Source: a virus. Taken from it: a stretch of DNA of 64,000 bases. This document shows, piece by piece, positions 1-64,000 of this stretch (position 1 is its first letter; every line of letters starts with the position of its first letter). The position numbers and the translations under genes were made by a program. The DNA lies in the IMG/VR virus record IMGVR_UViG_3300022562_000520, positions 36,294 through 100,293 of that record; one strand, 5' to 3'. The notes beneath the pieces are model-generated. The model was given only the letters and a program-made list of their open reading frames with translations. It did no database searches and was not told where the DNA came from.

Positions 1-3000
1 AATCATAAGCAAGATTTGGAAATGTAGGAACATTGTCATATAAACGCGTTTCAATTTCATAGATAGTATCCCCCAATAAAGTATCAAGGTTTACTTCTTG
101 CCATGCAGAAATTGTTGCGGTTGTTACATCATTTGGATCTGTTCCATTATGCAATCTTCCACCACCCAATAATAGACCTGTTACTTCATTCCATTCTACA
201 TTACCCTGATAATCAGTTTCTTTTATACGTAAAACTTCTAAACTTGGTGTCAAATCCATCCACAACGTTCCATCTGGAAGTGATGATGATGGTTGATCTT
301 CACCAGATTCTGCCACAATATAACGATATAATATGTTAGGTTCACCAGATTTAATTTGATACCAATAAACACCTTCTCTGTTTGATATAGCATCAAAGCT
401 TGTTAAAAATTCGGAAATATTGTCGGGTGGAGACATTGATGATGTTACACCAATACCTCTATCAATAGTTCTAGGATCTGGTGAAGATACTACTAATTGA
501 GAAATAATATCTTTTGTAGCTTGTGTTAATTTATAACTATGACGATGGCCATCATGATGAACAACATCATTAAGGGACAAATTATCATCGACTATTCTAT
601 TAGGAGTCATAGCATTGACAAGATTAATATATGGAAGTGTGGCAATCCAATTTCTAATACCAATATCATTACTACCTTCTACATCTATAAAAGTTGTAGA
701 ATCTCCATATACAAATGATGCTTGATCATTTAATTCGTGTTCTGTTATAACATTAGTAGCAACATAAGAAGATAAATCTAGGATGTTTGCTATTTCTAAA
801 TTTGTAAGTAAAGATATAGCATTTTCACGATAAATTTCTTTAACTGAATTTAGTAACTTTTCATATTGATCGTGGGCAAATTCTATTAATGTTCTTGGTG
901 TAACAGTATCAATAAAAATGGATGATAGTAAATTATCAAAACCATAGTTAAATTCTTTAATAGTTCCACCATATCCATAATTTACGTCATTAATAGGTAA
1001 TAAATTAAACATACCATCTTTAGAGCCTGTATAACCAGGAATCAATGGTTGTTCTTCAATAATTGTTGAAAAATGTGTTAATAATTCGCGGGAATTTAAA
1101 TATTTGCGATTTTCATGTAAATGATTATAATATAATGGATCTGGTATTTCCCAATCACCGATCCACGTGCCTGTAGAAGAAAGATGGTTAATCTGACTTT
1201 GGAACCATTCTTGTGTTGCCTGTGTAATGGCTTCTGCTTCTATAGTATATGTTCCTTTAAGTATTAATTCAGCAGCACGAGCTGTGATATAATCATCCTT
1301 CTCTGTATTATATTCTTCTAATGAACGTACATCCCAATCTACTTTTTCTGGAATATACATTTCATCGTTTAATCCACCTTTCCAAATGGTTTGTAAATTT
1401 ATATCCGTTACATAGTTATCAAATTTTTCAATTTCTACCCATATATTACCAGATACAAATCTTCTATATAATTTATCTAATACAGGATTATACCAATATA
1501 ATCCATCAATAGCACGTAAACGAGAGTCTGGTTCTACTTCACTAACTATAGCTTTAGTATAGTGTTCTGACATTTCTGTCTTATCGCTCCATTCTACACC
1601 TCTCCAAAAATATACAACCTGTGTATCAGGATTATACCAATAATCTTCTTCTTTATTAGCATAATCACGATAGGCATATAAAACACCGTCATCTTCTTCT
1701 AGTAAAAATTGGTCAAATTCATATATGTCATTGACTGAATCATATACTATACGAAATCCAGTATTAACATTAATTTCATATTCCGAGGATGTTCTATATC
1801 CAAAAATTGGATTAGCTTTATATGCTGGCGTTCCATCAACATTAAATATATCAAATAACGGATATTGATTAGTTCTAGTTTTTATCTGTTCTACTTTACG
1901 ATAATTAATTAAACTTATAGCAGAATCACCAACTAAATCATAAGTTTCATCACTTTCTACCATTCTAACTTTATTTAAATGACTACCCAATTCATCAATA
2001 GAAGAAGCACCTACTTCAATAGCAACATTTAATCCAGCATCAACTGGGTTAAAAAATTCTATACCAACTACATAAACAGTTATACCATTTTTATTAGAAG
2101 AAAAGTCAGGATCAGCATCAGGTTGAATTGGTGATGTGATATTTGATATATCACCGCTTATTGTAGCACCTGGTGGAATTCCTGGACTACCGCTGACACG
2201 TATTCTATTTGAATTAGGTACAGTTGGTGGTATAACTTGAAAATCCATAGTTCCAAAATTGCTATTTCCAGATACACGAATTGTATCACCAGTATTAAAA
2301 TATTGTGAGTAATTTCCATCAACTATAAATTCATTCGTATCATAATCTATGGATATAATATCTAAAACTACTTCACCCAATTCATCATATGTTCCAAATT
2401 GGCGTTCTATATCAGTTCCAGCTGCATTAGTAAGGTAAACACGTATATCATCAAAACCATATAATGCTTGACGATTCAATGGACGGGTGTGTCCTACTTC
2501 TATACTATCAGTTAGATAAAATGTTGACCAACTATTTCCCGGTGAACCGACCTTTGTTACGAAATATTTTTGTTGATATGCCGATGTTGTATATTCATAA
2601 ACTTCACTTTGTGGTGATCCACCATCATATCCAAGTATTGGTGTTGCAGAATCTGATATAGCAATATATGGATTATCCACTTGGTGGGGGGCTGGTGTAG
2701 CATCGTCTGCACCAAGAAATAACCAATGCACTCCATAACCTTGCCACACATCATCCATAACGGTTTTAAAAGGATAGATTTCATATGTATTAGGTATTAA
2801 GTTAATAAGATCACCGGTTGAGTTTGGTTTTACTGTAAAAGTAACAAACGTTCTATATGGATGTGTACTAGGGCTTGACTTGTATTCAGAATAATCAACC
2901 GTATATATTGTAGGTGATGTTCCATTACTAATATAAACCTGTTTACCAGCCACGAAGTAATCTGTTAAATCACCATAACGTGTATCAAATATAACTGTTT

Positions 3001-4726
3001 TATTATTAATATCTACACTACTTTCAAGCTCCCACCATGTAATTGGTGCAATTTCTATTGAAGGCGGTTTAATATCTGTAGCGGAGAATATATCATCTAC
3101 TTCGCTTCGATATGACCAGTTGTATAATATTCTTGTCCATTCATTTAATTCTAAATCCCAATCGTATTCAATAATTGGTTGTGTGGCTCGTCTGACAGAT
3201 GCGTAATTTGTAATATCATTTTTATGTACCCATTTATTTTGCGAAATCCACTGATCCATGGCTTCTATTCTTGGTCTTATATCACATGCTTCAGTAAGAT
3301 CCCATAAGGCAAATCCTGTTGTAGCATCGAGTAATAAGTTAAAATTATTCCAAAGAATCTTCCAACCTATTGTAGTATCATACTGATAAAGTCTGTTATT
3401 AGTGGAATCGTGCCATAATTCATCTTGTGAGCCAGCACCAACTGGTGGGCCTGCATTGGTGATACTATCAATGAAGTTTGTGTGGTCTGAAATACCATCA
3501 CTTACAGGATTACCAAAACTATCTATAACATCACCCCATAATGGAATGTTTGGGTTATCATCCCACAAATTTCCTTCATCCCATCCGCCCAATATACCAC
3601 ATTGACAGTTCTTTTCAGCTATATAAACTGAATACTGTTCATTTAATGATAATTCACCACCCAAAACCGTATTATCCGTGACCGCGTTTTTAATAGTTAT
3701 AATTGTTTGTAAATTATCAATATCTGCTTCCGAACTGACGATTTCAATATATGAGTTATTTAATTCAAGGTTGGCCAGATTTCGTATAAAGATAATAAAA
3801 CCTTCTTTAAATAATTCTGAATAGTCACCGCTTTCTAAACCGGATGATGTTACTACTTCTGGTGAACCTTCATATGTAAGAGTATAATTTGACCCGATTA
3901 CAATTTTATCAAACCTGCGAAGTTTTAATGTTCCTATGGAGTTCTCATTAGTGACTAGATCATTAACGGTAAATATAGTTAAATTGTTAACCCCATCATA
4001 TACTGGTAAACTATTAACCTGATGTGCACCATTATTATACGCCGTTCCTTCAATAGTAAAGTATTCATTTTCTGATAAGCTACTGGTTGCATCACCAATA
4101 ACACTAATTTCATTTCCTGAAAAATCTATATTAGAGATTGTATATGATGGTAAGCTGTTTATGTTATCGGCGGGTAACATTTCAACAAGAGGGAAAGTAT
4201 CACCATATTGATTCATTATGCTTTCCCACCATGTTACTCTTGAAGTAGCTGTGGAGCATTTGTTACGAACGGTTATATATTGTGGAAGTTCATTAGTTTC
4301 AGAATCCCAATAATAATCACGATAGTTTATTATTTTATTAATATCGATTGGTGGTGCCCAGTTGAATTTTTGGGTTGCACCCCAATTAGCAAAATCTTCA
4401 AGGTCTACACCCAATCTTTCTAATTCGTGTTGGATATCTTTCCATGAAGCCATGTGTTCTATGGAACCAATTTTATCATATAGGATAGGTTGTAACTGGA
4501 AGGCTTGACGATGAACGTCTTTTTCTTTTATTTGACGTTTAACTATAGCGGAGCTATTTCCTTTACCAATATAACCCGCGACCTTATCTACTTCCTGTTT
4601 AGATAGGTATCTATTAAACAAGTTGCTGAATAGGCTGATATTTGTATCAGACTGATATGGCTCTGGCAGCAAATGTACCAAATCCATAAAAGCTTTTGTA
4701 TAATCTGATTTATTATTGTGCGACAC
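1..4726 (-). CDS. Giant baseplate/virion structural protein, 3' end outside window
   Basis: The frame is open from a GTG at 4726 to the window edge (1575 codons, no stop at the places I checked along its length). GGAG lies 11 nt before the GTG; an upstream ATG is in another frame and stops at once, and the next in-frame ATG is 13 codons on. It is the last visible gene of the leftward baseplate operon, after gp6. The N-terminus (LLPEPYQSD, GYIGKGNS, then WAPPIDINKIINYRDYYWD) matches my memory of very long wedge-associated proteins that follow gp6 in marine T4-like phages and may stand in for T4 gp7. Trp/Tyr units such as LYWYNPVLDKLYRRF and LWHDSTNNRLYQYD recur inside it, like those in the neck protein at 33445. 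A baseplate role is inferred from position; the gp7 equivalence is tentative. Confidence 0.7.
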   Translation of the reverse strand, partial: MSHNNKSDYTKAFMDLVHLLPEPYQSDTNISLFSNLFNRYLSKQEVDKVAGYIGKGNSSAIVKRQIKEKDVHRQAFQLQPILYDKIGSIEHMASWKDIQHELERLGVDLEDFANWGATQKFNWAPPIDINKIINYRDYYWDSETNELPQYITVRNKCSTATSRVTWWESIMNQYGDTFPLVEMLPADNINSLPSYTISNIDFSGNEISVIGDATSSLSENEYFTIEGTAYNNGAHQVNSLPVYDGVNNLTIFTVNDLVTNENSIGTLKLRRFDKIVIGSNYTLTYEGSPEVVTSSGLESGDYSELFKEGFIIFIRNLANLELNNSYIEIVSSEADIDNLQTIITIKNAVTDNTVLGGELSLNEQYSVYIAEKNCQCGILGGWDEGNLWDDNPNIPLWGDVIDSFGNPVSDGISDHTNFIDSITNAGPPVGAGSQDELWHDSTNNRLYQYDTTIGWKILWNNFNLLLDATTGFALWDLTEACDIRPRIEAMDQWISQNKWVHKNDITNYASVRRATQPIIEYDWDLELNEWTRILYNWSYRSEVDDIFSATDIKPPSIEIAPITWWELESSVDINNKTVIFDTRYGDLTDYFVAGKQVYISNGTSPTIYTVDYSEYKSSPSTHPYRTFVTFTVKPNSTGDLINLIPNTYEIYPFKTVMDDVWQGYGVHWLFLGADDATPAPHQVDNPYIAISDSATPILGYDGGSPQSEVYEYTTSAYQQKYFVTKVGSPGNSWSTFYLTDSIEVGHTRPLNRQALYGFDDIRVYLTNAAGTDIERQFGTYDELGEVVLDIISIDYDTNEFIVDGNYSQYFNTGDTIRVSGNSNFGTMDFQVIPPTVPNSNRIRVSGSPGIPPGATISGDISNITSPIQPDADPDFSSNKNGITVYVVGIEFFNPVDAGLNVAIEVGASSIDELGSHLNKVRMVESDETYDLVGDSAISLINYRKVEQIKTRTNQYPLFDIFNVDGTPAYKANPIFGYRTSSEYEINVNTGFRIVYDSVNDIYEFDQFLLEEDDGVLYAYRDYANKEEDYWYNPDTQVVYFWRGVEWSDKTEMSEHYTKAIVSEVEPDSRLRAIDGLYWYNPVLDKLYRRFVSGNIWVEIEKFDNYVTDINLQTIWKGGLNDEMYIPEKVDWDVRSLEEYNTEKDDYITARAAELILKGTYTIEAEAITQATQEWFQSQINHLSSTGTWIGDWEIPDPLYYNHLHENRKYLNSRELLTHFSTIIEEQPLIPGYTGSKDGMFNLLPINDVNYGYGGTIKEFNYGFDNLLSSIFIDTVTPRTLIEFAHDQYEKLLNSVKEIYRENAISLLTNLEIANILDLSSYVATNVITEHELNDQASFVYGDSTTFIDVEGSNDIGIRNWIATLPYINLVNAMTPNRIVDDNLSLNDVVHHDGHRHSYKLTQATKDIISQLVVSSPDPRTIDRGIGVTSSMSPPDNISEFLTSFDAISNREGVYWYQIKSGEPNILYRYIVAESGEDQPSSSLPDGTLWMDLTPSLEVLRIKETDYQGNVEWNEVTGLLLGGGRLHNGTDPNDVTTATISAWQEVNLDTLLGDTIYEIETRLYDNVPTFPNLAYD

Positions 4727-4753
4727 GGCTACACATTCTCCAATAGTTCCAAG

Positions 4754-4761
4754 TATTTATC
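4754..4761 (-). promoter_or_regulatory. Late promoter element GATAAATA
   Basis: On the minus strand GATAAATACT lies 27 nt before the GTG of the giant structural gene, in the gap after gp6. It matches the T4 late promoter core (TATAAATA) at 7 of 8 positions and shares the downstream CT with other copies in this window. This would give the giant gene its own late transcript besides read-through from gp6. Confidence 0.55.
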
Positions 4762-4787
4762 TGACTAACATTAGGCAAAAAAGCGCC

Positions 4788-7700
4788 TTATTGACGGATA
4801 TTTTCCGGTGTAAATGACTGAACAATTTCAATGTTCTGCGTAGATATATCAGGTACAAAGATTTCATTTTCACGGGATTGAACTTGAAACAAATCACCAA
4901 ACTGGTTTGTAGAAAAGGTTGGAACCAACACGATTGATTTTATTTCAGGACCAAGTGCGGCATGGATTGAAGCGGACAATTCGGTAAAAAAGAATGTACT
5001 ACCAAAATCCCAATCATCAATGTCAAAATAATCACGAATAACTTCAACGATTCTAACTTTAACTTCATTATCAGTTAAGTTACTGATTTCAGGGCGTATT
5101 ACTTTAAATGTAGCTTGTAATTCTGGAATTGCACGACTTCCAAAAAGTATTTTAAATAAACCAGTTTGTAATATTACCGTATCAGATATCATACGATTTT
5201 CAAGTAGGCTGTCATAGGCCGTTCTTAAATCTAATGGCGTTGGTGCATCTGGACTAATGTCAGTTTTATTTTCGAGCCAACGTGTAACACTTTCATAGTA
5301 GCCAGAAGTAATTATAAACATATCTATAATATTAGACGCAGCTGGATCTACTAAATGAAAACGCGGGGTTGTATAAAACCATGCAAAGTTCAAAGGATAT
5401 CTTCCATGTTCACGTCTATAAAGTCTATTGCGTTCAGAATTTAATAAATCAAGATACCATGCGGAACGAACAATAGCTGTATCCGTTACTGGAACCCATT
5501 CACTTGTTGAAGAATCGCGATTAAAATATACAAACTGCTTAGTACTAATTTGTATAGTCTGTCCTGCTGTAGTTCCATTTACGGTTAAATTTGTAAGTTC
5601 GGTACCTGTAACAGGTTCTATATTAGAAACGGTTCCATAAACAGTCGGGGAACCAAAATTCAATACCGGGGAACCACCAAAAGTTGGTAATAATTGGTCA
5701 TGTGATAGTGGATCATTATATTGACCTATCGGAATAGTTGTATATCCTGGTGAGCCGCCTGTATAAACTGCGCCCGTACCATCGTTTAAAACACTATACG
5801 TACCATTATAGTTACCATATGATGGATCTGTTGCACCATTTTGTATTCTTATTTTTGAACCTATTGGAAAATCTGCGGTAACATCACCTGATACTAAGAC
5901 AGTATCTGGCGCTGATGGTGAACCTGGCATTGGTGAACCAATAGGGTTATTAATAATATTAACATCAATTATATCAAAAACAGGGTATAATCCCCAAGTT
6001 CCTATTGTGGCAGACCCATTGTCATAGTCAAAAACAGTACCATCGACGCTTACCAATACACTATCTGCTTCTGTACCATTTATAAAATATTGTGATGGTT
6101 TTATGAAAGTTACAGAAGTATAATCGTCTGTAGCTGCAAAAGTATCTGTAGAATATAATAATTCTAACTGGTCAATTTGATCTGGAATACCGTCATCATT
6201 AGTATCTGTTGGTATAACAAACAATCTACTATCATCTGGAACTCCAGCATTTGGAAGATTTTGAGCTACTAATTCTTGACCTAAAACGTTGTAAATTTTA
6301 TTTTCAGTTAATACTGCATCCAAATTTCCATTTAAATTGGCGCGTAATATAACAATATTATCGTCATTAGAAGTTAATGTATTAAAGTTTATTACGCTTG
6401 ACGTATTAGCATTTCTAAATTTAGTGCTAACGCTTTGCGCATTCATACGTTTAACTTGCCAACGTACTGTCCATCCTGATAAATTGCTTGCTGTAAATTG
6501 CGCTTCAATTCTTATCATAAGACTTGAAGAAAATGGCAAGCCAGTTGATGGATTTATAGTTGTATTTGGTCCAACCGTCCAGTGTGGTATTTCAACGGTT
6601 GGGCTTCCAACAGCAGTTTGTGATTTAAAGTATAAATCTACCTGTGGGTTTGCTGACGTTGCTGCACTATTGAGTGCCGTTTCTATAAATGGTCTTTCTA
6701 AATCAATATCAAAAGTACAAGGTATTTGCCCAAGAATATTATAAAAATCACCACTACATAATAATGGTTCTACAAGATTGGTTATTACTTCATCCGCAGT
6801 TAATGCTAAATTTGAAATAGCAACGCCACCATTATTAATATCGTCTTCTACCCAAAATAATGCTAAATCTTCACCGAAAATTTTAACATCTTCATAGTAT
6901 TCTTTAGGATCGTGCCACGCTATATACTTAGAATCACCAGCAAACGTTCTATTAACTGCTTGTAATTTCAATATAGAGGGGTCTTGTAACATAAAAGAAT
7001 TATAGTCACGGCCATTAACCATTCTATCCTGTGTATAATAAACAGATGGTGCAACCCTACGAATATGTTCAATATCTTCAGAAACCGAAGCATTTTGTAA
7101 AGAATTTATTAATGAGAATGTAAACTTAAAAGTCTGTGTAGTATTTGTTAGGTCAAGATATGTAAATGATGCCGTTTGATCTACAACAGATGATTTTTGT
7201 ATAATACTATTACTGTTCGCAGAAATTCTGTACCAAATATCAAATTCACCAGAAGGTATATCTGAGAATTCCCCGTCACCAAAAATTAATCGTACTTGGT
7301 CATTATCTAATGTTTCAATTTCATATTTTTGACGATTTTTATCTGTATTAAAAATTATATTTTGCGCATTCGCCAAATCAACTTCGGTCCATTCACCATA
7401 TCTACCAATACCGTCTTCTAAGTGTGGCAATATATCTGCATATGGATTAGTTTCTACGATAACACGTGTACTTGGATCTACATTATTGAGCCAAACATCA
7501 GTTTCATTAATATTGCTAACTAAAATATCGTGGGTTTGGTTTGGGGTAACACCATCGAAAGATTGGGTTACTAATTGTAATGTTCCTTGTTTTGTAAAGC
7601 AGAAAAATCCTGTGGTATCTGAACCATCACCCAAACCATCTGAACCGTACAAAATTGAAAATTTGGCGTTTCTTTCGGGACGTTTTTCTACAGGCGAAGT

Positions 7701-8357
7701 TGATGTCAATGTAACAGGTACCAACTCCATTGGGAATGCTGTACCTGATGATGTTGCAGAATAGTTAAATGTTGAAACTCCACTACCCTTTAACGGTTGA
7801 TTGTTCCAAGTATATAACTCAAACAATACGTCTTCTATCTGTACACGTTCATTCGGTGAAACGGTTCCAAAATCTTGTTCTAAAACACGATTCAATACAA
7901 GTAAAAATTGTTCTTTCCAATCTGGATTATTTAAATCGTTCCAAACTATTTTGGTGTTAGCTAAATTTCTACCTTGCGAATCATTAACTTGTTCTGTAGT
8001 TTGAATAGATGTTATTTTAACTAAACCACGCGCAGCAATATTTCTTGATACTTTATAAGATATTAATTTTGCAAGACGAAGGATGGATTCTTTACGTTCA
8101 GCAGTACTGATAAAGTTTTCGTGGGCATTTAAATCAAGTCTGTAAGAAATGATTTCACCAACGTATGCAAATATTTCAAGGATTGCTATAAATTCACTTG
8201 ATTCAATATAATCGTTAAAATCTTCAGGAAAGTAAAGTTTTACATAATCTAAAAGACTTTCTTTGATTGTATTATAATCGAACGCCGAAAAGTTAACACG
8301 GGTAAATACCTCGTGTGCGCGTGTCCAAGCCTCCGCTCTAGATATTTCTATAGCCAT
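4788..8357 (-). CDS. 6: Baseplate wedge protein gp6
   Basis: This 1189-residue protein is a baseplate wedge subunit of the gp6/J-like family. The N-terminus (AIEISRAEAWTRAHEVFT, then LLDYVKLYFPEDFNDYIES and YVGEIISYRLDLNAHENF) is the typical gp6 opening, and the C-terminal part (VRIVEVIRDYFDIDDWDFGSTFF) is the conserved core. It is much longer than T4 gp6 (about 660 residues). The extra length lies in a central beta-rich region containing six Gly-Ser-Pro tripeptides. I start at the ATG at 8357, preceded by GAGG at 7 nt; four upstream codons from a TTG are less likely. The start lies 1 nt past the gp25 stop, so the two are probably coupled. gp6 dimers link wedges into a ring around the hub in T4. 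Confidence 0.9.
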   Translation of the reverse strand: MAIEISRAEAWTRAHEVFTRVNFSAFDYNTIKESLLDYVKLYFPEDFNDYIESSEFIAILEIFAYVGEIISYRLDLNAHENFISTAERKESILRLAKLISYKVSRNIAARGLVKITSIQTTEQVNDSQGRNLANTKIVWNDLNNPDWKEQFLLVLNRVLEQDFGTVSPNERVQIEDVLFELYTWNNQPLKGSGVSTFNYSATSSGTAFPMELVPVTLTSTSPVEKRPERNAKFSILYGSDGLGDGSDTTGFFCFTKQGTLQLVTQSFDGVTPNQTHDILVSNINETDVWLNNVDPSTRVIVETNPYADILPHLEDGIGRYGEWTEVDLANAQNIIFNTDKNRQKYEIETLDNDQVRLIFGDGEFSDIPSGEFDIWYRISANSNSIIQKSSVVDQTASFTYLDLTNTTQTFKFTFSLINSLQNASVSEDIEHIRRVAPSVYYTQDRMVNGRDYNSFMLQDPSILKLQAVNRTFAGDSKYIAWHDPKEYYEDVKIFGEDLALFWVEDDINNGGVAISNLALTADEVITNLVEPLLCSGDFYNILGQIPCTFDIDLERPFIETALNSAATSANPQVDLYFKSQTAVGSPTVEIPHWTVGPNTTINPSTGLPFSSSLMIRIEAQFTASNLSGWTVRWQVKRMNAQSVSTKFRNANTSSVINFNTLTSNDDNIVILRANLNGNLDAVLTENKIYNVLGQELVAQNLPNAGVPDDSRLFVIPTDTNDDGIPDQIDQLELLYSTDTFAATDDYTSVTFIKPSQYFINGTEADSVLVSVDGTVFDYDNGSATIGTWGLYPVFDIIDVNIINNPIGSPMPGSPSAPDTVLVSGDVTADFPIGSKIRIQNGATDPSYGNYNGTYSVLNDGTGAVYTGGSPGYTTIPIGQYNDPLSHDQLLPTFGGSPVLNFGSPTVYGTVSNIEPVTGTELTNLTVNGTTAGQTIQISTKQFVYFNRDSSTSEWVPVTDTAIVRSAWYLDLLNSERNRLYRREHGRYPLNFAWFYTTPRFHLVDPAASNIIDMFIITSGYYESVTRWLENKTDISPDAPTPLDLRTAYDSLLENRMISDTVILQTGLFKILFGSRAIPELQATFKVIRPEISNLTDNEVKVRIVEVIRDYFDIDDWDFGSTFFFTELSASIHAALGPEIKSIVLVPTFSTNQFGDLFQVQSRENEIFVPDISTQNIEIVQSFTPENIRQ

Positions 8358-8358
8358 A

Positions 8359-8736
8359 TTAATCCTCAAATTGGATGTTTAATTCAAAATCATCCACCTT
8401 ATTTAATTCTATATAAAACAATGTTGCATTAACATACAACGAGTTAGTATCAAAATCTGGTGTTACAGACATGTTTACCAGATTTATTCTTGGGTCATAG
8501 TCGAAAATAGCCAAAAGTTCAGCATATACTTCATCCACCAAATCTTCATCTAATGGTTCAAACGCTAATTCAGGTATAATACTTCCAAATTCTGGCATCA
8601 TCACACGCGTACCTTTCACTGTAAATATATGATTTAACAGATCCATTTTCACCAGTTCAACATCACGAAGTCTTAAAGACTTGTTTTTTTGAAACTCGAA
8701 TGAGGAATATCCCCTGTAAAGATTAGTGCGTGCCAT
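8359..8736 (-). CDS. 25: Baseplate wedge protein gp25
   Basis: This 125-residue protein is the small wedge subunit gp25, a homologue of the lysozyme-like GpW/gp25 family that initiates sheath assembly. The conserved NHIFTVKGTRVMMPEFGS segment and the EYAELLAIFDYDPRINL-like second half carry the Glu-Pro-Arg-type core; here the motif reads YDPRINLVNM. The ATG at 8736 has GGGA upstream; a TTG five codons earlier is less likely. It sits directly before gp6, as in other T4-like phages, and has its own late promoter element. Confidence 0.92.
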   Translation of the reverse strand: MARTNLYRGYSSFEFQKNKSLRLRDVELVKMDLLNHIFTVKGTRVMMPEFGSIIPELAFEPLDEDLVDEVYAELLAIFDYDPRINLVNMSVTPDFDTNSLYVNATLFYIELNKVDDFELNIQFED

Positions 8737-8761
8737 ATAATAAAATCCCAATACTATCTAA

Positions 8762-8769
8762 TATTTATT
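8762..8769 (-). promoter_or_regulatory. Late promoter element AATAAATA
   Basis: AATAAATA on the minus strand, 25 nt before the gp25 start and just after the gp5 stop. One mismatch to T4 TATAAATA, with the spacing seen at the other late elements here. Confidence 0.5.
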
Positions 8770-8786
8770 TCCTGTCGGTTTAGTAA

Positions 8787-10289
8787 TTATCGGTGCCAAT
8801 TAGGGTTACGATCAATGAGTTCCCCGCGTTCTGATTTACCAACATTTGGGTCATCATATGTAAATTCTGCGGAATTGGTATGGGTATTACCAGTACTGTT
8901 GTCTGTGGCAGATACTTTAGTCATTACCCTTGCCCATGGTTCATGTTCTGGAACGCGATTAGTCCAAAAAGCTTCCTTGGTATTACTGGCACTGGCTGGT
9001 GTTGCAGCAGCAGCTGGTGGTCCATTGAGGTGAATCGCGGAACCAGTTTGCAATATCTGACCACCCGCATTTATATTCGCATCACCATCGGAAGCCAACT
9101 TTAATACACCACCTGTTATATTAGTTTCACTTGAGCCAGTTAAATGTATATTCGTAGCTAATATATTTAAATCACTATCACTTTTAAGTTGTAAATTTCC
9201 AGACTTGGCGTGAAGTCGTACCTCCGTTTCTGAAATAAGATGAATACCATTTTTGGCTTTTACGCGAAATGTATCACCAGCTGTAAAGTTAATATCTTTT
9301 TCTGCATGATATGAAATGTTTCCTTTTGCATAGATATCAATATTACCTGTTTTTTCATCAAGTTCTATCCACGATTTTCCACCTGCTACACTAAGATAGA
9401 TGCGTTCATTAGTATCATCTAAAATAATTTGATGTCCTTGTGTTGTTCTAACACGAATGCGGCAACTTTTAGCTGAGTCACCCATCGATATAGAATGAAA
9501 GCCTGGAGTAGTCCACGAATAAACTTGTGGATCATATGCAAAAACTGTAGTATCGGATGTTAATCCATCTTCTAATCTTGTCTTGTGATATCCATGTGTA
9601 TTCTCTATTTCGTTACCGTCTTTTTCTGTAAATGTTTCCGCTTTATCATCTATATGTGAAGTAAAAAGAACATCATCAGTATCAATAAAAAACGAATCGA
9701 TACCTGCTACACCAATATCTGCACCACGTGTTCTATATTCGTAATTTTTTCGTGGATCAATAGGTATTCCTGAACCAACACTATCTAATGATTTTTGGAA
9801 GGCCATTGTTTGACTATCATATAAAGGTTGAAGTGCTTCTTCTGTTGATGTTAATGGCCCAGAGGGTTCATCTTGTAAACCATTTTCTTTATTATACGAA
9901 TATCTACCATGAGGTAATGTGTGTGGTAAAAATTGATCATGTAAACATCCCAAATAAACGCGGAATTTAGGATCGCCTTCGATACATGCTACTAAAACAT
10001 ATGTGCCGACTTTGGGCACATTAAACATACCATATGCTACAGGCCCAGATGATATATTATCTTCACGGCCACGGGCTAGTGAAGTTGTTGTACCTGCTAA
10101 TGGTGATATTGGTGTTGCCCATGGAATGGTTTTTATTGGGGTATCTTTTGTATCACCAAAATATGGACATGCGATACGAATCCTTCCCATTTGCTGCGGA
10201 TCGTTCGTATCTACTACTTCACCCAATGTTAACTGTTCAAATTCACCAGTAACACCAAGGCCATTGTTTATATCATCAAATATTGACAT
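8787..10289 (-). CDS. 5: Baseplate central spike gp5, no lysozyme domain visible
   Basis: This 500-residue protein is the cell-puncturing spike at the centre of the baseplate. Residues about 15-125 form the OB-fold (LTLGEVVDTNDPQQMGRIRI, then GTYVLVACIEGDPKFRVYLG). Residues about 285-420 are a run of short beta-helix units with alternating hydrophobics (YAKGNISYHAEKDINF, LQLKSDSDLNILATNIHL), the trimeric needle. T4 gp5 has a lysozyme domain between these parts; here the middle segment (about 130-280) shows no lysozyme-like catalytic pattern. The start lies 2 nt after the hub gene stop with AAAGG upstream. Membrane piercing is inferred from the family. Confidence 0.85.
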   Translation of the reverse strand: MSIFDDINNGLGVTGEFEQLTLGEVVDTNDPQQMGRIRIACPYFGDTKDTPIKTIPWATPISPLAGTTTSLARGREDNISSGPVAYGMFNVPKVGTYVLVACIEGDPKFRVYLGCLHDQFLPHTLPHGRYSYNKENGLQDEPSGPLTSTEEALQPLYDSQTMAFQKSLDSVGSGIPIDPRKNYEYRTRGADIGVAGIDSFFIDTDDVLFTSHIDDKAETFTEKDGNEIENTHGYHKTRLEDGLTSDTTVFAYDPQVYSWTTPGFHSISMGDSAKSCRIRVRTTQGHQIILDDTNERIYLSVAGGKSWIELDEKTGNIDIYAKGNISYHAEKDINFTAGDTFRVKAKNGIHLISETEVRLHAKSGNLQLKSDSDLNILATNIHLTGSSETNITGGVLKLASDGDANINAGGQILQTGSAIHLNGPPAAAATPASASNTKEAFWTNRVPEHEPWARVMTKVSATDNSTGNTHTNSAEFTYDDPNVGKSERGELIDRNPNWHR

Positions 10290-10291
10290 TT

Positions 10292-12280
10292 TTAACCTTT
10301 TCTACCATTTCGTCCATATGTTCTATTTTTAACTTCACCAACTGTTCGTTCTTCGTTTGTTTTATCATAGGTGCGTGTACCTCGATGTCCTACAGTTGTT
10401 GATGAGGTTGTTGTTGGTTCTTTTATAGCTTCTTTCGTTGGTATATTTTTGTCACGCGGTTTAGTATTGGATGTTGTTTTATCAGAAACTGGAATACTCA
10501 TTAAATCTAATTCTTGTAAAAATTCACCATCTGAAAACATTTGTTTAACACCAAATATCATATAATATCCCTTATACCAAAAGTCTTCATATTCTGTGTT
10601 AAAGTCATTAGCATCAACGGGCATCTTTATATTTACTTTGCAAAGAGTTGGCGTTTTTAACCATTCAGGATTTATTGTCTTATTTTCTTTTGCATCTTCT
10701 GTCTTACCAGCTGCTAACTCGGAAGGAAGAATTAACAATTCGCCCAATAATTGCGGATTACCAAAAATTGTCATTTTAGCTTCTATATTTTCCAGTGCAG
10801 CATGGCGGCTTAATAACGCTTGAAAAGTTGCACTACTTACAGGATTTTTTGTATTACGAGCCATGGGTTGTTTAATTATAGAACCTAAAAACAAAGGTGT
10901 TTTTGGTCTTGTATTGTTTGCTTTATTAGCAGGAGACTGACCACTTTGATGTGTCATACCATTTATATCAGCTGTAAGTTTTGTTTTTTGGTCTGGAACT
11001 GTATCTGTAGTAGCAGCTATTTGAAAGAATGCCATACCCATTTCCATTTTAATATCGAAACTTTTAATGTCTACATTTTTACCAGTAAAAATATAATTAA
11101 AATCTATGGATTGGCCGGGTCTTGGTTTATATTCTTCACCTTTAGAAGCTGCATCAAATGGTTGTTCAATTAATTCATATCTATTAACATAATATTGTAC
11201 TACAAATTTGTCGTGGGCAGATTTTAACCCTGATGCGATTTTGTAAATATATCTTTTACCACTATCACCTTCTGTTCCATCCTTAATAACACCTTCACAC
11301 GAGGCCATTAATTTTTTAATTATTTCTTCGACGCCCAAATCTGAACCAAAATTATATGGGGTGTCAGAACCCCTACCACCTACTCTAATAGGTTCATTTG
11401 ATGCGGCTTGATATTCAGACTTATCGTAATCTGGTGCAATTATTTCATATGTAACTGGTCTATAATTATTTTGATAAAACTGTTTTGCTTGTTGGGCAGC
11501 TGAATCCTCCGAAATAGCATTTCCAGTTTTCTTAGCTTCTTCATATAGTGTGTTGGCATAATCTTCTATAGCCTGTTGTTCATATTCCTTATATGAATCA
11601 TTAACACGCAATGCCAATCTCTCAAAAGTTTTTGCTAATGTTTCACCTTGTACAACATTTATAGAAACACCATTAAAAATCTTTTGCGTGTGTGGTAGTT
11701 TACCTAGACCATTAACAGCCCCAACAAAATTCATTTTATATTTTGCACCAGAGCTATCAAATAATGCTGTAATATCGTAGTTTATAAACAAAAGTGGACG
11801 AATATTTGATATCATTTCTGTAGAACCATCGTCATTATGTCCAACAAAAATAGTCTTTAAAACAAATATCAAACCTACAGGATCAGTTTCTAAATCATCA
11901 CATATATCAGTTAATCTATTAAGAAAACTTGCGCCGAGCGGTTCTACTATTTCTAGTTCACCTTCTAATGACATAGATGTTGATTGTGGTATATCACCCT
12001 TACCAACATAATTTTCCATTGCTATTATATTTTCCCACGATGCATTAATAATAAAAAACCGCGCATCTGTTGTACCATCTATAATAGTTACATACTTATT
12101 ATTAGGATTTCCACCTATTTGTCTTGGTGTATATCTTGCCTGATTAAATGGATGTTGAAAAACGGTTATCTCACTAGTGTTTGATAACTCTTCGGCTGCT
12201 TCTGTACTATTACAGGCCATAAGAATGTGGTGATAAGCGTACGACCTGAATTTTCCAAGTATATTCTGTGGATTTGACAT
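10292..12280 (-). CDS. Baseplate hub protein, gp27-like
   Basis: A 662-residue protein between the gp53-like gene and gp5. The last third ends in a segment (FWYKGYYMIFGVKQMFSDG, then FLQELDLMSIPV) that is the usual end of gp27/gpD-type hub domains, in which a beta hairpin is followed by an alternating hydrophobic strand. The N-terminal half has beta-domain character (NKYVTIIDGTTDARFFIINA). It is longer than T4 gp27 (391 residues). In T4 the gp27 trimer is the torus that holds gp5, and the adjacency to gp5 fits. I infer the hub role; family assignment is moderate. Confidence 0.6.
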   Translation of the reverse strand: MSNPQNILGKFRSYAYHHILMACNSTEAAEELSNTSEITVFQHPFNQARYTPRQIGGNPNNKYVTIIDGTTDARFFIINASWENIIAMENYVGKGDIPQSTSMSLEGELEIVEPLGASFLNRLTDICDDLETDPVGLIFVLKTIFVGHNDDGSTEMISNIRPLLFINYDITALFDSSGAKYKMNFVGAVNGLGKLPHTQKIFNGVSINVVQGETLAKTFERLALRVNDSYKEYEQQAIEDYANTLYEEAKKTGNAISEDSAAQQAKQFYQNNYRPVTYEIIAPDYDKSEYQAASNEPIRVGGRGSDTPYNFGSDLGVEEIIKKLMASCEGVIKDGTEGDSGKRYIYKIASGLKSAHDKFVVQYYVNRYELIEQPFDAASKGEEYKPRPGQSIDFNYIFTGKNVDIKSFDIKMEMGMAFFQIAATTDTVPDQKTKLTADINGMTHQSGQSPANKANNTRPKTPLFLGSIIKQPMARNTKNPVSSATFQALLSRHAALENIEAKMTIFGNPQLLGELLILPSELAAGKTEDAKENKTINPEWLKTPTLCKVNIKMPVDANDFNTEYEDFWYKGYYMIFGVKQMFSDGEFLQELDLMSIPVSDKTTSNTKPRDKNIPTKEAIKEPTTTSSTTVGHRGTRTYDKTNEERTVGEVKNRTYGRNGRKG

Positions 12281-12292
12281 TATATTCTCTTA

Positions 12293-12652
12293 TTATTTTA
12301 TAACTTTACCGCCTTCCGTTTTCGTCATTATATCTAACGTTAGGCGTTGTTTTGTTGGCATAACAATTTCTGCACCTGCAACAAGTTCTGTTACCGGGTC
12401 TACAATGTTGTTATATTGTAGAACTATCCATGCATAAGTTGCTTTACCATATAGACGATATGATAATAAATCTGGTCGTCCTGCTTCATGTTCACGCACA
12501 GTTATTCTAAGATCGTTGTCTTGTTTTTCTAGTGCACGTCTTTCCCACCAACCAAGTCTTTTGGTATATCTGTCTGTTAATCCGCCTTGTACCATGCGCG
12601 AATTTCTATTATCTACCGAATTTGTATTTCTATCATCAATACTGTAAGCCAT
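12293..12652 (-). CDS. Baseplate wedge protein, gp53/LysM-like
   Basis: A 119-residue protein. The C-terminal half (DLLSYRLYGKATYAWIVLQY, NNIVDPVTEL, then GAEIVMPTKQRL) has the pattern of a LysM-type fold: a small domain with a tyrosine-rich helix, an NN turn and a final 'I.P' strand. T4 gp53 and related wedge proteins carry this fold. The start ATG follows AAGGA and lies 2 nt after the stop of the preceding gene. Calling it gp53 rests on this fold and on position in the baseplate operon; a tail-assembly LysM protein of the phage P2 gpX type is the alternative. Confidence 0.55.
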   Translation of the reverse strand: MAYSIDDRNTNSVDNRNSRMVQGGLTDRYTKRLGWWERRALEKQDNDLRITVREHEAGRPDLLSYRLYGKATYAWIVLQYNNIVDPVTELVAGAEIVMPTKQRLTLDIMTKTEGGKVIK

Positions 12653-12654
12653 AA

Positions 12655-13380
12655 TTAAAATCCTTGTAATATTCCTTTTTTGTACGCATCCAAATTAAAC
12701 CCTTCATATGAATTGGGTGAATGAGTTTCAATTAATGCTATATCAATATTCATTATTAGTGGCATTGGTACACCATTTGATGTAGTTATATAATCCATAT
12801 CATTAGGATAAGGTATTGTGAGTTGTTGTATAACAACAGGAACGCGGTTTATATGTTGTGAAACGTTCCATATGTTTGATGTATTACCAGATTTATTTTG
12901 TTTAGTTTCCGAACCAACATTTCGTGAATAGGCGCTCAGATAAAGAACTGGTGGTGGTGCACCCAATAATTCAGTACCATAGTATCTTTCCAAGTCTTCT
13001 TCATTATCTGATTGTGGTCTATATGGATCGTATCCGCCTTGTTCTCTGCGTGAACGGGCTTGTCGCTGGCCATCTTCTAATGTGGTACTGTTTCCAAACC
13101 GTGGCATACACCATGCGCGAAGTGTCCAAAGCTTTGCCAAGTTTCGGTCGGCTTCTTGAATTGTTCTAGAAATTAATTTAACGTCCGATATTTGAAAGGT
13201 GCGTGAAGCGGTATTCTTATACACCTGAATTTGACCGGGTGCGTGTAATGGGTCTAAAGAACCATAATTGACGCTTCTATTTTCCGAAACAGTTGGTGAT
13301 GCATCAAAAGATACAGTTTTTCCGCCGCGAGACGCAGCCGTCAACCTTACTTTATAGGGATTTTCTTGCGATTTTGCCAT
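12655..13380 (-). CDS. Baseplate tail-tube junction protein, gp48-like
   Basis: First gene of the leftward baseplate operon, 241 residues, ATG with AAGGAAA upstream. It has a beta-rich N-terminal part (FQISDVKLISRTIQEADRNL, then LWTLRAWCMPRFG) and a C-terminal part (RVPVVIQQLTIPYPNDMDYI, then PLIMNIDIALIETHSP) that resembles the tube-fold proteins capping the baseplate in T4-like phages (gp48, gp54). The middle (about 105-165) is polar and probably disordered. The gp48 label is from fold impression and operon position, not from an alignment. Confidence 0.45.
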   Translation of the reverse strand: MAKSQENPYKVRLTAASRGGKTVSFDASPTVSENRSVNYGSLDPLHAPGQIQVYKNTASRTFQISDVKLISRTIQEADRNLAKLWTLRAWCMPRFGNSTTLEDGQRQARSRREQGGYDPYRPQSDNEEDLERYYGTELLGAPPPVLYLSAYSRNVGSETKQNKSGNTSNIWNVSQHINRVPVVIQQLTIPYPNDMDYITTSNGVPMPLIMNIDIALIETHSPNSYEGFNLDAYKKGILQGF

Positions 13381-13406
13381 ATAATTTCCTTAACCTATGT
13401 TACTGA

Positions 13407-13414
13407 TATTTATT
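13407..13414 (-). promoter_or_regulatory. Late promoter element AATAAATA for the baseplate operon
   Basis: AATAAATA on the minus strand, 26 nt before the first gene of the leftward baseplate operon. It lies back to back with the sigma70 promoter of gp55, only 4 bp from its -35 hexamer, so the two promoters may influence each other. Confidence 0.55.
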
Positions 13415-13418
13415 ACAG

Positions 13419-13447
13419 TTGACATAGCTTAAAAAGTGATATATAAT
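13419..13447 (+). promoter_or_regulatory. Consensus sigma70 promoter for gp55
   Basis: TTGACA (13419-13424), exactly 17 bp, TATAAT (13442-13447): both hexamers match the bacterial housekeeping consensus perfectly. The predicted transcription start (about 13454) leaves a leader of about 14 nt containing GGAG before the gp55 ATG. This places the late sigma gene under host polymerase control, i.e. early or middle expression. Confidence 0.9.
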
Positions 13448-13467
13448 ACTGATAATTGGAGAATAAA

Positions 13468-13989
13468 ATGGCAAAAGAAGAACAAAAAACGCCACCCAAG
13501 AAAAAAACTAACTATTTAAGAAATAAAGACTTGCTTGTTGAAGTCATAGCCTGTAAAGAAACAGGCGTAATGTCAGACACACTAGCAAGAATGCTTCAAT
13601 TACTTACAGCAAAATATGGCCGGTCAGCGCAGTTTGGCGGTTATACTTTTAATGAAGATATGCAGGCATATGCGATGATGATGTTATGTAAAACGTGGTC
13701 TAGTTTTGACCCGATGCGCAGTGATAATCCATTCGCATACTATACGCAAAGCATTAAAAATTCATTCAAACAATTCTTAAATCGTGAAAAAGTTCAAAGG
13801 GTTGTACGAGATGAATTATTAGTTAAACGTGGTTTAAATCCATCGTTTACATACTTGGCTGAATATGCAGATTCCGATCATCACCATGTCCATGATGAAG
13901 AAGATCACAACCAAGTAATGCAGGACATGAAAGATATAAATGATAGTGAAGATAGTTCTTCAGATGATTTAATTTCTTTCGACAAATAA
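13468..13989 (+). CDS. 55: RNA polymerase sigma factor for late genes, gp55
   Basis: A 173-residue protein homologous to T4 gp55, the small sigma-family factor that directs host core polymerase to TATAAATA late promoters together with the sliding clamp. The conserved block runs from NYLRNKDLLVEVIACKETG through YGRSAQFGGYTFNEDMQAYA to SDNPFAYYTQSIKNSFKQFL, the region-2-like helices. The C-terminus is acidic (DDSEDSSSDD-like), with a His-rich stretch before it. I use the ATG at 13468 with GGAG 6 nt upstream, not the TTG four codons earlier. It is followed closely by gp47 and gp46. Late elements across the window are its likely targets. Confidence 0.92.
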   Translation: MAKEEQKTPPKKKTNYLRNKDLLVEVIACKETGVMSDTLARMLQLLTAKYGRSAQFGGYTFNEDMQAYAMMMLCKTWSSFDPMRSDNPFAYYTQSIKNSFKQFLNREKVQRVVRDELLVKRGLNPSFTYLAEYADSDHHHVHDEEDHNQVMQDMKDINDSEDSSSDDLISFDK

Positions 13990-14019
13990 TATAACTATAA
14001 AAAATAGGAAATAATAAAA

Positions 14020-15084
14020 ATGGGAAATCAGCCTAGGTTGATGAAAGGCGCATTTTTCAGCGATATACACGTAGGTGCTAAATCGAATTCACAACAGCAC
14101 AATGATGACTGTATGGAATATATTAACTGGTTCTGTGATAAGGTTAGATCAGATCCTGATATAGACTATGTTTGTTTTTGTGGTGATTGGCATGAAGTTA
14201 GAAACGCTGTCAATGTATTCACTTTAACATATTCTTACCAAATTGCTTCCAAAATCAATGATTTAGGTCTTCCAGTATTTTTTATCATAGGAAACCACGA
14301 TTTATATAATAGAAATAACAGGGAAATATATTCAGTTATTCCTTTTCACGAATTTGAAAACTTTACCATAATTGATAAACCTACCGTTTTTGACAACATT
14401 GGTGATGGTGTATTGATGTGTCCATTCCTATTTCATGAAGAATACCCTAGTTTAATTGACTACAATAACATTCCTTTTTGGGTAGGGCATTTTGAATTTA
14501 AAGGATTTATAGTTACAGGTTATAATATTACCATGAAAACAGGCCCAGACCATACGGACTTTTCTGCGCCAGAAAATATTATTTCTGGACATTTTCACAA
14601 ACGACAAACTAGTGGTAATGTAACTTATATCGGAAATACGTTTCCTACAAACTTCAGTGATGCTGATGACAGTGAACGAGGTATGATGGTATTTGACCAT
14701 GGTACTAAAACTATGGTATTCTATGATTGGGAAGATTGTCCAAGATATACAAAAGCAAAATTAACAGATATTGTTGGTGAAAAGGTTACACTTTACCCCA
14801 AATCGCGGGTACGCTGCATTGCAGACATTCCTATAACTTATGAAGAAAGTATAGAGTTAAGAAGAACTTTTATGGAAGGTTATAATTTGCGGGAATTTAC
14901 AATTGAAGAATCTATTGAAATTCATGAAGCATTAACGGATACCGAGGTTGATATTGATATGGCGGCTGAAGATGATGGAAAAGATCTTGGTTCGACAGAC
15001 GAAATGGTAATTGACATGTTAAAGGCTATAGATTCAGAATTAATTAATAGCGACTTGTTAGTAGACATATACCAAAAAGTATAA
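14020..15084 (+). CDS. 47: Recombination endonuclease subunit gp47 (Mre11-type)
   Basis: A 354-residue calcineurin-like phosphoesterase, the nuclease of the gp46/gp47 complex that resects DNA ends for recombination-dependent replication. All metal-binding motifs are visible: DIHVG (D15, H17), GDWHE (D56, H58), GNHD (N92, H93), GHFE (H157) and GHFH (H191, H193). Length is close to T4 gp47 (339). AGGAAA precedes the ATG; gp46 follows after 26 nt, and the two proteins act together. Confidence 0.95.
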   Translation: MGNQPRLMKGAFFSDIHVGAKSNSQQHNDDCMEYINWFCDKVRSDPDIDYVCFCGDWHEVRNAVNVFTLTYSYQIASKINDLGLPVFFIIGNHDLYNRNNREIYSVIPFHEFENFTIIDKPTVFDNIGDGVLMCPFLFHEEYPSLIDYNNIPFWVGHFEFKGFIVTGYNITMKTGPDHTDFSAPENIISGHFHKRQTSGNVTYIGNTFPTNFSDADDSERGMMVFDHGTKTMVFYDWEDCPRYTKAKLTDIVGEKVTLYPKSRVRCIADIPITYEESIELRRTFMEGYNLREFTIEESIEIHEALTDTEVDIDMAAEDDGKDLGSTDEMVIDMLKAIDSELINSDLLVDIYQKV

Positions 15085-15110
15085 CATAAAAAATAAAAAA
15101 TAATAATGTA

Positions 15111-17405
15111 ATGATTAGGTTTAAAACACTTTCGATTAAAAATTTTCTTTCTTATGGTGAAGCACCAACAGTGATCAATCTTGATGATGTTGGCACTACA
15201 TTAATAGTTGGGGAAGATTTAGATAATACTGCAAGCGGTACAGGTGCTAATGGTGTTGGAAAAACTGTTTGGATAAATGCACTTATCTATGCTTTATATG
15301 GTAAACCCATATCTAAAATTTCCATGGACAATCTTATTAATAATATTAATAAGAAAAATATGGAAGTAGCGGTTGAATTTGAAAAAAATGGTGAATTAAT
15401 TACCGTAATGCGTGGACGAAAAATAACAGGCGTTGGTAATTTATCAAAAATATACATTCGTCCGGCTGGAACAGATTTAAATTTAGATAGTACGGAACAA
15501 GATAAAACACCAGCCAATCCAAAAGAATTTGATAATTTTATCGTGGAAAAACTTGGCATACCATATGAACTGTTTGTTCGTATAGTTGCTTTTGCTGCTA
15601 CTCATACGCCATTTTTAGAACTCCCTGTTCGTGCCGCATCAGGTGCAAACCAATCAGATATTATGGAAGAATTGTTTAGATTAACCCAATTATCTGTTAA
15701 AGCTGAAGGACTTAAAGAAGCAATAAAAGACACCAAACAGCGCCTTGAAATTAAAATTAAACACAATGAACAATTAGAAAAAGAACACAATCGCCATAAT
15801 ATACAATTGGAATCTGCACGTGCGCGTGTAAATGATTGGGAAGAAACCCGCAACGATGATATTGAAAAGATTAAAGTTGAATTGACAAAGTTTGAAAATG
15901 TTCCTATAAAGGAACAAGAGTCACTTTATAAGCGTATTGATAAGGTTAAAACTGAACTTCTAAAAGTAAAAGAAGAACAGAAAGAAGTTGAATCTGTGGT
16001 TACTAAAATAAGTACCGAATATACAATAGCCACAACTAATATTAAACGCTTCAAGGAAGAAAAGGAAAAAATTGTAAACTGGAAAGACGAAAATATTAAA
16101 AAGGCCGCAGCATATAAAGAGGCCGCAGAAAGATTGCCCGAAGCATATGTCCTTTCAAAGCAGAAAGAATTACATGATGGATTAACGGTTTTAACAGAAG
16201 AACTAGACGAGTTGAATTCAAAAAAAGCCGATTTGGAATATTTTATAAAAGATACAAATAAAATTACAGAAAAACTCCAAGAAGAACTTCAACACCTTGA
16301 AGAAGCGAAGTGTCCATATTGTTTACAGAAATATGAAAGTAAAGATAAAATAAAGGATGCTCAACATACCATAAAAAACAAAAAGCAGGAAGAAGTTGAT
16401 GCCACATTACTTTTAGATGTTGTTATAAAAAATATTAGCGGTACTAAAAATAATATTGACATGATATCTGAAGAAATCAAATATACTGTTAAAGAAATAG
16501 AAAATTATGAACGTGAACGTGTAGAATATGCTAAGAAAATGGAAGAACTTCTCAACGAAAAATGTCCATATGGTGATAAACATGGTACGGGTGATTTGAT
16601 TGATGCGATACACATTTTAGAAAAAGAGGCTGAAGAATTAAAAGAACGATTGGATGAAGAAGCTGATCGTTTAGTAGAAGTAGATGAAATAGTATCTGCA
16701 CTCGAAAAAGAAGTTTTACAATGTAAAAATGCTATTACTATTTCATCGATTGATGAATTATACCAGATTAAAAACAAAATTATACAACTTAAAGATAAGA
16801 TTAAAGAACTTGAAGATTCAGTAAACCCATATTTAGAACCATTAAAAGAACTAGAGATGATTGAGCTTGAACCAATTGATATGGATTCTATAAATGAACT
16901 TGATAATTTGATGAAGCACCAAAACTATTTATTGAAACTTTTAACCAAAAAAGATAGTTTTATTAGAAAGACGCTTTTGAATAGAAACCTTTCATTCTTA
17001 AATCATCGATTAAAGGAATACTTAATTGCCCTAGGTCTACCGCATAAGGTTGAATTTACTCATGAAATGACAGCCCATATTTCACAATTTGGGCGGGAAC
17101 TTGATTTTGGCAACCTATCTAGCGGTCAGAAGGCGCGTGTTAATCTTGCGTTGTCGTTTTCATTCAGGGATGTGCTTCAAAAATCACATGATAGTATAAA
17201 CGTGTGTATGCTTGATGAAGTTTTAGACGTTGGCCTCGATTCAGTAGGTGTTCAAAATGCCGCAAGAATGTTAAAACGAAAAGCACGCGATGAAGATTTA
17301 GCGCTTTTCATAATTTCCCATAGGGATGAAGTCAGCAACATTTTCGATAAGAAAATGGTAGTTCAAATGACAAAAGGTTTTAGTTCTGTAAAAGAAGAAG
17401 AATGA
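15111..17405 (+). CDS. 46: Recombination endonuclease subunit gp46 (Rad50-type ATPase)
   Basis: A 764-residue SMC-like ATPase that partners gp47. The Walker A motif GANGVGKT is at residues 45-52, followed by a long charged coiled coil. A zinc-hook motif CPYC lies at 401-404, the second coil follows, then the ABC signature LSSGQ (669-673) and Walker B VCMLDE (698-703). T4 gp46 is shorter (560), so the arms are longer here. The stop overlaps the next gene by ATGA, indicating translational coupling. Confidence 0.95.
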   Translation: MIRFKTLSIKNFLSYGEAPTVINLDDVGTTLIVGEDLDNTASGTGANGVGKTVWINALIYALYGKPISKISMDNLINNINKKNMEVAVEFEKNGELITVMRGRKITGVGNLSKIYIRPAGTDLNLDSTEQDKTPANPKEFDNFIVEKLGIPYELFVRIVAFAATHTPFLELPVRAASGANQSDIMEELFRLTQLSVKAEGLKEAIKDTKQRLEIKIKHNEQLEKEHNRHNIQLESARARVNDWEETRNDDIEKIKVELTKFENVPIKEQESLYKRIDKVKTELLKVKEEQKEVESVVTKISTEYTIATTNIKRFKEEKEKIVNWKDENIKKAAAYKEAAERLPEAYVLSKQKELHDGLTVLTEELDELNSKKADLEYFIKDTNKITEKLQEELQHLEEAKCPYCLQKYESKDKIKDAQHTIKNKKQEEVDATLLLDVVIKNISGTKNNIDMISEEIKYTVKEIENYERERVEYAKKMEELLNEKCPYGDKHGTGDLIDAIHILEKEAEELKERLDEEADRLVEVDEIVSALEKEVLQCKNAITISSIDELYQIKNKIIQLKDKIKELEDSVNPYLEPLKELEMIELEPIDMDSINELDNLMKHQNYLLKLLTKKDSFIRKTLLNRNLSFLNHRLKEYLIALGLPHKVEFTHEMTAHISQFGRELDFGNLSSGQKARVNLALSFSFRDVLQKSHDSINVCMLDEVLDVGLDSVGVQNAARMLKRKARDEDLALFIISHRDEVSNIFDKKMVVQMTKGFSSVKEEE

Positions 17406-18328
17406 TGAAATTTAGAAAAGTTACCTTTAATAATAATGATTATGGAATCGTCACAATTGATGATGAAGCACCCACGAATATTGTAGAATTTGATTTAACC
17501 CAAATACATTTAGTTGAAAATCCCATGCCTGGAATGGAAGTACAACCATCTAATATGTTATTGGAAATTGGTGATTTACTTTATGTCCATGGAACAACCC
17601 ACGTATATGATGGGACAACATGGTTATGTGTTGATGTTGTTGAAACTAATGATGAAATTTTTATGCAAACTCCAATAAAAAGCCACCCCGGACGTGTATA
17701 CCCACGTGCAGATAAAACTATCAGATTAGATGTATCTGAAACAAAAACAATGTCTTATTGGAATAAAGGTATAGATGGTAAATGGCACATGTTCGTTACT
17801 GTTGAAGAAGGTGGAAAAGTTAAGGATAGATATATCGACGGTTTAATTGTCGATAAAAAACAGTGGGATGAATTAGTAGTTCCTCCCGCAGATTGTTGTA
17901 TAGATACACCAAAAACAGAATCTCCGCATAAATACAACAAATCATTAAACATAATGGAGAAACAGATGAACGACCAAGATACACTTCTTGCAGCTAAAAC
18001 AGTAATTAAAGACGTAATGATACATCACCTTTTTGAACCTATCGACAGGATAACCTTTTCTTCCATGGAAAAAATGATTATTGATAGATTGATTGATACT
18101 ATCGATATTGATTTTTCGGTGGATGTGGATTTATATAAAGATGATGATGTAAAAGTCAAACTTATTCTTTACTGGAATGATGATATACACAAAGATACAG
18201 TAATTACAGCAAGTTATGCTGATTGTCCTGTTTTCTTTGATGGTGAAAAGAATGAAAGACCTGTAACAAAAGAATCTGAAAAGGAAATTAAATTTCGCGC
18301 ATTTGATGATGCGATGGGAGTTGTATAA
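17402..18328 (+). CDS. Unknown protein coupled to gp46
   Basis: A 308-residue protein that I do not recognise. It starts with ATGATG overlapping the gp46 stop by 4 nt, so it is translated with the recombination genes. The N-terminal 150 residues look beta-rich with many aromatic and acidic residues (YVHGTTHVYDGTTWLCVDVV). A PP-A-D-CC segment sits near 165, and the C-terminal third is acidic with alternating hydrophobics (IDIDFSVDVDLYKDDDVKVK). No catalytic motif or membrane segment is visible. Its position suggests an accessory role in DNA metabolism, but that is only inference. Confidence 0.8.
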   Translation: MMKFRKVTFNNNDYGIVTIDDEAPTNIVEFDLTQIHLVENPMPGMEVQPSNMLLEIGDLLYVHGTTHVYDGTTWLCVDVVETNDEIFMQTPIKSHPGRVYPRADKTIRLDVSETKTMSYWNKGIDGKWHMFVTVEEGGKVKDRYIDGLIVDKKQWDELVVPPADCCIDTPKTESPHKYNKSLNIMEKQMNDQDTLLAAKTVIKDVMIHHLFEPIDRITFSSMEKMIIDRLIDTIDIDFSVDVDLYKDDDVKVKLILYWNDDIHKDTVITASYADCPVFFDGEKNERPVTKESEKEIKFRAFDDAMGVV

Positions 18329-18669
18329 TGAAGTACTGGAAGGAAGATGAAGTTCAAGTTCTTCCTTATTGGGAAGGTAGTAGAATTTTACCATATCATC
18401 ATCCTGCTTCTAGGGTTGTAGACCATGATACAGGTTCAACAGTCTTTGAATGTGAAATTATTCCTTTTACGGAAAGAGAAGCGGAATATATTGACCATAT
18501 TGAAAAAACACTTGTAACTGGAAAATGTGTAAAGGTTGAAATTCGTGAATGGAGCGCAAATAGTTTAATGGGCGTTCGTCATGAAGTAGTATCATTAAAC
18601 AGTATGGGATATCTTGAAGAACCTGATAATAAAGATGCCACGTTCGCACGGGCAATGAAAATTGTATAA
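18328..18669 (+). CDS. Unknown small protein
   Basis: A 113-residue protein starting within the stop of the previous gene (TAATG), so it belongs to the same operon. It opens with a Trp/Tyr/His-rich stretch (YWKEDEVQVLPYWEGSR) and has a central alternation of charged and hydrophobic residues. No family recognised. It is the last gene before two hairpins that probably end the gp55-gp47-gp46 transcript. Confidence 0.75.
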   Translation: MKYWKEDEVQVLPYWEGSRILPYHHPASRVVDHDTGSTVFECEIIPFTEREAEYIDHIEKTLVTGKCVKVEIREWSANSLMGVRHEVVSLNSMGYLEEPDNKDATFARAMKIV

Positions 18670-18730
18670 TAATAACATAATATAACTTGTTATTATTAAA
18701 AAAGAATTTATAAGTTATTGAATTCTTTTA
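18668..18730 (+). terminator. Two tandem hairpins, probable terminator
   Basis: The first inverted repeat pairs AATAATAACA (18668-18677) with TGTTATTATT (18688-18697), 10 of 10. The second pairs AAAAGAATT (18700-18708) with AATTCTTTT (18721-18729) and ends in T residues. They fill the 103-nt gap before the GIY-YIG gene and probably insulate it from the recombination operon. All stems are AT-only, so termination strength is uncertain. Confidence 0.5.
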
Positions 18731-18772
18731 AATGTGTAGCTAAATACTACCGTTTATAAGGACAATAACTAT

Positions 18773-19441
18773 ATGTACATATGTTACCAGTGGACTTGCA
18801 CTGCAAATAATAAAAAATATGTTGGTGTTACAAAAAATACACTCAATGTTAGGTGGCAAAGACATTGCTACGATGCCGATAATGGTAGTCAGTGCCTATT
18901 TCATAAGGCAATACGAAAATATGGTAAGGATGCCTTTAATGGGGTTATTTTAGCTACTACCAAAAGTGAAAAAGAAGTTTTATCACTTGAAAATAAGTAC
19001 ATTGAAGAAAATGGTACATTAGCAGATAAACATGGATATAACTTAACTACAGGTGGTGAATATCCAAAACTTAGCAAAGAGTTACGAAATTATTTGTCAG
19101 AAAAGGCTAAACAAAGAAAGCCAGTTTCTAATAAAACAAAAAGAAAGTTATCAAAAAGTCTTAAGGGAAATACCAATAAAAAAGGTAAATTGTTATCCCA
19201 AAAGACCAAAGATAAAATTTCTGAAAAATTAAAGGGGACAAAACAACCCGAATACGTTAAAATAAAACGTAGAGGTCAAAACCATTACAATGCTAAAAAA
19301 GTAATGGTGGATGGTACGATATATGCTACTATTTTAGAAGCCTCAGAAAAGTTAAGTATTCCTTATGGGACGGTTTATAATCGTATTAAAAGTTTAAATA
19401 CTAAGTTTGGTAGTTATCATCTAATAGAAGGATGTGTATGA
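18773..19441 (+). CDS. GIY-YIG homing endonuclease, free-standing
   Basis: A 222-residue GIY-YIG nuclease of the Seg type. The N-terminal domain shows the paired motif (ICY at 3-5, YVG at 16-18; the first Gly is replaced), the RWQRH segment with the catalytic-type Arg, and ENKYIEENG carrying the metal-binding Glu. It is followed by a Lys/Ser NUMOD3-like stretch (KLSKSLKGN, then KISEKLKGT) and a C-terminal NUMOD1-like helix-turn-helix (TILEASEKLSIPYGTVYNRI). AAGGA precedes the ATG. It overlaps the RuvC gene by a few bases, typical of insertion beside a conserved target gene. It could promote its own spread into relatives lacking it. Confidence 0.88.
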   Translation: MYICYQWTCTANNKKYVGVTKNTLNVRWQRHCYDADNGSQCLFHKAIRKYGKDAFNGVILATTKSEKEVLSLENKYIEENGTLADKHGYNLTTGGEYPKLSKELRNYLSEKAKQRKPVSNKTKRKLSKSLKGNTNKKGKLLSQKTKDKISEKLKGTKQPEYVKIKRRGQNHYNAKKVMVDGTIYATILEASEKLSIPYGTVYNRIKSLNTKFGSYHLIEGCV

Positions 19442-19920
19442 TGCGCATCCTTGGAATAGACCAAAGCTACACTTCTACTGGAATAGTGGTTTTGGAAAAT
19501 GGTAAAATGATTTATTCGGAACGTTTCGTATCAGATAAGGAACGGGATCGTTTTGGTCAGGCATATGAAATAGCTTTACATATCGCAAGTGTATATGATA
19601 AATTTGCACCTGATATTGTAGCTCTTGAAGGACTTGCCTTTGGAATGAAAGGTAATGCGACTAGGGATTTGGGTGGATTACAATTTGTAATTGTTTGTCA
19701 CCTTCAGGAAGTTAAAAAACAACCTGTAAAAATTATTGCTCCTCTAACTGTGAAAAAATTTGCTACAGAAAGTGGACGAGCGAAAAAAGAAGAAATGATA
19801 GAAAGCTTGCCCAAAAATATCTTAAAAGAATTTGAGGATATGGGGTTAAAGAAAACTACAGGGCTTGCAGACCTTGCTGATGCATACTGGATTGCAAAGA
19901 CAGTAGAGAACTTAAAATAA
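19441..19920 (+). CDS. RuvC-family Holliday junction resolvase
   Basis: A 159-residue RNase H-fold nuclease. D7 in GIDQS, E63 in LEGLAF and the D144/D147 pair in LADLADAYW give the four acidic residues of RuvC, and SGRAKKEEM matches the conserved basic segment before the last helix. Length fits RuvC (about 160-175). ATGATG offers two starts; the second (19441) is 8 nt after AAGGA. In T4 the junction resolvase is the unrelated gp49; a RuvC type is used in many marine T4-like phages. It would trim branched replicative DNA before packaging. Confidence 0.9.
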   Translation: MRILGIDQSYTSTGIVVLENGKMIYSERFVSDKERDRFGQAYEIALHIASVYDKFAPDIVALEGLAFGMKGNATRDLGGLQFVIVCHLQEVKKQPVKIIAPLTVKKFATESGRAKKEEMIESLPKNILKEFEDMGLKKTTGLADLADAYWIAKTVENLK

Positions 19921-19932
19921 AAGGTAAAAAGT

Positions 19933-20157
19933 ATGGCAACATACACATACAAATGTACAAATGAAAAATGCGATCTTAACACGCTGGCTGATGAGCCTAT
20001 AATTTTAGAAGTTCAACAAAGTATGAAAGACGAACCACTCACTATTTGTCCAGATTGTAAGAAAGAAACATTAAAAAAGGTTATAATGTCCGCAGGTGGT
20101 GGATTCCGAATTGGCGGAAAAGGTGTACATAAACCGACAGCGCACTGGGGCAGTTGA
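19933..20157 (+). CDS. FmdB-like zinc ribbon protein
   Basis: A 74-residue protein with a CxxxxC pair (C8, C13) and a CPDC pair (C39, C42) forming a zinc ribbon, then GGGFRIGGKG, as in the FmdB/CxxC_SSSS family. These small proteins are thought to be regulators or to bind nucleic acid; the function is not established. AAGG precedes the start and it closely follows the RuvC gene. Confidence 0.75.
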   Translation: MATYTYKCTNEKCDLNTLADEPIILEVQQSMKDEPLTICPDCKKETLKKVIMSAGGGFRIGGKGVHKPTAHWGS

Positions 20158-20462
20158 TGGGCTGCTGGAAGGAAGATATTAAAAATCTTACTTCCAGTGA
20201 AAATCCTCTCTCCTTTTATAACTGGATACAGATATTAAATTTTTTTGAAAACCATAAAAACGAATTAGATATAGAAGATGTTCAATTAATAGTAGATAGA
20301 TCAGAAAAAATTAGATTATATGTAAATGAAGAATATCGTTCAAGGATAGAACGATGTGAAGTACGACCAAATGTATATCTACATTTGGAAAATCTCAAGG
20401 AAGAAAAAAGCAGAAGTGACATACAAGTCAACGAAGACAATCTTATTGCTTGTCACCAATAA
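20157..20462 (+). CDS. Unknown protein
   Basis: A 101-residue protein starting in the stop of the zinc-ribbon gene (TGATG). It is mostly helical and charged (FYNWIQILNFFENHKNELDI, VDRSEKIRLYVNEEYRSRIE). No family recognised. It ends exactly where the 300-nt structured non-coding region begins. Confidence 0.65.
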   Translation: MGCWKEDIKNLTSSENPLSFYNWIQILNFFENHKNELDIEDVQLIVDRSEKIRLYVNEEYRSRIERCEVRPNVYLHLENLKEEKSRSDIQVNEDNLIACHQ

Positions 20463-20768
20463 GTCGGTGTACGGTGCCCAACTTGAAGCGTAAGCTATTG
20501 CGGCTAGTCCATCGTTAGATGAATATCATTAAAAGGTAGAAATCAGATATGCTGCGGTATTCCAGATTTCACACGTTATGGTGGTAGTTTTCCACTAGGT
20601 AGCCGTGACCCCTTCGGACATTGACCTTGGTTTTTATAACCTAAACGAGGGAAGGGGATAATTTATCCAACAATTAGACATAAAATAAAACAAGCCAGCG
20701 CATATATGGCAAGCGATAGCGCAGACATATATGGCTCGGCTTCACCAAGTGCGCAGCACGTAGGTGGA
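20463..20768 (+). ncRNA. Candidate structured RNA, class unknown
   Basis: About 300 nt without a convincing reading frame on the plus strand and visibly richer in G+C than its surroundings. Potential stems: CATC/GATG (20510-20521), GTGG/CCAC (20581-20595), CCCCTT/AAGGGG (20609-20614 with 20652-20657) enclosing GGTT/AACC (20629-20641), GGATA/TATCC (20656-20668), two copies of the palindrome CATATATG (20701 and 20726) able to pair, and UUCACC/GGUGGA enclosing GUGC/GCAC (20741-20768). I compared it by eye with tRNA, tmRNA, hammerhead and group I intron cores and saw no match. It lies between an unknown gene and a helicase whose ATG lacks a Shine-Dalgarno. It could be a leader element, a free small RNA or a degenerate ribozyme. 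Confidence 0.5.
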
Positions 20769-20814
20769 CCTGGAAAACTTGCTTTTAATCAATTGCTGTG
20801 ATAAACTTGTACAG

Positions 20815-22416
20815 ATGGATAATAATAACAATAAAATTTTAGAAAGTTGGGCTACACCTGAATTAATCCCACGTGAAAACCAAAAGATAGCTCTTGAATG
20901 GCTTGCACAACAAGATTCCAAATATCTCATACTTGAACTACCTGTTGGTTCAGGTAAATCAATTTTAGGTCTTACCCTTTCAAAATACCTAGACGGAGGT
21001 TTAGGTAGTTCATTCGTATTAACACCACAACGTATACTTCAAGACCAATATGAAAATGACTTCGAACATTATGGAAGAAAATTTCTCGCTTCTCTACATG
21101 GAAAAGGAAATTATAAATGTAAATCTAAGGGAACATCATGTAACGTTGGTACATTAGTTAAACCAAGATGTGAAGATTGTCCTTTTGCGAATGCAAAAAA
21201 AGAAGCACAAAGTTCAGCGAATACTGTACTCAATTATAAACTTGCTTTAACGTCTTTTACATATACTGAAGTATTTAAAAAACGCCATTTAATGGTCTTA
21301 GATGAAGCACACACTTTAGAAAGGCACTTAGTAGATTTTGACTCAGTAGATATCACGTATGCTATGTGTAAGCGATACGGAATAAATTTTAAAGTACAAA
21401 CAAGTATTGAAGATGCACTCGATTGGGTTAAGGTGTCATATTTACCAAAAATGGAAGAAATCTTGGGTGATATGGAATCAGATTATGAATACCTATATGA
21501 TAAGGCAGGTACAGAAATAACACGCAGTGAACTCAGTAAATTGAAAGAAATTGATGAATTAGCAGATCACGTAGCAGATGTATTACAGATGTCTACACGT
21601 ACTATAGATTATTTAAATGAACATTTTGTGTTGGTACATGATAAAACAATGTTTCAATTTAAACGTCTTCGTGGATCATATTCATTTAAAAAGATCCTAG
21701 AACCTATGGCTAATAGGTTCCTATTCATGTCTTCAACAATATTGAATAAAACTTCATTTTGTTACGACTTAGGTATTGATCCAGATGAAGCTGCTTTTCT
21801 TTCACTTGATTCCGAATTCCCTATTGAAAATAGACCCGTATATTATATGCCTGTTATGAAGATGAATGCTTCATGGAATAAACCCGAACAAGCAGCTGAT
21901 AGAAAACAAATGATTAAACGTATTAAAGATCTATTAGAAATTCACAAGGATGATTCTGGTATTTTACATACAGCTAATTATCAAGTTGCACAATGGTTAG
22001 TTAAAGAATTATCAGATGATATTAACCATGTTATCTATAATCACAATCCCGATGAAAACACAAATAGAAACGAAGCAATACAGGGATTTATTGAAAGTAA
22101 TGTACCTGCTATTTTAATCAGTCCATCATGTACAGAAGGTCTTGATCTTAAAGATGACCTTTCTAGGTTTGCCATTACTGTTAAAACGCCGTTTGGATAT
22201 CTTGGGGATCAATGGATTAAGCGTCGTATGGAAATGTCCAATGAATGGTATCGTCGAAGGGCTATGATAGATATTATTCAAGGTGGTGGGCGTATTGTAC
22301 GTTCAGCTGAAGATACGGGTTCTGTTTACATACTAGATGGAAGTTTTGGATACCTTTATTCACAATCCCTAGGAATGGTTCCCAAATGGTGGAAAGAAGC
22401 CTACCAAGTAATATAA
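20815..22416 (+). CDS. XPD/DinG-family DNA helicase with Fe-S cysteines
   Basis: A 533-residue superfamily 2 helicase. Walker A reads ELPVGSGKS (41-49). Four cysteines (C102, C109, C119, C122) lie between motif I and the DEAH box (163-166), the layout of the Fe-S cluster in Rad3/XPD/DinG. Motif VI is QGGGRIVRS near the C-terminus. It would unwind DNA with 5'-3' polarity in repair or replication, as known for the family. The ATG at 20815 lacks a clear Shine-Dalgarno; a GTG at 20764 is in frame but lies in the 3' arm of a hairpin, so the start is unsettled. Confidence 0.88.
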   Translation: MDNNNNKILESWATPELIPRENQKIALEWLAQQDSKYLILELPVGSGKSILGLTLSKYLDGGLGSSFVLTPQRILQDQYENDFEHYGRKFLASLHGKGNYKCKSKGTSCNVGTLVKPRCEDCPFANAKKEAQSSANTVLNYKLALTSFTYTEVFKKRHLMVLDEAHTLERHLVDFDSVDITYAMCKRYGINFKVQTSIEDALDWVKVSYLPKMEEILGDMESDYEYLYDKAGTEITRSELSKLKEIDELADHVADVLQMSTRTIDYLNEHFVLVHDKTMFQFKRLRGSYSFKKILEPMANRFLFMSSTILNKTSFCYDLGIDPDEAAFLSLDSEFPIENRPVYYMPVMKMNASWNKPEQAADRKQMIKRIKDLLEIHKDDSGILHTANYQVAQWLVKELSDDINHVIYNHNPDENTNRNEAIQGFIESNVPAILISPSCTEGLDLKDDLSRFAITVKTPFGYLGDQWIKRRMEMSNEWYRRRAMIDIIQGGGRIVRSAEDTGSVYILDGSFGYLYSQSLGMVPKWWKEAYQVI

Positions 22417-22444
22417 CCTATTGATTTATTTAAATATTCATTTA

Positions 22445-22490
22445 TTGACTTTTGTAACCTAATTTATTATAATTTATTTAGGTTACAAAA
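22445..22490 (+). promoter_or_regulatory. Sigma70 promoter enclosed by a perfect inverted repeat
   Basis: TTGACT (22445-22450), 17 bp, TATAAT (22468-22473). A 13-bp perfect inverted repeat, TTTTGTAACCTAA (22450-22462) and TTAGGTTACAAAA (22478-22490), brackets the -10 element with a 15-nt centre. The first arm fills most of the spacer and the second covers the expected start site. This geometry suggests an operator for a dimeric regulator, host or phage. No repressor gene is visible in the window. Confidence 0.8.
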
Positions 22491-22502
22491 TAGGTGAATA
22501 TT

Positions 22503-23021
22503 ATGTACAAAACACGCAAGCTTTTTATATTATTTTTCTTCCTTTGGACGGGTGCACTATTGATTGCAGCCGTTGTACCAAGTTTCAGTTTAGAAAAAAC
22601 TGCCCATAATATATTCACTCCACTTTACGTTGATATTCCAGGCTGGATTTTTGATTCGATGACCAATTATCAAGAACAGATTAGAACCATGGATACTAGT
22701 GCATATAATCCATTTCAAGATTTTTTGTGGTTAGTTTGGTGGTTAAGTATGGTCGCCCTTTCATTAGTTATTCCAGTTTTCTGGTGGGTGGGTATTACAT
22801 TTGCATTCTGGCTTTCAATTTATGCGATAAGCAACAACGCAGGTATATTTCTTATTTCTGGTGAAACTATTCCACCAGCAGGCGCTCGTTATCGGAATCA
22901 TTCTTCGGCAGAAGCTGCCAACTGGTTACATTTACTTAATGGTCGTACGACTATTGATAAAACGTTCGATGCTGAAGTACAAGCAAATGCAATTGCAAGT
23001 GCTTTAAATCGCAAAAAGTAA
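22503..23021 (+). CDS. Membrane protein, unknown function
   Basis: A 172-residue protein with an N-terminal membrane segment (about 7-28, very Phe/Leu-rich) and a long Trp-rich hydrophobic stretch (about 72-112) long enough for two more. The C-terminal 60 residues are soluble. AGGTGA lies 6 nt before the ATG at 22503. It is a single-gene unit, with its own sigma70 promoter and a strong hairpin after it. Early expression would suit superinfection exclusion or envelope remodelling better than a late holin, but this is inference and a holin cannot be excluded. Confidence 0.8.
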   Translation: MYKTRKLFILFFFLWTGALLIAAVVPSFSLEKTAHNIFTPLYVDIPGWIFDSMTNYQEQIRTMDTSAYNPFQDFLWLVWWLSMVALSLVIPVFWWVGITFAFWLSIYAISNNAGIFLISGETIPPAGARYRNHSSAEAANWLHLLNGRTTIDKTFDAEVQANAIASALNRKK

Positions 23022-23031
23022 TATAATATAG

Positions 23032-23051
23032 GGCGGGATTTTTATCCCGCC
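23032..23051. terminator. Bidirectional hairpin terminator
   Basis: GGCGGGAT, TTTT, ATCCCGCC: an 8-bp perfect GC-rich stem between the convergent membrane-protein gene and the gp26 pair. T-rich sequence follows on both strands, so it can end both transcripts. The minus-strand stop codon begins directly beside the stem. Confidence 0.8.
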
Positions 23052-23279
23052 TTAATATACTGGATGTGGTGATTTCATTTCCATTTCAAGACGTTTACTT
23101 ACATAATCAAAAGCTATTTCGCGCTCTATATAAGACATACCATATAAAATATGGTCGTATTTCATACCACCCCGCATGAAATAAGTCAGTTGAACTATGC
23201 TGTTAAGTATTGCCTTTGTTTCACCATTTAATCGTCTGTACATTGCCAAAATCTGGTCGGGTGTTCCATTTTTCAGCAT
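23052..23279 (-). CDS. Small baseplate-hub associated protein
   Basis: A 75-residue protein starting in the gp26 stop codon (TAATG), hence translationally coupled. The sequence LTYFMRGGMKYDHILYGMSY and the ending KRLEMEMKSPHPVY match my memory of a short protein conserved after gp26 in T4-like phages, possibly the counterpart of the T4 hub assembly catalyst gp51. Function is inferred from this linkage only. An upstream in-frame extension inside gp26 is unlikely to be used. Confidence 0.6.
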   Translation of the reverse strand: MLKNGTPDQILAMYRRLNGETKAILNSIVQLTYFMRGGMKYDHILYGMSYIEREIAFDYVSKRLEMEMKSPHPVY

Positions 23280-24133
23280 TACATAAAAAAACTTATGGGG
23301 TTTATTGGGCTTTGGATTTCTATATCCGCGCCACAATCCTTACATTTGGTTTTGAAAGTAAAGTTAGGACCAAAGTCACTAGCTTTTTCTATCGTATTGG
23401 ATAGTGTTGTAATCCAAGTCGCTGGAATTTTACGTATCCATTCATCTATCATGTTACCATCCTCAATGTTATCAACAGAATGAATAATACTTTTGATAAC
23501 AAAAACCGTCATCTCTAGTTCTTTTTCTGGTGTCAATCCTTCAGGATTTGAATCCTGATACATTTTTATAACATCTTTAAATTTAGAAGGATGTAATTTT
23601 ACTTTTTGCCCGTTTGGTAATTTGGTTGTGTATGTGTTACCAACGGTTGTAGGGTCTATCTTTTTAGATTTTTGTAAAAAGTGTGGAATATTCACCGTGT
23701 ATGGATGGTTTTTAGCATCTTTACAGTTGTGCATATATCTAATTTCCATTTCATCACCATAAGTTACTTGACGTAAACAAACTAGTAAGAAATCCACATC
23801 TTTAGATAATAGTTCTGTTGGTTTCACCACCTGTGGAATACAACGCAGAAATACCTTATGAACGGCTTCCCCTGAGAACAAAGCATCGGGTGTTTTCATA
23901 AGAATTTCATCATATGCACTCATGGGGTGAATATGTACTTCCCCATCCTGAACATCTTCACGCAATTCGCCATTATTATAGAAAATACCACGGGATGGTA
24001 ATTGAAAAGTACTACCCGGCAGTTCAACTCTTGATAATAATGGATTAACAACGGTCTGATTTGTGAATGGTGGCTGCATACCAACATCCGTTTTCGGCTG
24101 ATCGCCTACTATAGGTTTTTCATTATCTGACAT
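23279..24133 (-). CDS. 26: Baseplate hub subunit gp26
   Basis: A 284-residue protein of the gp26 family (T4 gp26 is 208). The conserved opening LPGSTFQLPSRGIFY, the PMSAYDEILMKTPDALFSGE segment and the CLRQVTYGDEMEI segment are family marks. A C-terminal CKDCGADIEI suggests a small zinc-binding loop of the kind seen in related phage T4-like baseplate proteins. GGAGAAG precedes the ATG. It is transcribed leftward from two tandem late elements. Confidence 0.8.
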   Translation of the reverse strand: MSDNEKPIVGDQPKTDVGMQPPFTNQTVVNPLLSRVELPGSTFQLPSRGIFYNNGELREDVQDGEVHIHPMSAYDEILMKTPDALFSGEAVHKVFLRCIPQVVKPTELLSKDVDFLLVCLRQVTYGDEMEIRYMHNCKDAKNHPYTVNIPHFLQKSKKIDPTTVGNTYTTKLPNGQKVKLHPSKFKDVIKMYQDSNPEGLTPEKELEMTVFVIKSIIHSVDNIEDGNMIDEWIRKIPATWITTLSNTIEKASDFGPNFTFKTKCKDCGADIEIQSPINPISFFM

Positions 24134-24159
24134 ATATCTTCTCCATATAACGTATTTTC

Positions 24160-24179
24160 TATTTATACAAGTATTTATA
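24160..24179 (-). promoter_or_regulatory. Two tandem late promoter elements for gp26
   Basis: Two exact TATAAATA copies on the minus strand (24172-24179 and 24160-24167), 12 bp apart start to start, upstream of the gp26 ATG at 24133. The first has the extended form TATAAATACTT found elsewhere. Which one is active is unknown. Confidence 0.7.
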
Positions 24180-24205
24180 CCTGAAAATTGTGTAAATCCT
24201 TAATG

Positions 24206-24213
24206 TATAAATA
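24206..24213 (+). promoter_or_regulatory. Late promoter element TATAAATA for the tape measure gene
   Basis: Exact TATAAATA 29 nt before the tape measure ATG, back to back with the two leftward copies for gp26. Confidence 0.7.
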
Positions 24214-24242
24214 GATAAGACACATAATTAGGTTTTTATTAT

Positions 24243-26534
24243 ATGGATGATAATCAAATTCTTGAAACATTAGCACGTTTAGTTGCCAACCAATCTGGTT
24301 TTGCGGGTCGCGCCGTAGCAGATAGAATAGGTTCGGGCGGCGGTAGTGATGCCAAAGCATATAAAATGCGTGACGACGCAGATAGGAACTTTGATGCAAG
24401 TGTAAAAAGATATGAAGCTGCCACTAAAGGTATGAAATATACTACAGATGTTTTTACCAAAAAATTAGGTGAAACGTTTGCACGATCTGAATCAAGTTTG
24501 GTTCGTGGACTTTCAAATAGTGTTAAAACCCTCGAAGATGCCCTTCGCTTTAAAGATCAGGCAACTGCCATGGATGCCGTTGTTAAACAATTACAATCGC
24601 TTGATCGTACACATTATGAAAATCGTGAAGAACTAGAAGAGCACTTTGCTGAAGTAAGTAAAATGGCAGATAAAGCTGGCTGGGCACTTGAAGATATGGG
24701 TGTTCAGATAACCCGTTCTTGGAATGTACAAACACAACAGTACCAATATTTTATTAATAACCAACAGCGCGTTACTGAAAGATTAACAGAACAAACAAAA
24801 GAACTTACAGATGCGTTTGAAGAAGCCGAATTTGAAACTAAGAAACATACAGATAGAGTAGAGTACGCCAAAGAAAAAGTAGGTAAGTTTGGTGAAGTCT
24901 TAAAACATACTGCTAAAGAATTTATGAAATTTGCGGAACAAGAACAACGTTTTGCACAACAAACCGCAACGGCAGACGCTGGTTGGATTGAAGGTATTAA
25001 AGAAATGGGTATATCCCAACTTGCCTACATGAAAATCTTAAAAGATACTAGACATGTTAATTTGGCTATGAATACTTCTGGTGTTGACTTTAAGAAGTCG
25101 TTAATAGAATCCCAAAAATCATTACGCGGTTTAACTACTAACTATGAAGAAGCTGCCAAAGTTTCTGGTATGTTTCATAAGAACATGGCTCGCATTGGTG
25201 TATCACAAGACCAATTAGGTGATGCTGTTCTTCAACAAACAAAAATTTATGAAGATAATTATCGTGCATTGGGTTATACCGCAGAAGAATTCGCCAATTT
25301 AACAAATGAACTAATCAATGATCAAGGTATGCGCGACGTTCTCTTAACTTTACAAGAAAAGGAACGTAAGGCATATGTATTAGGCATTCAACAAAGAATG
25401 GCTGAATATCAAACCATGGGATATACCATCGACCGTGCTAAAGAATTACAAAAAACATTCCAAAATTTAGTAGGAATGGACCCACGTGAACGTATGAAGC
25501 AAGCTGCTAAAAAGCGTGCTATGATGGGCGCAATGGGAATGGGCAGTGAAGCTACTGAATTGTTTAATCTCGAAGTACAATATAGAACCATGACAGCAGA
25601 TCAAAAGAAAGATGCTGATATACGTATGGCACAAATACAATCAGATGCTGCAAAAACTTTTGGTGAAATGTCTGGTGCTGGTTCTTCTTTGGGTCAATCT
25701 ATGGCAATGCAAGTTATGGCATCAAAAACAGGATTTGATCAAGTAGCAAGAACATTTGAAACTGAGTCTGGCCAAGGATTGGTTATTGATAAAGCGCAAT
25801 TGGAAAAAACTAATGAAATAAGTACCACCGCTAAAAATATTTTAGGTGCTATGGATTATTGGGGTGCCGCATCTAATAGCGCAATAGGAAGTCTTGCTAC
25901 TAACCTAATTACAGGTATTGGTGGAATTGTATTAGGAATGGCAGGTAAAAATATGTTAGGCAGTATTTTTAGCAAGCTTGGTATGAGTGGATTAGGTAGT
26001 ATGTTTGGAATGGGCGGTGCAGGCGCAGGCGGTGGAATGTTAGGTGGTGCTGGTGGAATGTTAGCACGTGCGGGTGGTGTAGGTCTTGCTGGTGCCGCAG
26101 GATATGGTGTAGGTACATTAATTAATAATAATTTGGGTGAAGATACTAAAGAGACTATTAGTGATGTTGTAGGAACGGCGGTAGATAGTGTTTTAAGTTT
26201 TTTTGGTAGTGATGAAGCACAAAAACGTTTAGATACTAAAGCATTTGCAGATTATTATGCGGCTGAAGGCGGCTCTTCCTCTAGAAAAACAGCAGCGAAA
26301 CAAGAATCTGAGAAGATGCGAGTTGATAAAGACGAGCAAACTGAAAAAATGATGAAAATGCAGCTTCAGCGCGATGAAGATATTAGTATGATATTACAAA
26401 AAATCGATGAACATTTAAAAATGGTTAATATGCAAAATACCGAACAGGCTAAAGCGGTTTCTGAAACTGGTAAAGCTATAAATGATCAAGTGCGAAGAAG
26501 CAATTTTAAAGGTAAACGACCATCAACAATGTAA
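24243..26534 (+). CDS. Tail tape measure protein
   Basis: A 763-residue protein, helical and charged for the first 550 residues, then a hydrophobic stretch (about 555-580) followed by a Gly/Met-rich region (about 585-650) and a charged C-terminus. This is the plan of a tape measure protein, which sets tail length and reaches the host membrane during DNA ejection. T4 gp29 is 590 residues, so the tail may be longer. It sits between the baseplate hub gp26 and the portal gp20. No peptidoglycan hydrolase motif was seen. Confidence 0.75.
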   Translation: MDDNQILETLARLVANQSGFAGRAVADRIGSGGGSDAKAYKMRDDADRNFDASVKRYEAATKGMKYTTDVFTKKLGETFARSESSLVRGLSNSVKTLEDALRFKDQATAMDAVVKQLQSLDRTHYENREELEEHFAEVSKMADKAGWALEDMGVQITRSWNVQTQQYQYFINNQQRVTERLTEQTKELTDAFEEAEFETKKHTDRVEYAKEKVGKFGEVLKHTAKEFMKFAEQEQRFAQQTATADAGWIEGIKEMGISQLAYMKILKDTRHVNLAMNTSGVDFKKSLIESQKSLRGLTTNYEEAAKVSGMFHKNMARIGVSQDQLGDAVLQQTKIYEDNYRALGYTAEEFANLTNELINDQGMRDVLLTLQEKERKAYVLGIQQRMAEYQTMGYTIDRAKELQKTFQNLVGMDPRERMKQAAKKRAMMGAMGMGSEATELFNLEVQYRTMTADQKKDADIRMAQIQSDAAKTFGEMSGAGSSLGQSMAMQVMASKTGFDQVARTFETESGQGLVIDKAQLEKTNEISTTAKNILGAMDYWGAASNSAIGSLATNLITGIGGIVLGMAGKNMLGSIFSKLGMSGLGSMFGMGGAGAGGGMLGGAGGMLARAGGVGLAGAAGYGVGTLINNNLGEDTKETISDVVGTAVDSVLSFFGSDEAQKRLDTKAFADYYAAEGGSSSRKTAAKQESEKMRVDKDEQTEKMMKMQLQRDEDISMILQKIDEHLKMVNMQNTEQAKAVSETGKAINDQVRRSNFKGKRPSTM

Positions 26535-26566
26535 CCCTTTCGTATAGTTAGCCCATTTTTGATGCT

Positions 26567-26574
26567 TATAAATA
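26567..26574 (+). promoter_or_regulatory. Late promoter element TATAAATA for gp20
   Basis: TATAAATACACT, 32 nt before the portal ATG, in the gap after the tape measure gene. Confidence 0.7.
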
Positions 26575-26606
26575 CACTAACATATAACAACTAAAAGAAA
26601 ATTAAT

Positions 26607-28253
26607 ATGACGACAGCAAAATGGACAGGATATTTTAAGGTTGTAACCCCACAACCTACCAGTGTAAAAATGACCGATAGCCAGGAAATGGCTGACGCAG
26701 GTGCATATAATAATTACACATGGTACCAAAGGTTAGTCCAAGGTTCGGCATCGCGAATGACGCGATATCGCGAATATGACCTTATGGATAATGATATTGA
26801 AGTATCACGCGCCCTTGATACGATAGCCGAAGAAATGACAGGTAATAACCCAAAAACTAAAGAACCATTATTAATTGATATATTAACTGAAGATGAAGAC
26901 AACGTTGAAAGTGTTGCTGTTTTAACATTAAAAGCGGCTCTTCGTCGCTGGGCGCAATTGCATAAATTTCCAAATCGTCTTTATAGTATTGCACGGTTAA
27001 CTATAAAATATGGTGATGTATTTTTTAAAAAGGGTAAAAAAATAAAAGACAGATGGGAATTTATTCATCCTAAGAATGTTATCGCTGCTGTTGTTGATGA
27101 AACTGATGCGACGAAAGTTATAGCATGGCAGATTAAAAAGGATGTTGAAAGACCTAAAGTTGCAGGCTATTCTATGCCAATCGGTGGAAAGCCAAATGGC
27201 AACGGTACAGAAAGTGAAATAATACCAGCGAAAGATATGGTACGTTTCACATTAAGTGATGATATGGCAGATACTCAACCATTTGGTGAATCTGTTCTTC
27301 GTCCTGTTTATCGTTCACACAAACAAAAAGAATTATTAGAAGATGCTGTTATTATTTACCGCGTACAACGTGCACCAGAACGTCGTGTATTTTATATTGA
27401 CGTTGGTAAAATGCCACCGCAACGCGTAAAACAATATCTCGAAGGTATTAAAAATGAGATTAAACAGAAAAAGATTCCAACTATAAATGGTGGACAAAAT
27501 GAAGTTGATTCTGTTTATAATCCACATTCAATGAATGAAGATTTTTTCTTTGCATCACGTCCAGACGGTCGTGGTTCACGGGTCGATACTTTACCTGGTG
27601 GTCAAGGTCTTGGTGAATTGTCAGATTTGGAATATTTTCAACGTAAAGTATGGCGTGGTTTGAAAGTTCCAGTTTCATATATGATTGAACAACAAGAAGG
27701 TGGTCAAATATGGAATGATGGAAAGGTGGGTATTGCATATATCCAAGAACTTAGATTCGCTTTATATATTGAAAGGCTACAAGGTTTTATTGAAGAAACT
27801 TTAGATGCCGAATTTAAAGAATTTTTGCGTAAAACAAATATTCGCATTGATGAATCGATGTATCGTGTAATACTCCCAGAGCCTTCAAACTTTGGTAAAT
27901 ATCGTCAACTTGAACTTGATAGTCAGTTACTTAGTGCATACACAACACCAGATGGTTTAAATTATATGTCTAAGCGATTCGCATTGAAACGCTATTTACA
28001 AATGTCTGATGAAGAATTAATAACCAATGAACGTCTAAAACGTGAAGAATTGGGTATTGATCCAGATAGTAAAGATCCTAAAGATTTGCAATTAATTTAT
28101 GGTACACCTGAAGAAGGTATGCCAATGGGCGGCGCTGGTGCCCTAGGTGGCGGATTCGGTGGTGCAGAATTAGGTATTGGTGGTGAACCAACTGCCGCAG
28201 GCGCTGCTGGCGGAACCCCACCACCAGCGGGTGGTAACACGCCAGGTGTGTAA
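26607..28253 (+). CDS. 20: Portal vertex protein gp20
   Basis: A 548-residue portal protein, the dodecameric DNA channel at the head vertex. The conserved part includes RYREYDLMDNDIEVSRALDT, KHR-like SHKQKELLEDAVIIYRVQRA and FFFASRPDGRGSRVDTLPGG, all marks of T4 gp20 (524 residues). The C-terminus ends in a Gly/Pro/Ala-rich tail (about 505-548). It opens the head gene cluster gp20, gp67/68-like, gp21, gp22, gp23. Confidence 0.95.
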   Translation: MTTAKWTGYFKVVTPQPTSVKMTDSQEMADAGAYNNYTWYQRLVQGSASRMTRYREYDLMDNDIEVSRALDTIAEEMTGNNPKTKEPLLIDILTEDEDNVESVAVLTLKAALRRWAQLHKFPNRLYSIARLTIKYGDVFFKKGKKIKDRWEFIHPKNVIAAVVDETDATKVIAWQIKKDVERPKVAGYSMPIGGKPNGNGTESEIIPAKDMVRFTLSDDMADTQPFGESVLRPVYRSHKQKELLEDAVIIYRVQRAPERRVFYIDVGKMPPQRVKQYLEGIKNEIKQKKIPTINGGQNEVDSVYNPHSMNEDFFFASRPDGRGSRVDTLPGGQGLGELSDLEYFQRKVWRGLKVPVSYMIEQQEGGQIWNDGKVGIAYIQELRFALYIERLQGFIEETLDAEFKEFLRKTNIRIDESMYRVILPEPSNFGKYRQLELDSQLLSAYTTPDGLNYMSKRFALKRYLQMSDEELITNERLKREELGIDPDSKDPKDLQLIYGTPEEGMPMGGAGALGGGFGGAELGIGGEPTAAGAAGGTPPPAGGNTPGV

Positions 28254-28260
28254 AAAGTTA

Positions 28261-28268
28261 CATAAATA
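28261..28268 (+). promoter_or_regulatory. Late promoter element CATAAATA
   Basis: CATAAATA 30 nt before the 58-residue gene at 28299; one mismatch to the T4 late core. A second CATAAATA overlaps the Shine-Dalgarno and is probably not used. Confidence 0.45.
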
Positions 28269-28298
28269 TAATAAATCACATAAATAAAGGAGACACTT

Positions 28299-28475
28299 AT
28301 GTCTAGTGACAAAGAAGCACTTAATAAAATGCTTGATAATTTGATCAATGATAAGGGTGAACAAGCTGAAGTGCATTTTCATGATTATTTACAAGGCAAG
28401 ATGCAAGAAGTAATTCATGGAGATGAACAAGTAGTTGAAGAACCCGATACTACAATTACAAACGATGAGGAATAA
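28299..28475 (+). CDS. Small prohead core protein, gp67-like (58 residues)
   Basis: A very short gene between portal and the next core gene. AGGAGA precedes the ATG. Its sequence aligns with the start of its downstream neighbour: KMLDNLINDKGEQAEVHFHD here against KMLESLISGDAEKAGEHLHD there, followed in both by YLQ, K, an E-rich end and G(D/E)E..VEE. It therefore looks like one half of a tandem duplication. Position between gp20 and gp21 and the acidic, helical character match T4 gp67/gp68, head core proteins that are degraded by gp21. Confidence 0.75.
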   Translation: MSSDKEALNKMLDNLINDKGEQAEVHFHDYLQGKMQEVIHGDEQVVEEPDTTITNDEE

Positions 28476-28479
28476 TAAA

Positions 28480-28941
28480 ATGGCTAGGGGTGACAAAAAA
28501 GAACTTACAGCAACTGAAATTAAGAAAGAAGCAATCAGCAAGATGCTTGAATCTCTTATTTCTGGTGATGCTGAAAAAGCTGGTGAACATTTACACGATT
28601 ATCTTCAACTTAAAACTCGTGAAATAATCATGGGTGAAGAAGCAGTTGAAGAAGTTTCTGACGAAGAACTTGAAGAACAAACACGCGACCAAGCATTTGC
28701 AATGTCTGGTAAAGTTATGGATGATAAAGTTAAAGGCGATGTCAAATTCGATAACGGCGGTAAGAAAACAGTCAAGCGTCCAGATGGAAATAAAGATGAT
28801 CCAAACCTTGATATGAACAAAAAAGACAAGGTTAAATTTAAGCACGGCGGTAAACAGCCTGCTAAAGTACTCGAACCAACACCAAAACCAGATCACTTTG
28901 ATGATGGTCGTGACCGCAATCTAGGTACAGCTAAGTCTTAA
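28480..28941 (+). CDS. Prohead core protein, gp67/gp68-like
   Basis: A 153-residue acidic and lysine-rich protein. Residues about 15-60 are paralogous to the 58-residue upstream gene. The C-terminal half holds two copies of a charged unit (VKFDNGGKKTVK and VKFKHGGKQPAK). The ATG at 28480 follows GAGG and lies 4 nt after the upstream stop; an upstream in-frame start overlapping that gene is unlikely. Function in the scaffold core is inferred from location. Confidence 0.65.
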   Translation: MARGDKKELTATEIKKEAISKMLESLISGDAEKAGEHLHDYLQLKTREIIMGEEAVEEVSDEELEEQTRDQAFAMSGKVMDDKVKGDVKFDNGGKKTVKRPDGNKDDPNLDMNKKDKVKFKHGGKQPAKVLEPTPKPDHFDDGRDRNLGTAKS

Positions 28942-28968
28942 TTTAACCTATTAAAAAGGGATTTATTT

Positions 28969-29190
28969 ATGTTACTAGAAGAACTTTTACCTGAAAAATG
29001 GGCAAAAGCCGGTAAAATGGATACAGAAGAACGTGGTAAGTATGAGGGTAAAACCCAAGAAGAACTTAAATCCATGCTTAGCAAACTTAAAGCATCTGGT
29101 CCACACAAAAAAGGTAGTGCTGAATACGAAAAGCAAAATGAATTAGAATTTGCGCTTCGTGCTAAGCATAACTTTGGAAAAGTAGAGTAA
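28969..29190 (+). CDS. Small conserved head-region protein
   Basis: A 73-residue protein. MLSKLKASGPHKKGSAEYEK is a segment I associate with small proteins next to gp21 in other T4-like phages. The N-terminus MLLEELLPEKW contains LPE, a possible gp21 cleavage site (LxE). AAGGG is upstream. It may be a minor core or internal protein. Confidence 0.6.
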   Translation: MLLEELLPEKWAKAGKMDTEERGKYEGKTQEELKSMLSKLKASGPHKKGSAEYEKQNELEFALRAKHNFGKVE

Positions 29191-29200
29191 GGAAACAACT

Positions 29201-29836
29201 ATGACACAATTACTATTTGAAGAATTGACACCATCACAAGCTGGCCTTATTAGGGAATCATCCCAAGATGGCCAACATATGTGGCTTAATGGTATTTTCA
29301 TGCAAGGTGGTATAAAGAACCGTAACGGTCGTCTTTATCCAATGAATGAAATCAATGCCGCAGTACAAACGGCCAATCAGCGCATCAAAGAATCAAATGG
29401 TATTTTTGGTGAACTGGATCATCCACAAACATTAACGATTAATCTTGATCGTATTTCACACGTTATTACAGAATTGCGTGTTGAAGGAAGTAATGCAATT
29501 GGTAAAGCAAAATTACTTAATACCCCTATGGGTAATATTGCTAGAGAACTTGCGAATTCTGGTGTTGCACTTGGTGTATCATCGCGTGGTGCTGGTCAAG
29601 TAATGGAAGATGGTGGTGTTCAGGGATTCAATTTTGTAACAGTTGATATTGTTGCACAACCTTCTGCACCGAATGCATATCCAAGTACAGTGGTTGAAGG
29701 TTTAGAATTTGCAAAGAATGGACATAACATTCTTGAGCTTTCTGAAGCTGTAAAACACGATCCAGCCGCTCAAAAATATTTCAAACGTGAAATAGAAAAG
29801 TGGTTGAATACAGGGCTTTTTGCTAAAAGAAAATAA
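29201..29836 (+). CDS. 21: Prohead core scaffold and protease gp21
   Basis: A 211-residue serine protease of the T4 gp21 (S80/U9) family. GELDHP (H74) and GVSSRG (S127/S128) mark the catalytic His and Ser; NRNGRLYP is the conserved substrate-side loop. It degrades the scaffold and trims capsid proteins after LxE or IxE sequences. The length equals T4 gp21 (212). It is followed by a strong terminator. Confidence 0.92.
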   Translation: MTQLLFEELTPSQAGLIRESSQDGQHMWLNGIFMQGGIKNRNGRLYPMNEINAAVQTANQRIKESNGIFGELDHPQTLTINLDRISHVITELRVEGSNAIGKAKLLNTPMGNIARELANSGVALGVSSRGAGQVMEDGGVQGFNFVTVDIVAQPSAPNAYPSTVVEGLEFAKNGHNILELSEAVKHDPAAQKYFKREIEKWLNTGLFAKRK

Positions 29837-29898
29837 AAAGTTATAAAAAGTTCAAATATTTTTTAACTTTTATAATACTATAACTTATTGAAACAAAT

Positions 29899-29937
29899 AA
29901 GGATTTTGGTTTTATAGTGAAATCAAAATCCTTTTTT
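29899..29937 (+). terminator. Intrinsic terminator after gp21
   Basis: AAGGATTTTG (29899-29908) pairs with CAAAATCCTT (29924-29933), followed by T residues. An AT-rich inverted repeat (TTATAAAAAGTT / AACTTTTATAA) lies just upstream. It separates gp21 from the highly expressed gp22-gp23 pair. The rest of the 193-nt gap is AT-rich and carries only a weak AAATAAATA before gp22. Confidence 0.8.
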
Positions 29938-30029
29938 GTGTATTTAAATAAATATTTACATAGCAAAATTATAACTTTTTTATATTGAAATAGTTTTAAT
30001 TATTAACTTACATTTTAGGAGAAAAAACA

Positions 30030-31010
30030 ATGGAAGAACTGCTGCAAAAATTATTGGAAGCAGAAGTACTATCTGAAGAAACTAAAAAAGATTTAGAAAG
30101 TGCTTTCCAAACTAAATTGGACGAAGCGATTGCTGTTGCCAAGGATGACGCTGCGGCAGACGTTCGTGCAGAACTCACAGAACAGTGGGTTATAGAACGC
30201 GATCAGCTTATTGAAGCTGTCGATTCTAAGGTTACAGAATTTCTTGCTAAAGAAGTCGAAGAACTCAAAGAAGATATCGAACGTTTTCGTGATATTGAAG
30301 CTGAATATGCTGAAAAATTAGTTGAAGCTAAAGCAGCAATGTCAGACGAGTTAAAAGATGACTTGATGGAACTTGTAGAAAAAGTTGATGCATTCCTTGA
30401 AATCCGCCTTGCTGCTGAAATTGAAGAATTGCGTGAAGACCTTGACACAGTTCGTAAGAATGATTTCGGACGCCGCGTATTTGAAGCATTTGCTGAAGAA
30501 TTTGTGGCTTCATATGCCGATGAAGATTCGGCTGAAATTTCATTGCGTGAAACACAAGAACGTTTACGTGACGTAGAAGAAGCACTTGCTGAATCTGAAT
30601 CTAAGCGTAAAGAAATTGAACGCGAAATTGCAATGGAACAAGTTTTATCACCTCTCACTGGCCGCCAGCGTGAAGTGATGGAAGCAATCCTCCGTAATGT
30701 TGACACGGAACATTTGGAAGAAGGATATAAGACCTTTATTGGTCGCGTACTCCGTGAAACCTCAGAGAAGGAAGGTTCAGTACTAGCTGAGAGTAAAAAA
30801 GAAAAAGACGAAGATGATGACGACGAAGACGATAAGAAATCTAAGAAATCTAAGAAGTCTAATAAAGAAGACGACGAAGACGACGAAGATGAAAAAATCG
30901 AAGAAGGCGTAATAATCACAGGCGACAAGGAAGAAGAAATCGTGATAGAAAGTGATTCATCACATAAAGCACAGATTGCTTACTACAAGAAGCTTGCAGG
31001 TATTGAATAA
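30030..31010 (+). CDS. 22: Prohead scaffold protein gp22
   Basis: A 326-residue, very acidic, helical protein, the main internal scaffold of the prohead. Coiled-coil-like heptads run from about 1-220, including LSPLTGRQREVMEAI, conserved in gp22 proteins. A low-complexity Asp/Glu/Lys region (about 250-285) follows, then the conserved C-terminal AQIAYYKKLAGIE. TAGGAG precedes the ATG. It should be digested by gp21 on maturation; several LxE/IxE sites are present. Confidence 0.88.
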   Translation: MEELLQKLLEAEVLSEETKKDLESAFQTKLDEAIAVAKDDAAADVRAELTEQWVIERDQLIEAVDSKVTEFLAKEVEELKEDIERFRDIEAEYAEKLVEAKAAMSDELKDDLMELVEKVDAFLEIRLAAEIEELREDLDTVRKNDFGRRVFEAFAEEFVASYADEDSAEISLRETQERLRDVEEALAESESKRKEIEREIAMEQVLSPLTGRQREVMEAILRNVDTEHLEEGYKTFIGRVLRETSEKEGSVLAESKKEKDEDDDDEDDKKSKKSKKSNKEDDEDDEDEKIEEGVIITGDKEEEIVIESDSSHKAQIAYYKKLAGIE

Positions 31011-31051
31011 AATAATTAACTTTTAATTTCATTTTTCTGAGGAGAAAACTA

Positions 31052-32515
31052 ATGAATGAACTTTTCGAAAATTGGTCAGAAACTAAAGCAGCATTGCTTG
31101 AAGGTCTTTCCGCACAAAAACAAAAGGTTGTAGCACCTTTGCTTGAAAACCAGAAGCAGCAAATGATTGCTGAATCTGCGGCAGCAGGCTCTACACAAGC
31201 ACACGACATTGCTGGATTTCGTAAAATCTTAATCCCAATGATCCGTCGTATCATTCCAGGCACAATTGCTACAGAACTTGTTGGTGTACAGCCAATGACT
31301 GGTCCAGTTGGTCTGGTTTACACGTTGCGTTATCGTTACGCAGAAGCTGTTGCTAATACTACACACGCTAACCCATTTGGTCTTCCAGGCGCAATTGCGG
31401 TAGATGATGAAGTATTTGGTAATAGTTCACCAATTCGTCAATGGTATTCTGGCGCTGCTGGTCCTAACACAGGCTCACCAGAAGTTGCTGGTCCAGCTGC
31501 TGATCAACCAGCGGGTGCAGGTGCTATTGATAATGCTGATACTACAACAACAGGTATCACTGGACTTAACGCTGATGGTCATGCATGGCCTTCAAGCCTT
31601 GGCGCATCTGCTGGTAACACTGGTTACACAAACGCACTTGGTCAAGTAGTTGCAGGTTCTGTTTGGGGTGGTTCTGGTAGCTTCATCGAAGGTTCTGGTG
31701 GTCGTAAGATGACTATGGACGTTGTAAGTCAGTCTGTTGAAGCTGGAAGCCGTAAGCTCCAAGCTGGATGGACAATCGAAGCTATGCAAGATCTTAATGC
31801 ACAGCACGGTCTTGATCTTGAATCAGAAATGACACAGGCTTTGTCTGCTGAAATCGTTCAGGAAATTGACCAAGAAATCATCACTGATCTTCTTGCACTT
31901 GCAGGTACTGTTGACACGTTTGACGGTGCTGGTACTGGTGTATATGGTTTCAGTGCTGGTAACTACGCGCCTGCTTATGTAGGTGACCGTCTTGCTAACC
32001 TTGGTGTTATCATCAATCGTGTAGCAAACGAAATTGCACGTAAAACACGTCGTGGTGCTGGTAACTTCATCGTTGTTTCACCTCTTATCGTTTCTATTCT
32101 TCAGTCTGCTGCTAAGTCAGTCTTCGCACCAGCTGTTGATGGTAGCTTTAAAGGTCCAAACAACACAATGATGGTTGGTACACTTAACGGTACAATTAAG
32201 GTTTATAGCTATCTTTGGAACCAAGCAGGTGCTGGTCTTGATCTCGGTGGAGCTACTTCACCAATGGGTCAAGCTTCAGATACAATCCTTGTTGGTTATA
32301 AAGGCGGAAATGGAGAAACTGATACTGGTTACTTCTACTGCCCATACATTCCATTGATGTCATCTGGTGTTGTTGTTAACCCAACTACATTCCAGCCAGT
32401 TGTAAGTCTTATGACACGTTACGGTAAAGCCGTATTCACTACAACACAAACATCTCTTGGTAACAGCGCTGACTACTACGGTAAGATCAACGTTGCTAAC
32501 CTTGACCTTGCTTAA
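31052..32515 (+). CDS. 23: Major capsid protein gp23
   Basis: A 487-residue HK97-fold capsid protein. Conserved segments: FRKILIPMIRRIIPGTIATE, LVGVQPMTGPVGLVYTL, VANEIARKTRRGAGNFIVVS and YKGGNGETDTGYFYCPYIPL. QQMIAE followed by SAAAG (cut after E41) is a likely gp21 maturation site, giving a 41-residue propeptide (65 in T4). Residues about 95-215 are a Gly/Ala/Thr-rich insertion that probably forms the surface domain. GAGGAG precedes the ATG and a strong terminator follows, as expected of the most abundant protein. Confidence 0.95.
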   Translation: MNELFENWSETKAALLEGLSAQKQKVVAPLLENQKQQMIAESAAAGSTQAHDIAGFRKILIPMIRRIIPGTIATELVGVQPMTGPVGLVYTLRYRYAEAVANTTHANPFGLPGAIAVDDEVFGNSSPIRQWYSGAAGPNTGSPEVAGPAADQPAGAGAIDNADTTTTGITGLNADGHAWPSSLGASAGNTGYTNALGQVVAGSVWGGSGSFIEGSGGRKMTMDVVSQSVEAGSRKLQAGWTIEAMQDLNAQHGLDLESEMTQALSAEIVQEIDQEIITDLLALAGTVDTFDGAGTGVYGFSAGNYAPAYVGDRLANLGVIINRVANEIARKTRRGAGNFIVVSPLIVSILQSAAKSVFAPAVDGSFKGPNNTMMVGTLNGTIKVYSYLWNQAGAGLDLGGATSPMGQASDTILVGYKGGNGETDTGYFYCPYIPLMSSGVVVNPTTFQPVVSLMTRYGKAVFTTTQTSLGNSADYYGKINVANLDLA

Positions 32516-32540
32516 TCGCAAGTTACATGGATGTAACACA

Positions 32541-32568
32541 AAAAAGCCACCTTCGGGTGGCTTTTTTT
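32541..32568 (+). terminator. Intrinsic terminator after gp23
   Basis: GCCACC, TTCG tetraloop, GGTGGC, then seven T; A residues upstream extend the stem. A second small hairpin (GTTACA/TGTAAC) precedes it right after the stop codon. Confidence 0.95.
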
Positions 32569-32579
32569 ATTGCCTGAAA

Positions 32580-32593
32580 AATAAATATAAATA
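32580..32593 (+). promoter_or_regulatory. Late promoter element directly at the GNAT start codon
   Basis: AATAAATA (32580-32587) ends 5 nt before the ATG at 32593; an overlapping exact TATAAATA (32586-32593) runs into the ATG itself. No Shine-Dalgarno exists. With the usual T4 spacing from the -10 element, transcription would begin at or next to the ATG. Confidence 0.6.
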
Positions 32594-32952
32594 TGAGACT
32601 ATCAGAATTATTTGAATCTATAAGCGAATTTGCAGAACAAACCAAGGCTAAATATGACTTAACCGCATTTCATGTTTATGAAACTGGTAATATTATAACT
32701 CTTAGTATGTTTGAAGTTCCAAAAGCCAACCGTAAAATGGGGATTGGTTCTGCTGTTATGGCAGACCTTGTAAATTATGCAGATGTGCATAGAAAGATGA
32801 TAGTTCTTACCCCAGGACTTCAAGATTCTAGACATGGAACTACGTCGCGTTCAAGGTTAATAAAATTTTATAAACGATTTGGATTTGTTGAAAATAAGGG
32901 AAGAAATAAAGACTTTGCAATATCCGAATTAATGTATAGAAATCCAATGTAA
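32593..32952 (+). CDS. GNAT-fold acetyltransferase, possible internal head protein
   Basis: A 119-residue protein. KANRKMGIGSAVMADLV is the acetyl-CoA binding motif A (R/Q-x-x-G-x-G/A form) and LIKFYKRFGFVENKGR is motif B of GNAT enzymes. The N-terminus MRLSELFESISEF resembles capsid-targeting peptides of T4 internal proteins and contains LFE, a possible gp21 cut. It stands alone between the gp23 terminator and the next late element. The acetylation target is unknown. Confidence 0.75.
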   Translation: MRLSELFESISEFAEQTKAKYDLTAFHVYETGNIITLSMFEVPKANRKMGIGSAVMADLVNYADVHRKMIVLTPGLQDSRHGTTSRSRLIKFYKRFGFVENKGRNKDFAISELMYRNPM

Positions 32953-32982
32953 CATATTTTTTACACGAATATTGATAACTAA

Positions 32983-32990
32983 TATAAATA
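32983..32990 (+). promoter_or_regulatory. Late promoter element TATAAATA
   Basis: Exact TATAAATA 32 nt before the ATG at 33023, in the gap after the GNAT gene. Confidence 0.65.
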
Positions 32991-33022
32991 ATCTTAATAA
33001 TAATAACAATGGAACTTTCGTA

Positions 33023-33364
33023 ATGGTAATGAAACTTACTTTCAAAGAGTATCTTGATTCCAAAGAAAAGCTAAGAGAAGCTATTGCAGTAACTCCTAAA
33101 CAAGTTAAAGAATATACTGTAAAAAAGTATTGTAAGCTTGTTATTGGTGAAAGTAAAGATGAAAAGGAACAGGTAAATCTGAAACCTAACCAAAAAATTA
33201 TTATTGAATGGGTCTATAGAAATATAGATGAACCCACCCCTATAAAAATAATATTTGAAGGTGTTAGTCCCGATATAGATTCTGAAGACCATTCAACCTA
33301 TTGGCAATCATTAAAACTTCAAAAATGGCTTCTTAAAAACACCCGCGAAACTGAAAGATCATAA
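33023..33364 (+). CDS. Unknown protein with possible capsid-targeting N-terminus
   Basis: A 113-residue protein. GGAA lies 8 nt before the ATG at 33023; a second Met (33029) would give MKLTFKEYLDSKEKLREAI, similar in style to T4 capsid-targeting peptides (MKTYQEFIAEA) and with an LRE site before Ala. The rest is mixed alpha/beta with a Trp/aromatic-rich end (YWQSLKLQKWLLKN). No family recognised. Confidence 0.6.
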   Translation: MVMKLTFKEYLDSKEKLREAIAVTPKQVKEYTVKKYCKLVIGESKDEKEQVNLKPNQKIIIEWVYRNIDEPTPIKIIFEGVSPDIDSEDHSTYWQSLKLQKWLLKNTRETERS

Positions 33365-33411
33365 AAATCAGTATTTCACCACAATATAAACCTATTATTC
33401 CCAACGAATGG

Positions 33412-33419
33412 TATAAATA
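33412..33419 (+). promoter_or_regulatory. Late promoter element TATAAATACT for the neck operon
   Basis: TATAAATACTTA, exact core, 25 nt before the ATG of the neck protein; AGGAG lies between. Confidence 0.75.
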
Positions 33420-33444
33420 CTTAATACATAGATAGGAGTATTAT

Positions 33445-36400
33445 ATGTCCGTTTTCGATCCTATTGGCGATTCTGCATTTGCTCTAAAAACAGAAGGTCA
33501 AGAAATAAAACTAACTTTTAAACAAGGGGTTCCAGCTACTGGTCAGGGAACAGTAGAATGGAATATTCCTACACCTGCCCATGGTTGCAATTCTGGTGAA
33601 GCAGGCGCATATGCAGGTATTTTAATCCTTCTTCGCACTGAACCATTAGATGCTTCAAATATTCCGCAAGATGGTGAAATATACGTTGCAGACCCGACAG
33701 CAGATGCTGATCTAAGTACAGCGGATAAAATAGGTGATGCTTTTGTAGTAGGTGTATTTTACGAAGCAGAACTAAAGGCACAAAATGGAACATTAACAAC
33801 TTCCTTAGTTATTAACAATATTAAACCTAATACCGCCTATTATATTGGTGGTTATGCTGTAGATGCACAATATAGATATCATTCCGAAGGTGTCCGTGCA
33901 TATTCAGACTCATACGGTGATAAAGCGGGAACAGGTATCCCATCTTATCAACATGTAAAATTGGGTACAAATGGTTCGGGAATTTTACCTACTGACGGAA
34001 CTGGACTATTACCGGGTGCAACATATGAATTTGATATAATTGTTGATAATAGTTTCCCAACAGGTTACGACTATAGAACAATTCAAGTATCTATTGATGG
34101 TATTAATGCAGGCACATATCAAGATTTGGTAGATGAAATTAATAAGCAGATGCAGCTATCTGATAATCCACCACAATCACCAGTTCCACCAAACACTAAT
34201 AGTTTTTATTGGGACCCAGCAGAAGAACAACTTTACCAATTTGATGGAACGACACACGATAAAATTGATGCAATAGTAGAACCTACCGATCCGGCTGTTA
34301 TAGCTATGGGTACTTATTGGTATGATTCTGCAAATAAAGTTTTAAATAGAAATAATATTCCTAATCCAACAGGATGGAATGTTATTAATCATATTGAAGG
34401 TGAATATGATTTAACTAATCCAGAATGTTCATTGTATTGGTATAATGGAACCATAGGACGTAAGTGGGATAGTACAACATGGTGCAACCAAATTACGTTA
34501 GTTTCAGCAGAAGATCCAAGCATATGTCCAACAGTTCAATGTGGTACATATTGGTATAATGAAGCAGCACTTACTTTATACAAATGGAATGAAACAACAA
34601 TTAGATGGGATGAAAAATCTGCAATATATTGGCCTGAAGCACCAAACACATTATCAGATGGTACATATTGGTTTAATGATACTAGTAATAAATTAAATTT
34701 GCGCGTAGGCTCTACATGGTCTGATATTACATCAACTTCTATAATTAGCGAAATAGAACCAACCACACTTACAGATGGATTAGTTTGGTATAAATCTTCT
34801 ACTGAAGAATTAAAAATTTATTCAACATCGTTATCTGCATGGGTAGATACTGATATATTAGTGTGGGCAGAAGATCCAACAGATGTTAATTCTTGTGATT
34901 TGTGGTGGAATTCTACAAATGATGAATTAAAAGTTTGGGATGTAGTAAACAATGAATGGGATCTTGTGATAAGTTTTGTTATTTCAAGTAATGATCCTTC
35001 ACAAATAACAGCCATCGTTGTCGATACCCTGTGGTATAATACAACAGATTCTTCCTTAACACGTTGGGATGGTAGTGATTGGGTAGCTGTTGATTTTATA
35101 GAAAAGATAACAGATCCAACTGTATTAGTAATGGGTGATGCGTGGTATAATCCAACAACAAACGAATGGAAGGTTTATAATACACCAGCATCTGGTTGGA
35201 ATATTATAAATCCAATAGACTCCCCGTTCGATCCAACAAGTATACCAAATAATACGTATTGGTATGATACTACAAATAATGCATTGTTTGTTCGTAATGG
35301 AACAACATGGACAACAGTCACATTTTCTACAATACCATATTTTCCAATAAGAAAAAGTATGTGGTATGACACATCGGAAAATATATTAAAGATGTGGGAT
35401 GGAACAGCATGGGTTGAAGCAGAATATGACGTTTCAGCATATATCAATCCAGCAGGTGGTATAACATTTAGAACTACCAAACTTGGTAGTAGTACAGCGA
35501 TATTAATACCAACACCACCCGGTTCAGTTTCAGAACCCGTTGTTGTTGGTACAGGATTTGCAGATTTTACAGAATTTGATATTAATCCGGTAACAGGATA
35601 TACATATGAACGTGATACTACCGGTCGCGTTTATTCTGCACGTCTTATCAATGATGGTTCATTTTTGTGGTCTAATTTATCACCATATGGAAAACTACAA
35701 GTACCAACTGCCGGAAATGATGGTAAATCTGGTGTTCCATCTTATATGGAAATTGGTGTTGGGACTGATGGCACGCCAGATGAACGCCGTGAATTGATGG
35801 ATAGTCTTCGAGCACAATTAGGTTATCCAGCTATTAAAGTAGAATTAACAAACTATCAATTAGACACCGCAATTCAAAATGCATTAGAAACATTTAGAAC
35901 GGTAACAGGTTCCGCTTATAGACGAGGATTTTATTTCTTAAATATAGAACCTGGTAAACAACAATATATTATGACTAATCGTGTAATGGGATATCATAGA
36001 ATTGTCAATGTAACTGCCGCATATAGATTTACATCTGCCTTTTTATCATCTGCACATGGTTCGGGTGTTTATGGTCAAGTAGTACTTCAACATTTGTATA
36101 ATATGGGCACTTTTGATTTAACAAGTTTTCACTTAGTAGCACAATATGTAGAACAATTAGAGCATTTATTTGCAACAAGATTAACACATACATTTCATGA
36201 AAATAATCGTGTGCTTTCTTTCTTTAATTCATTTACACGTCCAGAACGTGTTCTATTGGATTGTATGATAGAAAGAACAGAACAAGATTTATTCAAAGAT
36301 AGACTTACTAAGCGTTGGATTGAACGCTACGCATTGTCAGAAGCAATGTTAATGTTAGCGCAAATCCGTGGTAAGTTTTCTTCATTACCAGGCGCTGGTG

Positions 36401-36537
36401 GTGGGATATCTTTAAATGCATCGGAATTGATTACACAAGCAAATACGATACGTGAAAAGTTAGAAGAAGAAGTAGATAATTATATAGTTGATACACCAGA
36501 AGATGTAGGTCAGTATTCAACGTTTATTTTAGGTTAA
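33445..36537 (+). CDS. Neck protein: gp13-like domain fused to aromatic repeats
   Basis: A 1030-residue fusion. Residues 1-165 look like a fibronectin/Ig-type beta domain (TAYYIGGYAVDAQYRYHSEG). From about 258 to 670 there are about eleven repeats of 34-42 residues of the form x-W-Y-(D/N)-x5-L-x3-(D/N)-G-x-x-W, for example TYWYDTTNNALFVRNGTTW. The C-terminal 250 residues (RRELMDSLRAQLGYPAIKVE, then RWIERYALSEAMLMLAQIRG and PGAGGGISLN) match the gp13 neck protein of marine T4-like phages. T4 gp13 is only 309 residues. Position ahead of gp14-like and gp15 genes fits. The repeats could form collar fibres or bind glycans; that is inference. Confidence 0.75.
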   Translation: MSVFDPIGDSAFALKTEGQEIKLTFKQGVPATGQGTVEWNIPTPAHGCNSGEAGAYAGILILLRTEPLDASNIPQDGEIYVADPTADADLSTADKIGDAFVVGVFYEAELKAQNGTLTTSLVINNIKPNTAYYIGGYAVDAQYRYHSEGVRAYSDSYGDKAGTGIPSYQHVKLGTNGSGILPTDGTGLLPGATYEFDIIVDNSFPTGYDYRTIQVSIDGINAGTYQDLVDEINKQMQLSDNPPQSPVPPNTNSFYWDPAEEQLYQFDGTTHDKIDAIVEPTDPAVIAMGTYWYDSANKVLNRNNIPNPTGWNVINHIEGEYDLTNPECSLYWYNGTIGRKWDSTTWCNQITLVSAEDPSICPTVQCGTYWYNEAALTLYKWNETTIRWDEKSAIYWPEAPNTLSDGTYWFNDTSNKLNLRVGSTWSDITSTSIISEIEPTTLTDGLVWYKSSTEELKIYSTSLSAWVDTDILVWAEDPTDVNSCDLWWNSTNDELKVWDVVNNEWDLVISFVISSNDPSQITAIVVDTLWYNTTDSSLTRWDGSDWVAVDFIEKITDPTVLVMGDAWYNPTTNEWKVYNTPASGWNIINPIDSPFDPTSIPNNTYWYDTTNNALFVRNGTTWTTVTFSTIPYFPIRKSMWYDTSENILKMWDGTAWVEAEYDVSAYINPAGGITFRTTKLGSSTAILIPTPPGSVSEPVVVGTGFADFTEFDINPVTGYTYERDTTGRVYSARLINDGSFLWSNLSPYGKLQVPTAGNDGKSGVPSYMEIGVGTDGTPDERRELMDSLRAQLGYPAIKVELTNYQLDTAIQNALETFRTVTGSAYRRGFYFLNIEPGKQQYIMTNRVMGYHRIVNVTAAYRFTSAFLSSAHGSGVYGQVVLQHLYNMGTFDLTSFHLVAQYVEQLEHLFATRLTHTFHENNRVLSFFNSFTRPERVLLDCMIERTEQDLFKDRLTKRWIERYALSEAMLMLAQIRGKFSSLPGAGGGISLNASELITQANTIREKLEEEVDNYIVDTPEDVGQYSTFILG

Positions 36538-36548
36538 GGAGAAAAACC

Positions 36549-37019
36549 ATGTCAATATTAGACAAAGTAATAAAAGAAATGGGCGGCTATGGTGACATGG
36601 GCATTCCAGATAATAAGGATATGATGGATGCAACTACAACTACAGCTACTGATAGCCCTGTAGTACGTAAAGCATATCGATTATCTGATATTCTTCGTCA
36701 CCGAACACAGTCTGAAGAAGAAGAGTTTAATACATTAGAAGATGATACAGATGATCTTGGAGAAATAAAGCAATTTTTTATAGATAATCCAGAACCATCC
36801 GATGAAGATGTAGAAGCATTTGCAGAAGAACATGGGTTAGATATGCAAGAAATGCGTAGATTGGTTTATAGTCTTATTTCCTCATTGTTGGATGAAGAAG
36901 AACCAATGGATGATGATATGTCAGACGATGATATGTCAGACGATGATATGTCAGACGATGATTCAATGGATAGTGACGTTGATTTTGGTGATGAAATTGA
37001 CTTTAAATCAAAAGTATAA
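36549..37019 (+). CDS. Acidic virion-operon protein with DDMSD repeats
   Basis: A 156-residue protein with AAGGAG before its ATG, between the neck genes. The N-terminal half has a short RKAYRLSDILRHRTQSEEEE segment; the rest is strongly acidic and ends in tandem DDMSD units. No family recognised. It could be a chaperone-like or DNA-mimic protein of the connector; this is a guess from charge only. Confidence 0.65.
   Translation: MSILDKVIKEMGGYGDMGIPDNKDMMDATTTTATDSPVVRKAYRLSDILRHRTQSEEEEFNTLEDDTDDLGEIKQFFIDNPEPSDEDVEAFAEEHGLDMQEMRRLVYSLISSLLDEEEPMDDDMSDDDMSDDDMSDDDSMDSDVDFGDEIDFKSKV
36912..36956 (+). repeat. Three exact 15-bp tandem repeats
   Basis: The unit GATGATATGTCAGAC occurs three times without a mismatch and encodes DDMSD in frame. 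Exact copies at DNA level suggest recent slippage; copy number probably varies between relatives. Confidence 0.95.
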
Positions 37020-37033
37020 GGTAAAAATAATTA

Positions 37034-38737
37034 ATGGCATGTAATGAATTTGATAAAGGGAGTTGCAGTAACTCTGTTGGTCCTGATTACAATTTGGATT
37101 CGAATGGTAAAAAACATCCGAGCCAATCATGCGTGCCTACCGCAGATGGGAAGGGATTCCAAGCTATTCAAAATAATGATCTTAGATGTGGCCCATTTCA
37201 ATTAGAAAACGACACTGCTAATGGATATATTGATGGTTTAGTTAATGAAGCCTTAAATATCGGTGGTGCAACAATAAACGTTTATAAAATGTTAGGTGTA
37301 CATGAACAAAGTAAACTTGTTGATTGTACTGGAAGAGGGGAGGCAATATCAAATGGAGATTTACCAAATTTTCCGTCAGAAAATGCATTTGACAAATATG
37401 TTTCCGAATGGCGATCTATTCAAAAAGGAAGTGGTGTTATCGCTTCTGCTTTTATTGGTTACGATTTCGGTTACATTAAAACAGACGACGAGTCTCGTCG
37501 TGCTTATGGCATTGATACAAGCATCTATAAGCATATCACAGCAATTGCAATTAAACAAAGTTCTCAGCAGAACCGTCGAGTAACGAAAGCTAGACTTGAA
37601 CGTTCTGATGATGGTGTAAAATGGTACGGTGTTAATATTGTGCTTCTTCCGGATGATGATTGTTTAAATACAATATTAGTAAAACATTCAATTCCATCAC
37701 GCTATTGGAGACTTAGACCGATAGAATTTAATGGTACAGATACCAATGATGTATGGGCAGTTGTAGCACTCCAAATGTTTCATAACTATATGGCTACAGA
37801 TGAATATAATATCCAAGATAAAGTATTTCTTGAAAATCGTGATCGCAGTTATGCTGATGAAGAAACCCCAATAAAAGCATTTTATGAAATAGTAGATGCT
37901 ATGACAGAATTATCTCGTGTTGGTATAGATATGCCATTAACACTTTATATTACAGCAAGCTTTTCCGCTTGTGTAGCAGCGTTAGGCAGACCTATTGTTA
38001 TTGGTGATATTGTAGAAATACCTAGTCAAGCGCAATATTCAGCAGAAATGAAAAGACTTTTAAAATGGATGGAAGTTACAGATGTAACATGGGCATCTGA
38101 AGGTTTTACACCAGGATGGCAACCAACATTACTTCGAATTGTTGCACAACCTGCTTTTGTTTCGCAAGAAACACAAGATATATTTGGCGACCTTGCCGCA
38201 TCATTACCTGATGCAATGGGACTTGTTGTAGGTGAGGATGGTAAAAATGAAATATATCAAGACTACTTTGATGTTAGTAAAACTATAGAAGCTGAAGCAC
38301 GTGATAACCGTCCAGAAAATGGCGCTGAAGGTTCTAACACTATTAGAGCGTGGGAAGAATCAGAAATAAAAGCCGCCGCCGAACAAGGAATACCGAATCT
38401 CCAAAAGGTTGGATTAAATTCAACAGGTTTATATGTAGAAGATGCAATGCCACCAAATAATGCACCATTCACAACCGGTGATCAATATCCAGAAGAACCA
38501 AAGCATGGGGATTATCATAGATTAACATATTCAGGTTTAGCTGCGGATTTACCAGCAAGGTTGTATAGATATTCAGCCTCGAAAGGTAGATGGATATACT
38601 TGGAAACAGATCAGCGTGCTTTTCACAATCCAATAAAACCAACATTAAAAGAATTTATAACTAGTCCAAACGCTGTTCCAAATAGCGAAATTTCTAGAAA
38701 TCGTGAGACTATAGACGATAATTGTGAGGAAGGTTAA
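37034..38737 (+). CDS. Neck protein, gp14-like with discoidin-like insertion
   Basis: A 567-residue protein. NGYIDGLVNEALNIGGATIN and the later DIVEIPSQAQYSAEMKRLLK, then WMEVTDVTWASEGFTPGWQP resemble gp14-type neck proteins of T4-like phages (T4 gp14 is 256). Between them (about 100-255) is a domain with the look of an F5/8-type C (discoidin) fold: FDKYVSEWRS, ARLERSDDGVKWYGVNIVLL, SRYWRLRPIEF. Such domains bind sugars or surfaces. The C-terminal 100 residues are Pro/Asn-rich. It sits between the gp13-like and gp15 genes, the T4 order. Confidence 0.55.
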   Translation: MACNEFDKGSCSNSVGPDYNLDSNGKKHPSQSCVPTADGKGFQAIQNNDLRCGPFQLENDTANGYIDGLVNEALNIGGATINVYKMLGVHEQSKLVDCTGRGEAISNGDLPNFPSENAFDKYVSEWRSIQKGSGVIASAFIGYDFGYIKTDDESRRAYGIDTSIYKHITAIAIKQSSQQNRRVTKARLERSDDGVKWYGVNIVLLPDDDCLNTILVKHSIPSRYWRLRPIEFNGTDTNDVWAVVALQMFHNYMATDEYNIQDKVFLENRDRSYADEETPIKAFYEIVDAMTELSRVGIDMPLTLYITASFSACVAALGRPIVIGDIVEIPSQAQYSAEMKRLLKWMEVTDVTWASEGFTPGWQPTLLRIVAQPAFVSQETQDIFGDLAASLPDAMGLVVGEDGKNEIYQDYFDVSKTIEAEARDNRPENGAEGSNTIRAWEESEIKAAAEQGIPNLQKVGLNSTGLYVEDAMPPNNAPFTTGDQYPEEPKHGDYHRLTYSGLAADLPARLYRYSASKGRWIYLETDQRAFHNPIKPTLKEFITSPNAVPNSEISRNRETIDDNCEEG

Positions 38738-39513
38738 TGGCAACATCAGTTTTAGAAAACTACCACTATTCAAGTCAATTGCGCAAATATATTGTACAAT
38801 TTGCGGCTATATTTGCGGGTATTCAAGTTCAGGTTGGAATGCGAAATGATAAAGAACCAGAATTAATACACGTTCCTATAAAAAACGCCAGTACTGATCG
38901 GGTTGTGGCTGCAATAAAAGGCGAAAACACACAAAACAAACCTATTAGGTTACCTATAATGACATTCCAATTGGTTAACGTTGATATGGCACCAGAATTG
39001 CGAAAAGGTGTGGGGGTTAAACGTAGAACCACCTATATGCCAACGGGCGGCCAATTTCCAGATGATATGAAGGTGGTAGAACAACGCCAACCCGTACCAT
39101 ATCGTGCTGTTTTTGAACTGTTTATCTGGGCTAGTAATCAAGACCAACACTATCAAATAATGGAACAAATATTTACACTTTTCGATCCACAATTACAAAT
39201 CCAGACGGATGATGACATATTTGATTGGACAAAAATGACTTCCGTAGAAATGTTGGATGTTAGATTTGATGAAACCGTACCCGTAGGTGGTGATAGAAGA
39301 TTAATTCAATCTAGATTGGGATTTATGGCACCTATTTACCTTTCGGTACCAGCAAAAGTCCATGATAATTATGTTAAAGATATTTACCTTAGAATTGGTG
39401 CGGTCGGAAGTAATGTAAAAAATTCATACGATATTATAGCAGATTTGGATGCACAGGGTGAAGAATATGAAAAAGTATTCTCCCTAAGTGACGTAGATAT
39501 AACCAAAATTTAA
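38737..39513 (+). CDS. 15: Tail sheath stabiliser gp15
   Basis: A 258-residue protein (T4 gp15 is 272), the ring that caps the tail and joins it to the neck. Conserved parts are YHYSSQLRKYIVQFAAIFAG, LPIMTFQLVNVDMAPELRKG and VPYRAVFELFIWASNQDQHY. The start overlaps the upstream stop (TAATG) with AGGAAGG before it. Confidence 0.9.
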   Translation: MATSVLENYHYSSQLRKYIVQFAAIFAGIQVQVGMRNDKEPELIHVPIKNASTDRVVAAIKGENTQNKPIRLPIMTFQLVNVDMAPELRKGVGVKRRTTYMPTGGQFPDDMKVVEQRQPVPYRAVFELFIWASNQDQHYQIMEQIFTLFDPQLQIQTDDDIFDWTKMTSVEMLDVRFDETVPVGGDRRLIQSRLGFMAPIYLSVPAKVHDNYVKDIYLRIGAVGSNVKNSYDIIADLDAQGEEYEKVFSLSDVDITKI

Positions 39514-39542
39514 TAAGATTTGCGGGTTTTTGGGTACGTCTT

Positions 39543-39550
39543 TATAAATA
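39543..39550 (+). promoter_or_regulatory. Late promoter element TATAAATACT for the tail sheath
   Basis: Exact core with the extended CT, 58 nt before the sheath ATG; AAGGAG lies 6 nt before that ATG. Confidence 0.75.
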
Positions 39551-39608
39551 CTAACAGCCACAATAGGGTAGTGGATTAAAATAATATTAAGTTTAAGGAG
39601 AATCCGAT

Positions 39609-41360
39609 ATGGCAACTTTGGTAAGCGCAGGAGTAAGCGTAACAGTAACGGATGAAAGTTTTTTCATCCCTGTGTCAGCACCTACCGTTCCGTTGTTTTT
39701 TATTGCTACAGCAGACGAAAAGCTTCAGCCGGATGGTATTACACCAGCTGAAGGCACTTATGAATACGATGTTGTTCGTACTGTTACATCTTTGAGCCAG
39801 AGTACACAATTATATGGTATTCCACGTTTCCTTGAAGATGGTACAACAGGCGATCCACACCACGGCGATGCAAGAAATGAATATGGTTTATTTGCATTGA
39901 ACCAGTACCTTGGCATAGGCAACCGCGCATATGTTATACGTACAAATGTTAATTTAAATGACGATATCGCAGATATTCGCGATATGTTTGATGCGAAAGC
40001 ATTAGAAGCACAGATTGCACTTTCCAACCTTGTACAAAATTTTATAAATGAAAAAGATGCTTTAGCTGGTGACCTTCCAGGTACAACAGTAACAGTAACA
40101 GCTACAGAACTACAAGATCTTGCAAGAACCGCAATGGCAGACCTTTTTGAAGCATATTCTTTTGTTAACATAGAAACAGATTTCTTTGGTGCTGTTGGTT
40201 TAGCATCAGCACTTGATATATTTGCTAATGGTTATGATATGGCATCGACAGGAATATACGATGGTTTTGATTACGTATCAAGTAATATTGGTCTTTATCC
40301 AACTTTTCCAGGTGGTGGAACAATTGCTGGTGAATTTACGCCAACTGAAGCAGGTGATTTTTTACTTGCCGCTACAGATGATTTTAAATTTACACTTGAA
40401 TTTTTAAACGGAACAATGCTTGGCGCTAATGATGCCGCTCGCCGTGTTGCTATCGTAACTGCATTACAAGCATCTATTAATGGTAACACTGACATTCGTG
40501 CAGAAAACTTTGATTATAATTTGATATTGTGCCCAGGTTTTCCTGAAGTAGTAGACGAACTTCTTGCACTTGTGGCCGATATGCAAGACGAAGCATTAGT
40601 TATTGCTGATACCCCAATGGATAAAAGTCCAGATGGAATCACAAATCCATCTACAGGATGGGCTGCAACAACAGCACGTCAACGCTCTGTACATGTAGCA
40701 TACTATTATCCACACGCACTTGCTTCTAACCTTGATGGTAAGAATGTAGTTGTTGCGGCATCTGGTGTTGCATTGCGTACTTACACATATAGTGATAATG
40801 TATCTTATTTGTGGTTTGCACCAGCTGGTATTCGTCGTGGTACTATTACAGGTATTAGTGATTTGGGATATGTTACTGGCGAACTTGGTACACCAACAAC
40901 ATTTGTTTCTGTAGCATTAAATCCAGGACAGCGCGATGCATTATATCAATATCTTGCAAGTGGTGATATCAACCCTATAGCATTCTTTCCAGGAAATGGA
41001 TTTGTTGTATGGGGTCAAAAAACATCAGCACCTGCTGCTAGTGCGATGGATCGTGTAAACGTTTCACGATTAATCAAATATATTAAACGCCAACTTCGTA
41101 GAAATACGTTGAGTTTTGTGTTTGAACCAAATGATCAGTTAACACGCGATAATTTAAAAGCGGTCGTTGATTCTTTCCTTGGTGATTTGATTATCAAACG
41201 CGGCTTGTATGACTTTGCTACGGTTTGTGATGATAGTAATAACACACCAGATCGTATCGATAGAAATGAAATGTACATAGACATTGCTTTAAAACCTGTT
41301 AAAGCGGCTGAATTTATTTACATTCCAATTCGTATAGTTGCAACCGGAGCAGAGATTTAA
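39609..41360 (+). CDS. 18: Tail sheath protein gp18
   Basis: A 583-residue contractile sheath subunit (T4 gp18 is 659). The N-terminus VSAGVSVTVTDESFFIPVSA supplies the strand exchanged between neighbours, and the C-terminal domain ASAMDRVNVSRLIKYIKRQL, NTLSFVFEPNDQLTRDN and IYIPIRIVATG is the conserved sheath core. The middle (about 100-330) is the variable outer domain. It is directly followed by the tube gene. Confidence 0.95.
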   Translation: MATLVSAGVSVTVTDESFFIPVSAPTVPLFFIATADEKLQPDGITPAEGTYEYDVVRTVTSLSQSTQLYGIPRFLEDGTTGDPHHGDARNEYGLFALNQYLGIGNRAYVIRTNVNLNDDIADIRDMFDAKALEAQIALSNLVQNFINEKDALAGDLPGTTVTVTATELQDLARTAMADLFEAYSFVNIETDFFGAVGLASALDIFANGYDMASTGIYDGFDYVSSNIGLYPTFPGGGTIAGEFTPTEAGDFLLAATDDFKFTLEFLNGTMLGANDAARRVAIVTALQASINGNTDIRAENFDYNLILCPGFPEVVDELLALVADMQDEALVIADTPMDKSPDGITNPSTGWAATTARQRSVHVAYYYPHALASNLDGKNVVVAASGVALRTYTYSDNVSYLWFAPAGIRRGTITGISDLGYVTGELGTPTTFVSVALNPGQRDALYQYLASGDINPIAFFPGNGFVVWGQKTSAPAASAMDRVNVSRLIKYIKRQLRRNTLSFVFEPNDQLTRDNLKAVVDSFLGDLIIKRGLYDFATVCDDSNNTPDRIDRNEMYIDIALKPVKAAEFIYIPIRIVATGAEI

Positions 41361-41419
41361 GGAATAATTTGAACTTTATGGTAAATACATAAAGAGAACA
41401 TTTAAAGGGAAAAAGTAAA

Positions 41420-42010
41420 ATGGCTACAATTAATGATCAAGGTATCCCTGGTGTAGGAACAGGTATTCTCCATCCAAGACAGAAGAACCGCTGGCGTATT
41501 ACGTTCGCTAATTTGGGTGGTGGGGTTAATTCACAACCACTCAGTTTGCAAGCAGTAACTGTTACGCGTCCAGTTTTATCTTTTGATGAAGTTCAATTGG
41601 ATCGTTACAATTCCCGTGCTTGGGTTGCTGGTAAATATACCTTTGAACCTATTACACTTAGTTTCGAAGATGATGTATCAGGAACCGCATCACAGGTTAT
41701 TCAAGAACAACTTCAGAAGCAGCAATGGTTAATTGGTGCGGAAGGCCAGTGGCTTGCAGCCGCAGGTGAAGCATCAATTTACAAATTTGTAACATATCTT
41801 GATATGTTGGACGGCAATGATAATAGAACAGAACGTTGGACTATTGAAGGTTGCTGGTTCCAGCAAGTAGATTATACTGATTTGGATTATGCAGCTAGTG
41901 ACGCAGTTTTGATAACTACTACATTACGCTACGACCATGCACGCCAAGATATTGGCGGTTATAACCAAGGTGAAGGTGTTGCAACAGGCGGCGCTGGTGC
42001 CATAGGTTAA
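41420..42010 (+). CDS. 19: Tail tube protein gp19
   Basis: A 196-residue tube subunit (T4 gp19 is 163). KNRWRITFANLG, RPVLSFDEVQLDRYNSRAWV, TFEPITLSFEDDVSG and RTERWTIEGCWFQQVDYTDL are the family pattern. A Gly-rich C-terminal tail ends it, followed by the G9/C7 hairpin. An imperfect late element (GGTAAATA) lies in the short gap after gp18. Confidence 0.95.
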   Translation: MATINDQGIPGVGTGILHPRQKNRWRITFANLGGGVNSQPLSLQAVTVTRPVLSFDEVQLDRYNSRAWVAGKYTFEPITLSFEDDVSGTASQVIQEQLQKQQWLIGAEGQWLAAAGEASIYKFVTYLDMLDGNDNRTERWTIEGCWFQQVDYTDLDYAASDAVLITTTLRYDHARQDIGGYNQGEGVATGGAGAIG

Positions 42011-42052
42011 TAGATATCAGGGAAGAAAATTCACAAGGAAGTGAACATTTTA

Positions 42053-42077
42053 GGGGGGGGGTTTCCCCCCCTTTTTT
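42053..42077 (+). terminator. Homopolymeric G9-TTT-C7 terminator
   Basis: Nine G, a TTT loop, seven C and then six T form an intrinsic terminator after gp19. A small hairpin (TTCAC/GTGAA, 42030-42045) precedes it. The pure G/C stem is unusual and slippage-prone. Confidence 0.85.
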
Positions 42078-42092
42078 CTCTACCGTTTTTAT

Positions 42093-42100
42093 AATAAATA
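42093..42100 (+). promoter_or_regulatory. Late promoter element AATAAATA
   Basis: One mismatch to the late core, 21 nt before the ATG at 42122; GGGAG lies between. Confidence 0.5.
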
Positions 42101-42121
42101 TAGTAATAATGGGAGTTTAAT

Positions 42122-43483
42122 ATGGCATTAGATCCACGAAGATTTACAGTTAAATATTGTGCACGCGGACAAGTTAAAGACACTTCTGCCTCGGCAGAAA
42201 AACAATCGTTTTTTGCCGAGATTGGTGAATATGCTGGTAAAGTAGGTGATGTAGAACTGTTAAATGAAGTAGGTGGCGGCAAGGTTGCACAAGGTCTTCG
42301 TGATTTGGCAGGACTTTCTGATTCTATTAGAACTGGTGACACAAATTCCGCATTAATACCAAATTCCGCCGGTTATGTTTTTGACGCTGTTGGTATAAAT
42401 CCAAATTCCGCAAGACGTGCAGGTGATTTCAATCCTGGGGTTCTTAACAGAGCTACAGGTGCCGCCGAAGATATTATATCAAAAGTTAAATCTGGTGAAT
42501 TTAAACTTTCTGATGCAGCAGGCTATGCGCAGGATTTACAAAACTTGGGACAGTTGGCCACCGGTATTTTTACAGATGCCGAACCATCACCCGGCACACT
42601 TCGTGAAGTATGTGGTGCATCACCATATGCATGGGATATGATACAGTACGCGCCTAAATTTAAATTTCTTTTCATACTCCAAATAATGATGAAACCACAA
42701 TATAATAATATGGATAGTGCTGGAAGAGTATTAGCATTTGTAGTTAAAAACAGTACACGTCCAAATATAAGTATCGAGCATGAAGAAGTTAATATGTATA
42801 ACTGGTGGACACGTATACCAAAGCGCGTAATTTATGAACCAGTTACTATGCGTTTCTACGATGATAATCAAGGTTGGGGACATTATTTTTATACGCAATA
42901 TTTAGAAAATATAAGTCCACTTGCTAGAGAAGGCGGCATGGAAAAAAATGGTATGTTAAGCGTTGAATATCTTCAAGCACATAGTATGGGGAAAAACGGC
43001 GTAGGATATACCAGCACCGCATCCTTAACAGCATTAGAAGGTGAAAACACATCTATCATTGATGAAATAAGACTCTTCCACATCTATGATTATGGTAAAT
43101 TTATGAATGTATACCATTTCCATCATCCAAAAGTGTTGGCTATGAATCTTGATGATTTAGATATGGCAGACTCTGGCACGGGAAATGAAATAGAATTTCA
43201 ATTAGCATACGATGCACTACATATAACACCCGCATTAAGTATGTTAGATAAGAAAGAATTTGTAGAACAAACTACAACATCAGCAGGCGGTCGTTTCCCA
43301 ATACGTCCAGTATTTGAGCCTGAACAAGACATAAAAGCAGCACAGGAGTTAGATCCAGCAACCGGTGAAACAGCTAAAGGCACAGTAACAAATACTTTTA
43401 CAGATATTTACCAATCAACAGCAACAACTATAAGTAATGCTTTTAGTACAGCTGCGGCATTTGCTGGCTCTATATTTACATGA
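42122..43483 (+). CDS. Tail-tube-fold virion protein, gp54/gp48-like candidate
   Basis: A 453-residue protein. The central part (about 175-390: KFKFLFILQIMMKPQYN, AFVVKNSTRPNISIEHEEVN, RVIYEPVTMRFYDDNQGWGH, IIDEIRLFHIYDYGKFMNVY) has the strand order of a tube protein like gp19. The first 170 residues are Gly/Ala-rich and helical; the last 80 are polar. T4 uses two tube-like proteins, gp48 and gp54, between baseplate and tube; this may be the gp54 counterpart. The neighbours are gp19 and gp4. The label is tentative. Confidence 0.5.
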   Translation: MALDPRRFTVKYCARGQVKDTSASAEKQSFFAEIGEYAGKVGDVELLNEVGGGKVAQGLRDLAGLSDSIRTGDTNSALIPNSAGYVFDAVGINPNSARRAGDFNPGVLNRATGAAEDIISKVKSGEFKLSDAAGYAQDLQNLGQLATGIFTDAEPSPGTLREVCGASPYAWDMIQYAPKFKFLFILQIMMKPQYNNMDSAGRVLAFVVKNSTRPNISIEHEEVNMYNWWTRIPKRVIYEPVTMRFYDDNQGWGHYFYTQYLENISPLAREGGMEKNGMLSVEYLQAHSMGKNGVGYTSTASLTALEGENTSIIDEIRLFHIYDYGKFMNVYHFHHPKVLAMNLDDLDMADSGTGNEIEFQLAYDALHITPALSMLDKKEFVEQTTTSAGGRFPIRPVFEPEQDIKAAQELDPATGETAKGTVTNTFTDIYQSTATTISNAFSTAAAFAGSIFT

Positions 43484-43484
43484 T

Positions 43485-43976
43485 ATGATACCAGAAGAAA
43501 TAGAACTTATAGAAAATTTTCATGAATATGGTACTAGAAAGGGTGTTCAAAAAGGTAGATTTACACCAAGACACCCAGAAAAATATGTTGGAAATGTAAA
43601 CAACATTGTGTATCGTTCTTCATGGGAACGCTCATTTATGAACTTTCTTGATAATAATCCCAACGTTTTACAGTGGGGTTCAGAAATAATACCCATTCCA
43701 TATCGTAAGCCAACAACAGGAAGAATTCACAAATATTATCCTGATTTTTGGGTAAAGTATATTAAAAAAGATGGGTCTACGGTGCAAGAAATTATAGAAG
43801 TAAAACCTGAAAAAGAAACCAAACAACCTACTACTCGTGGAAAGAAGAAGAAAACACAACTATATGAAGGTATTACTTGGGAAATTAATAAGGCCAAATG
43901 GCGCTCGGCAGTCGCTTTTTGTAATAAATACAATATGCGCTTTCGTATATTAACTGAAAAAGAGATTTTTAAATGA
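43485..43976 (+). CDS. 4: Head completion protein gp4
   Basis: A 163-residue protein (T4 gp4 is 150). GRFTPRHPEKYVGN, IVYRSSWERSFMNFLDNNPN, VLQWGSEIIPIPYRKPTTGR and HKYYPDFWVKY are the conserved gp4 core, which has a restriction-endonuclease-like plan (E, PD, E-K: PDFW then EIIEVKPEKE). It completes filled heads. The ATG at 43485 lies 1 nt after the previous stop; no good Shine-Dalgarno, so probably coupled. Its stop overlaps the gp16 start (ATGA). Confidence 0.85.
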   Translation: MIPEEIELIENFHEYGTRKGVQKGRFTPRHPEKYVGNVNNIVYRSSWERSFMNFLDNNPNVLQWGSEIIPIPYRKPTTGRIHKYYPDFWVKYIKKDGSTVQEIIEVKPEKETKQPTTRGKKKKTQLYEGITWEINKAKWRSAVAFCNKYNMRFRILTEKEIFK

Positions 43977-44416
43977 GCACCGAAACAAAAGAAGTAGAAG
44001 TAATTGTCGATCATCCACTTGAAGATATATTTGATATTGAACCTGGTACTACATTAATCCCACGTACTGAAAAGAGCACCGAACTTGTTGTGGCCGAAGA
44101 ATATGATGATAAAGATAAAGAAATAGAAGACCAATTTCAACAAATTTATGACGCAGCACTGGCCGCATTTGAAGATCAGCTTGCAGAAAGTGAAGTTATA
44201 GAAGGTAAATATAAAGCACGAAATATGGAAGTTGGCGTCCAACTTTTAAATACTGCATTAACTGCCGCCAAAGAAAAATCTAATATGAAACAACATAAAG
44301 ATAAGACCGCCGTTGATAAAGGTAAACTTAAAGGAAAAACGGTCAACCATAATAATTTAATAATAGCTGACCGTAATGATATTTTAAAAACATTAGCTGG
44401 AAAAACAGAAGATTAA
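43973..44416 (+). CDS. 16: Terminase small subunit gp16
   Basis: A 147-residue protein (T4 gp16 is 164). The helical region AALAAFEDQLAESEVIEGKY, then KARNMEVGVQLLNTALTAAK is the family core that forms the ring regulating gp17. It overlaps gp4 by 4 nt. Its stop codon shares a TTAA with the stop of the opposing gene. gp17 lies beyond that inverted gene, which is unusual because the two subunits normally adjoin. Confidence 0.85.
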   Translation: MSTETKEVEVIVDHPLEDIFDIEPGTTLIPRTEKSTELVVAEEYDDKDKEIEDQFQQIYDAALAAFEDQLAESEVIEGKYKARNMEVGVQLLNTALTAAKEKSNMKQHKDKTAVDKGKLKGKTVNHNNLIIADRNDILKTLAGKTED

Positions 44417-45708
44417 CGTTCCATTATTTCTTTCATAGTTGCTTCAAAAGAATCCTCTTTTATATTTTCTTCTATTTCTTTGATTATTTCTTCTTCGCCT
44501 TTAATAAATTTTATCGTTTCTAAATCATAAACAGGAAAGTTTTCAAACGTAATTTCAGTATAATAATTTGAAGGTTCGCGTCGAATCATAGTAGTAGAAC
44601 CATCTTCAGAAGTTTCTTCTGTTATTTTTCTAGTTTCAACTTTCCCATATCGTGTTATAAAAGAAATAAGAGGTTTAAATGTATCAGGGTCTACAACTTC
44701 GTTGCCCATTGCTACTACATATGGACAATAAAAAAATCCAGTGTCAGTTTCACCATGTCTACCTTTATAACCCATTATAGCTTTATTACTTTTAAGGGTA
44801 TAATCACAATATATGTCAATTACATTATGAAGCGTACCAACATAATTTAAATAACCATAGTCTCGGCATGTTTTTAGTGGATCTATTTTAAAGATAGTTT
44901 TAGCTTCTGAAAGTATTTTAGCAAGAATTTCTGATACTATTAAAAAGTTACCACTACCGCGTCGTGTTTTTCTCGCAATTTCATTTGCACAATAGTTAAA
45001 ATTAATGATAAGAGTTTGTATTTCATTTTGTGTAATTTCATTTTCATTTTTAAAAATTTTACTAGCATCTATATCTTCTTTAGCCGCTAATGCCGATAAA
45101 TCCTGTCTAACTTCTTCATATACTTCTTGTGCTAATTCACGACCGCAACGAAGACATGTTTCTTCAGATATTAAACCTGTAGGTTCGGGAACGATTTTTA
45201 TATTTGTTTTTCTTGAACACGCTTCAACAGTACGACTAACCACTTCCATACTTATCTTACGTTCATCAGAATCTTCTTCTTTATATCCCAGTGAATATAT
45301 TAATCCGACAGGTCCAGCCATTGGTTGAATACCAACCAAGTGTTTAATTGCCAATTGATCTACAAAATGCTCTGTAATAGATAATAACGCTTTTTTGCGT
45401 GGTTCATTACCATATACATGATATGTTGAAGCTGAAACATATTTTTCCATATTTTCTAGGAGTGCTTCCTTGATTACATCTTTTTTAACAGGAGGATTTA
45501 AGTAATCCTTTATCATACTAACAACCGTGCCAACTAAATCTTCGCGTTGTTCCATGTAAGAGGTAAGAATTTCAGGATCTTCATTTTTACATTCTTCTAT
45601 AATATCATCATATATCCTGTTAATTTTATCTACGATTTCTTCATGTTCCATCCCACGAAACTCTTCCTTGGGTGTACTTACTAATCTACGCATATACATA
45701 TCGCTCAT
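44413..45708 (-). CDS. Diverged gp23 paralogue, gp24-like vertex candidate
   Basis: A 431-residue protein clearly related to gp23 of this phage: LVGIQPMAGPVGLIYSL, ISMEVVSRTVEACSRK, ANEIARKTRRGSGNFLIVS and YKGRHGETDTGFFYCPY all have direct counterparts. The large Gly/Ala-rich surface insertion of gp23 is missing: LGYKEEDSDERK joins the flanks directly. T4 gp24, the pentamer at the vertices and a gp23 paralogue, is 427 residues. The gene is alone on the minus strand between gp16 and gp17, with AGGAG and its own late element. The vertex role is inferred. Confidence 0.75.
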   Translation of the reverse strand: MSDMYMRRLVSTPKEEFRGMEHEEIVDKINRIYDDIIEECKNEDPEILTSYMEQREDLVGTVVSMIKDYLNPPVKKDVIKEALLENMEKYVSASTYHVYGNEPRKKALLSITEHFVDQLAIKHLVGIQPMAGPVGLIYSLGYKEEDSDERKISMEVVSRTVEACSRKTNIKIVPEPTGLISEETCLRCGRELAQEVYEEVRQDLSALAAKEDIDASKIFKNENEITQNEIQTLIINFNYCANEIARKTRRGSGNFLIVSEILAKILSEAKTIFKIDPLKTCRDYGYLNYVGTLHNVIDIYCDYTLKSNKAIMGYKGRHGETDTGFFYCPYVVAMGNEVVDPDTFKPLISFITRYGKVETRKITEETSEDGSTTMIRREPSNYYTEITFENFPVYDLETIKFIKGEEEIIKEIEENIKEDSFEATMKEIMER

Positions 45709-45735
45709 ATTTTTAAAACTCCTATATTTTATCTT

Positions 45736-45743
45736 TATTTATT
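45736..45743 (-). promoter_or_regulatory. Late promoter element AATAAATA for the gp23 paralogue
   Basis: Minus-strand AATAAATA, 27 nt before the ATG at 45708. Its presence indicates late expression, as for a virion protein. Confidence 0.5.
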
Positions 45744-45834
45744 AATTATTTTGGGTGCCATTCCAAATAGATTGGTATTTTGTGAAAAAATATACCTAAA
45801 TACATTAATATAAGTTTATTGATAGGGATTTTCA

Positions 45835-47391
45835 ATGGCACGTGGAAAGAATAAAAATCTAAAATCTCCTAATCAGGAGATGGAATATACTTACGAACAG
45901 GTTCAGGAACTGAAAAGATGTTCCCAAGACCCTGTTTATTTCATAAAAACGTATGTAAGGATACAGCACCCTAAAAAGGGCGATGTGCCCTTTAAATTAT
46001 ATCCATATCAAGAAAAAATGATCCGTGCTTATCAAGAGAATCGATATACGGTTGTTTTATCAGCTCGTCAAACAGGAAAATCTGTTACGTCCGCAGCATA
46101 CCTTCTTTGGTTTGCAATGTTCCATTTTGATAAAACTATTTTAATAGCATCAAATAAAAACGCTAACGCCATGGAAATGATTTTACGTATTAGATTTGCA
46201 TATGAAAATCTTCCTTTTTGGATTAAGCCAGGTGTTAAAGATGATGGTTGGAATAAACACGAGATTGGATTTGATAACGGTTCACGTATTGTATCTACTG
46301 CAACATCTGAAGATTCTGGTCGTGGTATGGCTATTTCCCTCCTATTTCTTGATGAGTTTGCGTTTGTTAAAGCTTCTATTCAGGATGAATTTTGGACATC
46401 TATCGCACCAACATTATCTACAGGTGGCTCTTGTATAATGACATCCACACCAAACGGTGATATGAATATTTACGCACAAGTCTGGCGTGGCGCTATTATG
46501 GGTACAAATGGATACCATCCTATTCATGTAACATGGGATGAACCACCAGGCCGTGATGAAAAATTTAAAGAGGATGAAATTGGAAGAATCGGTGAACGTC
46601 GATGGCAACAGGAATATGAATGTGTATTCTTATCTTCAGATGCTCTGCTTATAGATTCTTTATTCCTTGCGAATCTATCACCACAAATTGAAGCAATAGT
46701 ACCTAAGAAAATAGTCAATGATGTTATATTATTTGATGAAATAAAACCGTTTACAACATATTTGGTTGGTGTAGATCCATCAACCGGCAGCGGTGAGGAT
46801 TTTAGTGTTATAACAATATATGAATTTCCTTCTATGATCCAAGTTGGTGAATATCGTTATAATACAATGTCTACAAATGATTTATATACAGTATTAAAAA
46901 ATACAATAAAATATATGGAAAATAAAGGCGCTACTGTATATTTCTCAATTGAAAATAATGGTGTTGGAGCAGGATTAATTGCACTATATGAAGCAGATGA
47001 AGAACCATTAAAAACCGCAGAGTTTATTTCTGAAGTTGGTAAAAATAAATTAGGATTTACTACTACAGCAAGAACTAAAATGCGTGCTTGTGTAAATTTA
47101 AAAGAAATGCTTGAAAAAGGAAAAATGCAAATCCGCTCTAAAATATTTTTATCTGAATTGAAATCTTATGTTCGTTGTCGTGGTGCATATGCTGCACAAC
47201 CGGGTGCTACGGATGATTGTATTTCAGCAACGCTCATTGTTATGCGTTTAATAGAAGAAATTGCAGCATATGAACAGGCAGCGTTTGATAAGTTATATTC
47301 TGGTGAAATAGAAGATTGGGATGACAAAGAATGGGATGGATATGAAGAAGGCTACGATGAAAATGATGAAGGAATGCCAGTAGTTTTTTAA
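45835..47391 (+). CDS. 17: Terminase large subunit gp17
   Basis: A 518-residue packaging ATPase/nuclease (T4 gp17 is 610). Walker A SARQTGKS is at 76-83, Walker B LLFLDEF ends at D173-E174, and a coupling-type segment TSTPNG follows. The RNase H-like nuclease has D314 (GVDPSTGSGED), E373 (SIENNG) and D460-D461 (GATDD). The C-terminus is acidic. GGG precedes the ATG. A weak late-like CCTAAATA lies 34 nt upstream. Confidence 0.96.
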   Translation: MARGKNKNLKSPNQEMEYTYEQVQELKRCSQDPVYFIKTYVRIQHPKKGDVPFKLYPYQEKMIRAYQENRYTVVLSARQTGKSVTSAAYLLWFAMFHFDKTILIASNKNANAMEMILRIRFAYENLPFWIKPGVKDDGWNKHEIGFDNGSRIVSTATSEDSGRGMAISLLFLDEFAFVKASIQDEFWTSIAPTLSTGGSCIMTSTPNGDMNIYAQVWRGAIMGTNGYHPIHVTWDEPPGRDEKFKEDEIGRIGERRWQQEYECVFLSSDALLIDSLFLANLSPQIEAIVPKKIVNDVILFDEIKPFTTYLVGVDPSTGSGEDFSVITIYEFPSMIQVGEYRYNTMSTNDLYTVLKNTIKYMENKGATVYFSIENNGVGAGLIALYEADEEPLKTAEFISEVGKNKLGFTTTARTKMRACVNLKEMLEKGKMQIRSKIFLSELKSYVRCRGAYAAQPGATDDCISATLIVMRLIEEIAAYEQAAFDKLYSGEIEDWDDKEWDGYEEGYDENDEGMPVVF

Positions 47392-48035
47392 CGTGAATAA
47401 TGTTGTTTATAAACGTCTTGACTTAATCCAAGATCGATAATAACAGGATGTCCTTTATACATTCCCCAATTTGCAGCACGTGTAAAATCACCCATTGGTA
47501 ATCCATAATTACCAACAAGATCTACTAAACTATGTAATAATTCATACTTATCTTCATCATTAACAATTTCATTGAATAATTGTTCTTCTTCACCCGTTAT
47601 TCGATTATGAAGTTTTCCAGTTGCCCAATCAACATATCTAGCAAGTACTTCTGGTGTAAAACCAAATATTCTTTTAAAGGATTGTGGCGCAATTTTTTCT
47701 GCCTTTTCTGTATGAATCCACGTGGGTTGCTCGTGCTCTTCATCATAATCAATCATTGGAATGGTTATTCCTAATCCGGTAGCATAATAATCACTAAACA
47801 TTTGCGCTTCAAATTCATTTTGCGCTAATCCCTTCTTATTTTTAGCTATCTTTAAAATCGTTGGACGGCCTTCATACTCAATTTCGAACGCAACACGCGA
47901 AGAACCGGCTCCCATTTTTTTAGCCCGTTCCTGTGCATACCTAATCCTTTGAGCAAAGGATGTTTGCGGCTTATAGACAGATTTATCCCAATCATCTGGT
48001 AGGGGGGCTTCGGATAATAACTCTGATATTTTCAT
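47388..48035 (-). CDS. Protein-kinase-fold protein, possible injected effector
   Basis: A 215-residue protein with kinase-fold landmarks: a glycine loop GAGSSRVAFEIEYEG (about 42-56), a candidate ATP-lysine in TILKIAKNKKG, an NEFEAQMF helix with a candidate partner Glu, a hinge-like TWIHTEKAE, and near the end FTRAANWGMY with VIIDLGLS in place of the DFG segment. The canonical HRD is not obvious, so activity is uncertain. The N-terminus MKISELLSE followed by A looks like a T4 capsid-targeting peptide with an LSE cut site. No Shine-Dalgarno; a late element lies 6 nt upstream. Its stop shares TTAA with gp17. Confidence 0.65.
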   Translation of the reverse strand: MKISELLSEAPLPDDWDKSVYKPQTSFAQRIRYAQERAKKMGAGSSRVAFEIEYEGRPTILKIAKNKKGLAQNEFEAQMFSDYYATGLGITIPMIDYDEEHEQPTWIHTEKAEKIAPQSFKRIFGFTPEVLARYVDWATGKLHNRITGEEEQLFNEIVNDEDKYELLHSLVDLVGNYGLPMGDFTRAANWGMYKGHPVIIDLGLSQDVYKQHYSR

Positions 48036-48041
48036 AGATAT

Positions 48042-48049
48042 TATTTATC
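48042..48049 (-). promoter_or_regulatory. Late promoter element GATAAATA, leaderless arrangement
   Basis: Minus-strand GATAAATA ends 6 nt before the ATG at 48035, with no Shine-Dalgarno between. Predicts a transcript starting at or beside the ATG. Confidence 0.5.
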
Positions 48050-48057
48050 TTTTGTGG

Positions 48058-48087
48058 TTGACAAACCTATGAAAAATGGGTTAAAAT
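48058..48087 (+). promoter_or_regulatory. Sigma70-type promoter for HD-Pnk
   Basis: TTGACA (48058-48063), 18 bp, TAAAAT (48082-48087). The predicted start is about 48094, only 2 nt before the ATG at 48096, so the mRNA may be nearly leaderless. Suggests early expression, unlike the opposing late gene. Confidence 0.65.
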
Positions 48088-48095
48088 GGGATATT

Positions 48096-49256
48096 ATGGA
48101 AAAAGACTTAAAATCACTATTCATTCGCTGGTATTTCAATGAATTTGCGGAACTTGATCCGCTCCATCTTGAAATGGGCAAAATATTTGAAAATTCACCA
48201 TATCATCGTGAACGTAATGTCGCGGTGCATACCAATATGGTGGTTGCTGACTATTTGTCCCGTACAGCTTCCAAAAATGACGAAAAAGCGTGGGTTTATG
48301 GGGATCTCTACGGTGCTTTCGCGTGTGCTTTTCACGATGTTGGAAAGCCAGCCGCACGCACAGAAGCCTATAAACCAGAACGTGGTACATATTACCGCTT
48401 TGGTGGACATGAACTTATTTCTGCCCGTTTATGGGAAGATTGGGCTGTGCGTAACTGGTTGTTTCTTCAGGAAGAATTTGGCCTATCAGCTGACGCTATT
48501 TACCGTATTGGTTGGTTGATTGAAAATCATCTTCCATGGGCAGTTAAAAAAGATGAAAAGTTGCGCACTATGGCACTTGGCGCTTTTAATATTATAGGTA
48601 CCGTTGACACGTTTATTAATGTTTTGAAGGCCGATTCGTGGGGTCGTATTTCCGATGATGCTGAACAAAAGAAAGCCAATGTAAACGCTTGGTGTGAAAG
48701 CTTCATTAATCTTTATAATATTGTGGTTAATGAATACTCTCATTCTTACAAGAACGAAGATGCACCCGTTTTATATTTGCCAATTGGTGCATCGGGAACT
48801 GGTAAAACTACACGTTTCAATGAATTACACAAAGACAATTCTGATGAAATTTTACATTTTTCATTAGATACTTTGCGTCATGAGCTATATGATCCAAACG
48901 ATTATCGGAACGCTTTTGCCTTATCCTGTGAAGATAGCCAATTTAATAATAAAGCAAATAAAGTTTTTATTAATATGGTTAAAACAGGCAAGTCCGTATA
49001 TGTGGATAATATTAATGTATCTAAAAAGCGTAGAGCATATTATATCCGCGAAGCACGCAGATATGGATATAATGTTGAAGCTATATTGGCTCCTGTAGAT
49101 TTGCAGACTGTTATCAATCGTCAAAGCACCCGCCAAGATAAGTGGGTGCCAGCCGAGGCAGTGGAAAGACAGTATATGAGTCTTACTTTACCTTCGTTGG
49201 GTGAAGTAGATAATGTAGTTACATACGACAATAACCTACCTAAAATCCCTGCGTAA
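48096..49256 (+). CDS. HD-Pnk: HD phosphohydrolase fused to polynucleotide kinase
   Basis: A 386-residue two-domain enzyme. Residues 1-200 are an HD domain with H45 (VHTNMV), H80-D81 (AFHDVGKP), H105 (GGHE) and D180 (LKADSWGR). Residues 225-386 are a P-loop kinase: GASGTGKTT (231-239), then SLDTLRHELYD with the Asp/Arg pair of polynucleotide kinases, and a basic lid near RQSTRQDKW. This order matches the bacterial HD-Pnk family, which phosphorylates 5'-OH ends and removes 2',3'-cyclic or 3'-phosphates. T4 Pnk heals host tRNAs cut by anticodon nucleases; a similar counter-defence role is inferred. No ligase is seen in the window. Confidence 0.85.
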   Translation: MEKDLKSLFIRWYFNEFAELDPLHLEMGKIFENSPYHRERNVAVHTNMVVADYLSRTASKNDEKAWVYGDLYGAFACAFHDVGKPAARTEAYKPERGTYYRFGGHELISARLWEDWAVRNWLFLQEEFGLSADAIYRIGWLIENHLPWAVKKDEKLRTMALGAFNIIGTVDTFINVLKADSWGRISDDAEQKKANVNAWCESFINLYNIVVNEYSHSYKNEDAPVLYLPIGASGTGKTTRFNELHKDNSDEILHFSLDTLRHELYDPNDYRNAFALSCEDSQFNNKANKVFINMVKTGKSVYVDNINVSKKRRAYYIREARRYGYNVEAILAPVDLQTVINRQSTRQDKWVPAEAVERQYMSLTLPSLGEVDNVVTYDNNLPKIPA

Positions 49257-49270
49257 GTGGGGATTTTCTT
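49242..49270 (+). terminator. Terminator overlapping the HD-Pnk stop codon
   Basis: AAAATCCC (49242-49249) pairs with GGGATTTT (49260-49267), then CTTT. The left arm lies inside the last codons of HD-Pnk and the loop holds the TAA. Confidence 0.75.
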
Positions 49271-49277
49271 TATGTAC

Positions 49278-49285
49278 CATAAATA
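49278..49285 (+). promoter_or_regulatory. Late promoter element CATAAATA, leaderless arrangement
   Basis: CATAAATA ends 5 nt before the ATG at 49291; no Shine-Dalgarno. Same geometry as at 32580 and 48042. Confidence 0.5.
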
Positions 49286-49290
49286 GATAC

Positions 49291-49896
49291 ATGGACATAA
49301 AATATGAAATCATTCGCGGTAAGCGCATTCAAAACCAATTAGATGAAGCTGAACAGTTAGTTGAACGGTCTTCATTTTCTGCACTTCAACAAAATGCACA
49401 AGGTAAAGTCCCTACTCCAGATGGTCGTGCTAAATCTGCCAATGCTTCCAATATTAATATTGGTCAAATGGATATTGTACCATATGTTGGAACCAAAGTG
49501 CTTGACATAAAAGGCGCTGCCCAAAATACAAATTCACAAACTAAGGGTCAATCAACTTCAATGCATTATCCAAAGATTATTTTTAATAATGTGGAATTTG
49601 AAGAAGAAGACACCGCAAATAATATATCATTTAAAGCAAAAGATGGAAACGAATATCACGTTTCTCCAATTGTTTTAACACAAAATACCGTTCGTGTATC
49701 TTGTGACTGTCTTGATTTTAAATGGCGCTTTCAATATTATAATGTGACGGATAGAAGTGCTGCAATTCCAAAAGCACCGAAACCATATCAACCAACAACA
49801 AACAAAGGCCCAGTTAACCCCGCCAAGGTTCCAGGTGTTTGTAAACATATTATAGCACTTGTAGATGTTTTGAAAAAATCACGCTTAGTTCGTTAA
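49291..49896 (+). CDS. SWIM-type zinc finger protein
   Basis: A 201-residue protein. CDCLDFKWRF with the later GVCKHIIAL gives the CxC...CxH pattern of a SWIM zinc finger (about 146-191), with an intervening Pro/Lys-rich loop of about 40 residues that is longer than usual. The N-terminal half is polar. SWIM fingers bind DNA or protein; the role here is unknown. It has a late element but no Shine-Dalgarno. Its stop shares TTAA with the opposing gene. Confidence 0.7.
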   Translation: MDIKYEIIRGKRIQNQLDEAEQLVERSSFSALQQNAQGKVPTPDGRAKSANASNINIGQMDIVPYVGTKVLDIKGAAQNTNSQTKGQSTSMHYPKIIFNNVEFEEEDTANNISFKAKDGNEYHVSPIVLTQNTVRVSCDCLDFKWRFQYYNVTDRSAAIPKAPKPYQPTTNKGPVNPAKVPGVCKHIIALVDVLKKSRLVR

Positions 49897-50888
49897 TGAA
49901 TTGTAACGTCTTTTTTCTTGAAAGGTACCGTTGTAATACTTCTTTTATCTTCAACCGTATTTTCTTTTAATGCTTTCTTTATAGATTCTTCTTTTGATTT
50001 ATCAACTTCAATAACTTTTTTATCTTTGGTGATTTTCTTAATACCACCAGCTTCTTTTATTTCTTGTTTTGGTTTTTCTGGCACGACTGTTTCTTCCTTA
50101 AGGATATTTTTAACCTTATCACCTTTGGAATCTTTTTCGGTTATTTCTTGTTTTGGTTTACCCAAACCCGTAACATCTTGTAGAATATTTTTCGCTACAT
50201 CTTTAGCATCAGTTTCTCTGATAGTATTAATTTCTTCCTTCTTAGGTTCTTCTTTTACTTCAATAGGAACTACGGCTTCTTCTTTTACTTCAACCTTTTT
50301 ATTTTCTTTCTTCGGTTTAGTTTTTTCTTTTTTAGGTTCAGATTTCTTCTCTTCTTTTTTAGAATTCTTCTCTTTTTCAGTATTAGCTATATCTGCAATG
50401 GTTTTAAAAATTTTACCACTGTCTTTAACTTCTACAGGTTCCATTTTAAATTTGCGTTCAGGTTTAACCAAATCAATTTCTTCTGTTTTTGGCTTCTCTT
50501 CCTTTGGCGGCTCAGTTTTTGCCTTAGACATATTAACAATATCTTCCAAACTTTTCTTACTTGGAGCAAGGCTGATATTTTCTGGTTTTGATACTGTCAC
50601 ACTTTCACTTTCGACGACTTTAATATCACCTACCAATGGCATGAAATGGTAGCCATCTACCGTAATATCAATATGAAACGGATAAGATGCTGTTTTAAGA
50701 ATTGGTAATGCTGGAATTTTTACAGACCACTTTTTATCATTTTGTTTAACAGAATCAAAACCGAGTTTCATACCATCCGTTTCGATTATAAATCGAACAG
50801 ACATGTCCAAAGTGTCAACACCTTGAATATCTACTTCAAATTCTAAGATGTTTTCTTTATTTTTTGATATTGTTACAGAGTTATCCAT
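49893..50888 (-). CDS. Two-part protein: beta domain plus Lys/Glu-rich tail
   Basis: A 331-residue protein. Residues 1-90 form an Ig-like beta domain (MSVRFIIETDGMKLGFDSVK, then YPFHIDITVDGYHFMPLVGD) that reminds me of myovirus proteins annotated as minor virion proteins or as inhibitors of the prohead protease. The remaining 240 residues are Lys/Glu/Pro low complexity and probably disordered. AGGA precedes the ATG and a late element lies upstream. A virion or head-assembly role is inferred with low certainty. Confidence 0.6.
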   Translation of the reverse strand: MDNSVTISKNKENILEFEVDIQGVDTLDMSVRFIIETDGMKLGFDSVKQNDKKWSVKIPALPILKTASYPFHIDITVDGYHFMPLVGDIKVVESESVTVSKPENISLAPSKKSLEDIVNMSKAKTEPPKEEKPKTEEIDLVKPERKFKMEPVEVKDSGKIFKTIADIANTEKEKNSKKEEKKSEPKKEKTKPKKENKKVEVKEEAVVPIEVKEEPKKEEINTIRETDAKDVAKNILQDVTGLGKPKQEITEKDSKGDKVKNILKEETVVPEKPKQEIKEAGGIKKITKDKKVIEVDKSKEESIKKALKENTVEDKRSITTVPFKKKDVTIH

Positions 50889-50909
50889 TTAAAAATCCTA
50901 AACATCTGG

Positions 50910-50917
50910 TATTTATG
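50910..50917 (-). promoter_or_regulatory. Late promoter element CATAAATA
   Basis: Minus strand, 21 nt before the ATG at 50888, directly beside the stop of the gene at 50918. Confidence 0.45.
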
Positions 50918-51364
50918 TTAATCTTTCTTTCGGAGGTTGCGAATAGAAACTTGAATATTATGTAAAAATCTGCGCAAATTATTGACTCTAAGCTTAAATA
51001 ATTCACGTGTAGAATTAATCAAGTTGAATACTTTAACTATAATATCTCCACGTTCCGCAGCAACCATATAATAACGTTCAATATGAATCTTTCCGATATT
51101 AATTTTAAGAACTATTTGTTTTTGTGGTTTATGAATCTTCGACGGATCGCGAACATAATCTTGAACAGGTTGATAAAAGTTAGAAATATTATCAACTTTA
51201 TTCCATGCTGGACCGGGGTAAGGTCCGCCACCACCACCTTTTGGCGGTGGTGTCGGTACAGGATAGCAATATAGTGAAAAGTATGTAGTAATCAAACCTT
51301 CGCAGGCGTTTACGTTAATACCAAGCCCCTTGGTTATTATTCGTGTCGTTGCTAATCCAGCCAT
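50918..51364 (-). CDS. Putative virion protein with Pro/Gly-rich linker
   Basis: A 148-residue protein. It begins AGLATTRIITKGLGINVNAC, has a PTPPPKGGGGGPYPGP linker (about 37-52) and a basic C-terminal half (IVLKINIGKIHIERYYMVAA, then Arg/Asn/Leu-rich). It lies 8 nt after the stop of the upstream gene with AAGG. No family recognised; virion membership is inferred from the shared late promoter. Confidence 0.6.
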   Translation of the reverse strand: MAGLATTRIITKGLGINVNACEGLITTYFSLYCYPVPTPPPKGGGGGPYPGPAWNKVDNISNFYQPVQDYVRDPSKIHKPQKQIVLKINIGKIHIERYYMVAAERGDIIVKVFNLINSTRELFKLRVNNLRRFLHNIQVSIRNLRKKD

Positions 51365-51372
51365 ATGTTACC

Positions 51373-52038
51373 TTATGGTGAACCAGTACAAACTGGTTGA
51401 CCGTCAGTAGCCGAAGATGGTTTACGTTCACAAACAGAATCTGTACTAAGATTGCCGTACTGGTCATATAGTTGAAAGACTCGCAGAGGGGTCGTACAAT
51501 CGTCATCGTACACGGTTAATGTTTTGTTAATATCATCAATTTTTGTTCTATTAGTATCAAATTTAAGAATTATATCGACTATATTTTGTACAGCGGCAAC
51601 ATCAAGAAAAAGTTGTGTAGTATCAGCTTTGATTTGATTTAATGCCAATCCCGTTGTATTTGAAAGTAAATGTTCTGTTCTGTCTTCATCCCAAACACTT
51701 GGATTAATTTCTGCGGTTTGATATCTATCAGTATCTGGTAGCGATGTCCCGCCATCGGTTCTAATTACGTATTTCTTAGTAGGATCATAACCTATTAGGT
51801 CTGTAAATAGGAAAGTATAAAATCCGTCTTTTCCAGCAGGCGAACCCCCATCATCCATTTCTGTCATTATACCATCGGCGGCTTGCCCTGTTCCGGCTGG
51901 TGCCCCCACGATTAGGGTTTGTATAGCACCATTGACTTCCCAGATTCTAACCTTTGGATAACCCGGGGTAGCAGTTGCAATATTGATTGCGGGTAATCCT
52001 GCATTGGAAAAAAGGCTATTAATCTCAATCTGCGCCAT
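51373..52038 (-). CDS. Putative virion structural protein
   Basis: A 221-residue protein, ATG with ACGGAG upstream and an exact late element before it. The N-terminal half is beta-rich (YPKVRIWEVNGAIQTLIVG, FYTFLFTDLIGYDPTKKYVI); the C-terminal half contains a helix resembling a trimeric coiled coil (LNQIKADTTQLFLDVAAVQN) and a final VYDDDCTTPLRVFQLYDQYG strand pair. This plan suits a small fibre or decoration protein. Not recognised as a named family. Confidence 0.6.
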   Translation of the reverse strand: MAQIEINSLFSNAGLPAINIATATPGYPKVRIWEVNGAIQTLIVGAPAGTGQAADGIMTEMDDGGSPAGKDGFYTFLFTDLIGYDPTKKYVIRTDGGTSLPDTDRYQTAEINPSVWDEDRTEHLLSNTTGLALNQIKADTTQLFLDVAAVQNIVDIILKFDTNRTKIDDINKTLTVYDDDCTTPLRVFQLYDQYGNLSTDSVCERKPSSATDGQPVCTGSP

Positions 52039-52070
52039 TCGGCTGTACTCCGTATATTAAGTATATCATC

Positions 52071-52078
52071 TATTTATA
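52071..52078 (-). promoter_or_regulatory. Late promoter element TATAAATA, leftward
   Basis: Exact core on the minus strand, 32 nt before the ATG at 52038. It drives the three-gene leftward unit. Confidence 0.7.
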
Positions 52079-52104
52079 AAAATAGAAATCTGAGTGTTTG
52101 GAAA

Positions 52105-52112
52105 GATAAATA
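52105..52112 (+). promoter_or_regulatory. Late promoter element GATAAATA, rightward
   Basis: 28 nt before the ATG at 52141 and divergent from the copy at 52071. The leader contains AAGG and an ATG at 52127 opening a 10-codon frame that overlaps the main start. Confidence 0.5.
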
Positions 52113-52140
52113 TAAAAAAGGTAATCATGGGACTAAAATC

Positions 52141-52380
52141 ATGGAAAATTTTTCATTAATCAAGAAATTAAACAAATCAGATGACAAAAAGCCGTCACCG
52201 ATGGCAGAAGGTATTAAATATCAACAATATGAATTGGAAGTAGACGGAAAAGTACAAGTAGTAAATATTCCTCTTAGAGAAACCGAATCGTTTGAAAAGA
52301 CTATAATAGAAACTGAAGAACCATTAACACGCAAATCACTGAAAAAGATCCTCAGAGAACATCGCGGCGTTAGACAATAA
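52141..52380 (+). CDS. Small unknown protein at start of the adhesion region
   Basis: A 79-residue protein. GIKYQQYELEVDGKVQVVNI suggests a short beta unit and RKSLKKILREHRGVR a basic C-terminal helix. GGGA lies 8 nt before the ATG. No family recognised. It is the first gene of the rightward fibre operon. Confidence 0.6.
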   Translation: MENFSLIKKLNKSDDKKPSPMAEGIKYQQYELEVDGKVQVVNIPLRETESFEKTIIETEEPLTRKSLKKILREHRGVRQ

Positions 52381-52394
52381 TAAAAGGATAAAAT

Positions 52395-52886
52395 ATGCCA
52401 TTGGTTTTAACTAGACCAGTTAGCGGCGGCAGTGGTACCGGCATACCTGGTATGTCAATTACTACTATCAATGGTCAACAAATATTAACTTTAGAAGATA
52501 CAACGCGCTCAAATAAGATTCTTTCGGTCGCAGAGGTTCCAGTTGTATATTCTGAAAATACATTAGATGATCTTGAATGGATTAATATAGGCAATGCCGC
52601 AGATGCTGATAGTAGCTATATTGCAAATTTCGATGGAACTATAGTCGCAGCTTGTGGACATTGTGAAAATGTTGGAAATAACGATAAAAACATAAATCTT
52701 TACATTAATACAACAGATATTGGCGCAATAGGTTCATTTTCCGGCGTTGGTGCAGACATTTTTATAAATAATACATTGAACATAGATTTCAATCAAGGTG
52801 ACACCATTCGCTTACGCGCTATGAATATTAATGTAGGAAAAATTCAAGATAGTGTCATAAAACTTACAATCAAATGGAGAGGATAA
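52395..52886 (+). CDS. Free-standing fibre tip domain
   Basis: A 163-residue protein whose residues about 22-163 are paralogous to the C-terminal 150 residues of the next gene: ITTINGQQILTLEDTTRSNK against VTTINGQEVLTLVDTTRANK, ILSV, and endings IKLTIKWRG and ITVWLKWRG. The first 20 residues are Gly-rich. It is therefore a fibre-tip module without a shaft. It may act as an extra tip, a chaperone or an alternative receptor-binding head. It abuts the next gene directly. Confidence 0.7.
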   Translation: MPLVLTRPVSGGSGTGIPGMSITTINGQQILTLEDTTRSNKILSVAEVPVVYSENTLDDLEWINIGNAADADSSYIANFDGTIVAACGHCENVGNNDKNINLYINTTDIGAIGSFSGVGADIFINNTLNIDFNQGDTIRLRAMNINVGKIQDSVIKLTIKWRG

Positions 52887-55814
52887 ATGAGTTTTATAAT
52901 TAAAAATACCTATTCTGGTAGCCCACTAATTGCAATTGCAATTGATGACTTAGGTCTTACCGTACCAGCAGGAGGAACGTATAATTTATTATTCGAGAAT
53001 CCTGGTGATGTACAAGCATCTGCACAATCTGGCGGTGATTTAAGTAATGCTATCAATGCTGGTAATATTGTAGTGGTAGACCCACGCGATGGCGTTACAG
53101 ACCTTTCTCTCGCAGATAGTCTTATAGTTGCAAGATCACATAACGATCCGCATTATGGTATAAGAGGCGCGAGAATGACAGACCTCGACGATGTTGTCGG
53201 GTCACCTGTTCCAGTTACAGGTCAAGTTCTTCAATTGAATGGTTCAAACCAATGGGTAAGTGTTCCACCAAGCACAGTTGCTGGCAGCATTTCTCTTGGC
53301 GATCTTTCTGATATTAATCCTGATACAGGTTCTCCATTCCGTCCTACTACATCATTCTTTATTTTAGAAGGTGATGGTGCAGGTGGACTTAATATAGTAG
53401 ATGGTACAACAGATACCACATTATTCATCCCATGGGTTGAAGATACTGCTGGTGCTATGGTTGCAGGTGGTACACAAACGAACCTTACCTTAACATATAA
53501 TACTGGTACAAACCAAATTGATGCATCTGTTAATGATGTTTACTTATTTAATACTGGTGATACATTAGATTCAGGTACATTAACAATCGCATCGGGCGCT
53601 TCAATTGTTGTAGCAACTGGCGCATCTATTTCATGGTCTGATGCTCCAACACAAGCAGCACATCTTGCTAATAAAGAATATGTTGATAGTGTCGCCGCAG
53701 GTCTTGACGTTCGCGAACCTGTTAAAATAGCTTCAACTACTAACATTACAGGTTACGCGCTTGGTTCACCCGAAGGCCCAGGTTTCTTTACAGGTGTAGA
53801 CCTTACAACTATGGATGGTGGCTATAGCCCTATCGCAGTTGGCGACCGTGTTCTTATTAAGAACCAAACAGATGCTAAACAAAATGGTATCTATGTTGTT
53901 CAAGGTACTGGCTCTCCATTAACACCAGCGGGTTCTCCAATTGGTTCAAGTGTAACACTTGTTCGTAGTGCAGCACTTTCTGGTTCGCCATCATCAGAAG
54001 TACACGCGGGTGTTTATACGTTTGTTGAAAACGGCTCATTATATGCTAAAACAGGTTGGATACTTCAAGGCTCTGGATTTTTAACAATTAATACAGATGA
54101 TCTTATTTGGGCGCAATTTTCCGCTGCAAATAACTATTCTGCTGGTATTGGTTTAGGATTGACTGGTAATCAGTTCTATCTTGATATTAATAACCTTACA
54201 GATACTGCTATTGCTACAACAGACTCAATAGCATTTAATGATTCTACTGATACTGTTACCAAAAAACGTACGATGGCCAACGTCATCACCGATTTAGGTA
54301 TCTATACTTCTGGTAATTTAACAGCATCTGACGGTGTTACATTTGTTGGTAGTGATATTCAATTAGATATTACTAACTTAACTGGTACAAACGTTATTAC
54401 ATCTGCTGATGAAATGGTATTTGATGATGGTGCCTCTGGTACACATATCAAACGTACAGTTTCTAACTTCTTAGCAGACTTAGACGTTGTTAATAGTTTA
54501 GGTGGTAATGGTTTTGCAGTTCAAACCGCTGCTGATACTTATACTGCTCGTACATTGACAGCTTCTTCAACTGCTAGTGAAGAAGGTATTATCATAACAA
54601 ATGGTGATGGTGTTGCCGCTAACCCAACTATTGGTATTGATATTGAAGGTACAACAGCTTCTGGCTCTAATATGGCCGCTACGGATGAATTCCTTGGTTT
54701 TAATGGAACTAACAACCGTGCATTTACAGGTCAACAGATTGCCGATGGTGTCTTTTCTATTTTAGGTGGTATCGGTAATGCTTATACTACAATCACTGGT
54801 GATACGGGTTCAGCAACCGCCGCATCTTCATCTGATACATTAAGATTTATTGGCGCTGCAAATGGTGGTATTCTTACAACTGTTGTAGATGGTGCACCAG
54901 ATACAGTATCTTTTGAAATAGATGTTTATGCATTGGCAAATGGTGCAAGTACAATTGCACTTACTGATAGAATTATTGTTGGTGAAGGTGGTTCACCATT
55001 AGGACCAACAGTAAGTTACACAGTTCAAGATTTGTTCGATGATGTAAAAGTTCCATATAATATAGGTACTAGTGCGGGTTTTGTTATTAGCACTGGTGCT
55101 AATGATTATTCAACAACCACACTTGCCGTCAATGGCGCAGGTGATAGAGATGGTCTTATCATAGTTAATGGCGCTTTAACAGGCTCACCATTTGATACTA
55201 CTGTTACTATTGGTTTAGATATTAATGGTAATGCTTCTGCTGGTGAAAATATTGCAGCTGGTGATAAGTTCCTTGGTTATAACCTTTCTGGAACTGCTAA
55301 CCAAGCATTCACTGGACAAGAAGTTGCAGATGGTGTTGCAACAATCTTAGGCTTTGGTGGCCTCGCTGTTACAACAATCAACGGACAAGAAGTTTTAACA
55401 CTTGTTGATACAACACGTGCTAACAAAATTCTTTCTGTCGGTGATACATCTGTTACATTCTCCGATAACCGTGTAGGTAATAATGATTGGTTACAAGTTG
55501 GTGCAGCTGTAGATGCGCTTAGTGGATATATTGTACCATTAAATGCAACTATTGTTAAAGTAACTGGACACACTTCAGATAACAACGGTCTTACAAAAAG
55601 TATCGATTTATACGTTGATGATGTTCTTAATAGTACTATTGGTACATTTAACGGTGCCGCAGGTTCACCACAGATTATAGGTCAGGATGAATTTAGAAAT
55701 GTAACGGTAAATGTTGACGTTAACCAAGACCAAAAAATCACATTACGTGGCGATGCGGGCGGTGGAACAATCGACGATACTGTTATAACAGTTTGGTTAA
55801 AATGGCGGGGATAA
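52887..55814 (+). CDS. Modular tail fibre protein
   Basis: A 975-residue fibre. Residues 1-130 are an attachment domain shared with the gene at 55818 (IDDLGLTVPAGGTYNL, HNDPHYGIRGARMTDLDDV). Near 255-285 is the common tail-fibre segment LANKEYVDSVAAGLDVREPV. From about 420 to 830 there are repeated beta units (EFLGFNGTNNRAFTGQQIAD and KFLGYNLSGTANQAFTGQEV). The last 150 residues are the tip module shared with 52395. Ten Gly-Ser-Pro tripeptides occur, mostly at apparent loop positions. Receptor binding is inferred. Confidence 0.8.
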   Translation: MSFIIKNTYSGSPLIAIAIDDLGLTVPAGGTYNLLFENPGDVQASAQSGGDLSNAINAGNIVVVDPRDGVTDLSLADSLIVARSHNDPHYGIRGARMTDLDDVVGSPVPVTGQVLQLNGSNQWVSVPPSTVAGSISLGDLSDINPDTGSPFRPTTSFFILEGDGAGGLNIVDGTTDTTLFIPWVEDTAGAMVAGGTQTNLTLTYNTGTNQIDASVNDVYLFNTGDTLDSGTLTIASGASIVVATGASISWSDAPTQAAHLANKEYVDSVAAGLDVREPVKIASTTNITGYALGSPEGPGFFTGVDLTTMDGGYSPIAVGDRVLIKNQTDAKQNGIYVVQGTGSPLTPAGSPIGSSVTLVRSAALSGSPSSEVHAGVYTFVENGSLYAKTGWILQGSGFLTINTDDLIWAQFSAANNYSAGIGLGLTGNQFYLDINNLTDTAIATTDSIAFNDSTDTVTKKRTMANVITDLGIYTSGNLTASDGVTFVGSDIQLDITNLTGTNVITSADEMVFDDGASGTHIKRTVSNFLADLDVVNSLGGNGFAVQTAADTYTARTLTASSTASEEGIIITNGDGVAANPTIGIDIEGTTASGSNMAATDEFLGFNGTNNRAFTGQQIADGVFSILGGIGNAYTTITGDTGSATAASSSDTLRFIGAANGGILTTVVDGAPDTVSFEIDVYALANGASTIALTDRIIVGEGGSPLGPTVSYTVQDLFDDVKVPYNIGTSAGFVISTGANDYSTTTLAVNGAGDRDGLIIVNGALTGSPFDTTVTIGLDINGNASAGENIAAGDKFLGYNLSGTANQAFTGQEVADGVATILGFGGLAVTTINGQEVLTLVDTTRANKILSVGDTSVTFSDNRVGNNDWLQVGAAVDALSGYIVPLNATIVKVTGHTSDNNGLTKSIDLYVDDVLNSTIGTFNGAAGSPQIIGQDEFRNVTVNVDVNQDQKITLRGDAGGGTIDDTVITVWLKWRG

Positions 55815-55817
55815 TGG

Positions 55818-56492
55818 ATGGCTTTTATAGTTCGTAATCTTACGGGCAGCACAGTAGAAATTAATGATCTTGGTTTATCGTTAGCTGCCCTTACGGATTA
55901 TGACCTAGCATATGATGAAAATCGTGATATAGCGGATAGTGATGATTTAATATCCGCTATAAATGCAGATACAGTTATCATACTTGACCCATTGGGTGGT
56001 TCCCCCACATTACCATTATCTAAAGCAGAAAGTATTAAATGCATTCTTTATGCAAATAATCCTCATTTTGGTATTGTTGGTGGAAAGCTTCGCCAAATAG
56101 ACGATGTAACCATTTCAGGCTCACCTGCTCTCCCCACTAACGATCAAGTTTTAATTTATAATACATCAACGTCCGTGTGGGAAAATCACGACGCTGCCCC
56201 ATCTGATAGATTTCAAAGTATTGCAACGATTTCAACGGATTATTCAAGTACTACAAATATAGTTGTTTTGGTTAATACTACAACAGCTGGTGTAACCATA
56301 ACGCTGCCTACCGCAGCTGCTTTTGCTAAAAAATTCTTTCATATTAAATGGATAGCTGGCCCATCTAAAAATAAAGTTACTATTATAACACAAACAGGCG
56401 AAACATTAGATGATCAAACAGAAGTTAAATTAGGTCAATTATATGATAGTTTAAATGTCGTAAGTGATGGTTCTAATTGGTGGATTATCTAA
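55818..56492 (+). CDS. Short fibre protein sharing the attachment domain
   Basis: A 224-residue protein. The first 120 residues are paralogous to the N-terminus of the preceding fibre (VRNLTGSTVEINDLGLSLAA, ANNPHFGIVGGKLRQIDDVT). The C-terminal part (TTAGVTITLPTAAAFAKKFF, then YDSLNVVSDGSNWWII) is a compact beta end common in phage fibres. It may compete for or share the same virion site as the 975-residue fibre. Starts 3 nt after the upstream stop. Confidence 0.7.
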   Translation: MAFIVRNLTGSTVEINDLGLSLAALTDYDLAYDENRDIADSDDLISAINADTVIILDPLGGSPTLPLSKAESIKCILYANNPHFGIVGGKLRQIDDVTISGSPALPTNDQVLIYNTSTSVWENHDAAPSDRFQSIATISTDYSSTTNIVVLVNTTTAGVTITLPTAAAFAKKFFHIKWIAGPSKNKVTIITQTGETLDDQTEVKLGQLYDSLNVVSDGSNWWII

Positions 56493-56534
56493 ACAACAGA
56501 TATATACTATAGATAATAAAAATAAGGTTGAATT

Positions 56535-56795
56535 ATGAGCCATACAGTAAATCCAGTAGTAAAAGATAGAGATATTGCCAAATCTGGCAAATTTAAAACT
56601 GACACGTCAGAACCAGAAGCTACCAATGGCATTTTAATACATGGTGTATGTGATGATAATCAAATACATCCAGTATTAGTTAAAGCAACAACACGTGAAA
56701 TGGGTGTTATAGATGAAATGGTTTTTAATGAACTCAAATCTTTAAATAAAAAAATTGAAGAAGTTATATTTCTTTTAAAAGCAATTGCAGAATAA
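56535..56795 (+). CDS. Small unknown protein
   Basis: An 86-residue protein. A polar beta part (ATNGILIHGVCDDNQIHPVL) is followed by a C-terminal amphipathic helix (LKSLNKKIEEVIFLLKAIAE) that could form a coiled coil. AAGG lies upstream. It precedes the four paralogous adhesion genes. Confidence 0.6.
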   Translation: MSHTVNPVVKDRDIAKSGKFKTDTSEPEATNGILIHGVCDDNQIHPVLVKATTREMGVIDEMVFNELKSLNKKIEEVIFLLKAIAE

Positions 56796-56808
56796 TAGGA
56801 GTTAAAAA

Positions 56809-57465
56809 ATGTCAGGTGAAACAGTTTTAATTAGCGCCGGAGCTAAAAGAAATAGAGCACTAGTAACAGAAGACGGTCAAGTAAAAACATATTCGGCTGT
56901 AGAATCAGAATTTGCAAGTCGCTCGGAAGAGCATAGACAATCATATGAATTCCATCCACATGGATTTGATCTCATTGCTGATAAATGGAATGCTGTATAT
57001 TATATGAAAAATACATCTTCCGATAAAAACTTTCATATTGAATATGTTAGAATGGGAACATCTGGTGGTTATACAACATACACTAAACCAATGCAATTTA
57101 GAATGTATGCTGAAATGACGGCACCAGATACGAATGTTATAACAGGTCAATTTGGTGTAAGTGCAGGCTCTCATAATTTATATATTGGTTCAGAAATTAA
57201 TCCTGAAATGGAAATCATCTTTTTTGATAATTTAGGCTCACCATTAACAGGTGATGGTATGACTATTGGCGGTGTTGCAATGACATCAACACAGCTTGGA
57301 AGTTTATTTAATTGTGGACCACTTGGTGTAGGTTCAACATATTTAACATATGGTGGAGCATTAATACTTCCACCTAGTAGAAGTCTTGGTATTACATTGA
57401 AACCCTTTGTTGAAGATACAAAAGGATTTGCTGTTGTGGCAGGTTATTTTAAGGACGTAGAATAA
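56809..57465 (+). CDS. Adhesion-region paralogue 1
   Basis: A 218-residue beta-rich protein. KRNRALVTEDGQVKTYS near the N-terminus and YYMKNTSSDKNFHIEYVRMG in the middle recur in the next genes. AGGAG precedes the ATG. The family is not one I can name. Probably part of the baseplate or fibre tip, judged from position. Confidence 0.65.
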   Translation: MSGETVLISAGAKRNRALVTEDGQVKTYSAVESEFASRSEEHRQSYEFHPHGFDLIADKWNAVYYMKNTSSDKNFHIEYVRMGTSGGYTTYTKPMQFRMYAEMTAPDTNVITGQFGVSAGSHNLYIGSEINPEMEIIFFDNLGSPLTGDGMTIGGVAMTSTQLGSLFNCGPLGVGSTYLTYGGALILPPSRSLGITLKPFVEDTKGFAVVAGYFKDVE

Positions 57466-57477
57466 AGGAGTAAAACA

Positions 57478-58056
57478 ATGGAATTTCAATTATTTGGTGC
57501 AACTGTACAATCTTACGGAATGGGTGTTAACTCAGAAGGACGTGGTTTAGTAGAATCTGTTGAAATAACAAACTTAACAAACGCCGCTAGAAAAGGTAAA
57601 GCGTTTCTGTTAACTTCCGATTTTATATCTTTAACACCGGGAAGTCCACTAATACATAACGGAATCATATTTCTTAAAAATACTTCTGATACGGAAATAA
57701 TGAAAATAGATAGGATTCGTACATGTGGAACACAAACTAATAGATGGCGAATGATAAAGAACCCCTCTACTGGAACATTAATAAGTTCAGGCTCTAGTAT
57801 AAGTTTTAATAATACTAATTTTACTTCAGGTATTGTTGCACCAGCAACTGCGAAAGTAGGTTCAAATGGTTCTACAGTAACAGACGGCACGTTGATAGGA
57901 CAATGGATAAATGGTACAGGACATTCATTAGAAGAATATAGAGGTGGTATTCAATTAGGTACTAATGACTGTATAGCTTTAACATGTTATGTCGAAGCAG
58001 CCGCTTCGGTATGTGCTAACTTATTAATGTTTTTTGATACAGATAATGGTGTTTAA
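57478..58056 (+). CDS. Adhesion-region paralogue 2
   Basis: A 192-residue protein related to the previous one: IFLKNTSDTEIMKIDRIRTC aligns with its YYMKNTSSDKNFHIEYVRMG, and GMGVNSEGRGLVESVEI with its RALVTEDGQV segment. AAAGGAG precedes the ATG. Ends in a hydrophobic beta strand pair (VCANLLMFFDTDNGV). Confidence 0.65.
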   Translation: MEFQLFGATVQSYGMGVNSEGRGLVESVEITNLTNAARKGKAFLLTSDFISLTPGSPLIHNGIIFLKNTSDTEIMKIDRIRTCGTQTNRWRMIKNPSTGTLISSGSSISFNNTNFTSGIVAPATAKVGSNGSTVTDGTLIGQWINGTGHSLEEYRGGIQLGTNDCIALTCYVEAAASVCANLLMFFDTDNGV

Positions 58057-58706
58057 TGGCTGTAAAATCCTATATTATAGATCCTTTTAAAAAATATAGA
58101 GCAAGGGTTACGAAAGAAGGAGCAGTATTAACACAAACTGCCAATACAGTAACTGTTGCACCCGAACCTGGAACAGAAAATCAACAACGATACTTTGAAG
58201 GTGAACTTGGATCGACAGGAATCGATTCTGGTTCATTATCACAAAATGTAGATGGATCTACTACACCACAAACATTTTATTTGGAAGCAAATGCAGATTA
58301 TGATATCCATATAATACAGATAACGGCAGTAGTAGTTGATGGTGCAGTTTCACATTCAAAATTTGGTGCAATAGCAGCATTAACAAATGGATGGGATTTG
58401 GTTTGGACTGAAGCCGGTGAAAATAATTATCTTATAGATAGTGCAAAAACAACTGGTCAGGCACTTGTCCAATCTGGTATTGGTACTCCATTCGGCTCAG
58501 GTAATGCATTCTCAATAATTTCTGCATTTAGTGGAAATGATGATGCTGTTATCATATCATTACCGTTGGGTAGATTTGTACCAGGTGGTGTTAGAATTGG
58601 TAGGGGCACTACAGATAGATTAAAAAGTGTTGTAAACGACAATCTGACAGCATTAACAGATTTTAAAGTCTACGTTTACGGATACAAGAACTTACCACAG
58701 GAATAA
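58056..58706 (+). CDS. Adhesion-region paralogue 3
   Basis: A 216-residue protein starting in the stop codon of the previous gene (TAATG). YRARVTKEGAVLTQ matches RNRALVTEDGQVKT of paralogue 1, and FYLEANADYDIHIIQITAVV matches the central segment. C-terminal strands FKVYVYGYKNL close it. Confidence 0.65.
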   Translation: MAVKSYIIDPFKKYRARVTKEGAVLTQTANTVTVAPEPGTENQQRYFEGELGSTGIDSGSLSQNVDGSTTPQTFYLEANADYDIHIIQITAVVVDGAVSHSKFGAIAALTNGWDLVWTEAGENNYLIDSAKTTGQALVQSGIGTPFGSGNAFSIISAFSGNDDAVIISLPLGRFVPGGVRIGRGTTDRLKSVVNDNLTALTDFKVYVYGYKNLPQE

Positions 58707-58709
58707 TAT

Positions 58710-59198
58710 ATGGCACATCAAGGTACTACAGATAGAACACCAGATGGCCGCATGAAAGTTTATGCGACATCAAAACCACACGATACATCAACGTATTTTA
58801 CGGGCGCTGGTGATAATGTTGGTATAGGTGACGGTGAACGATTGTTGTTTCATTTAACAGCATTAGATGCGTATAAATCCGTTGATATAACTTTTATTTC
58901 AGATATATGGATTAAAGATGGTTTTATGATAGTTGATAATGCACCATTTGGTGCATATCTTAATATCGAGGTTGTAATGCCTGGCTCGCCAGAAATAATT
59001 CTTGGTTCATTTGGATATAGTGTTCCAATTTTTGGTTCAGGGTGGTTTCCCATGAATACAGAAGATTGTGCTTTAATCCCAGCTGGTATAATCATGCGTA
59101 TAACAGTTTATAATTCGGATGATACAGATCCAGCACAAGATGCGCCAGCAGAATTTCGTGTAGCAGGTAGATTGGAAATGTTTAGGACCGATACTTAA
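58710..59198 (+). CDS. Adhesion-region paralogue 4
   Basis: A 162-residue protein, shorter at the N-terminus (TDRTPDGRMKVYATSKPHDT) but with LFHLTALDAYKSVDITFISD in the position of the shared central segment. Its end (AEFRVAGRLEMFRTDT) is a typical closing strand. Lies 3 nt after the previous stop; its own stop overlaps the next start. Confidence 0.6.
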   Translation: MAHQGTTDRTPDGRMKVYATSKPHDTSTYFTGAGDNVGIGDGERLLFHLTALDAYKSVDITFISDIWIKDGFMIVDNAPFGAYLNIEVVMPGSPEIILGSFGYSVPIFGSGWFPMNTEDCALIPAGIIMRITVYNSDDTDPAQDAPAEFRVAGRLEMFRTDT

Positions 59199-59575
59199 TG
59201 TCAAAGAAATCCAACGTTACACCAGGATTGGCACCTACCACACAAATGCAAGATTATAAAGATATTCACGAGGCAATATCTACGTATTTTGGTGGAATTA
59301 ATGCTAGTTCAGTAAATATGTTGCGTAAGGAAGTAACATCATCTGGCAATTTAAGTATAATATTTGTCCTTAAGAAAAATGGACCTAATGTTGTTTCTAA
59401 ATTGGCTGCTAATGAAGATATAATACCATTGAAAAATTTAATTGAATCTATTATTGGAACATCAGTTGAAGTTAAAATAAATGTACACAAATATTTTTTC
59501 TTTATCGGTAGAATTGATCCACCCATAAAGAAAAAATATATAGGTAATGACCAAATAGAAATAATATTTTTATAA
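59198..59575 (+). CDS. Unknown protein before the endolysin
   Basis: A 125-residue protein overlapping the previous gene (TAATG). Mixed alpha/beta: a helix-rich first half (MQDYKDIHEAISTYFGG) and alternating strands later (LSIIFVLKKNGPNVVSKLAA, KINVHKYFFFIG). No family recognised. Confidence 0.6.
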   Translation: MSKKSNVTPGLAPTTQMQDYKDIHEAISTYFGGINASSVNMLRKEVTSSGNLSIIFVLKKNGPNVVSKLAANEDIIPLKNLIESIIGTSVEVKINVHKYFFFIGRIDPPIKKKYIGNDQIEIIFL

Positions 59576-59586
59576 AGGAGAAAAAA

Positions 59587-59994
59587 ATGTCAAGTTTTGG
59601 GAAAAGTAGTGCAGATAAATTGGCAACATGTCATCCAGATTTACAACGATTATTTAATGAAGTAGTCAAACATTATGATTGTACTATTCTTCAGGGTGAA
59701 CGCACCAAGGAAGAACAAGATGAATTCTTCCGCACCGGCCGTAGCAAAGTTCAATATCCCAATAGTAAGCACAATTCTCACCCTTCCATGGCGGTAGATG
59801 TAGCTCCATATTTTAAGGAAGCACCACATATCCGTTGGGAAGATAAGGAAAAATTTTATCACTTTGCGGGATATGTACAGGGTGTCGCCGATCAACTCGG
59901 TATAAAGATTAGATTCGGCGGAAATTGGGATATGGATGATGAACTTCATGATCAAACATTTATGGATTTACCACACTATGAATTAATTGAATAA
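59587..59994 (+). CDS. Endolysin, M15-family peptidoglycan peptidase
   Basis: A 135-residue zinc peptidase of the VanY/T5-endolysin type, expected to cut the L-Ala-D-Glu bond of peptidoglycan at lysis. The motif SKHNSHPSMAVDVAPYF gives H62 and D71, and DLPHYEL gives H130 with D127 as the likely general base. The length matches single-domain phage enzymes (T5: 137). No signal peptide, so release needs a holin. GGAG precedes the ATG. Expression with the fibre operon implies late timing. Confidence 0.88.
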   Translation: MSSFGKSSADKLATCHPDLQRLFNEVVKHYDCTILQGERTKEEQDEFFRTGRSKVQYPNSKHNSHPSMAVDVAPYFKEAPHIRWEDKEKFYHFAGYVQGVADQLGIKIRFGGNWDMDDELHDQTFMDLPHYELIE

Positions 59995-60428
59995 TGAAAG
60001 AATGTAGAATTTGTAAAGAAATAAAATCTTATTCTGAATTTTATAAACACAATAAAAGAAAAGATGGCTATAGAAGTGAGTGTAAGATTTGTCATAAATT
60101 GGAAGTTGCCAACTGGCAAACCAGAAATCGTGACAAATGTAATGGATATATTAAGAAATGGAAACAAACCGAAAACGGTAAAATTTCATTAAAAAGATAT
60201 AAAAGAAAAAGAAGACAAGTACATAAAAACGCTACACCCCTATGGGCAAATAATACAAAAATAGATAAGATTTATAAAGTGGCTAAAGCTCGTGGTTTAG
60301 TAGTAGATCATGTGGTTCCATTAAATAGTACAATTGTATGTGGATTACATTGTGAAGATAACCTTCAACCAATATCGTGGGATGAAAACCTTCGAAAAAA
60401 CAACAGGTATTGGCCAAATATGCCTTAA
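59994..60428 (+). CDS. HNH homing endonuclease with zinc-binding N-terminus
   Basis: A 144-residue protein. CRIC and CKIC (C4, C7, C30, C33) form an N-terminal zinc site; VVDHVVPLNS (H106), EDNLQPISW (N123) and NLRKNN complete the HNH nuclease. It starts in the endolysin stop (TAATG), the usual placement of a free-standing homing enzyme beside a conserved gene. Between it and the next fibre lies a gap with one late element. Confidence 0.85.
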   Translation: MKECRICKEIKSYSEFYKHNKRKDGYRSECKICHKLEVANWQTRNRDKCNGYIKKWKQTENGKISLKRYKRKRRQVHKNATPLWANNTKIDKIYKVAKARGLVVDHVVPLNSTIVCGLHCEDNLQPISWDENLRKNNRYWPNMP

Positions 60429-60468
60429 AATCACAATTGATTGAATTCAATTTGTAAATCTACCCTCT

Positions 60469-60476
60469 GATAAATA
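60469..60476 (+). promoter_or_regulatory. Late promoter element GATAAATA
   Basis: GATAAATACA, 33 nt before the ATG at 60510; AGGGGA precedes that ATG. Confidence 0.55.
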
Positions 60477-60509
60477 CAATAAATCTATTGTTTTATACAG
60501 GGGAAATCC

Positions 60510-63080
60510 ATGAAAATAAGCTTCCGCCAAGGTATAGTCAGTCATCAAACTGGCGCTTTTTTGCAGTTATCTGGCAATTCAGTAAATATTTTAGCGCAAA
60601 ACCGCCCAGTTGTAATTACGCTCGCGCATAAGAATACAAATTATACCTATTCCGAAGATCAGTCTGTTGTTGCTGCATGGACAGTACCACTTACTGCGAC
60701 ACGCTATTGGTTATATTGGGATTTTAATAAATTAACTTTCCAGCGTACATTTGGATATACTACTCTCGAACCCGTTGCACAATCCGCTGTTCCCGGCTCT
60801 GGAAACGCCGTTATACTAGGTGTCACTCCAGGTACTGCTGGTGTTGGTAGTTTCCTTGTAAACAAATATTATAATCTTGCTATTGGAAGAACATTTGCTG
60901 TTATCAATTCTACAGGGAATGATGGAACTTATACTGTTAAGTCTATCGATTATAATACATCTACTGGTAAGACTACAATCGGTGTTGAAGAAAATGTAGC
61001 ATCATCTGTTGTAGATGGTGAAGCAACGCTTGATATAGATTCACAGGGAATTCCACTTTATACAACAGGTCGTCATTGGTTCAATACGATAACAAATGAA
61101 CACTTTGTATTAAGCGGTAGTTCATGGCTACCAGTATTGCGTGTATTTTCCGCACTTTTATATAATGGTACAACACTTATTAGTATGAGTCAAAATGCAC
61201 CATCTAGTAATTTTATCGGTACCCAAATCGGTAATAACAATACAGTATCTGCTGGCCGCGTTTTATTTGATGAAGCATCACAACCTGTCCGTAGAGATGA
61301 TGGAACATTTTTTACAACTGAAGATCAATTTTTCGCAAATCAATCACAAGTTAATGCGATTCGTTTAGAATCGAATGTTATTCGTGCACAGTGTGTTCCT
61401 TCCGCACTATCCAAGTTTTCCGTTGTTGCATGGAAAGCAGACGGTAAGATATCCGACGCTAAGTATGATGATGTAGAAAATACTATTGTTGGTATTTTAA
61501 CGGAAGATTTAGTTAGTTATCAAATCGGCGCGGTGGTAGTACAAGGTTCTATAACTAATCCTGATTGGGATTGGCTTTCTGAAACTACAATAGGTGGAAA
61601 ATTATGGGTTAAAAATGGGCAACTTGTTTCCGTAGATCCTCATGAATCTGATCCAATAAATTATCCATATATTCGCGTTCCTATTGCGCGAGTATTAAGT
61701 ACTGATACTGTTATTTTTGAACAAGGTCTTGGTGGTGTTGGACCACCTGGACCATCTGGTGCCGCAGGTGGTATTATACCAGCAACAACTACAGATCTTG
61801 GCGGATGTACACTTGTAACACCATCTACTAACCCACTTCGTTCTTATGTTATAAGTGACACCGATCCTAGATTGACAGATGCTCGAACACCATTATCACA
61901 TACACATCAAGCATCAAGTATCACATTTCAACCAGATGGTGGCGTAGTAGCGACAGACATTCAAGCGGCCATAGCAGAATTAGGTAATGGAAAATTAAAT
62001 AAGAGCGGTGGTACGATGACTGGTGCATTAATATTATCCGCCGATCCTACTATATCACTACATCCAGCCACTAAACAATATGTAGATAATTTAGTTATAG
62101 GTCTTACATGGATTGATCCTATTAAACACGTTAACTTAATATCAAATACTCTTACAACCCCACCGGGAACACCATATTTTTCTGACATATACATTCCAGC
62201 AACAGGCTCAACGGGTGCTTGGTCTGGCTTAGATGGACACGTATTACAATATGATGGTTCCTCATGGATAGACCTTGGTTTACTTTCTGCATATTCTACA
62301 GGTTCTAGATTTGGTATAGCCATGGAAACAACATCAACACCATCTGGTAGCTTTTCAGGAAAAGCAGATTACATTGCTGTGTTGGATAATCCAGCAACAG
62401 CATCGTGGTCATTTATAGCCCCAGTAAATAATACTGCGGTATATGTTAATAATGCTACTTCTTTACATGCCTATCATCAATACGTTTATAATAATATTCA
62501 ATGGGTAGAATTTAGTGGTACACAATCGTTGGGTGCCTCTAGCATTAAAGATCTTGGCGACGTATATTCTTCCATGGTACCTACCAATGGACAAGTATTA
62601 ACGTATAATACAACAAATGGCTGGCAATCAGAAACGTTTGTCATAGATATTGTCAATGATACAACTCCTCAATTGGGTGGTAATTTAGATCTTAATGGTA
62701 ATAGTATTCTTTGTGCTGATAATATAGTAGAAAGACCATTAATTAAAGACTATGCTATTAGTCATTCAACGTTATCAAGCACCGCAGGTGCTGTTACTAT
62801 TGATTGTTCAGTAAGTAACTCTTTTGCTATAACATTAACTGAAAATATTACTAGTATATCTATCGTAAATCCACCAGCTAGTGGTAGATATGGTCAACTT
62901 CGTATTCGTATTACTCAAGGCGCAGGTGCATATACAGTTACATGGCCAGCTTCGGTAAAATGGCCAGGCGCAACTGCTCCAGTAATATCAATAGCAGCAG
63001 GCGCAATTGATTTGATAATATTAGAAACTGATGACGCGGGTACTAACTACTTTGGTAACTTTAATCAAGGATATGCATAA
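60510..63080 (+). CDS. Large tail fibre protein
   Basis: An 856-residue fibre. Residues 1-75 form a compact N-terminal domain (QGIVSHQTGAFLQLSGNSVN) followed by a unit with HWFNTITNEHFVLSGSSW, similar to the neck repeats. A collagen-like GVGPPGPSGAAGG lies near 410, then DPRLTDARTPLSHTHQ and LHPATKQYVDNLVIGLTWID, both standard in phage tail fibres. The C-terminal 150 residues are beta-rich with a Trp-rich end (YTVTWPASVKWPG). It is probably the long or side fibre. Confidence 0.8.
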   Translation: MKISFRQGIVSHQTGAFLQLSGNSVNILAQNRPVVITLAHKNTNYTYSEDQSVVAAWTVPLTATRYWLYWDFNKLTFQRTFGYTTLEPVAQSAVPGSGNAVILGVTPGTAGVGSFLVNKYYNLAIGRTFAVINSTGNDGTYTVKSIDYNTSTGKTTIGVEENVASSVVDGEATLDIDSQGIPLYTTGRHWFNTITNEHFVLSGSSWLPVLRVFSALLYNGTTLISMSQNAPSSNFIGTQIGNNNTVSAGRVLFDEASQPVRRDDGTFFTTEDQFFANQSQVNAIRLESNVIRAQCVPSALSKFSVVAWKADGKISDAKYDDVENTIVGILTEDLVSYQIGAVVVQGSITNPDWDWLSETTIGGKLWVKNGQLVSVDPHESDPINYPYIRVPIARVLSTDTVIFEQGLGGVGPPGPSGAAGGIIPATTTDLGGCTLVTPSTNPLRSYVISDTDPRLTDARTPLSHTHQASSITFQPDGGVVATDIQAAIAELGNGKLNKSGGTMTGALILSADPTISLHPATKQYVDNLVIGLTWIDPIKHVNLISNTLTTPPGTPYFSDIYIPATGSTGAWSGLDGHVLQYDGSSWIDLGLLSAYSTGSRFGIAMETTSTPSGSFSGKADYIAVLDNPATASWSFIAPVNNTAVYVNNATSLHAYHQYVYNNIQWVEFSGTQSLGASSIKDLGDVYSSMVPTNGQVLTYNTTNGWQSETFVIDIVNDTTPQLGGNLDLNGNSILCADNIVERPLIKDYAISHSTLSSTAGAVTIDCSVSNSFAITLTENITSISIVNPPASGRYGQLRIRITQGAGAYTVTWPASVKWPGATAPVISIAAGAIDLIILETDDAGTNYFGNFNQGYA

Positions 63081-64000
63081 TGCTAATTGGTCGTGGAATT
63101 TTTGTCGGCCAGGCGGCTGATTTATATCCTCCTACCGTTACATTGACTTCTCCGGTTGATGGAGCCGCATATATAGAAAATTCTTTAATAGATTATATTG
63201 CAACAGCTTCAGATGCTCAAGGACTTGTAAATAGTGTTGAATTTTTCTACAATACGTCAAATTCACTTGGAATAAGTTATCGTGATTATTCTACAAGTTT
63301 ATTAGATAGATTAAATCCACTTGTTTATTATAAGATGGGTGAAACATCAGGAACTACAATTGCTGATAGTTCTGGAAATGGAAATAATGGTGTTATAAGT
63401 GGAACATATACCTTAAACCAAACAAAATTAGTTCAGAATACAGATGACACAGCTATCCGTCTTGCTTCTCCTGCACAAAATAGTGACGCATCTATTACAG
63501 GTCCAGCATTAGGAGCAATAACATTTCCTATAACTTTAGAAGCATGGTGGGAACCAATCTCAGCAACAACACCTTCAAGCAATCAGACGGCTATTGTTAC
63601 AACTCATTATGTTGAAAACCTTCATATAGGATTTACTCTTAAAGCATTAAGTGATGGTACTAATTATAGATTTGAAGCATGGATGGGTAATGGCGGTGCT
63701 GTTGCTAGTACCAATGCCAAGGCGTATTTTACGGATTATGACTATGGTGTAGGTACTAAGTACCATATTGTTGCGGTATTTGTAGATTTTGCAACCGTTG
63801 AAATTTATGTTAATGGTCAAAAAATATCAAATCTGACACCATTTGGATCGGCATCATCTGTTTCAACAGCTAGTGGAGTTTGTAAAGTTGGTGCATTCGA
63901 TCAAAATGTAGCAAGTAATAATACTATCTATGGATATGGTATCTATGATGAAGTTGTAATTTATAATCAACAATTAACACAAGAAGATATTCTCGAAAAT
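63080..64000 (+). CDS. LamG-like adhesin, 3' end outside window
   Basis: Open from an ATG overlapping the fibre stop (TAATG) to the right edge, 307 codons. Residues about 15-75 look like a bacterial Ig domain (PPTVTLTSPVDGAAYIENSL, then VNSVEFFYN). Residues about 85-300 are a concanavalin/LamG fold (NPLVYYKMGETSGTTIADSS, GNGNNGVISG, ITLEAWWEP, YHIVAVFVDFATVEIYVNGQ, YDEVVIYNQQLTQEDI), which binds glycans. Likely a fibre-associated receptor-binding protein. Confidence 0.8.
   Translation, partial: MLIGRGIFVGQAADLYPPTVTLTSPVDGAAYIENSLIDYIATASDAQGLVNSVEFFYNTSNSLGISYRDYSTSLLDRLNPLVYYKMGETSGTTIADSSGNGNNGVISGTYTLNQTKLVQNTDDTAIRLASPAQNSDASITGPALGAITFPITLEAWWEPISATTPSSNQTAIVTTHYVENLHIGFTLKALSDGTNYRFEAWMGNGGAVASTNAKAYFTDYDYGVGTKYHIVAVFVDFATVEIYVNGQKISNLTPFGSASSVSTASGVCKVGAFDQNVASNNTIYGYGIYDEVVIYNQQLTQEDILEN

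Follow-up and report, generated by a model that had tools for sequence, protein, structure and literature searches.

A three-gene tail-fibre cassette of an uncultured, probably giant T4-like phage, whose products are probably joined end to end by a recurring pair of terminal modules

Gene content and setting of the cassette

The window, a stretch of 64,000 nucleotides, covers bases 36294-100293 of the viral record IMGVR_UViG_3300022562_000520, which has 100,293 bases in total. T4-like markers were recognized by Pfam (Gp23, 5e-96; Portal_T4, 6e-91; Terminase_6N, 2e-14; contractile sheath, 4e-15). With a gp23-type capsid protein, a gp20-type portal, a T4-type terminase and a contractile sheath, the phage is, by its gene content, a T4-like (gp23/gp20) myophage, uncultured and probably giant. 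An uncultured relative with an 86% identical capsid protein has 363,531 bases; the record itself, with only 100,293 bases, is possibly partial. Judged by the major capsid protein (62%), the closest relative in culture is the T4-like jumbo phage XacN1 of Xanthomonas (AP018399). A second, diverged gp23-like protein of 431 aa (window 44416-45708, minus strand; 35% to the capsid protein) is present in most relatives and is possibly a vertex protein. The cassette lies in a fibre island between two conserved flanking genes. The features are:

51373..52038, minus strand: left flank of the fibre island, conserved, 221 aa, with orthologues in place in contigs G005, G012, L278, L281, L282 and L269
52395..52886, plus strand: gene 1, 163 aa, short N-terminal peptide MPLVLTRPVSGG (the recurring ..VL.RP.. 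peptide) followed by the module TIP1
52887..55814, plus strand: gene 2, 975 aa, module HEAD1 (1-125), shaft (~120-820) and module TIP2 (~820-975), a layout also present in eight other contigs
52887..53261, plus strand: HEAD1 of gene 2, with its core at about residues 1-80
55350..55811, plus strand: TIP2 of gene 2, ending exactly at the C-terminus
55818..56492, plus strand: gene 3, 224 aa, module HEAD2 (1-125) followed by a distal part (122-224) that is variable between contigs
60510..63080, plus strand: right flank of the fibre island, conserved, 856 aa, matching PHROGs of tail-fibre C-terminal families

As the initial annotation had stated, the three genes are contiguous; the gaps are of 0 and 3 bases. 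Its claim that the fibre of gene 2 has its C-terminal tip in common with the free-standing upstream gene is borne out (43% over 155 aa, E 1e-34), as is the claim that its N-terminal module recurs in the downstream gene (38% over 125 aa, E 1e-16). The significance of these shared segments had been set beforehand as one of the points on which the claim would stand or fall, and both matches are far beyond chance. None of the three proteins matched a Pfam family at E below 0.1, and their PHROG matches are weak, one of them being to a proximal tail fibre (E 1e-4, gene 3 residues 107-195). The N-terminal ..VL.RP.. peptide of gene 1 recurs in eight other contigs (L290 has Q for R). A 79-aa gene (window 52141-52380) adjoins the cassette upstream and is kept with it in G005, L278, L281 and L282 (33-76%); it is also present in G002 (73%), in which no TIP or HEAD was found.

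The TIP and HEAD modules and their junctions

The contigs compared were mostly fragments, with ORFs called mechanically, and loci were fetched from both sides, by TIP (HEAD then being found downstream) and by HEAD (TIP then being found upstream). HEAD begins the gene after TIP in 32 of 36 same-strand pairs (236 pairs, 20 contigs; hypergeometric p 1e-31), a count that leaves out L290, where a TIP gene has no fitting same-strand downstream gene and no HEAD was found in the 76.6-kb contig. In three of the four exceptions a single ORF stands between the two, followed by HEAD; the intervening ORF of L309 starts, by eye, like a zinc-finger or homing-endonuclease protein. The final TIP of L306 has no HEAD in its vicinity. 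The end of TIP lies within 0-2 aa of the C-terminus in 35 of 37 cases, and HEAD starts at residue 1-5 in 33 of 35. The HEADs of L272 and L275 were missed by the first profile and spotted by eye, and a second profile gave E 5e-3 and 6e-6 for them. L275 has a protein of 216 aa that is little more than HEAD joined to TIP, and the adjacency rule holds for it too. A gene with TIP directly fused to the following HEAD was not found among the loci examined. The distances among TIPs and among their downstream HEADs correlate (r 0.64, p 0.0002, 25 junctions). However, within one joint type the TIP distances track non-cognate HEADs equally to cognate ones (r 0.41-0.43), so that the overall correlation may reflect only joint class and common descent. 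No TIP relatives were detected in 84,980 bacterial and archaeal genomes with two peptide patterns, and TIP was not found in cultured phages.

The AF2 model of TIP (pLDDT 90) is all-beta with 11 strands. Foldseek matched it to C1q domains, Bacillus ExsFA and BxpB, Ena appendage subunits and phage knobs, the C1q, ExsFA and BxpB matches at E 2e-4 to 1e-3 and the best matches at modest TM-scores (0.33-0.47). TIP is accordingly predicted to be a C1q/TNF-like beta jelly roll, a fold that usually forms trimers. Residues 1-80 of HEAD are well predicted (block pLDDT 86-98) as a small alpha/beta domain beginning at residue 1, with no significant match among solved PDB folds. Neither module matched a PDB sequence at E below 0.6.

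Taken together, genome architecture and fold prediction suggest that the cassette probably encodes one tail fibre built end to end, the products being linked by a recurring pair of docking modules. TIP of one protein would be the socket, and HEAD of the next, encoded directly downstream, the plug. The chain, from virion to tip, would run from the short anchor peptide with TIP1, through HEAD1, shaft and TIP2, to HEAD2 and the distal part, gene 1 being proposed as a virion-proximal adaptor that bears the first joint. Distinct joint types would set the order of the subunits, and the proximal and distal parts beyond the joints would be replaceable. The fibre proteins are presumed to be trimeric and present in the virion.

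The initial annotation had spoken of a C-terminal tip and an N-terminal attachment domain; the strict adjacency of TIP and HEAD suggests that they are partners of one joint. An unlikely alternative, close to the view of the initial annotation, has TIP as a receptor-binding (trimerising) fibre head and HEAD as the virion attachment of independent fibres, the cassette having arisen by tandem duplication of a HEAD-shaft-TIP gene of which the first copy lost its front and the last its end. C1q-like jelly rolls also act as receptor-binding fibre heads, the fold being common there, and HEAD-shaft-TIP genes do exist. However, independent fibres do not predict that TIP is followed by HEAD in loci without any HEAD-shaft-TIP gene, as in L274, L276 and L170, nor the second pair of L278 and L279, in which TIP terminates a protein that lacks HEAD and is once more followed by HEAD. 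They also fail to predict the co-occurrence of the modules across genomes: of 24 records, both are present in nine, TIP alone in one, the HEAD core alone in none and neither module in 14 (p 8e-6; weak matches in G013, G014 and W03 concern only the linker behind HEAD and are left out of this count). The adjacency rule and the co-occurrence are best read as a joint between consecutive subunits rather than as a receptor tip and a virion-attachment head. Less likely again, the downstream HEAD product could act on the upstream TIP as a chaperone of assembly or as a cap that can be removed, comparable to the tail-fibre assembly proteins encoded beside fibres; the expected adjacency is identical and a short HEAD protein such as that of gene 3 could serve as a cap, but HEAD also fronts long fibres, of 216 to 1,187 aa with a TIP of their own and of up to 1,499 aa without. 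Chaperones of the Tfa/gp38 type are small downstream proteins without a shaft of their own, whereas HEAD proteins are often long fibres. It is very improbable that the adjacency merely records the fission of an ancestral long fibre gene at the TIP-HEAD boundary with no interaction left, since the order and orientation do match a split protein but the pair recurs beside unrelated partner sequences on both sides and several times per genome, and both modules are kept at the boundary, which is unexpected without function.

The same three genes stand in the same order in G005 (93 kb, capsid protein 81%), and with the loci added by searches with the TIP and HEAD alignments the TIP / HEAD-shaft-TIP / HEAD layout is present in nine contigs (the window, G005, L278, L279, L281, L282, L269, L270 and L273). 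The tip copies group by position, free copies with free copies (64%) and fibre copies with fibre copies (71%), against 45-50% within a genome; 24 columns of the tip alignment have the orthologue pattern and 4 the paralogue pattern, and the nearest neighbour is of the same joint type for 17 of 18 tips and all 18 heads. Because the copies cluster by position and not by genome, the duplication predates the divergence of these phages, and no swap between the copies has followed. At the DNA level the likeness is weak (tips at best 74% over 72 bases, heads nothing significant), and the shared modules were therefore duplicated long ago. The grouping and the weak DNA likeness rule out that one tip was recently copied from the other or converted by it, and the same goes for the heads. 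Joint 1 and joint 2 are thus, as far as the alignments go, old and distinct orthologous types without exchange between them.

Outside the joints the picture differs. By BLAST, the distal part of the window's gene 3 matches none of the distal parts in the other eight contigs, although HEAD2 is alignable. In most contigs gene 1 consists of TIP behind a short peptide, but in L279, L270 and L273 the part in front of TIP is longer; among these three front parts, relatedness is confined to the pair L270 and L273 and to a stretch of 44 residues in the pair L273 and L279. These comparisons show that the parts beyond the joints, proximal in gene 1 and distal in gene 3, get replaced. Module exchange by recombination, as first envisaged, is therefore upheld in part: the genes are modular with homologous ends, and parts of the outer genes vary between relatives, but the position-wise grouping argues that the two ends are not interchangeable inside the cassette. 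Across the nine contigs the three-gene order is fixed, and exchange is seen outside the joints only.

The GSP tripeptide in virion-type proteins

The tripeptide GSP occurs 75 times in the 100-kb record against 6.7 copies expected from the composition of each protein, while the five permuted tripeptides average 6.4 and so lie at background, which rules out a low-complexity or compositional origin. Gene 2 carries 10 copies and gene 3 carries 2. The 14 of 90 proteins that have GSP are nearly all virion or virion-like, several of them judged by context only, and include fibres, the baseplate wedge, a giant tail protein and the capsid protein (one copy); they lie at window 1-8369, 31052-32515 and 51373-59198 and in L003/L004 (the rest of the record). 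A 1,946-aa protein of another contig (L278:8533-14370) has 29 GSP copies and a C-terminal TIP, with HEAD next. The coding 9-mers are in phase 0 in 75 of 76 cases and the Gly and Pro codons are at genome background, so selection acts on the protein; the 9-mers are identical at no more than 2 of 25 conserved sites. Random insertion of a single DNA element is ruled out by phase, codon use and the few identical 9-mers.

Compared with GSP-poor relatives, 18 of 35 alignable GSPs (51%) lie at a net insertion of at least 2 residues; the corresponding shares are 9% for positions overall and 14% for loop-like tripeptides (Fisher p 2e-10). Between the phage of the window and the GSP-rich G002, identity is 74% for G, 78% for S and 83% for P, and 21-29% for the two residues on each side; the conservation peak is weaker (60-74%) in comparison with G028. 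In an alignment of nine fibres, three lineages (the window, L278 and L282) have additional loop residues that contain GSP, part of them common to several lineages and part confined to one.

Seven contigs show an enrichment of GSP and eleven others do not. GSP is present in the major capsid protein of 7 of 7 rich and 0 of 11 poor contigs (p 3e-5, an optimistic value as the contigs are related). In the contigs first compared, capsid GSP was confined to the GSP-rich ones, and a forecast made from this for new genomes held: capsid GSP is present in G028 and G029, which have GSP-rich fibre regions, though not at the positions it occupies in the phage of the window, and absent in G030, G031, G023, G027 and G036, of which G023, G027 and G036 were classed as GSP-poor from fibre regions only and G023, G027, G030 and G036 have distant capsid proteins. 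The genome-wide excess is 12.8x in G028 and 4.7x in G029, with none in the examined parts of G030 and G031. The capsid GSP of the window (31472-31480, residues 141-143) lies in a hypervariable loop of the gp23-like protein, the same loop as in GSP-rich phages; in other phages the capsid GSP is in a second loop near residue 395-429.

As a candidate reader of GSP, a phage family-2 glycosyltransferase was not found in the GSP-rich contigs, many of them fragments, and a 2OG-Fe(II) oxygenase (L003:9537-10157, weak PHROG match, E 8e-4) was set aside because it occurs in GSP-rich and GSP-poor contigs alike. The literature searched held nothing on point about a Gly-Ser-Pro phage motif. Tentatively, and with somewhat less than even confidence, GSP is read as a tripeptide that functions throughout the virion, Ser or Pro most likely being the residue recognized or modified. 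Small insertions, recurring in the surface loops of fibre, baseplate and capsid proteins, would add copies in certain jumbo lineages, which would then retain them as the surrounding loop drifts; this would be a new kind of virion marking. GSP may, alternatively, reflect a structural preference for such a turn in a particular host environment.

Significance and comparison with known systems

If the end-to-end model is true, the order and partners within long fibre clusters of uncultured jumbo phages could be deduced from the DNA, by pairing C-terminal with N-terminal modules, in the way that docking domains set the order of polyketide synthases. Of greater weight may be the GSP tag, a single tripeptide that is strongly selected in the virion proteins of certain lineages and missing from close relatives, a pattern that would point to virion-wide recognition or modification.

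Neither TIP nor HEAD was found in XacN1, which has no GSP excess either (19 copies against 23 expected). Many of its proteins (L253-L255, L260-L262) have long mucin-like Thr/Pro-rich stretches, with TPT at 323 copies against about 43. The TPT excess was considered as a counterpart of GSP and rejected, the long stretches being a different thing.

BxpB of Bacillus spores is reported to hold the N-terminal domain of the BclA filament trimer (PMC10470788). It is of interest because the proposed joint would work in this manner: BxpB/ExsFA, among the closest PDB folds of TIP, is a C1q/TNF-like jelly-roll trimer that takes the N-terminus of the next filament. However, it has no sequence relation to TIP, the fold likeness is modest (TM 0.37-0.48), and the system is not of phage origin.

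The long tail fibre of T4 is a chain of gp34, gp35, gp36 and gp37 (PMC5537660). It resembles the arrangement proposed here from the genes in that several gene products are joined end to end from proximal to distal. It differs in that here one homologous pair of C- and N-terminal modules recurs at successive joints, whereas the joints of the T4 fibre are not known to be homologous repeats.

In CBA120, G7C, phiKp24 and RaK2, branched receptor-binding complexes are assembled with T4 gp10-like docking domains (PMC10253068, PMC9700779). For HEAD, no Pfam family, gp10-like PHROG, PDB sequence or significant fold match was found that would make it a T4 gp10-like (XD) domain. The likeness is that dedicated docking domains order several fibre proteins. 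However, the gp10-like systems dock through N-terminal domains and branch, whereas a C-terminal socket and the N-terminal plug of the next gene, as proposed here, would give a line.
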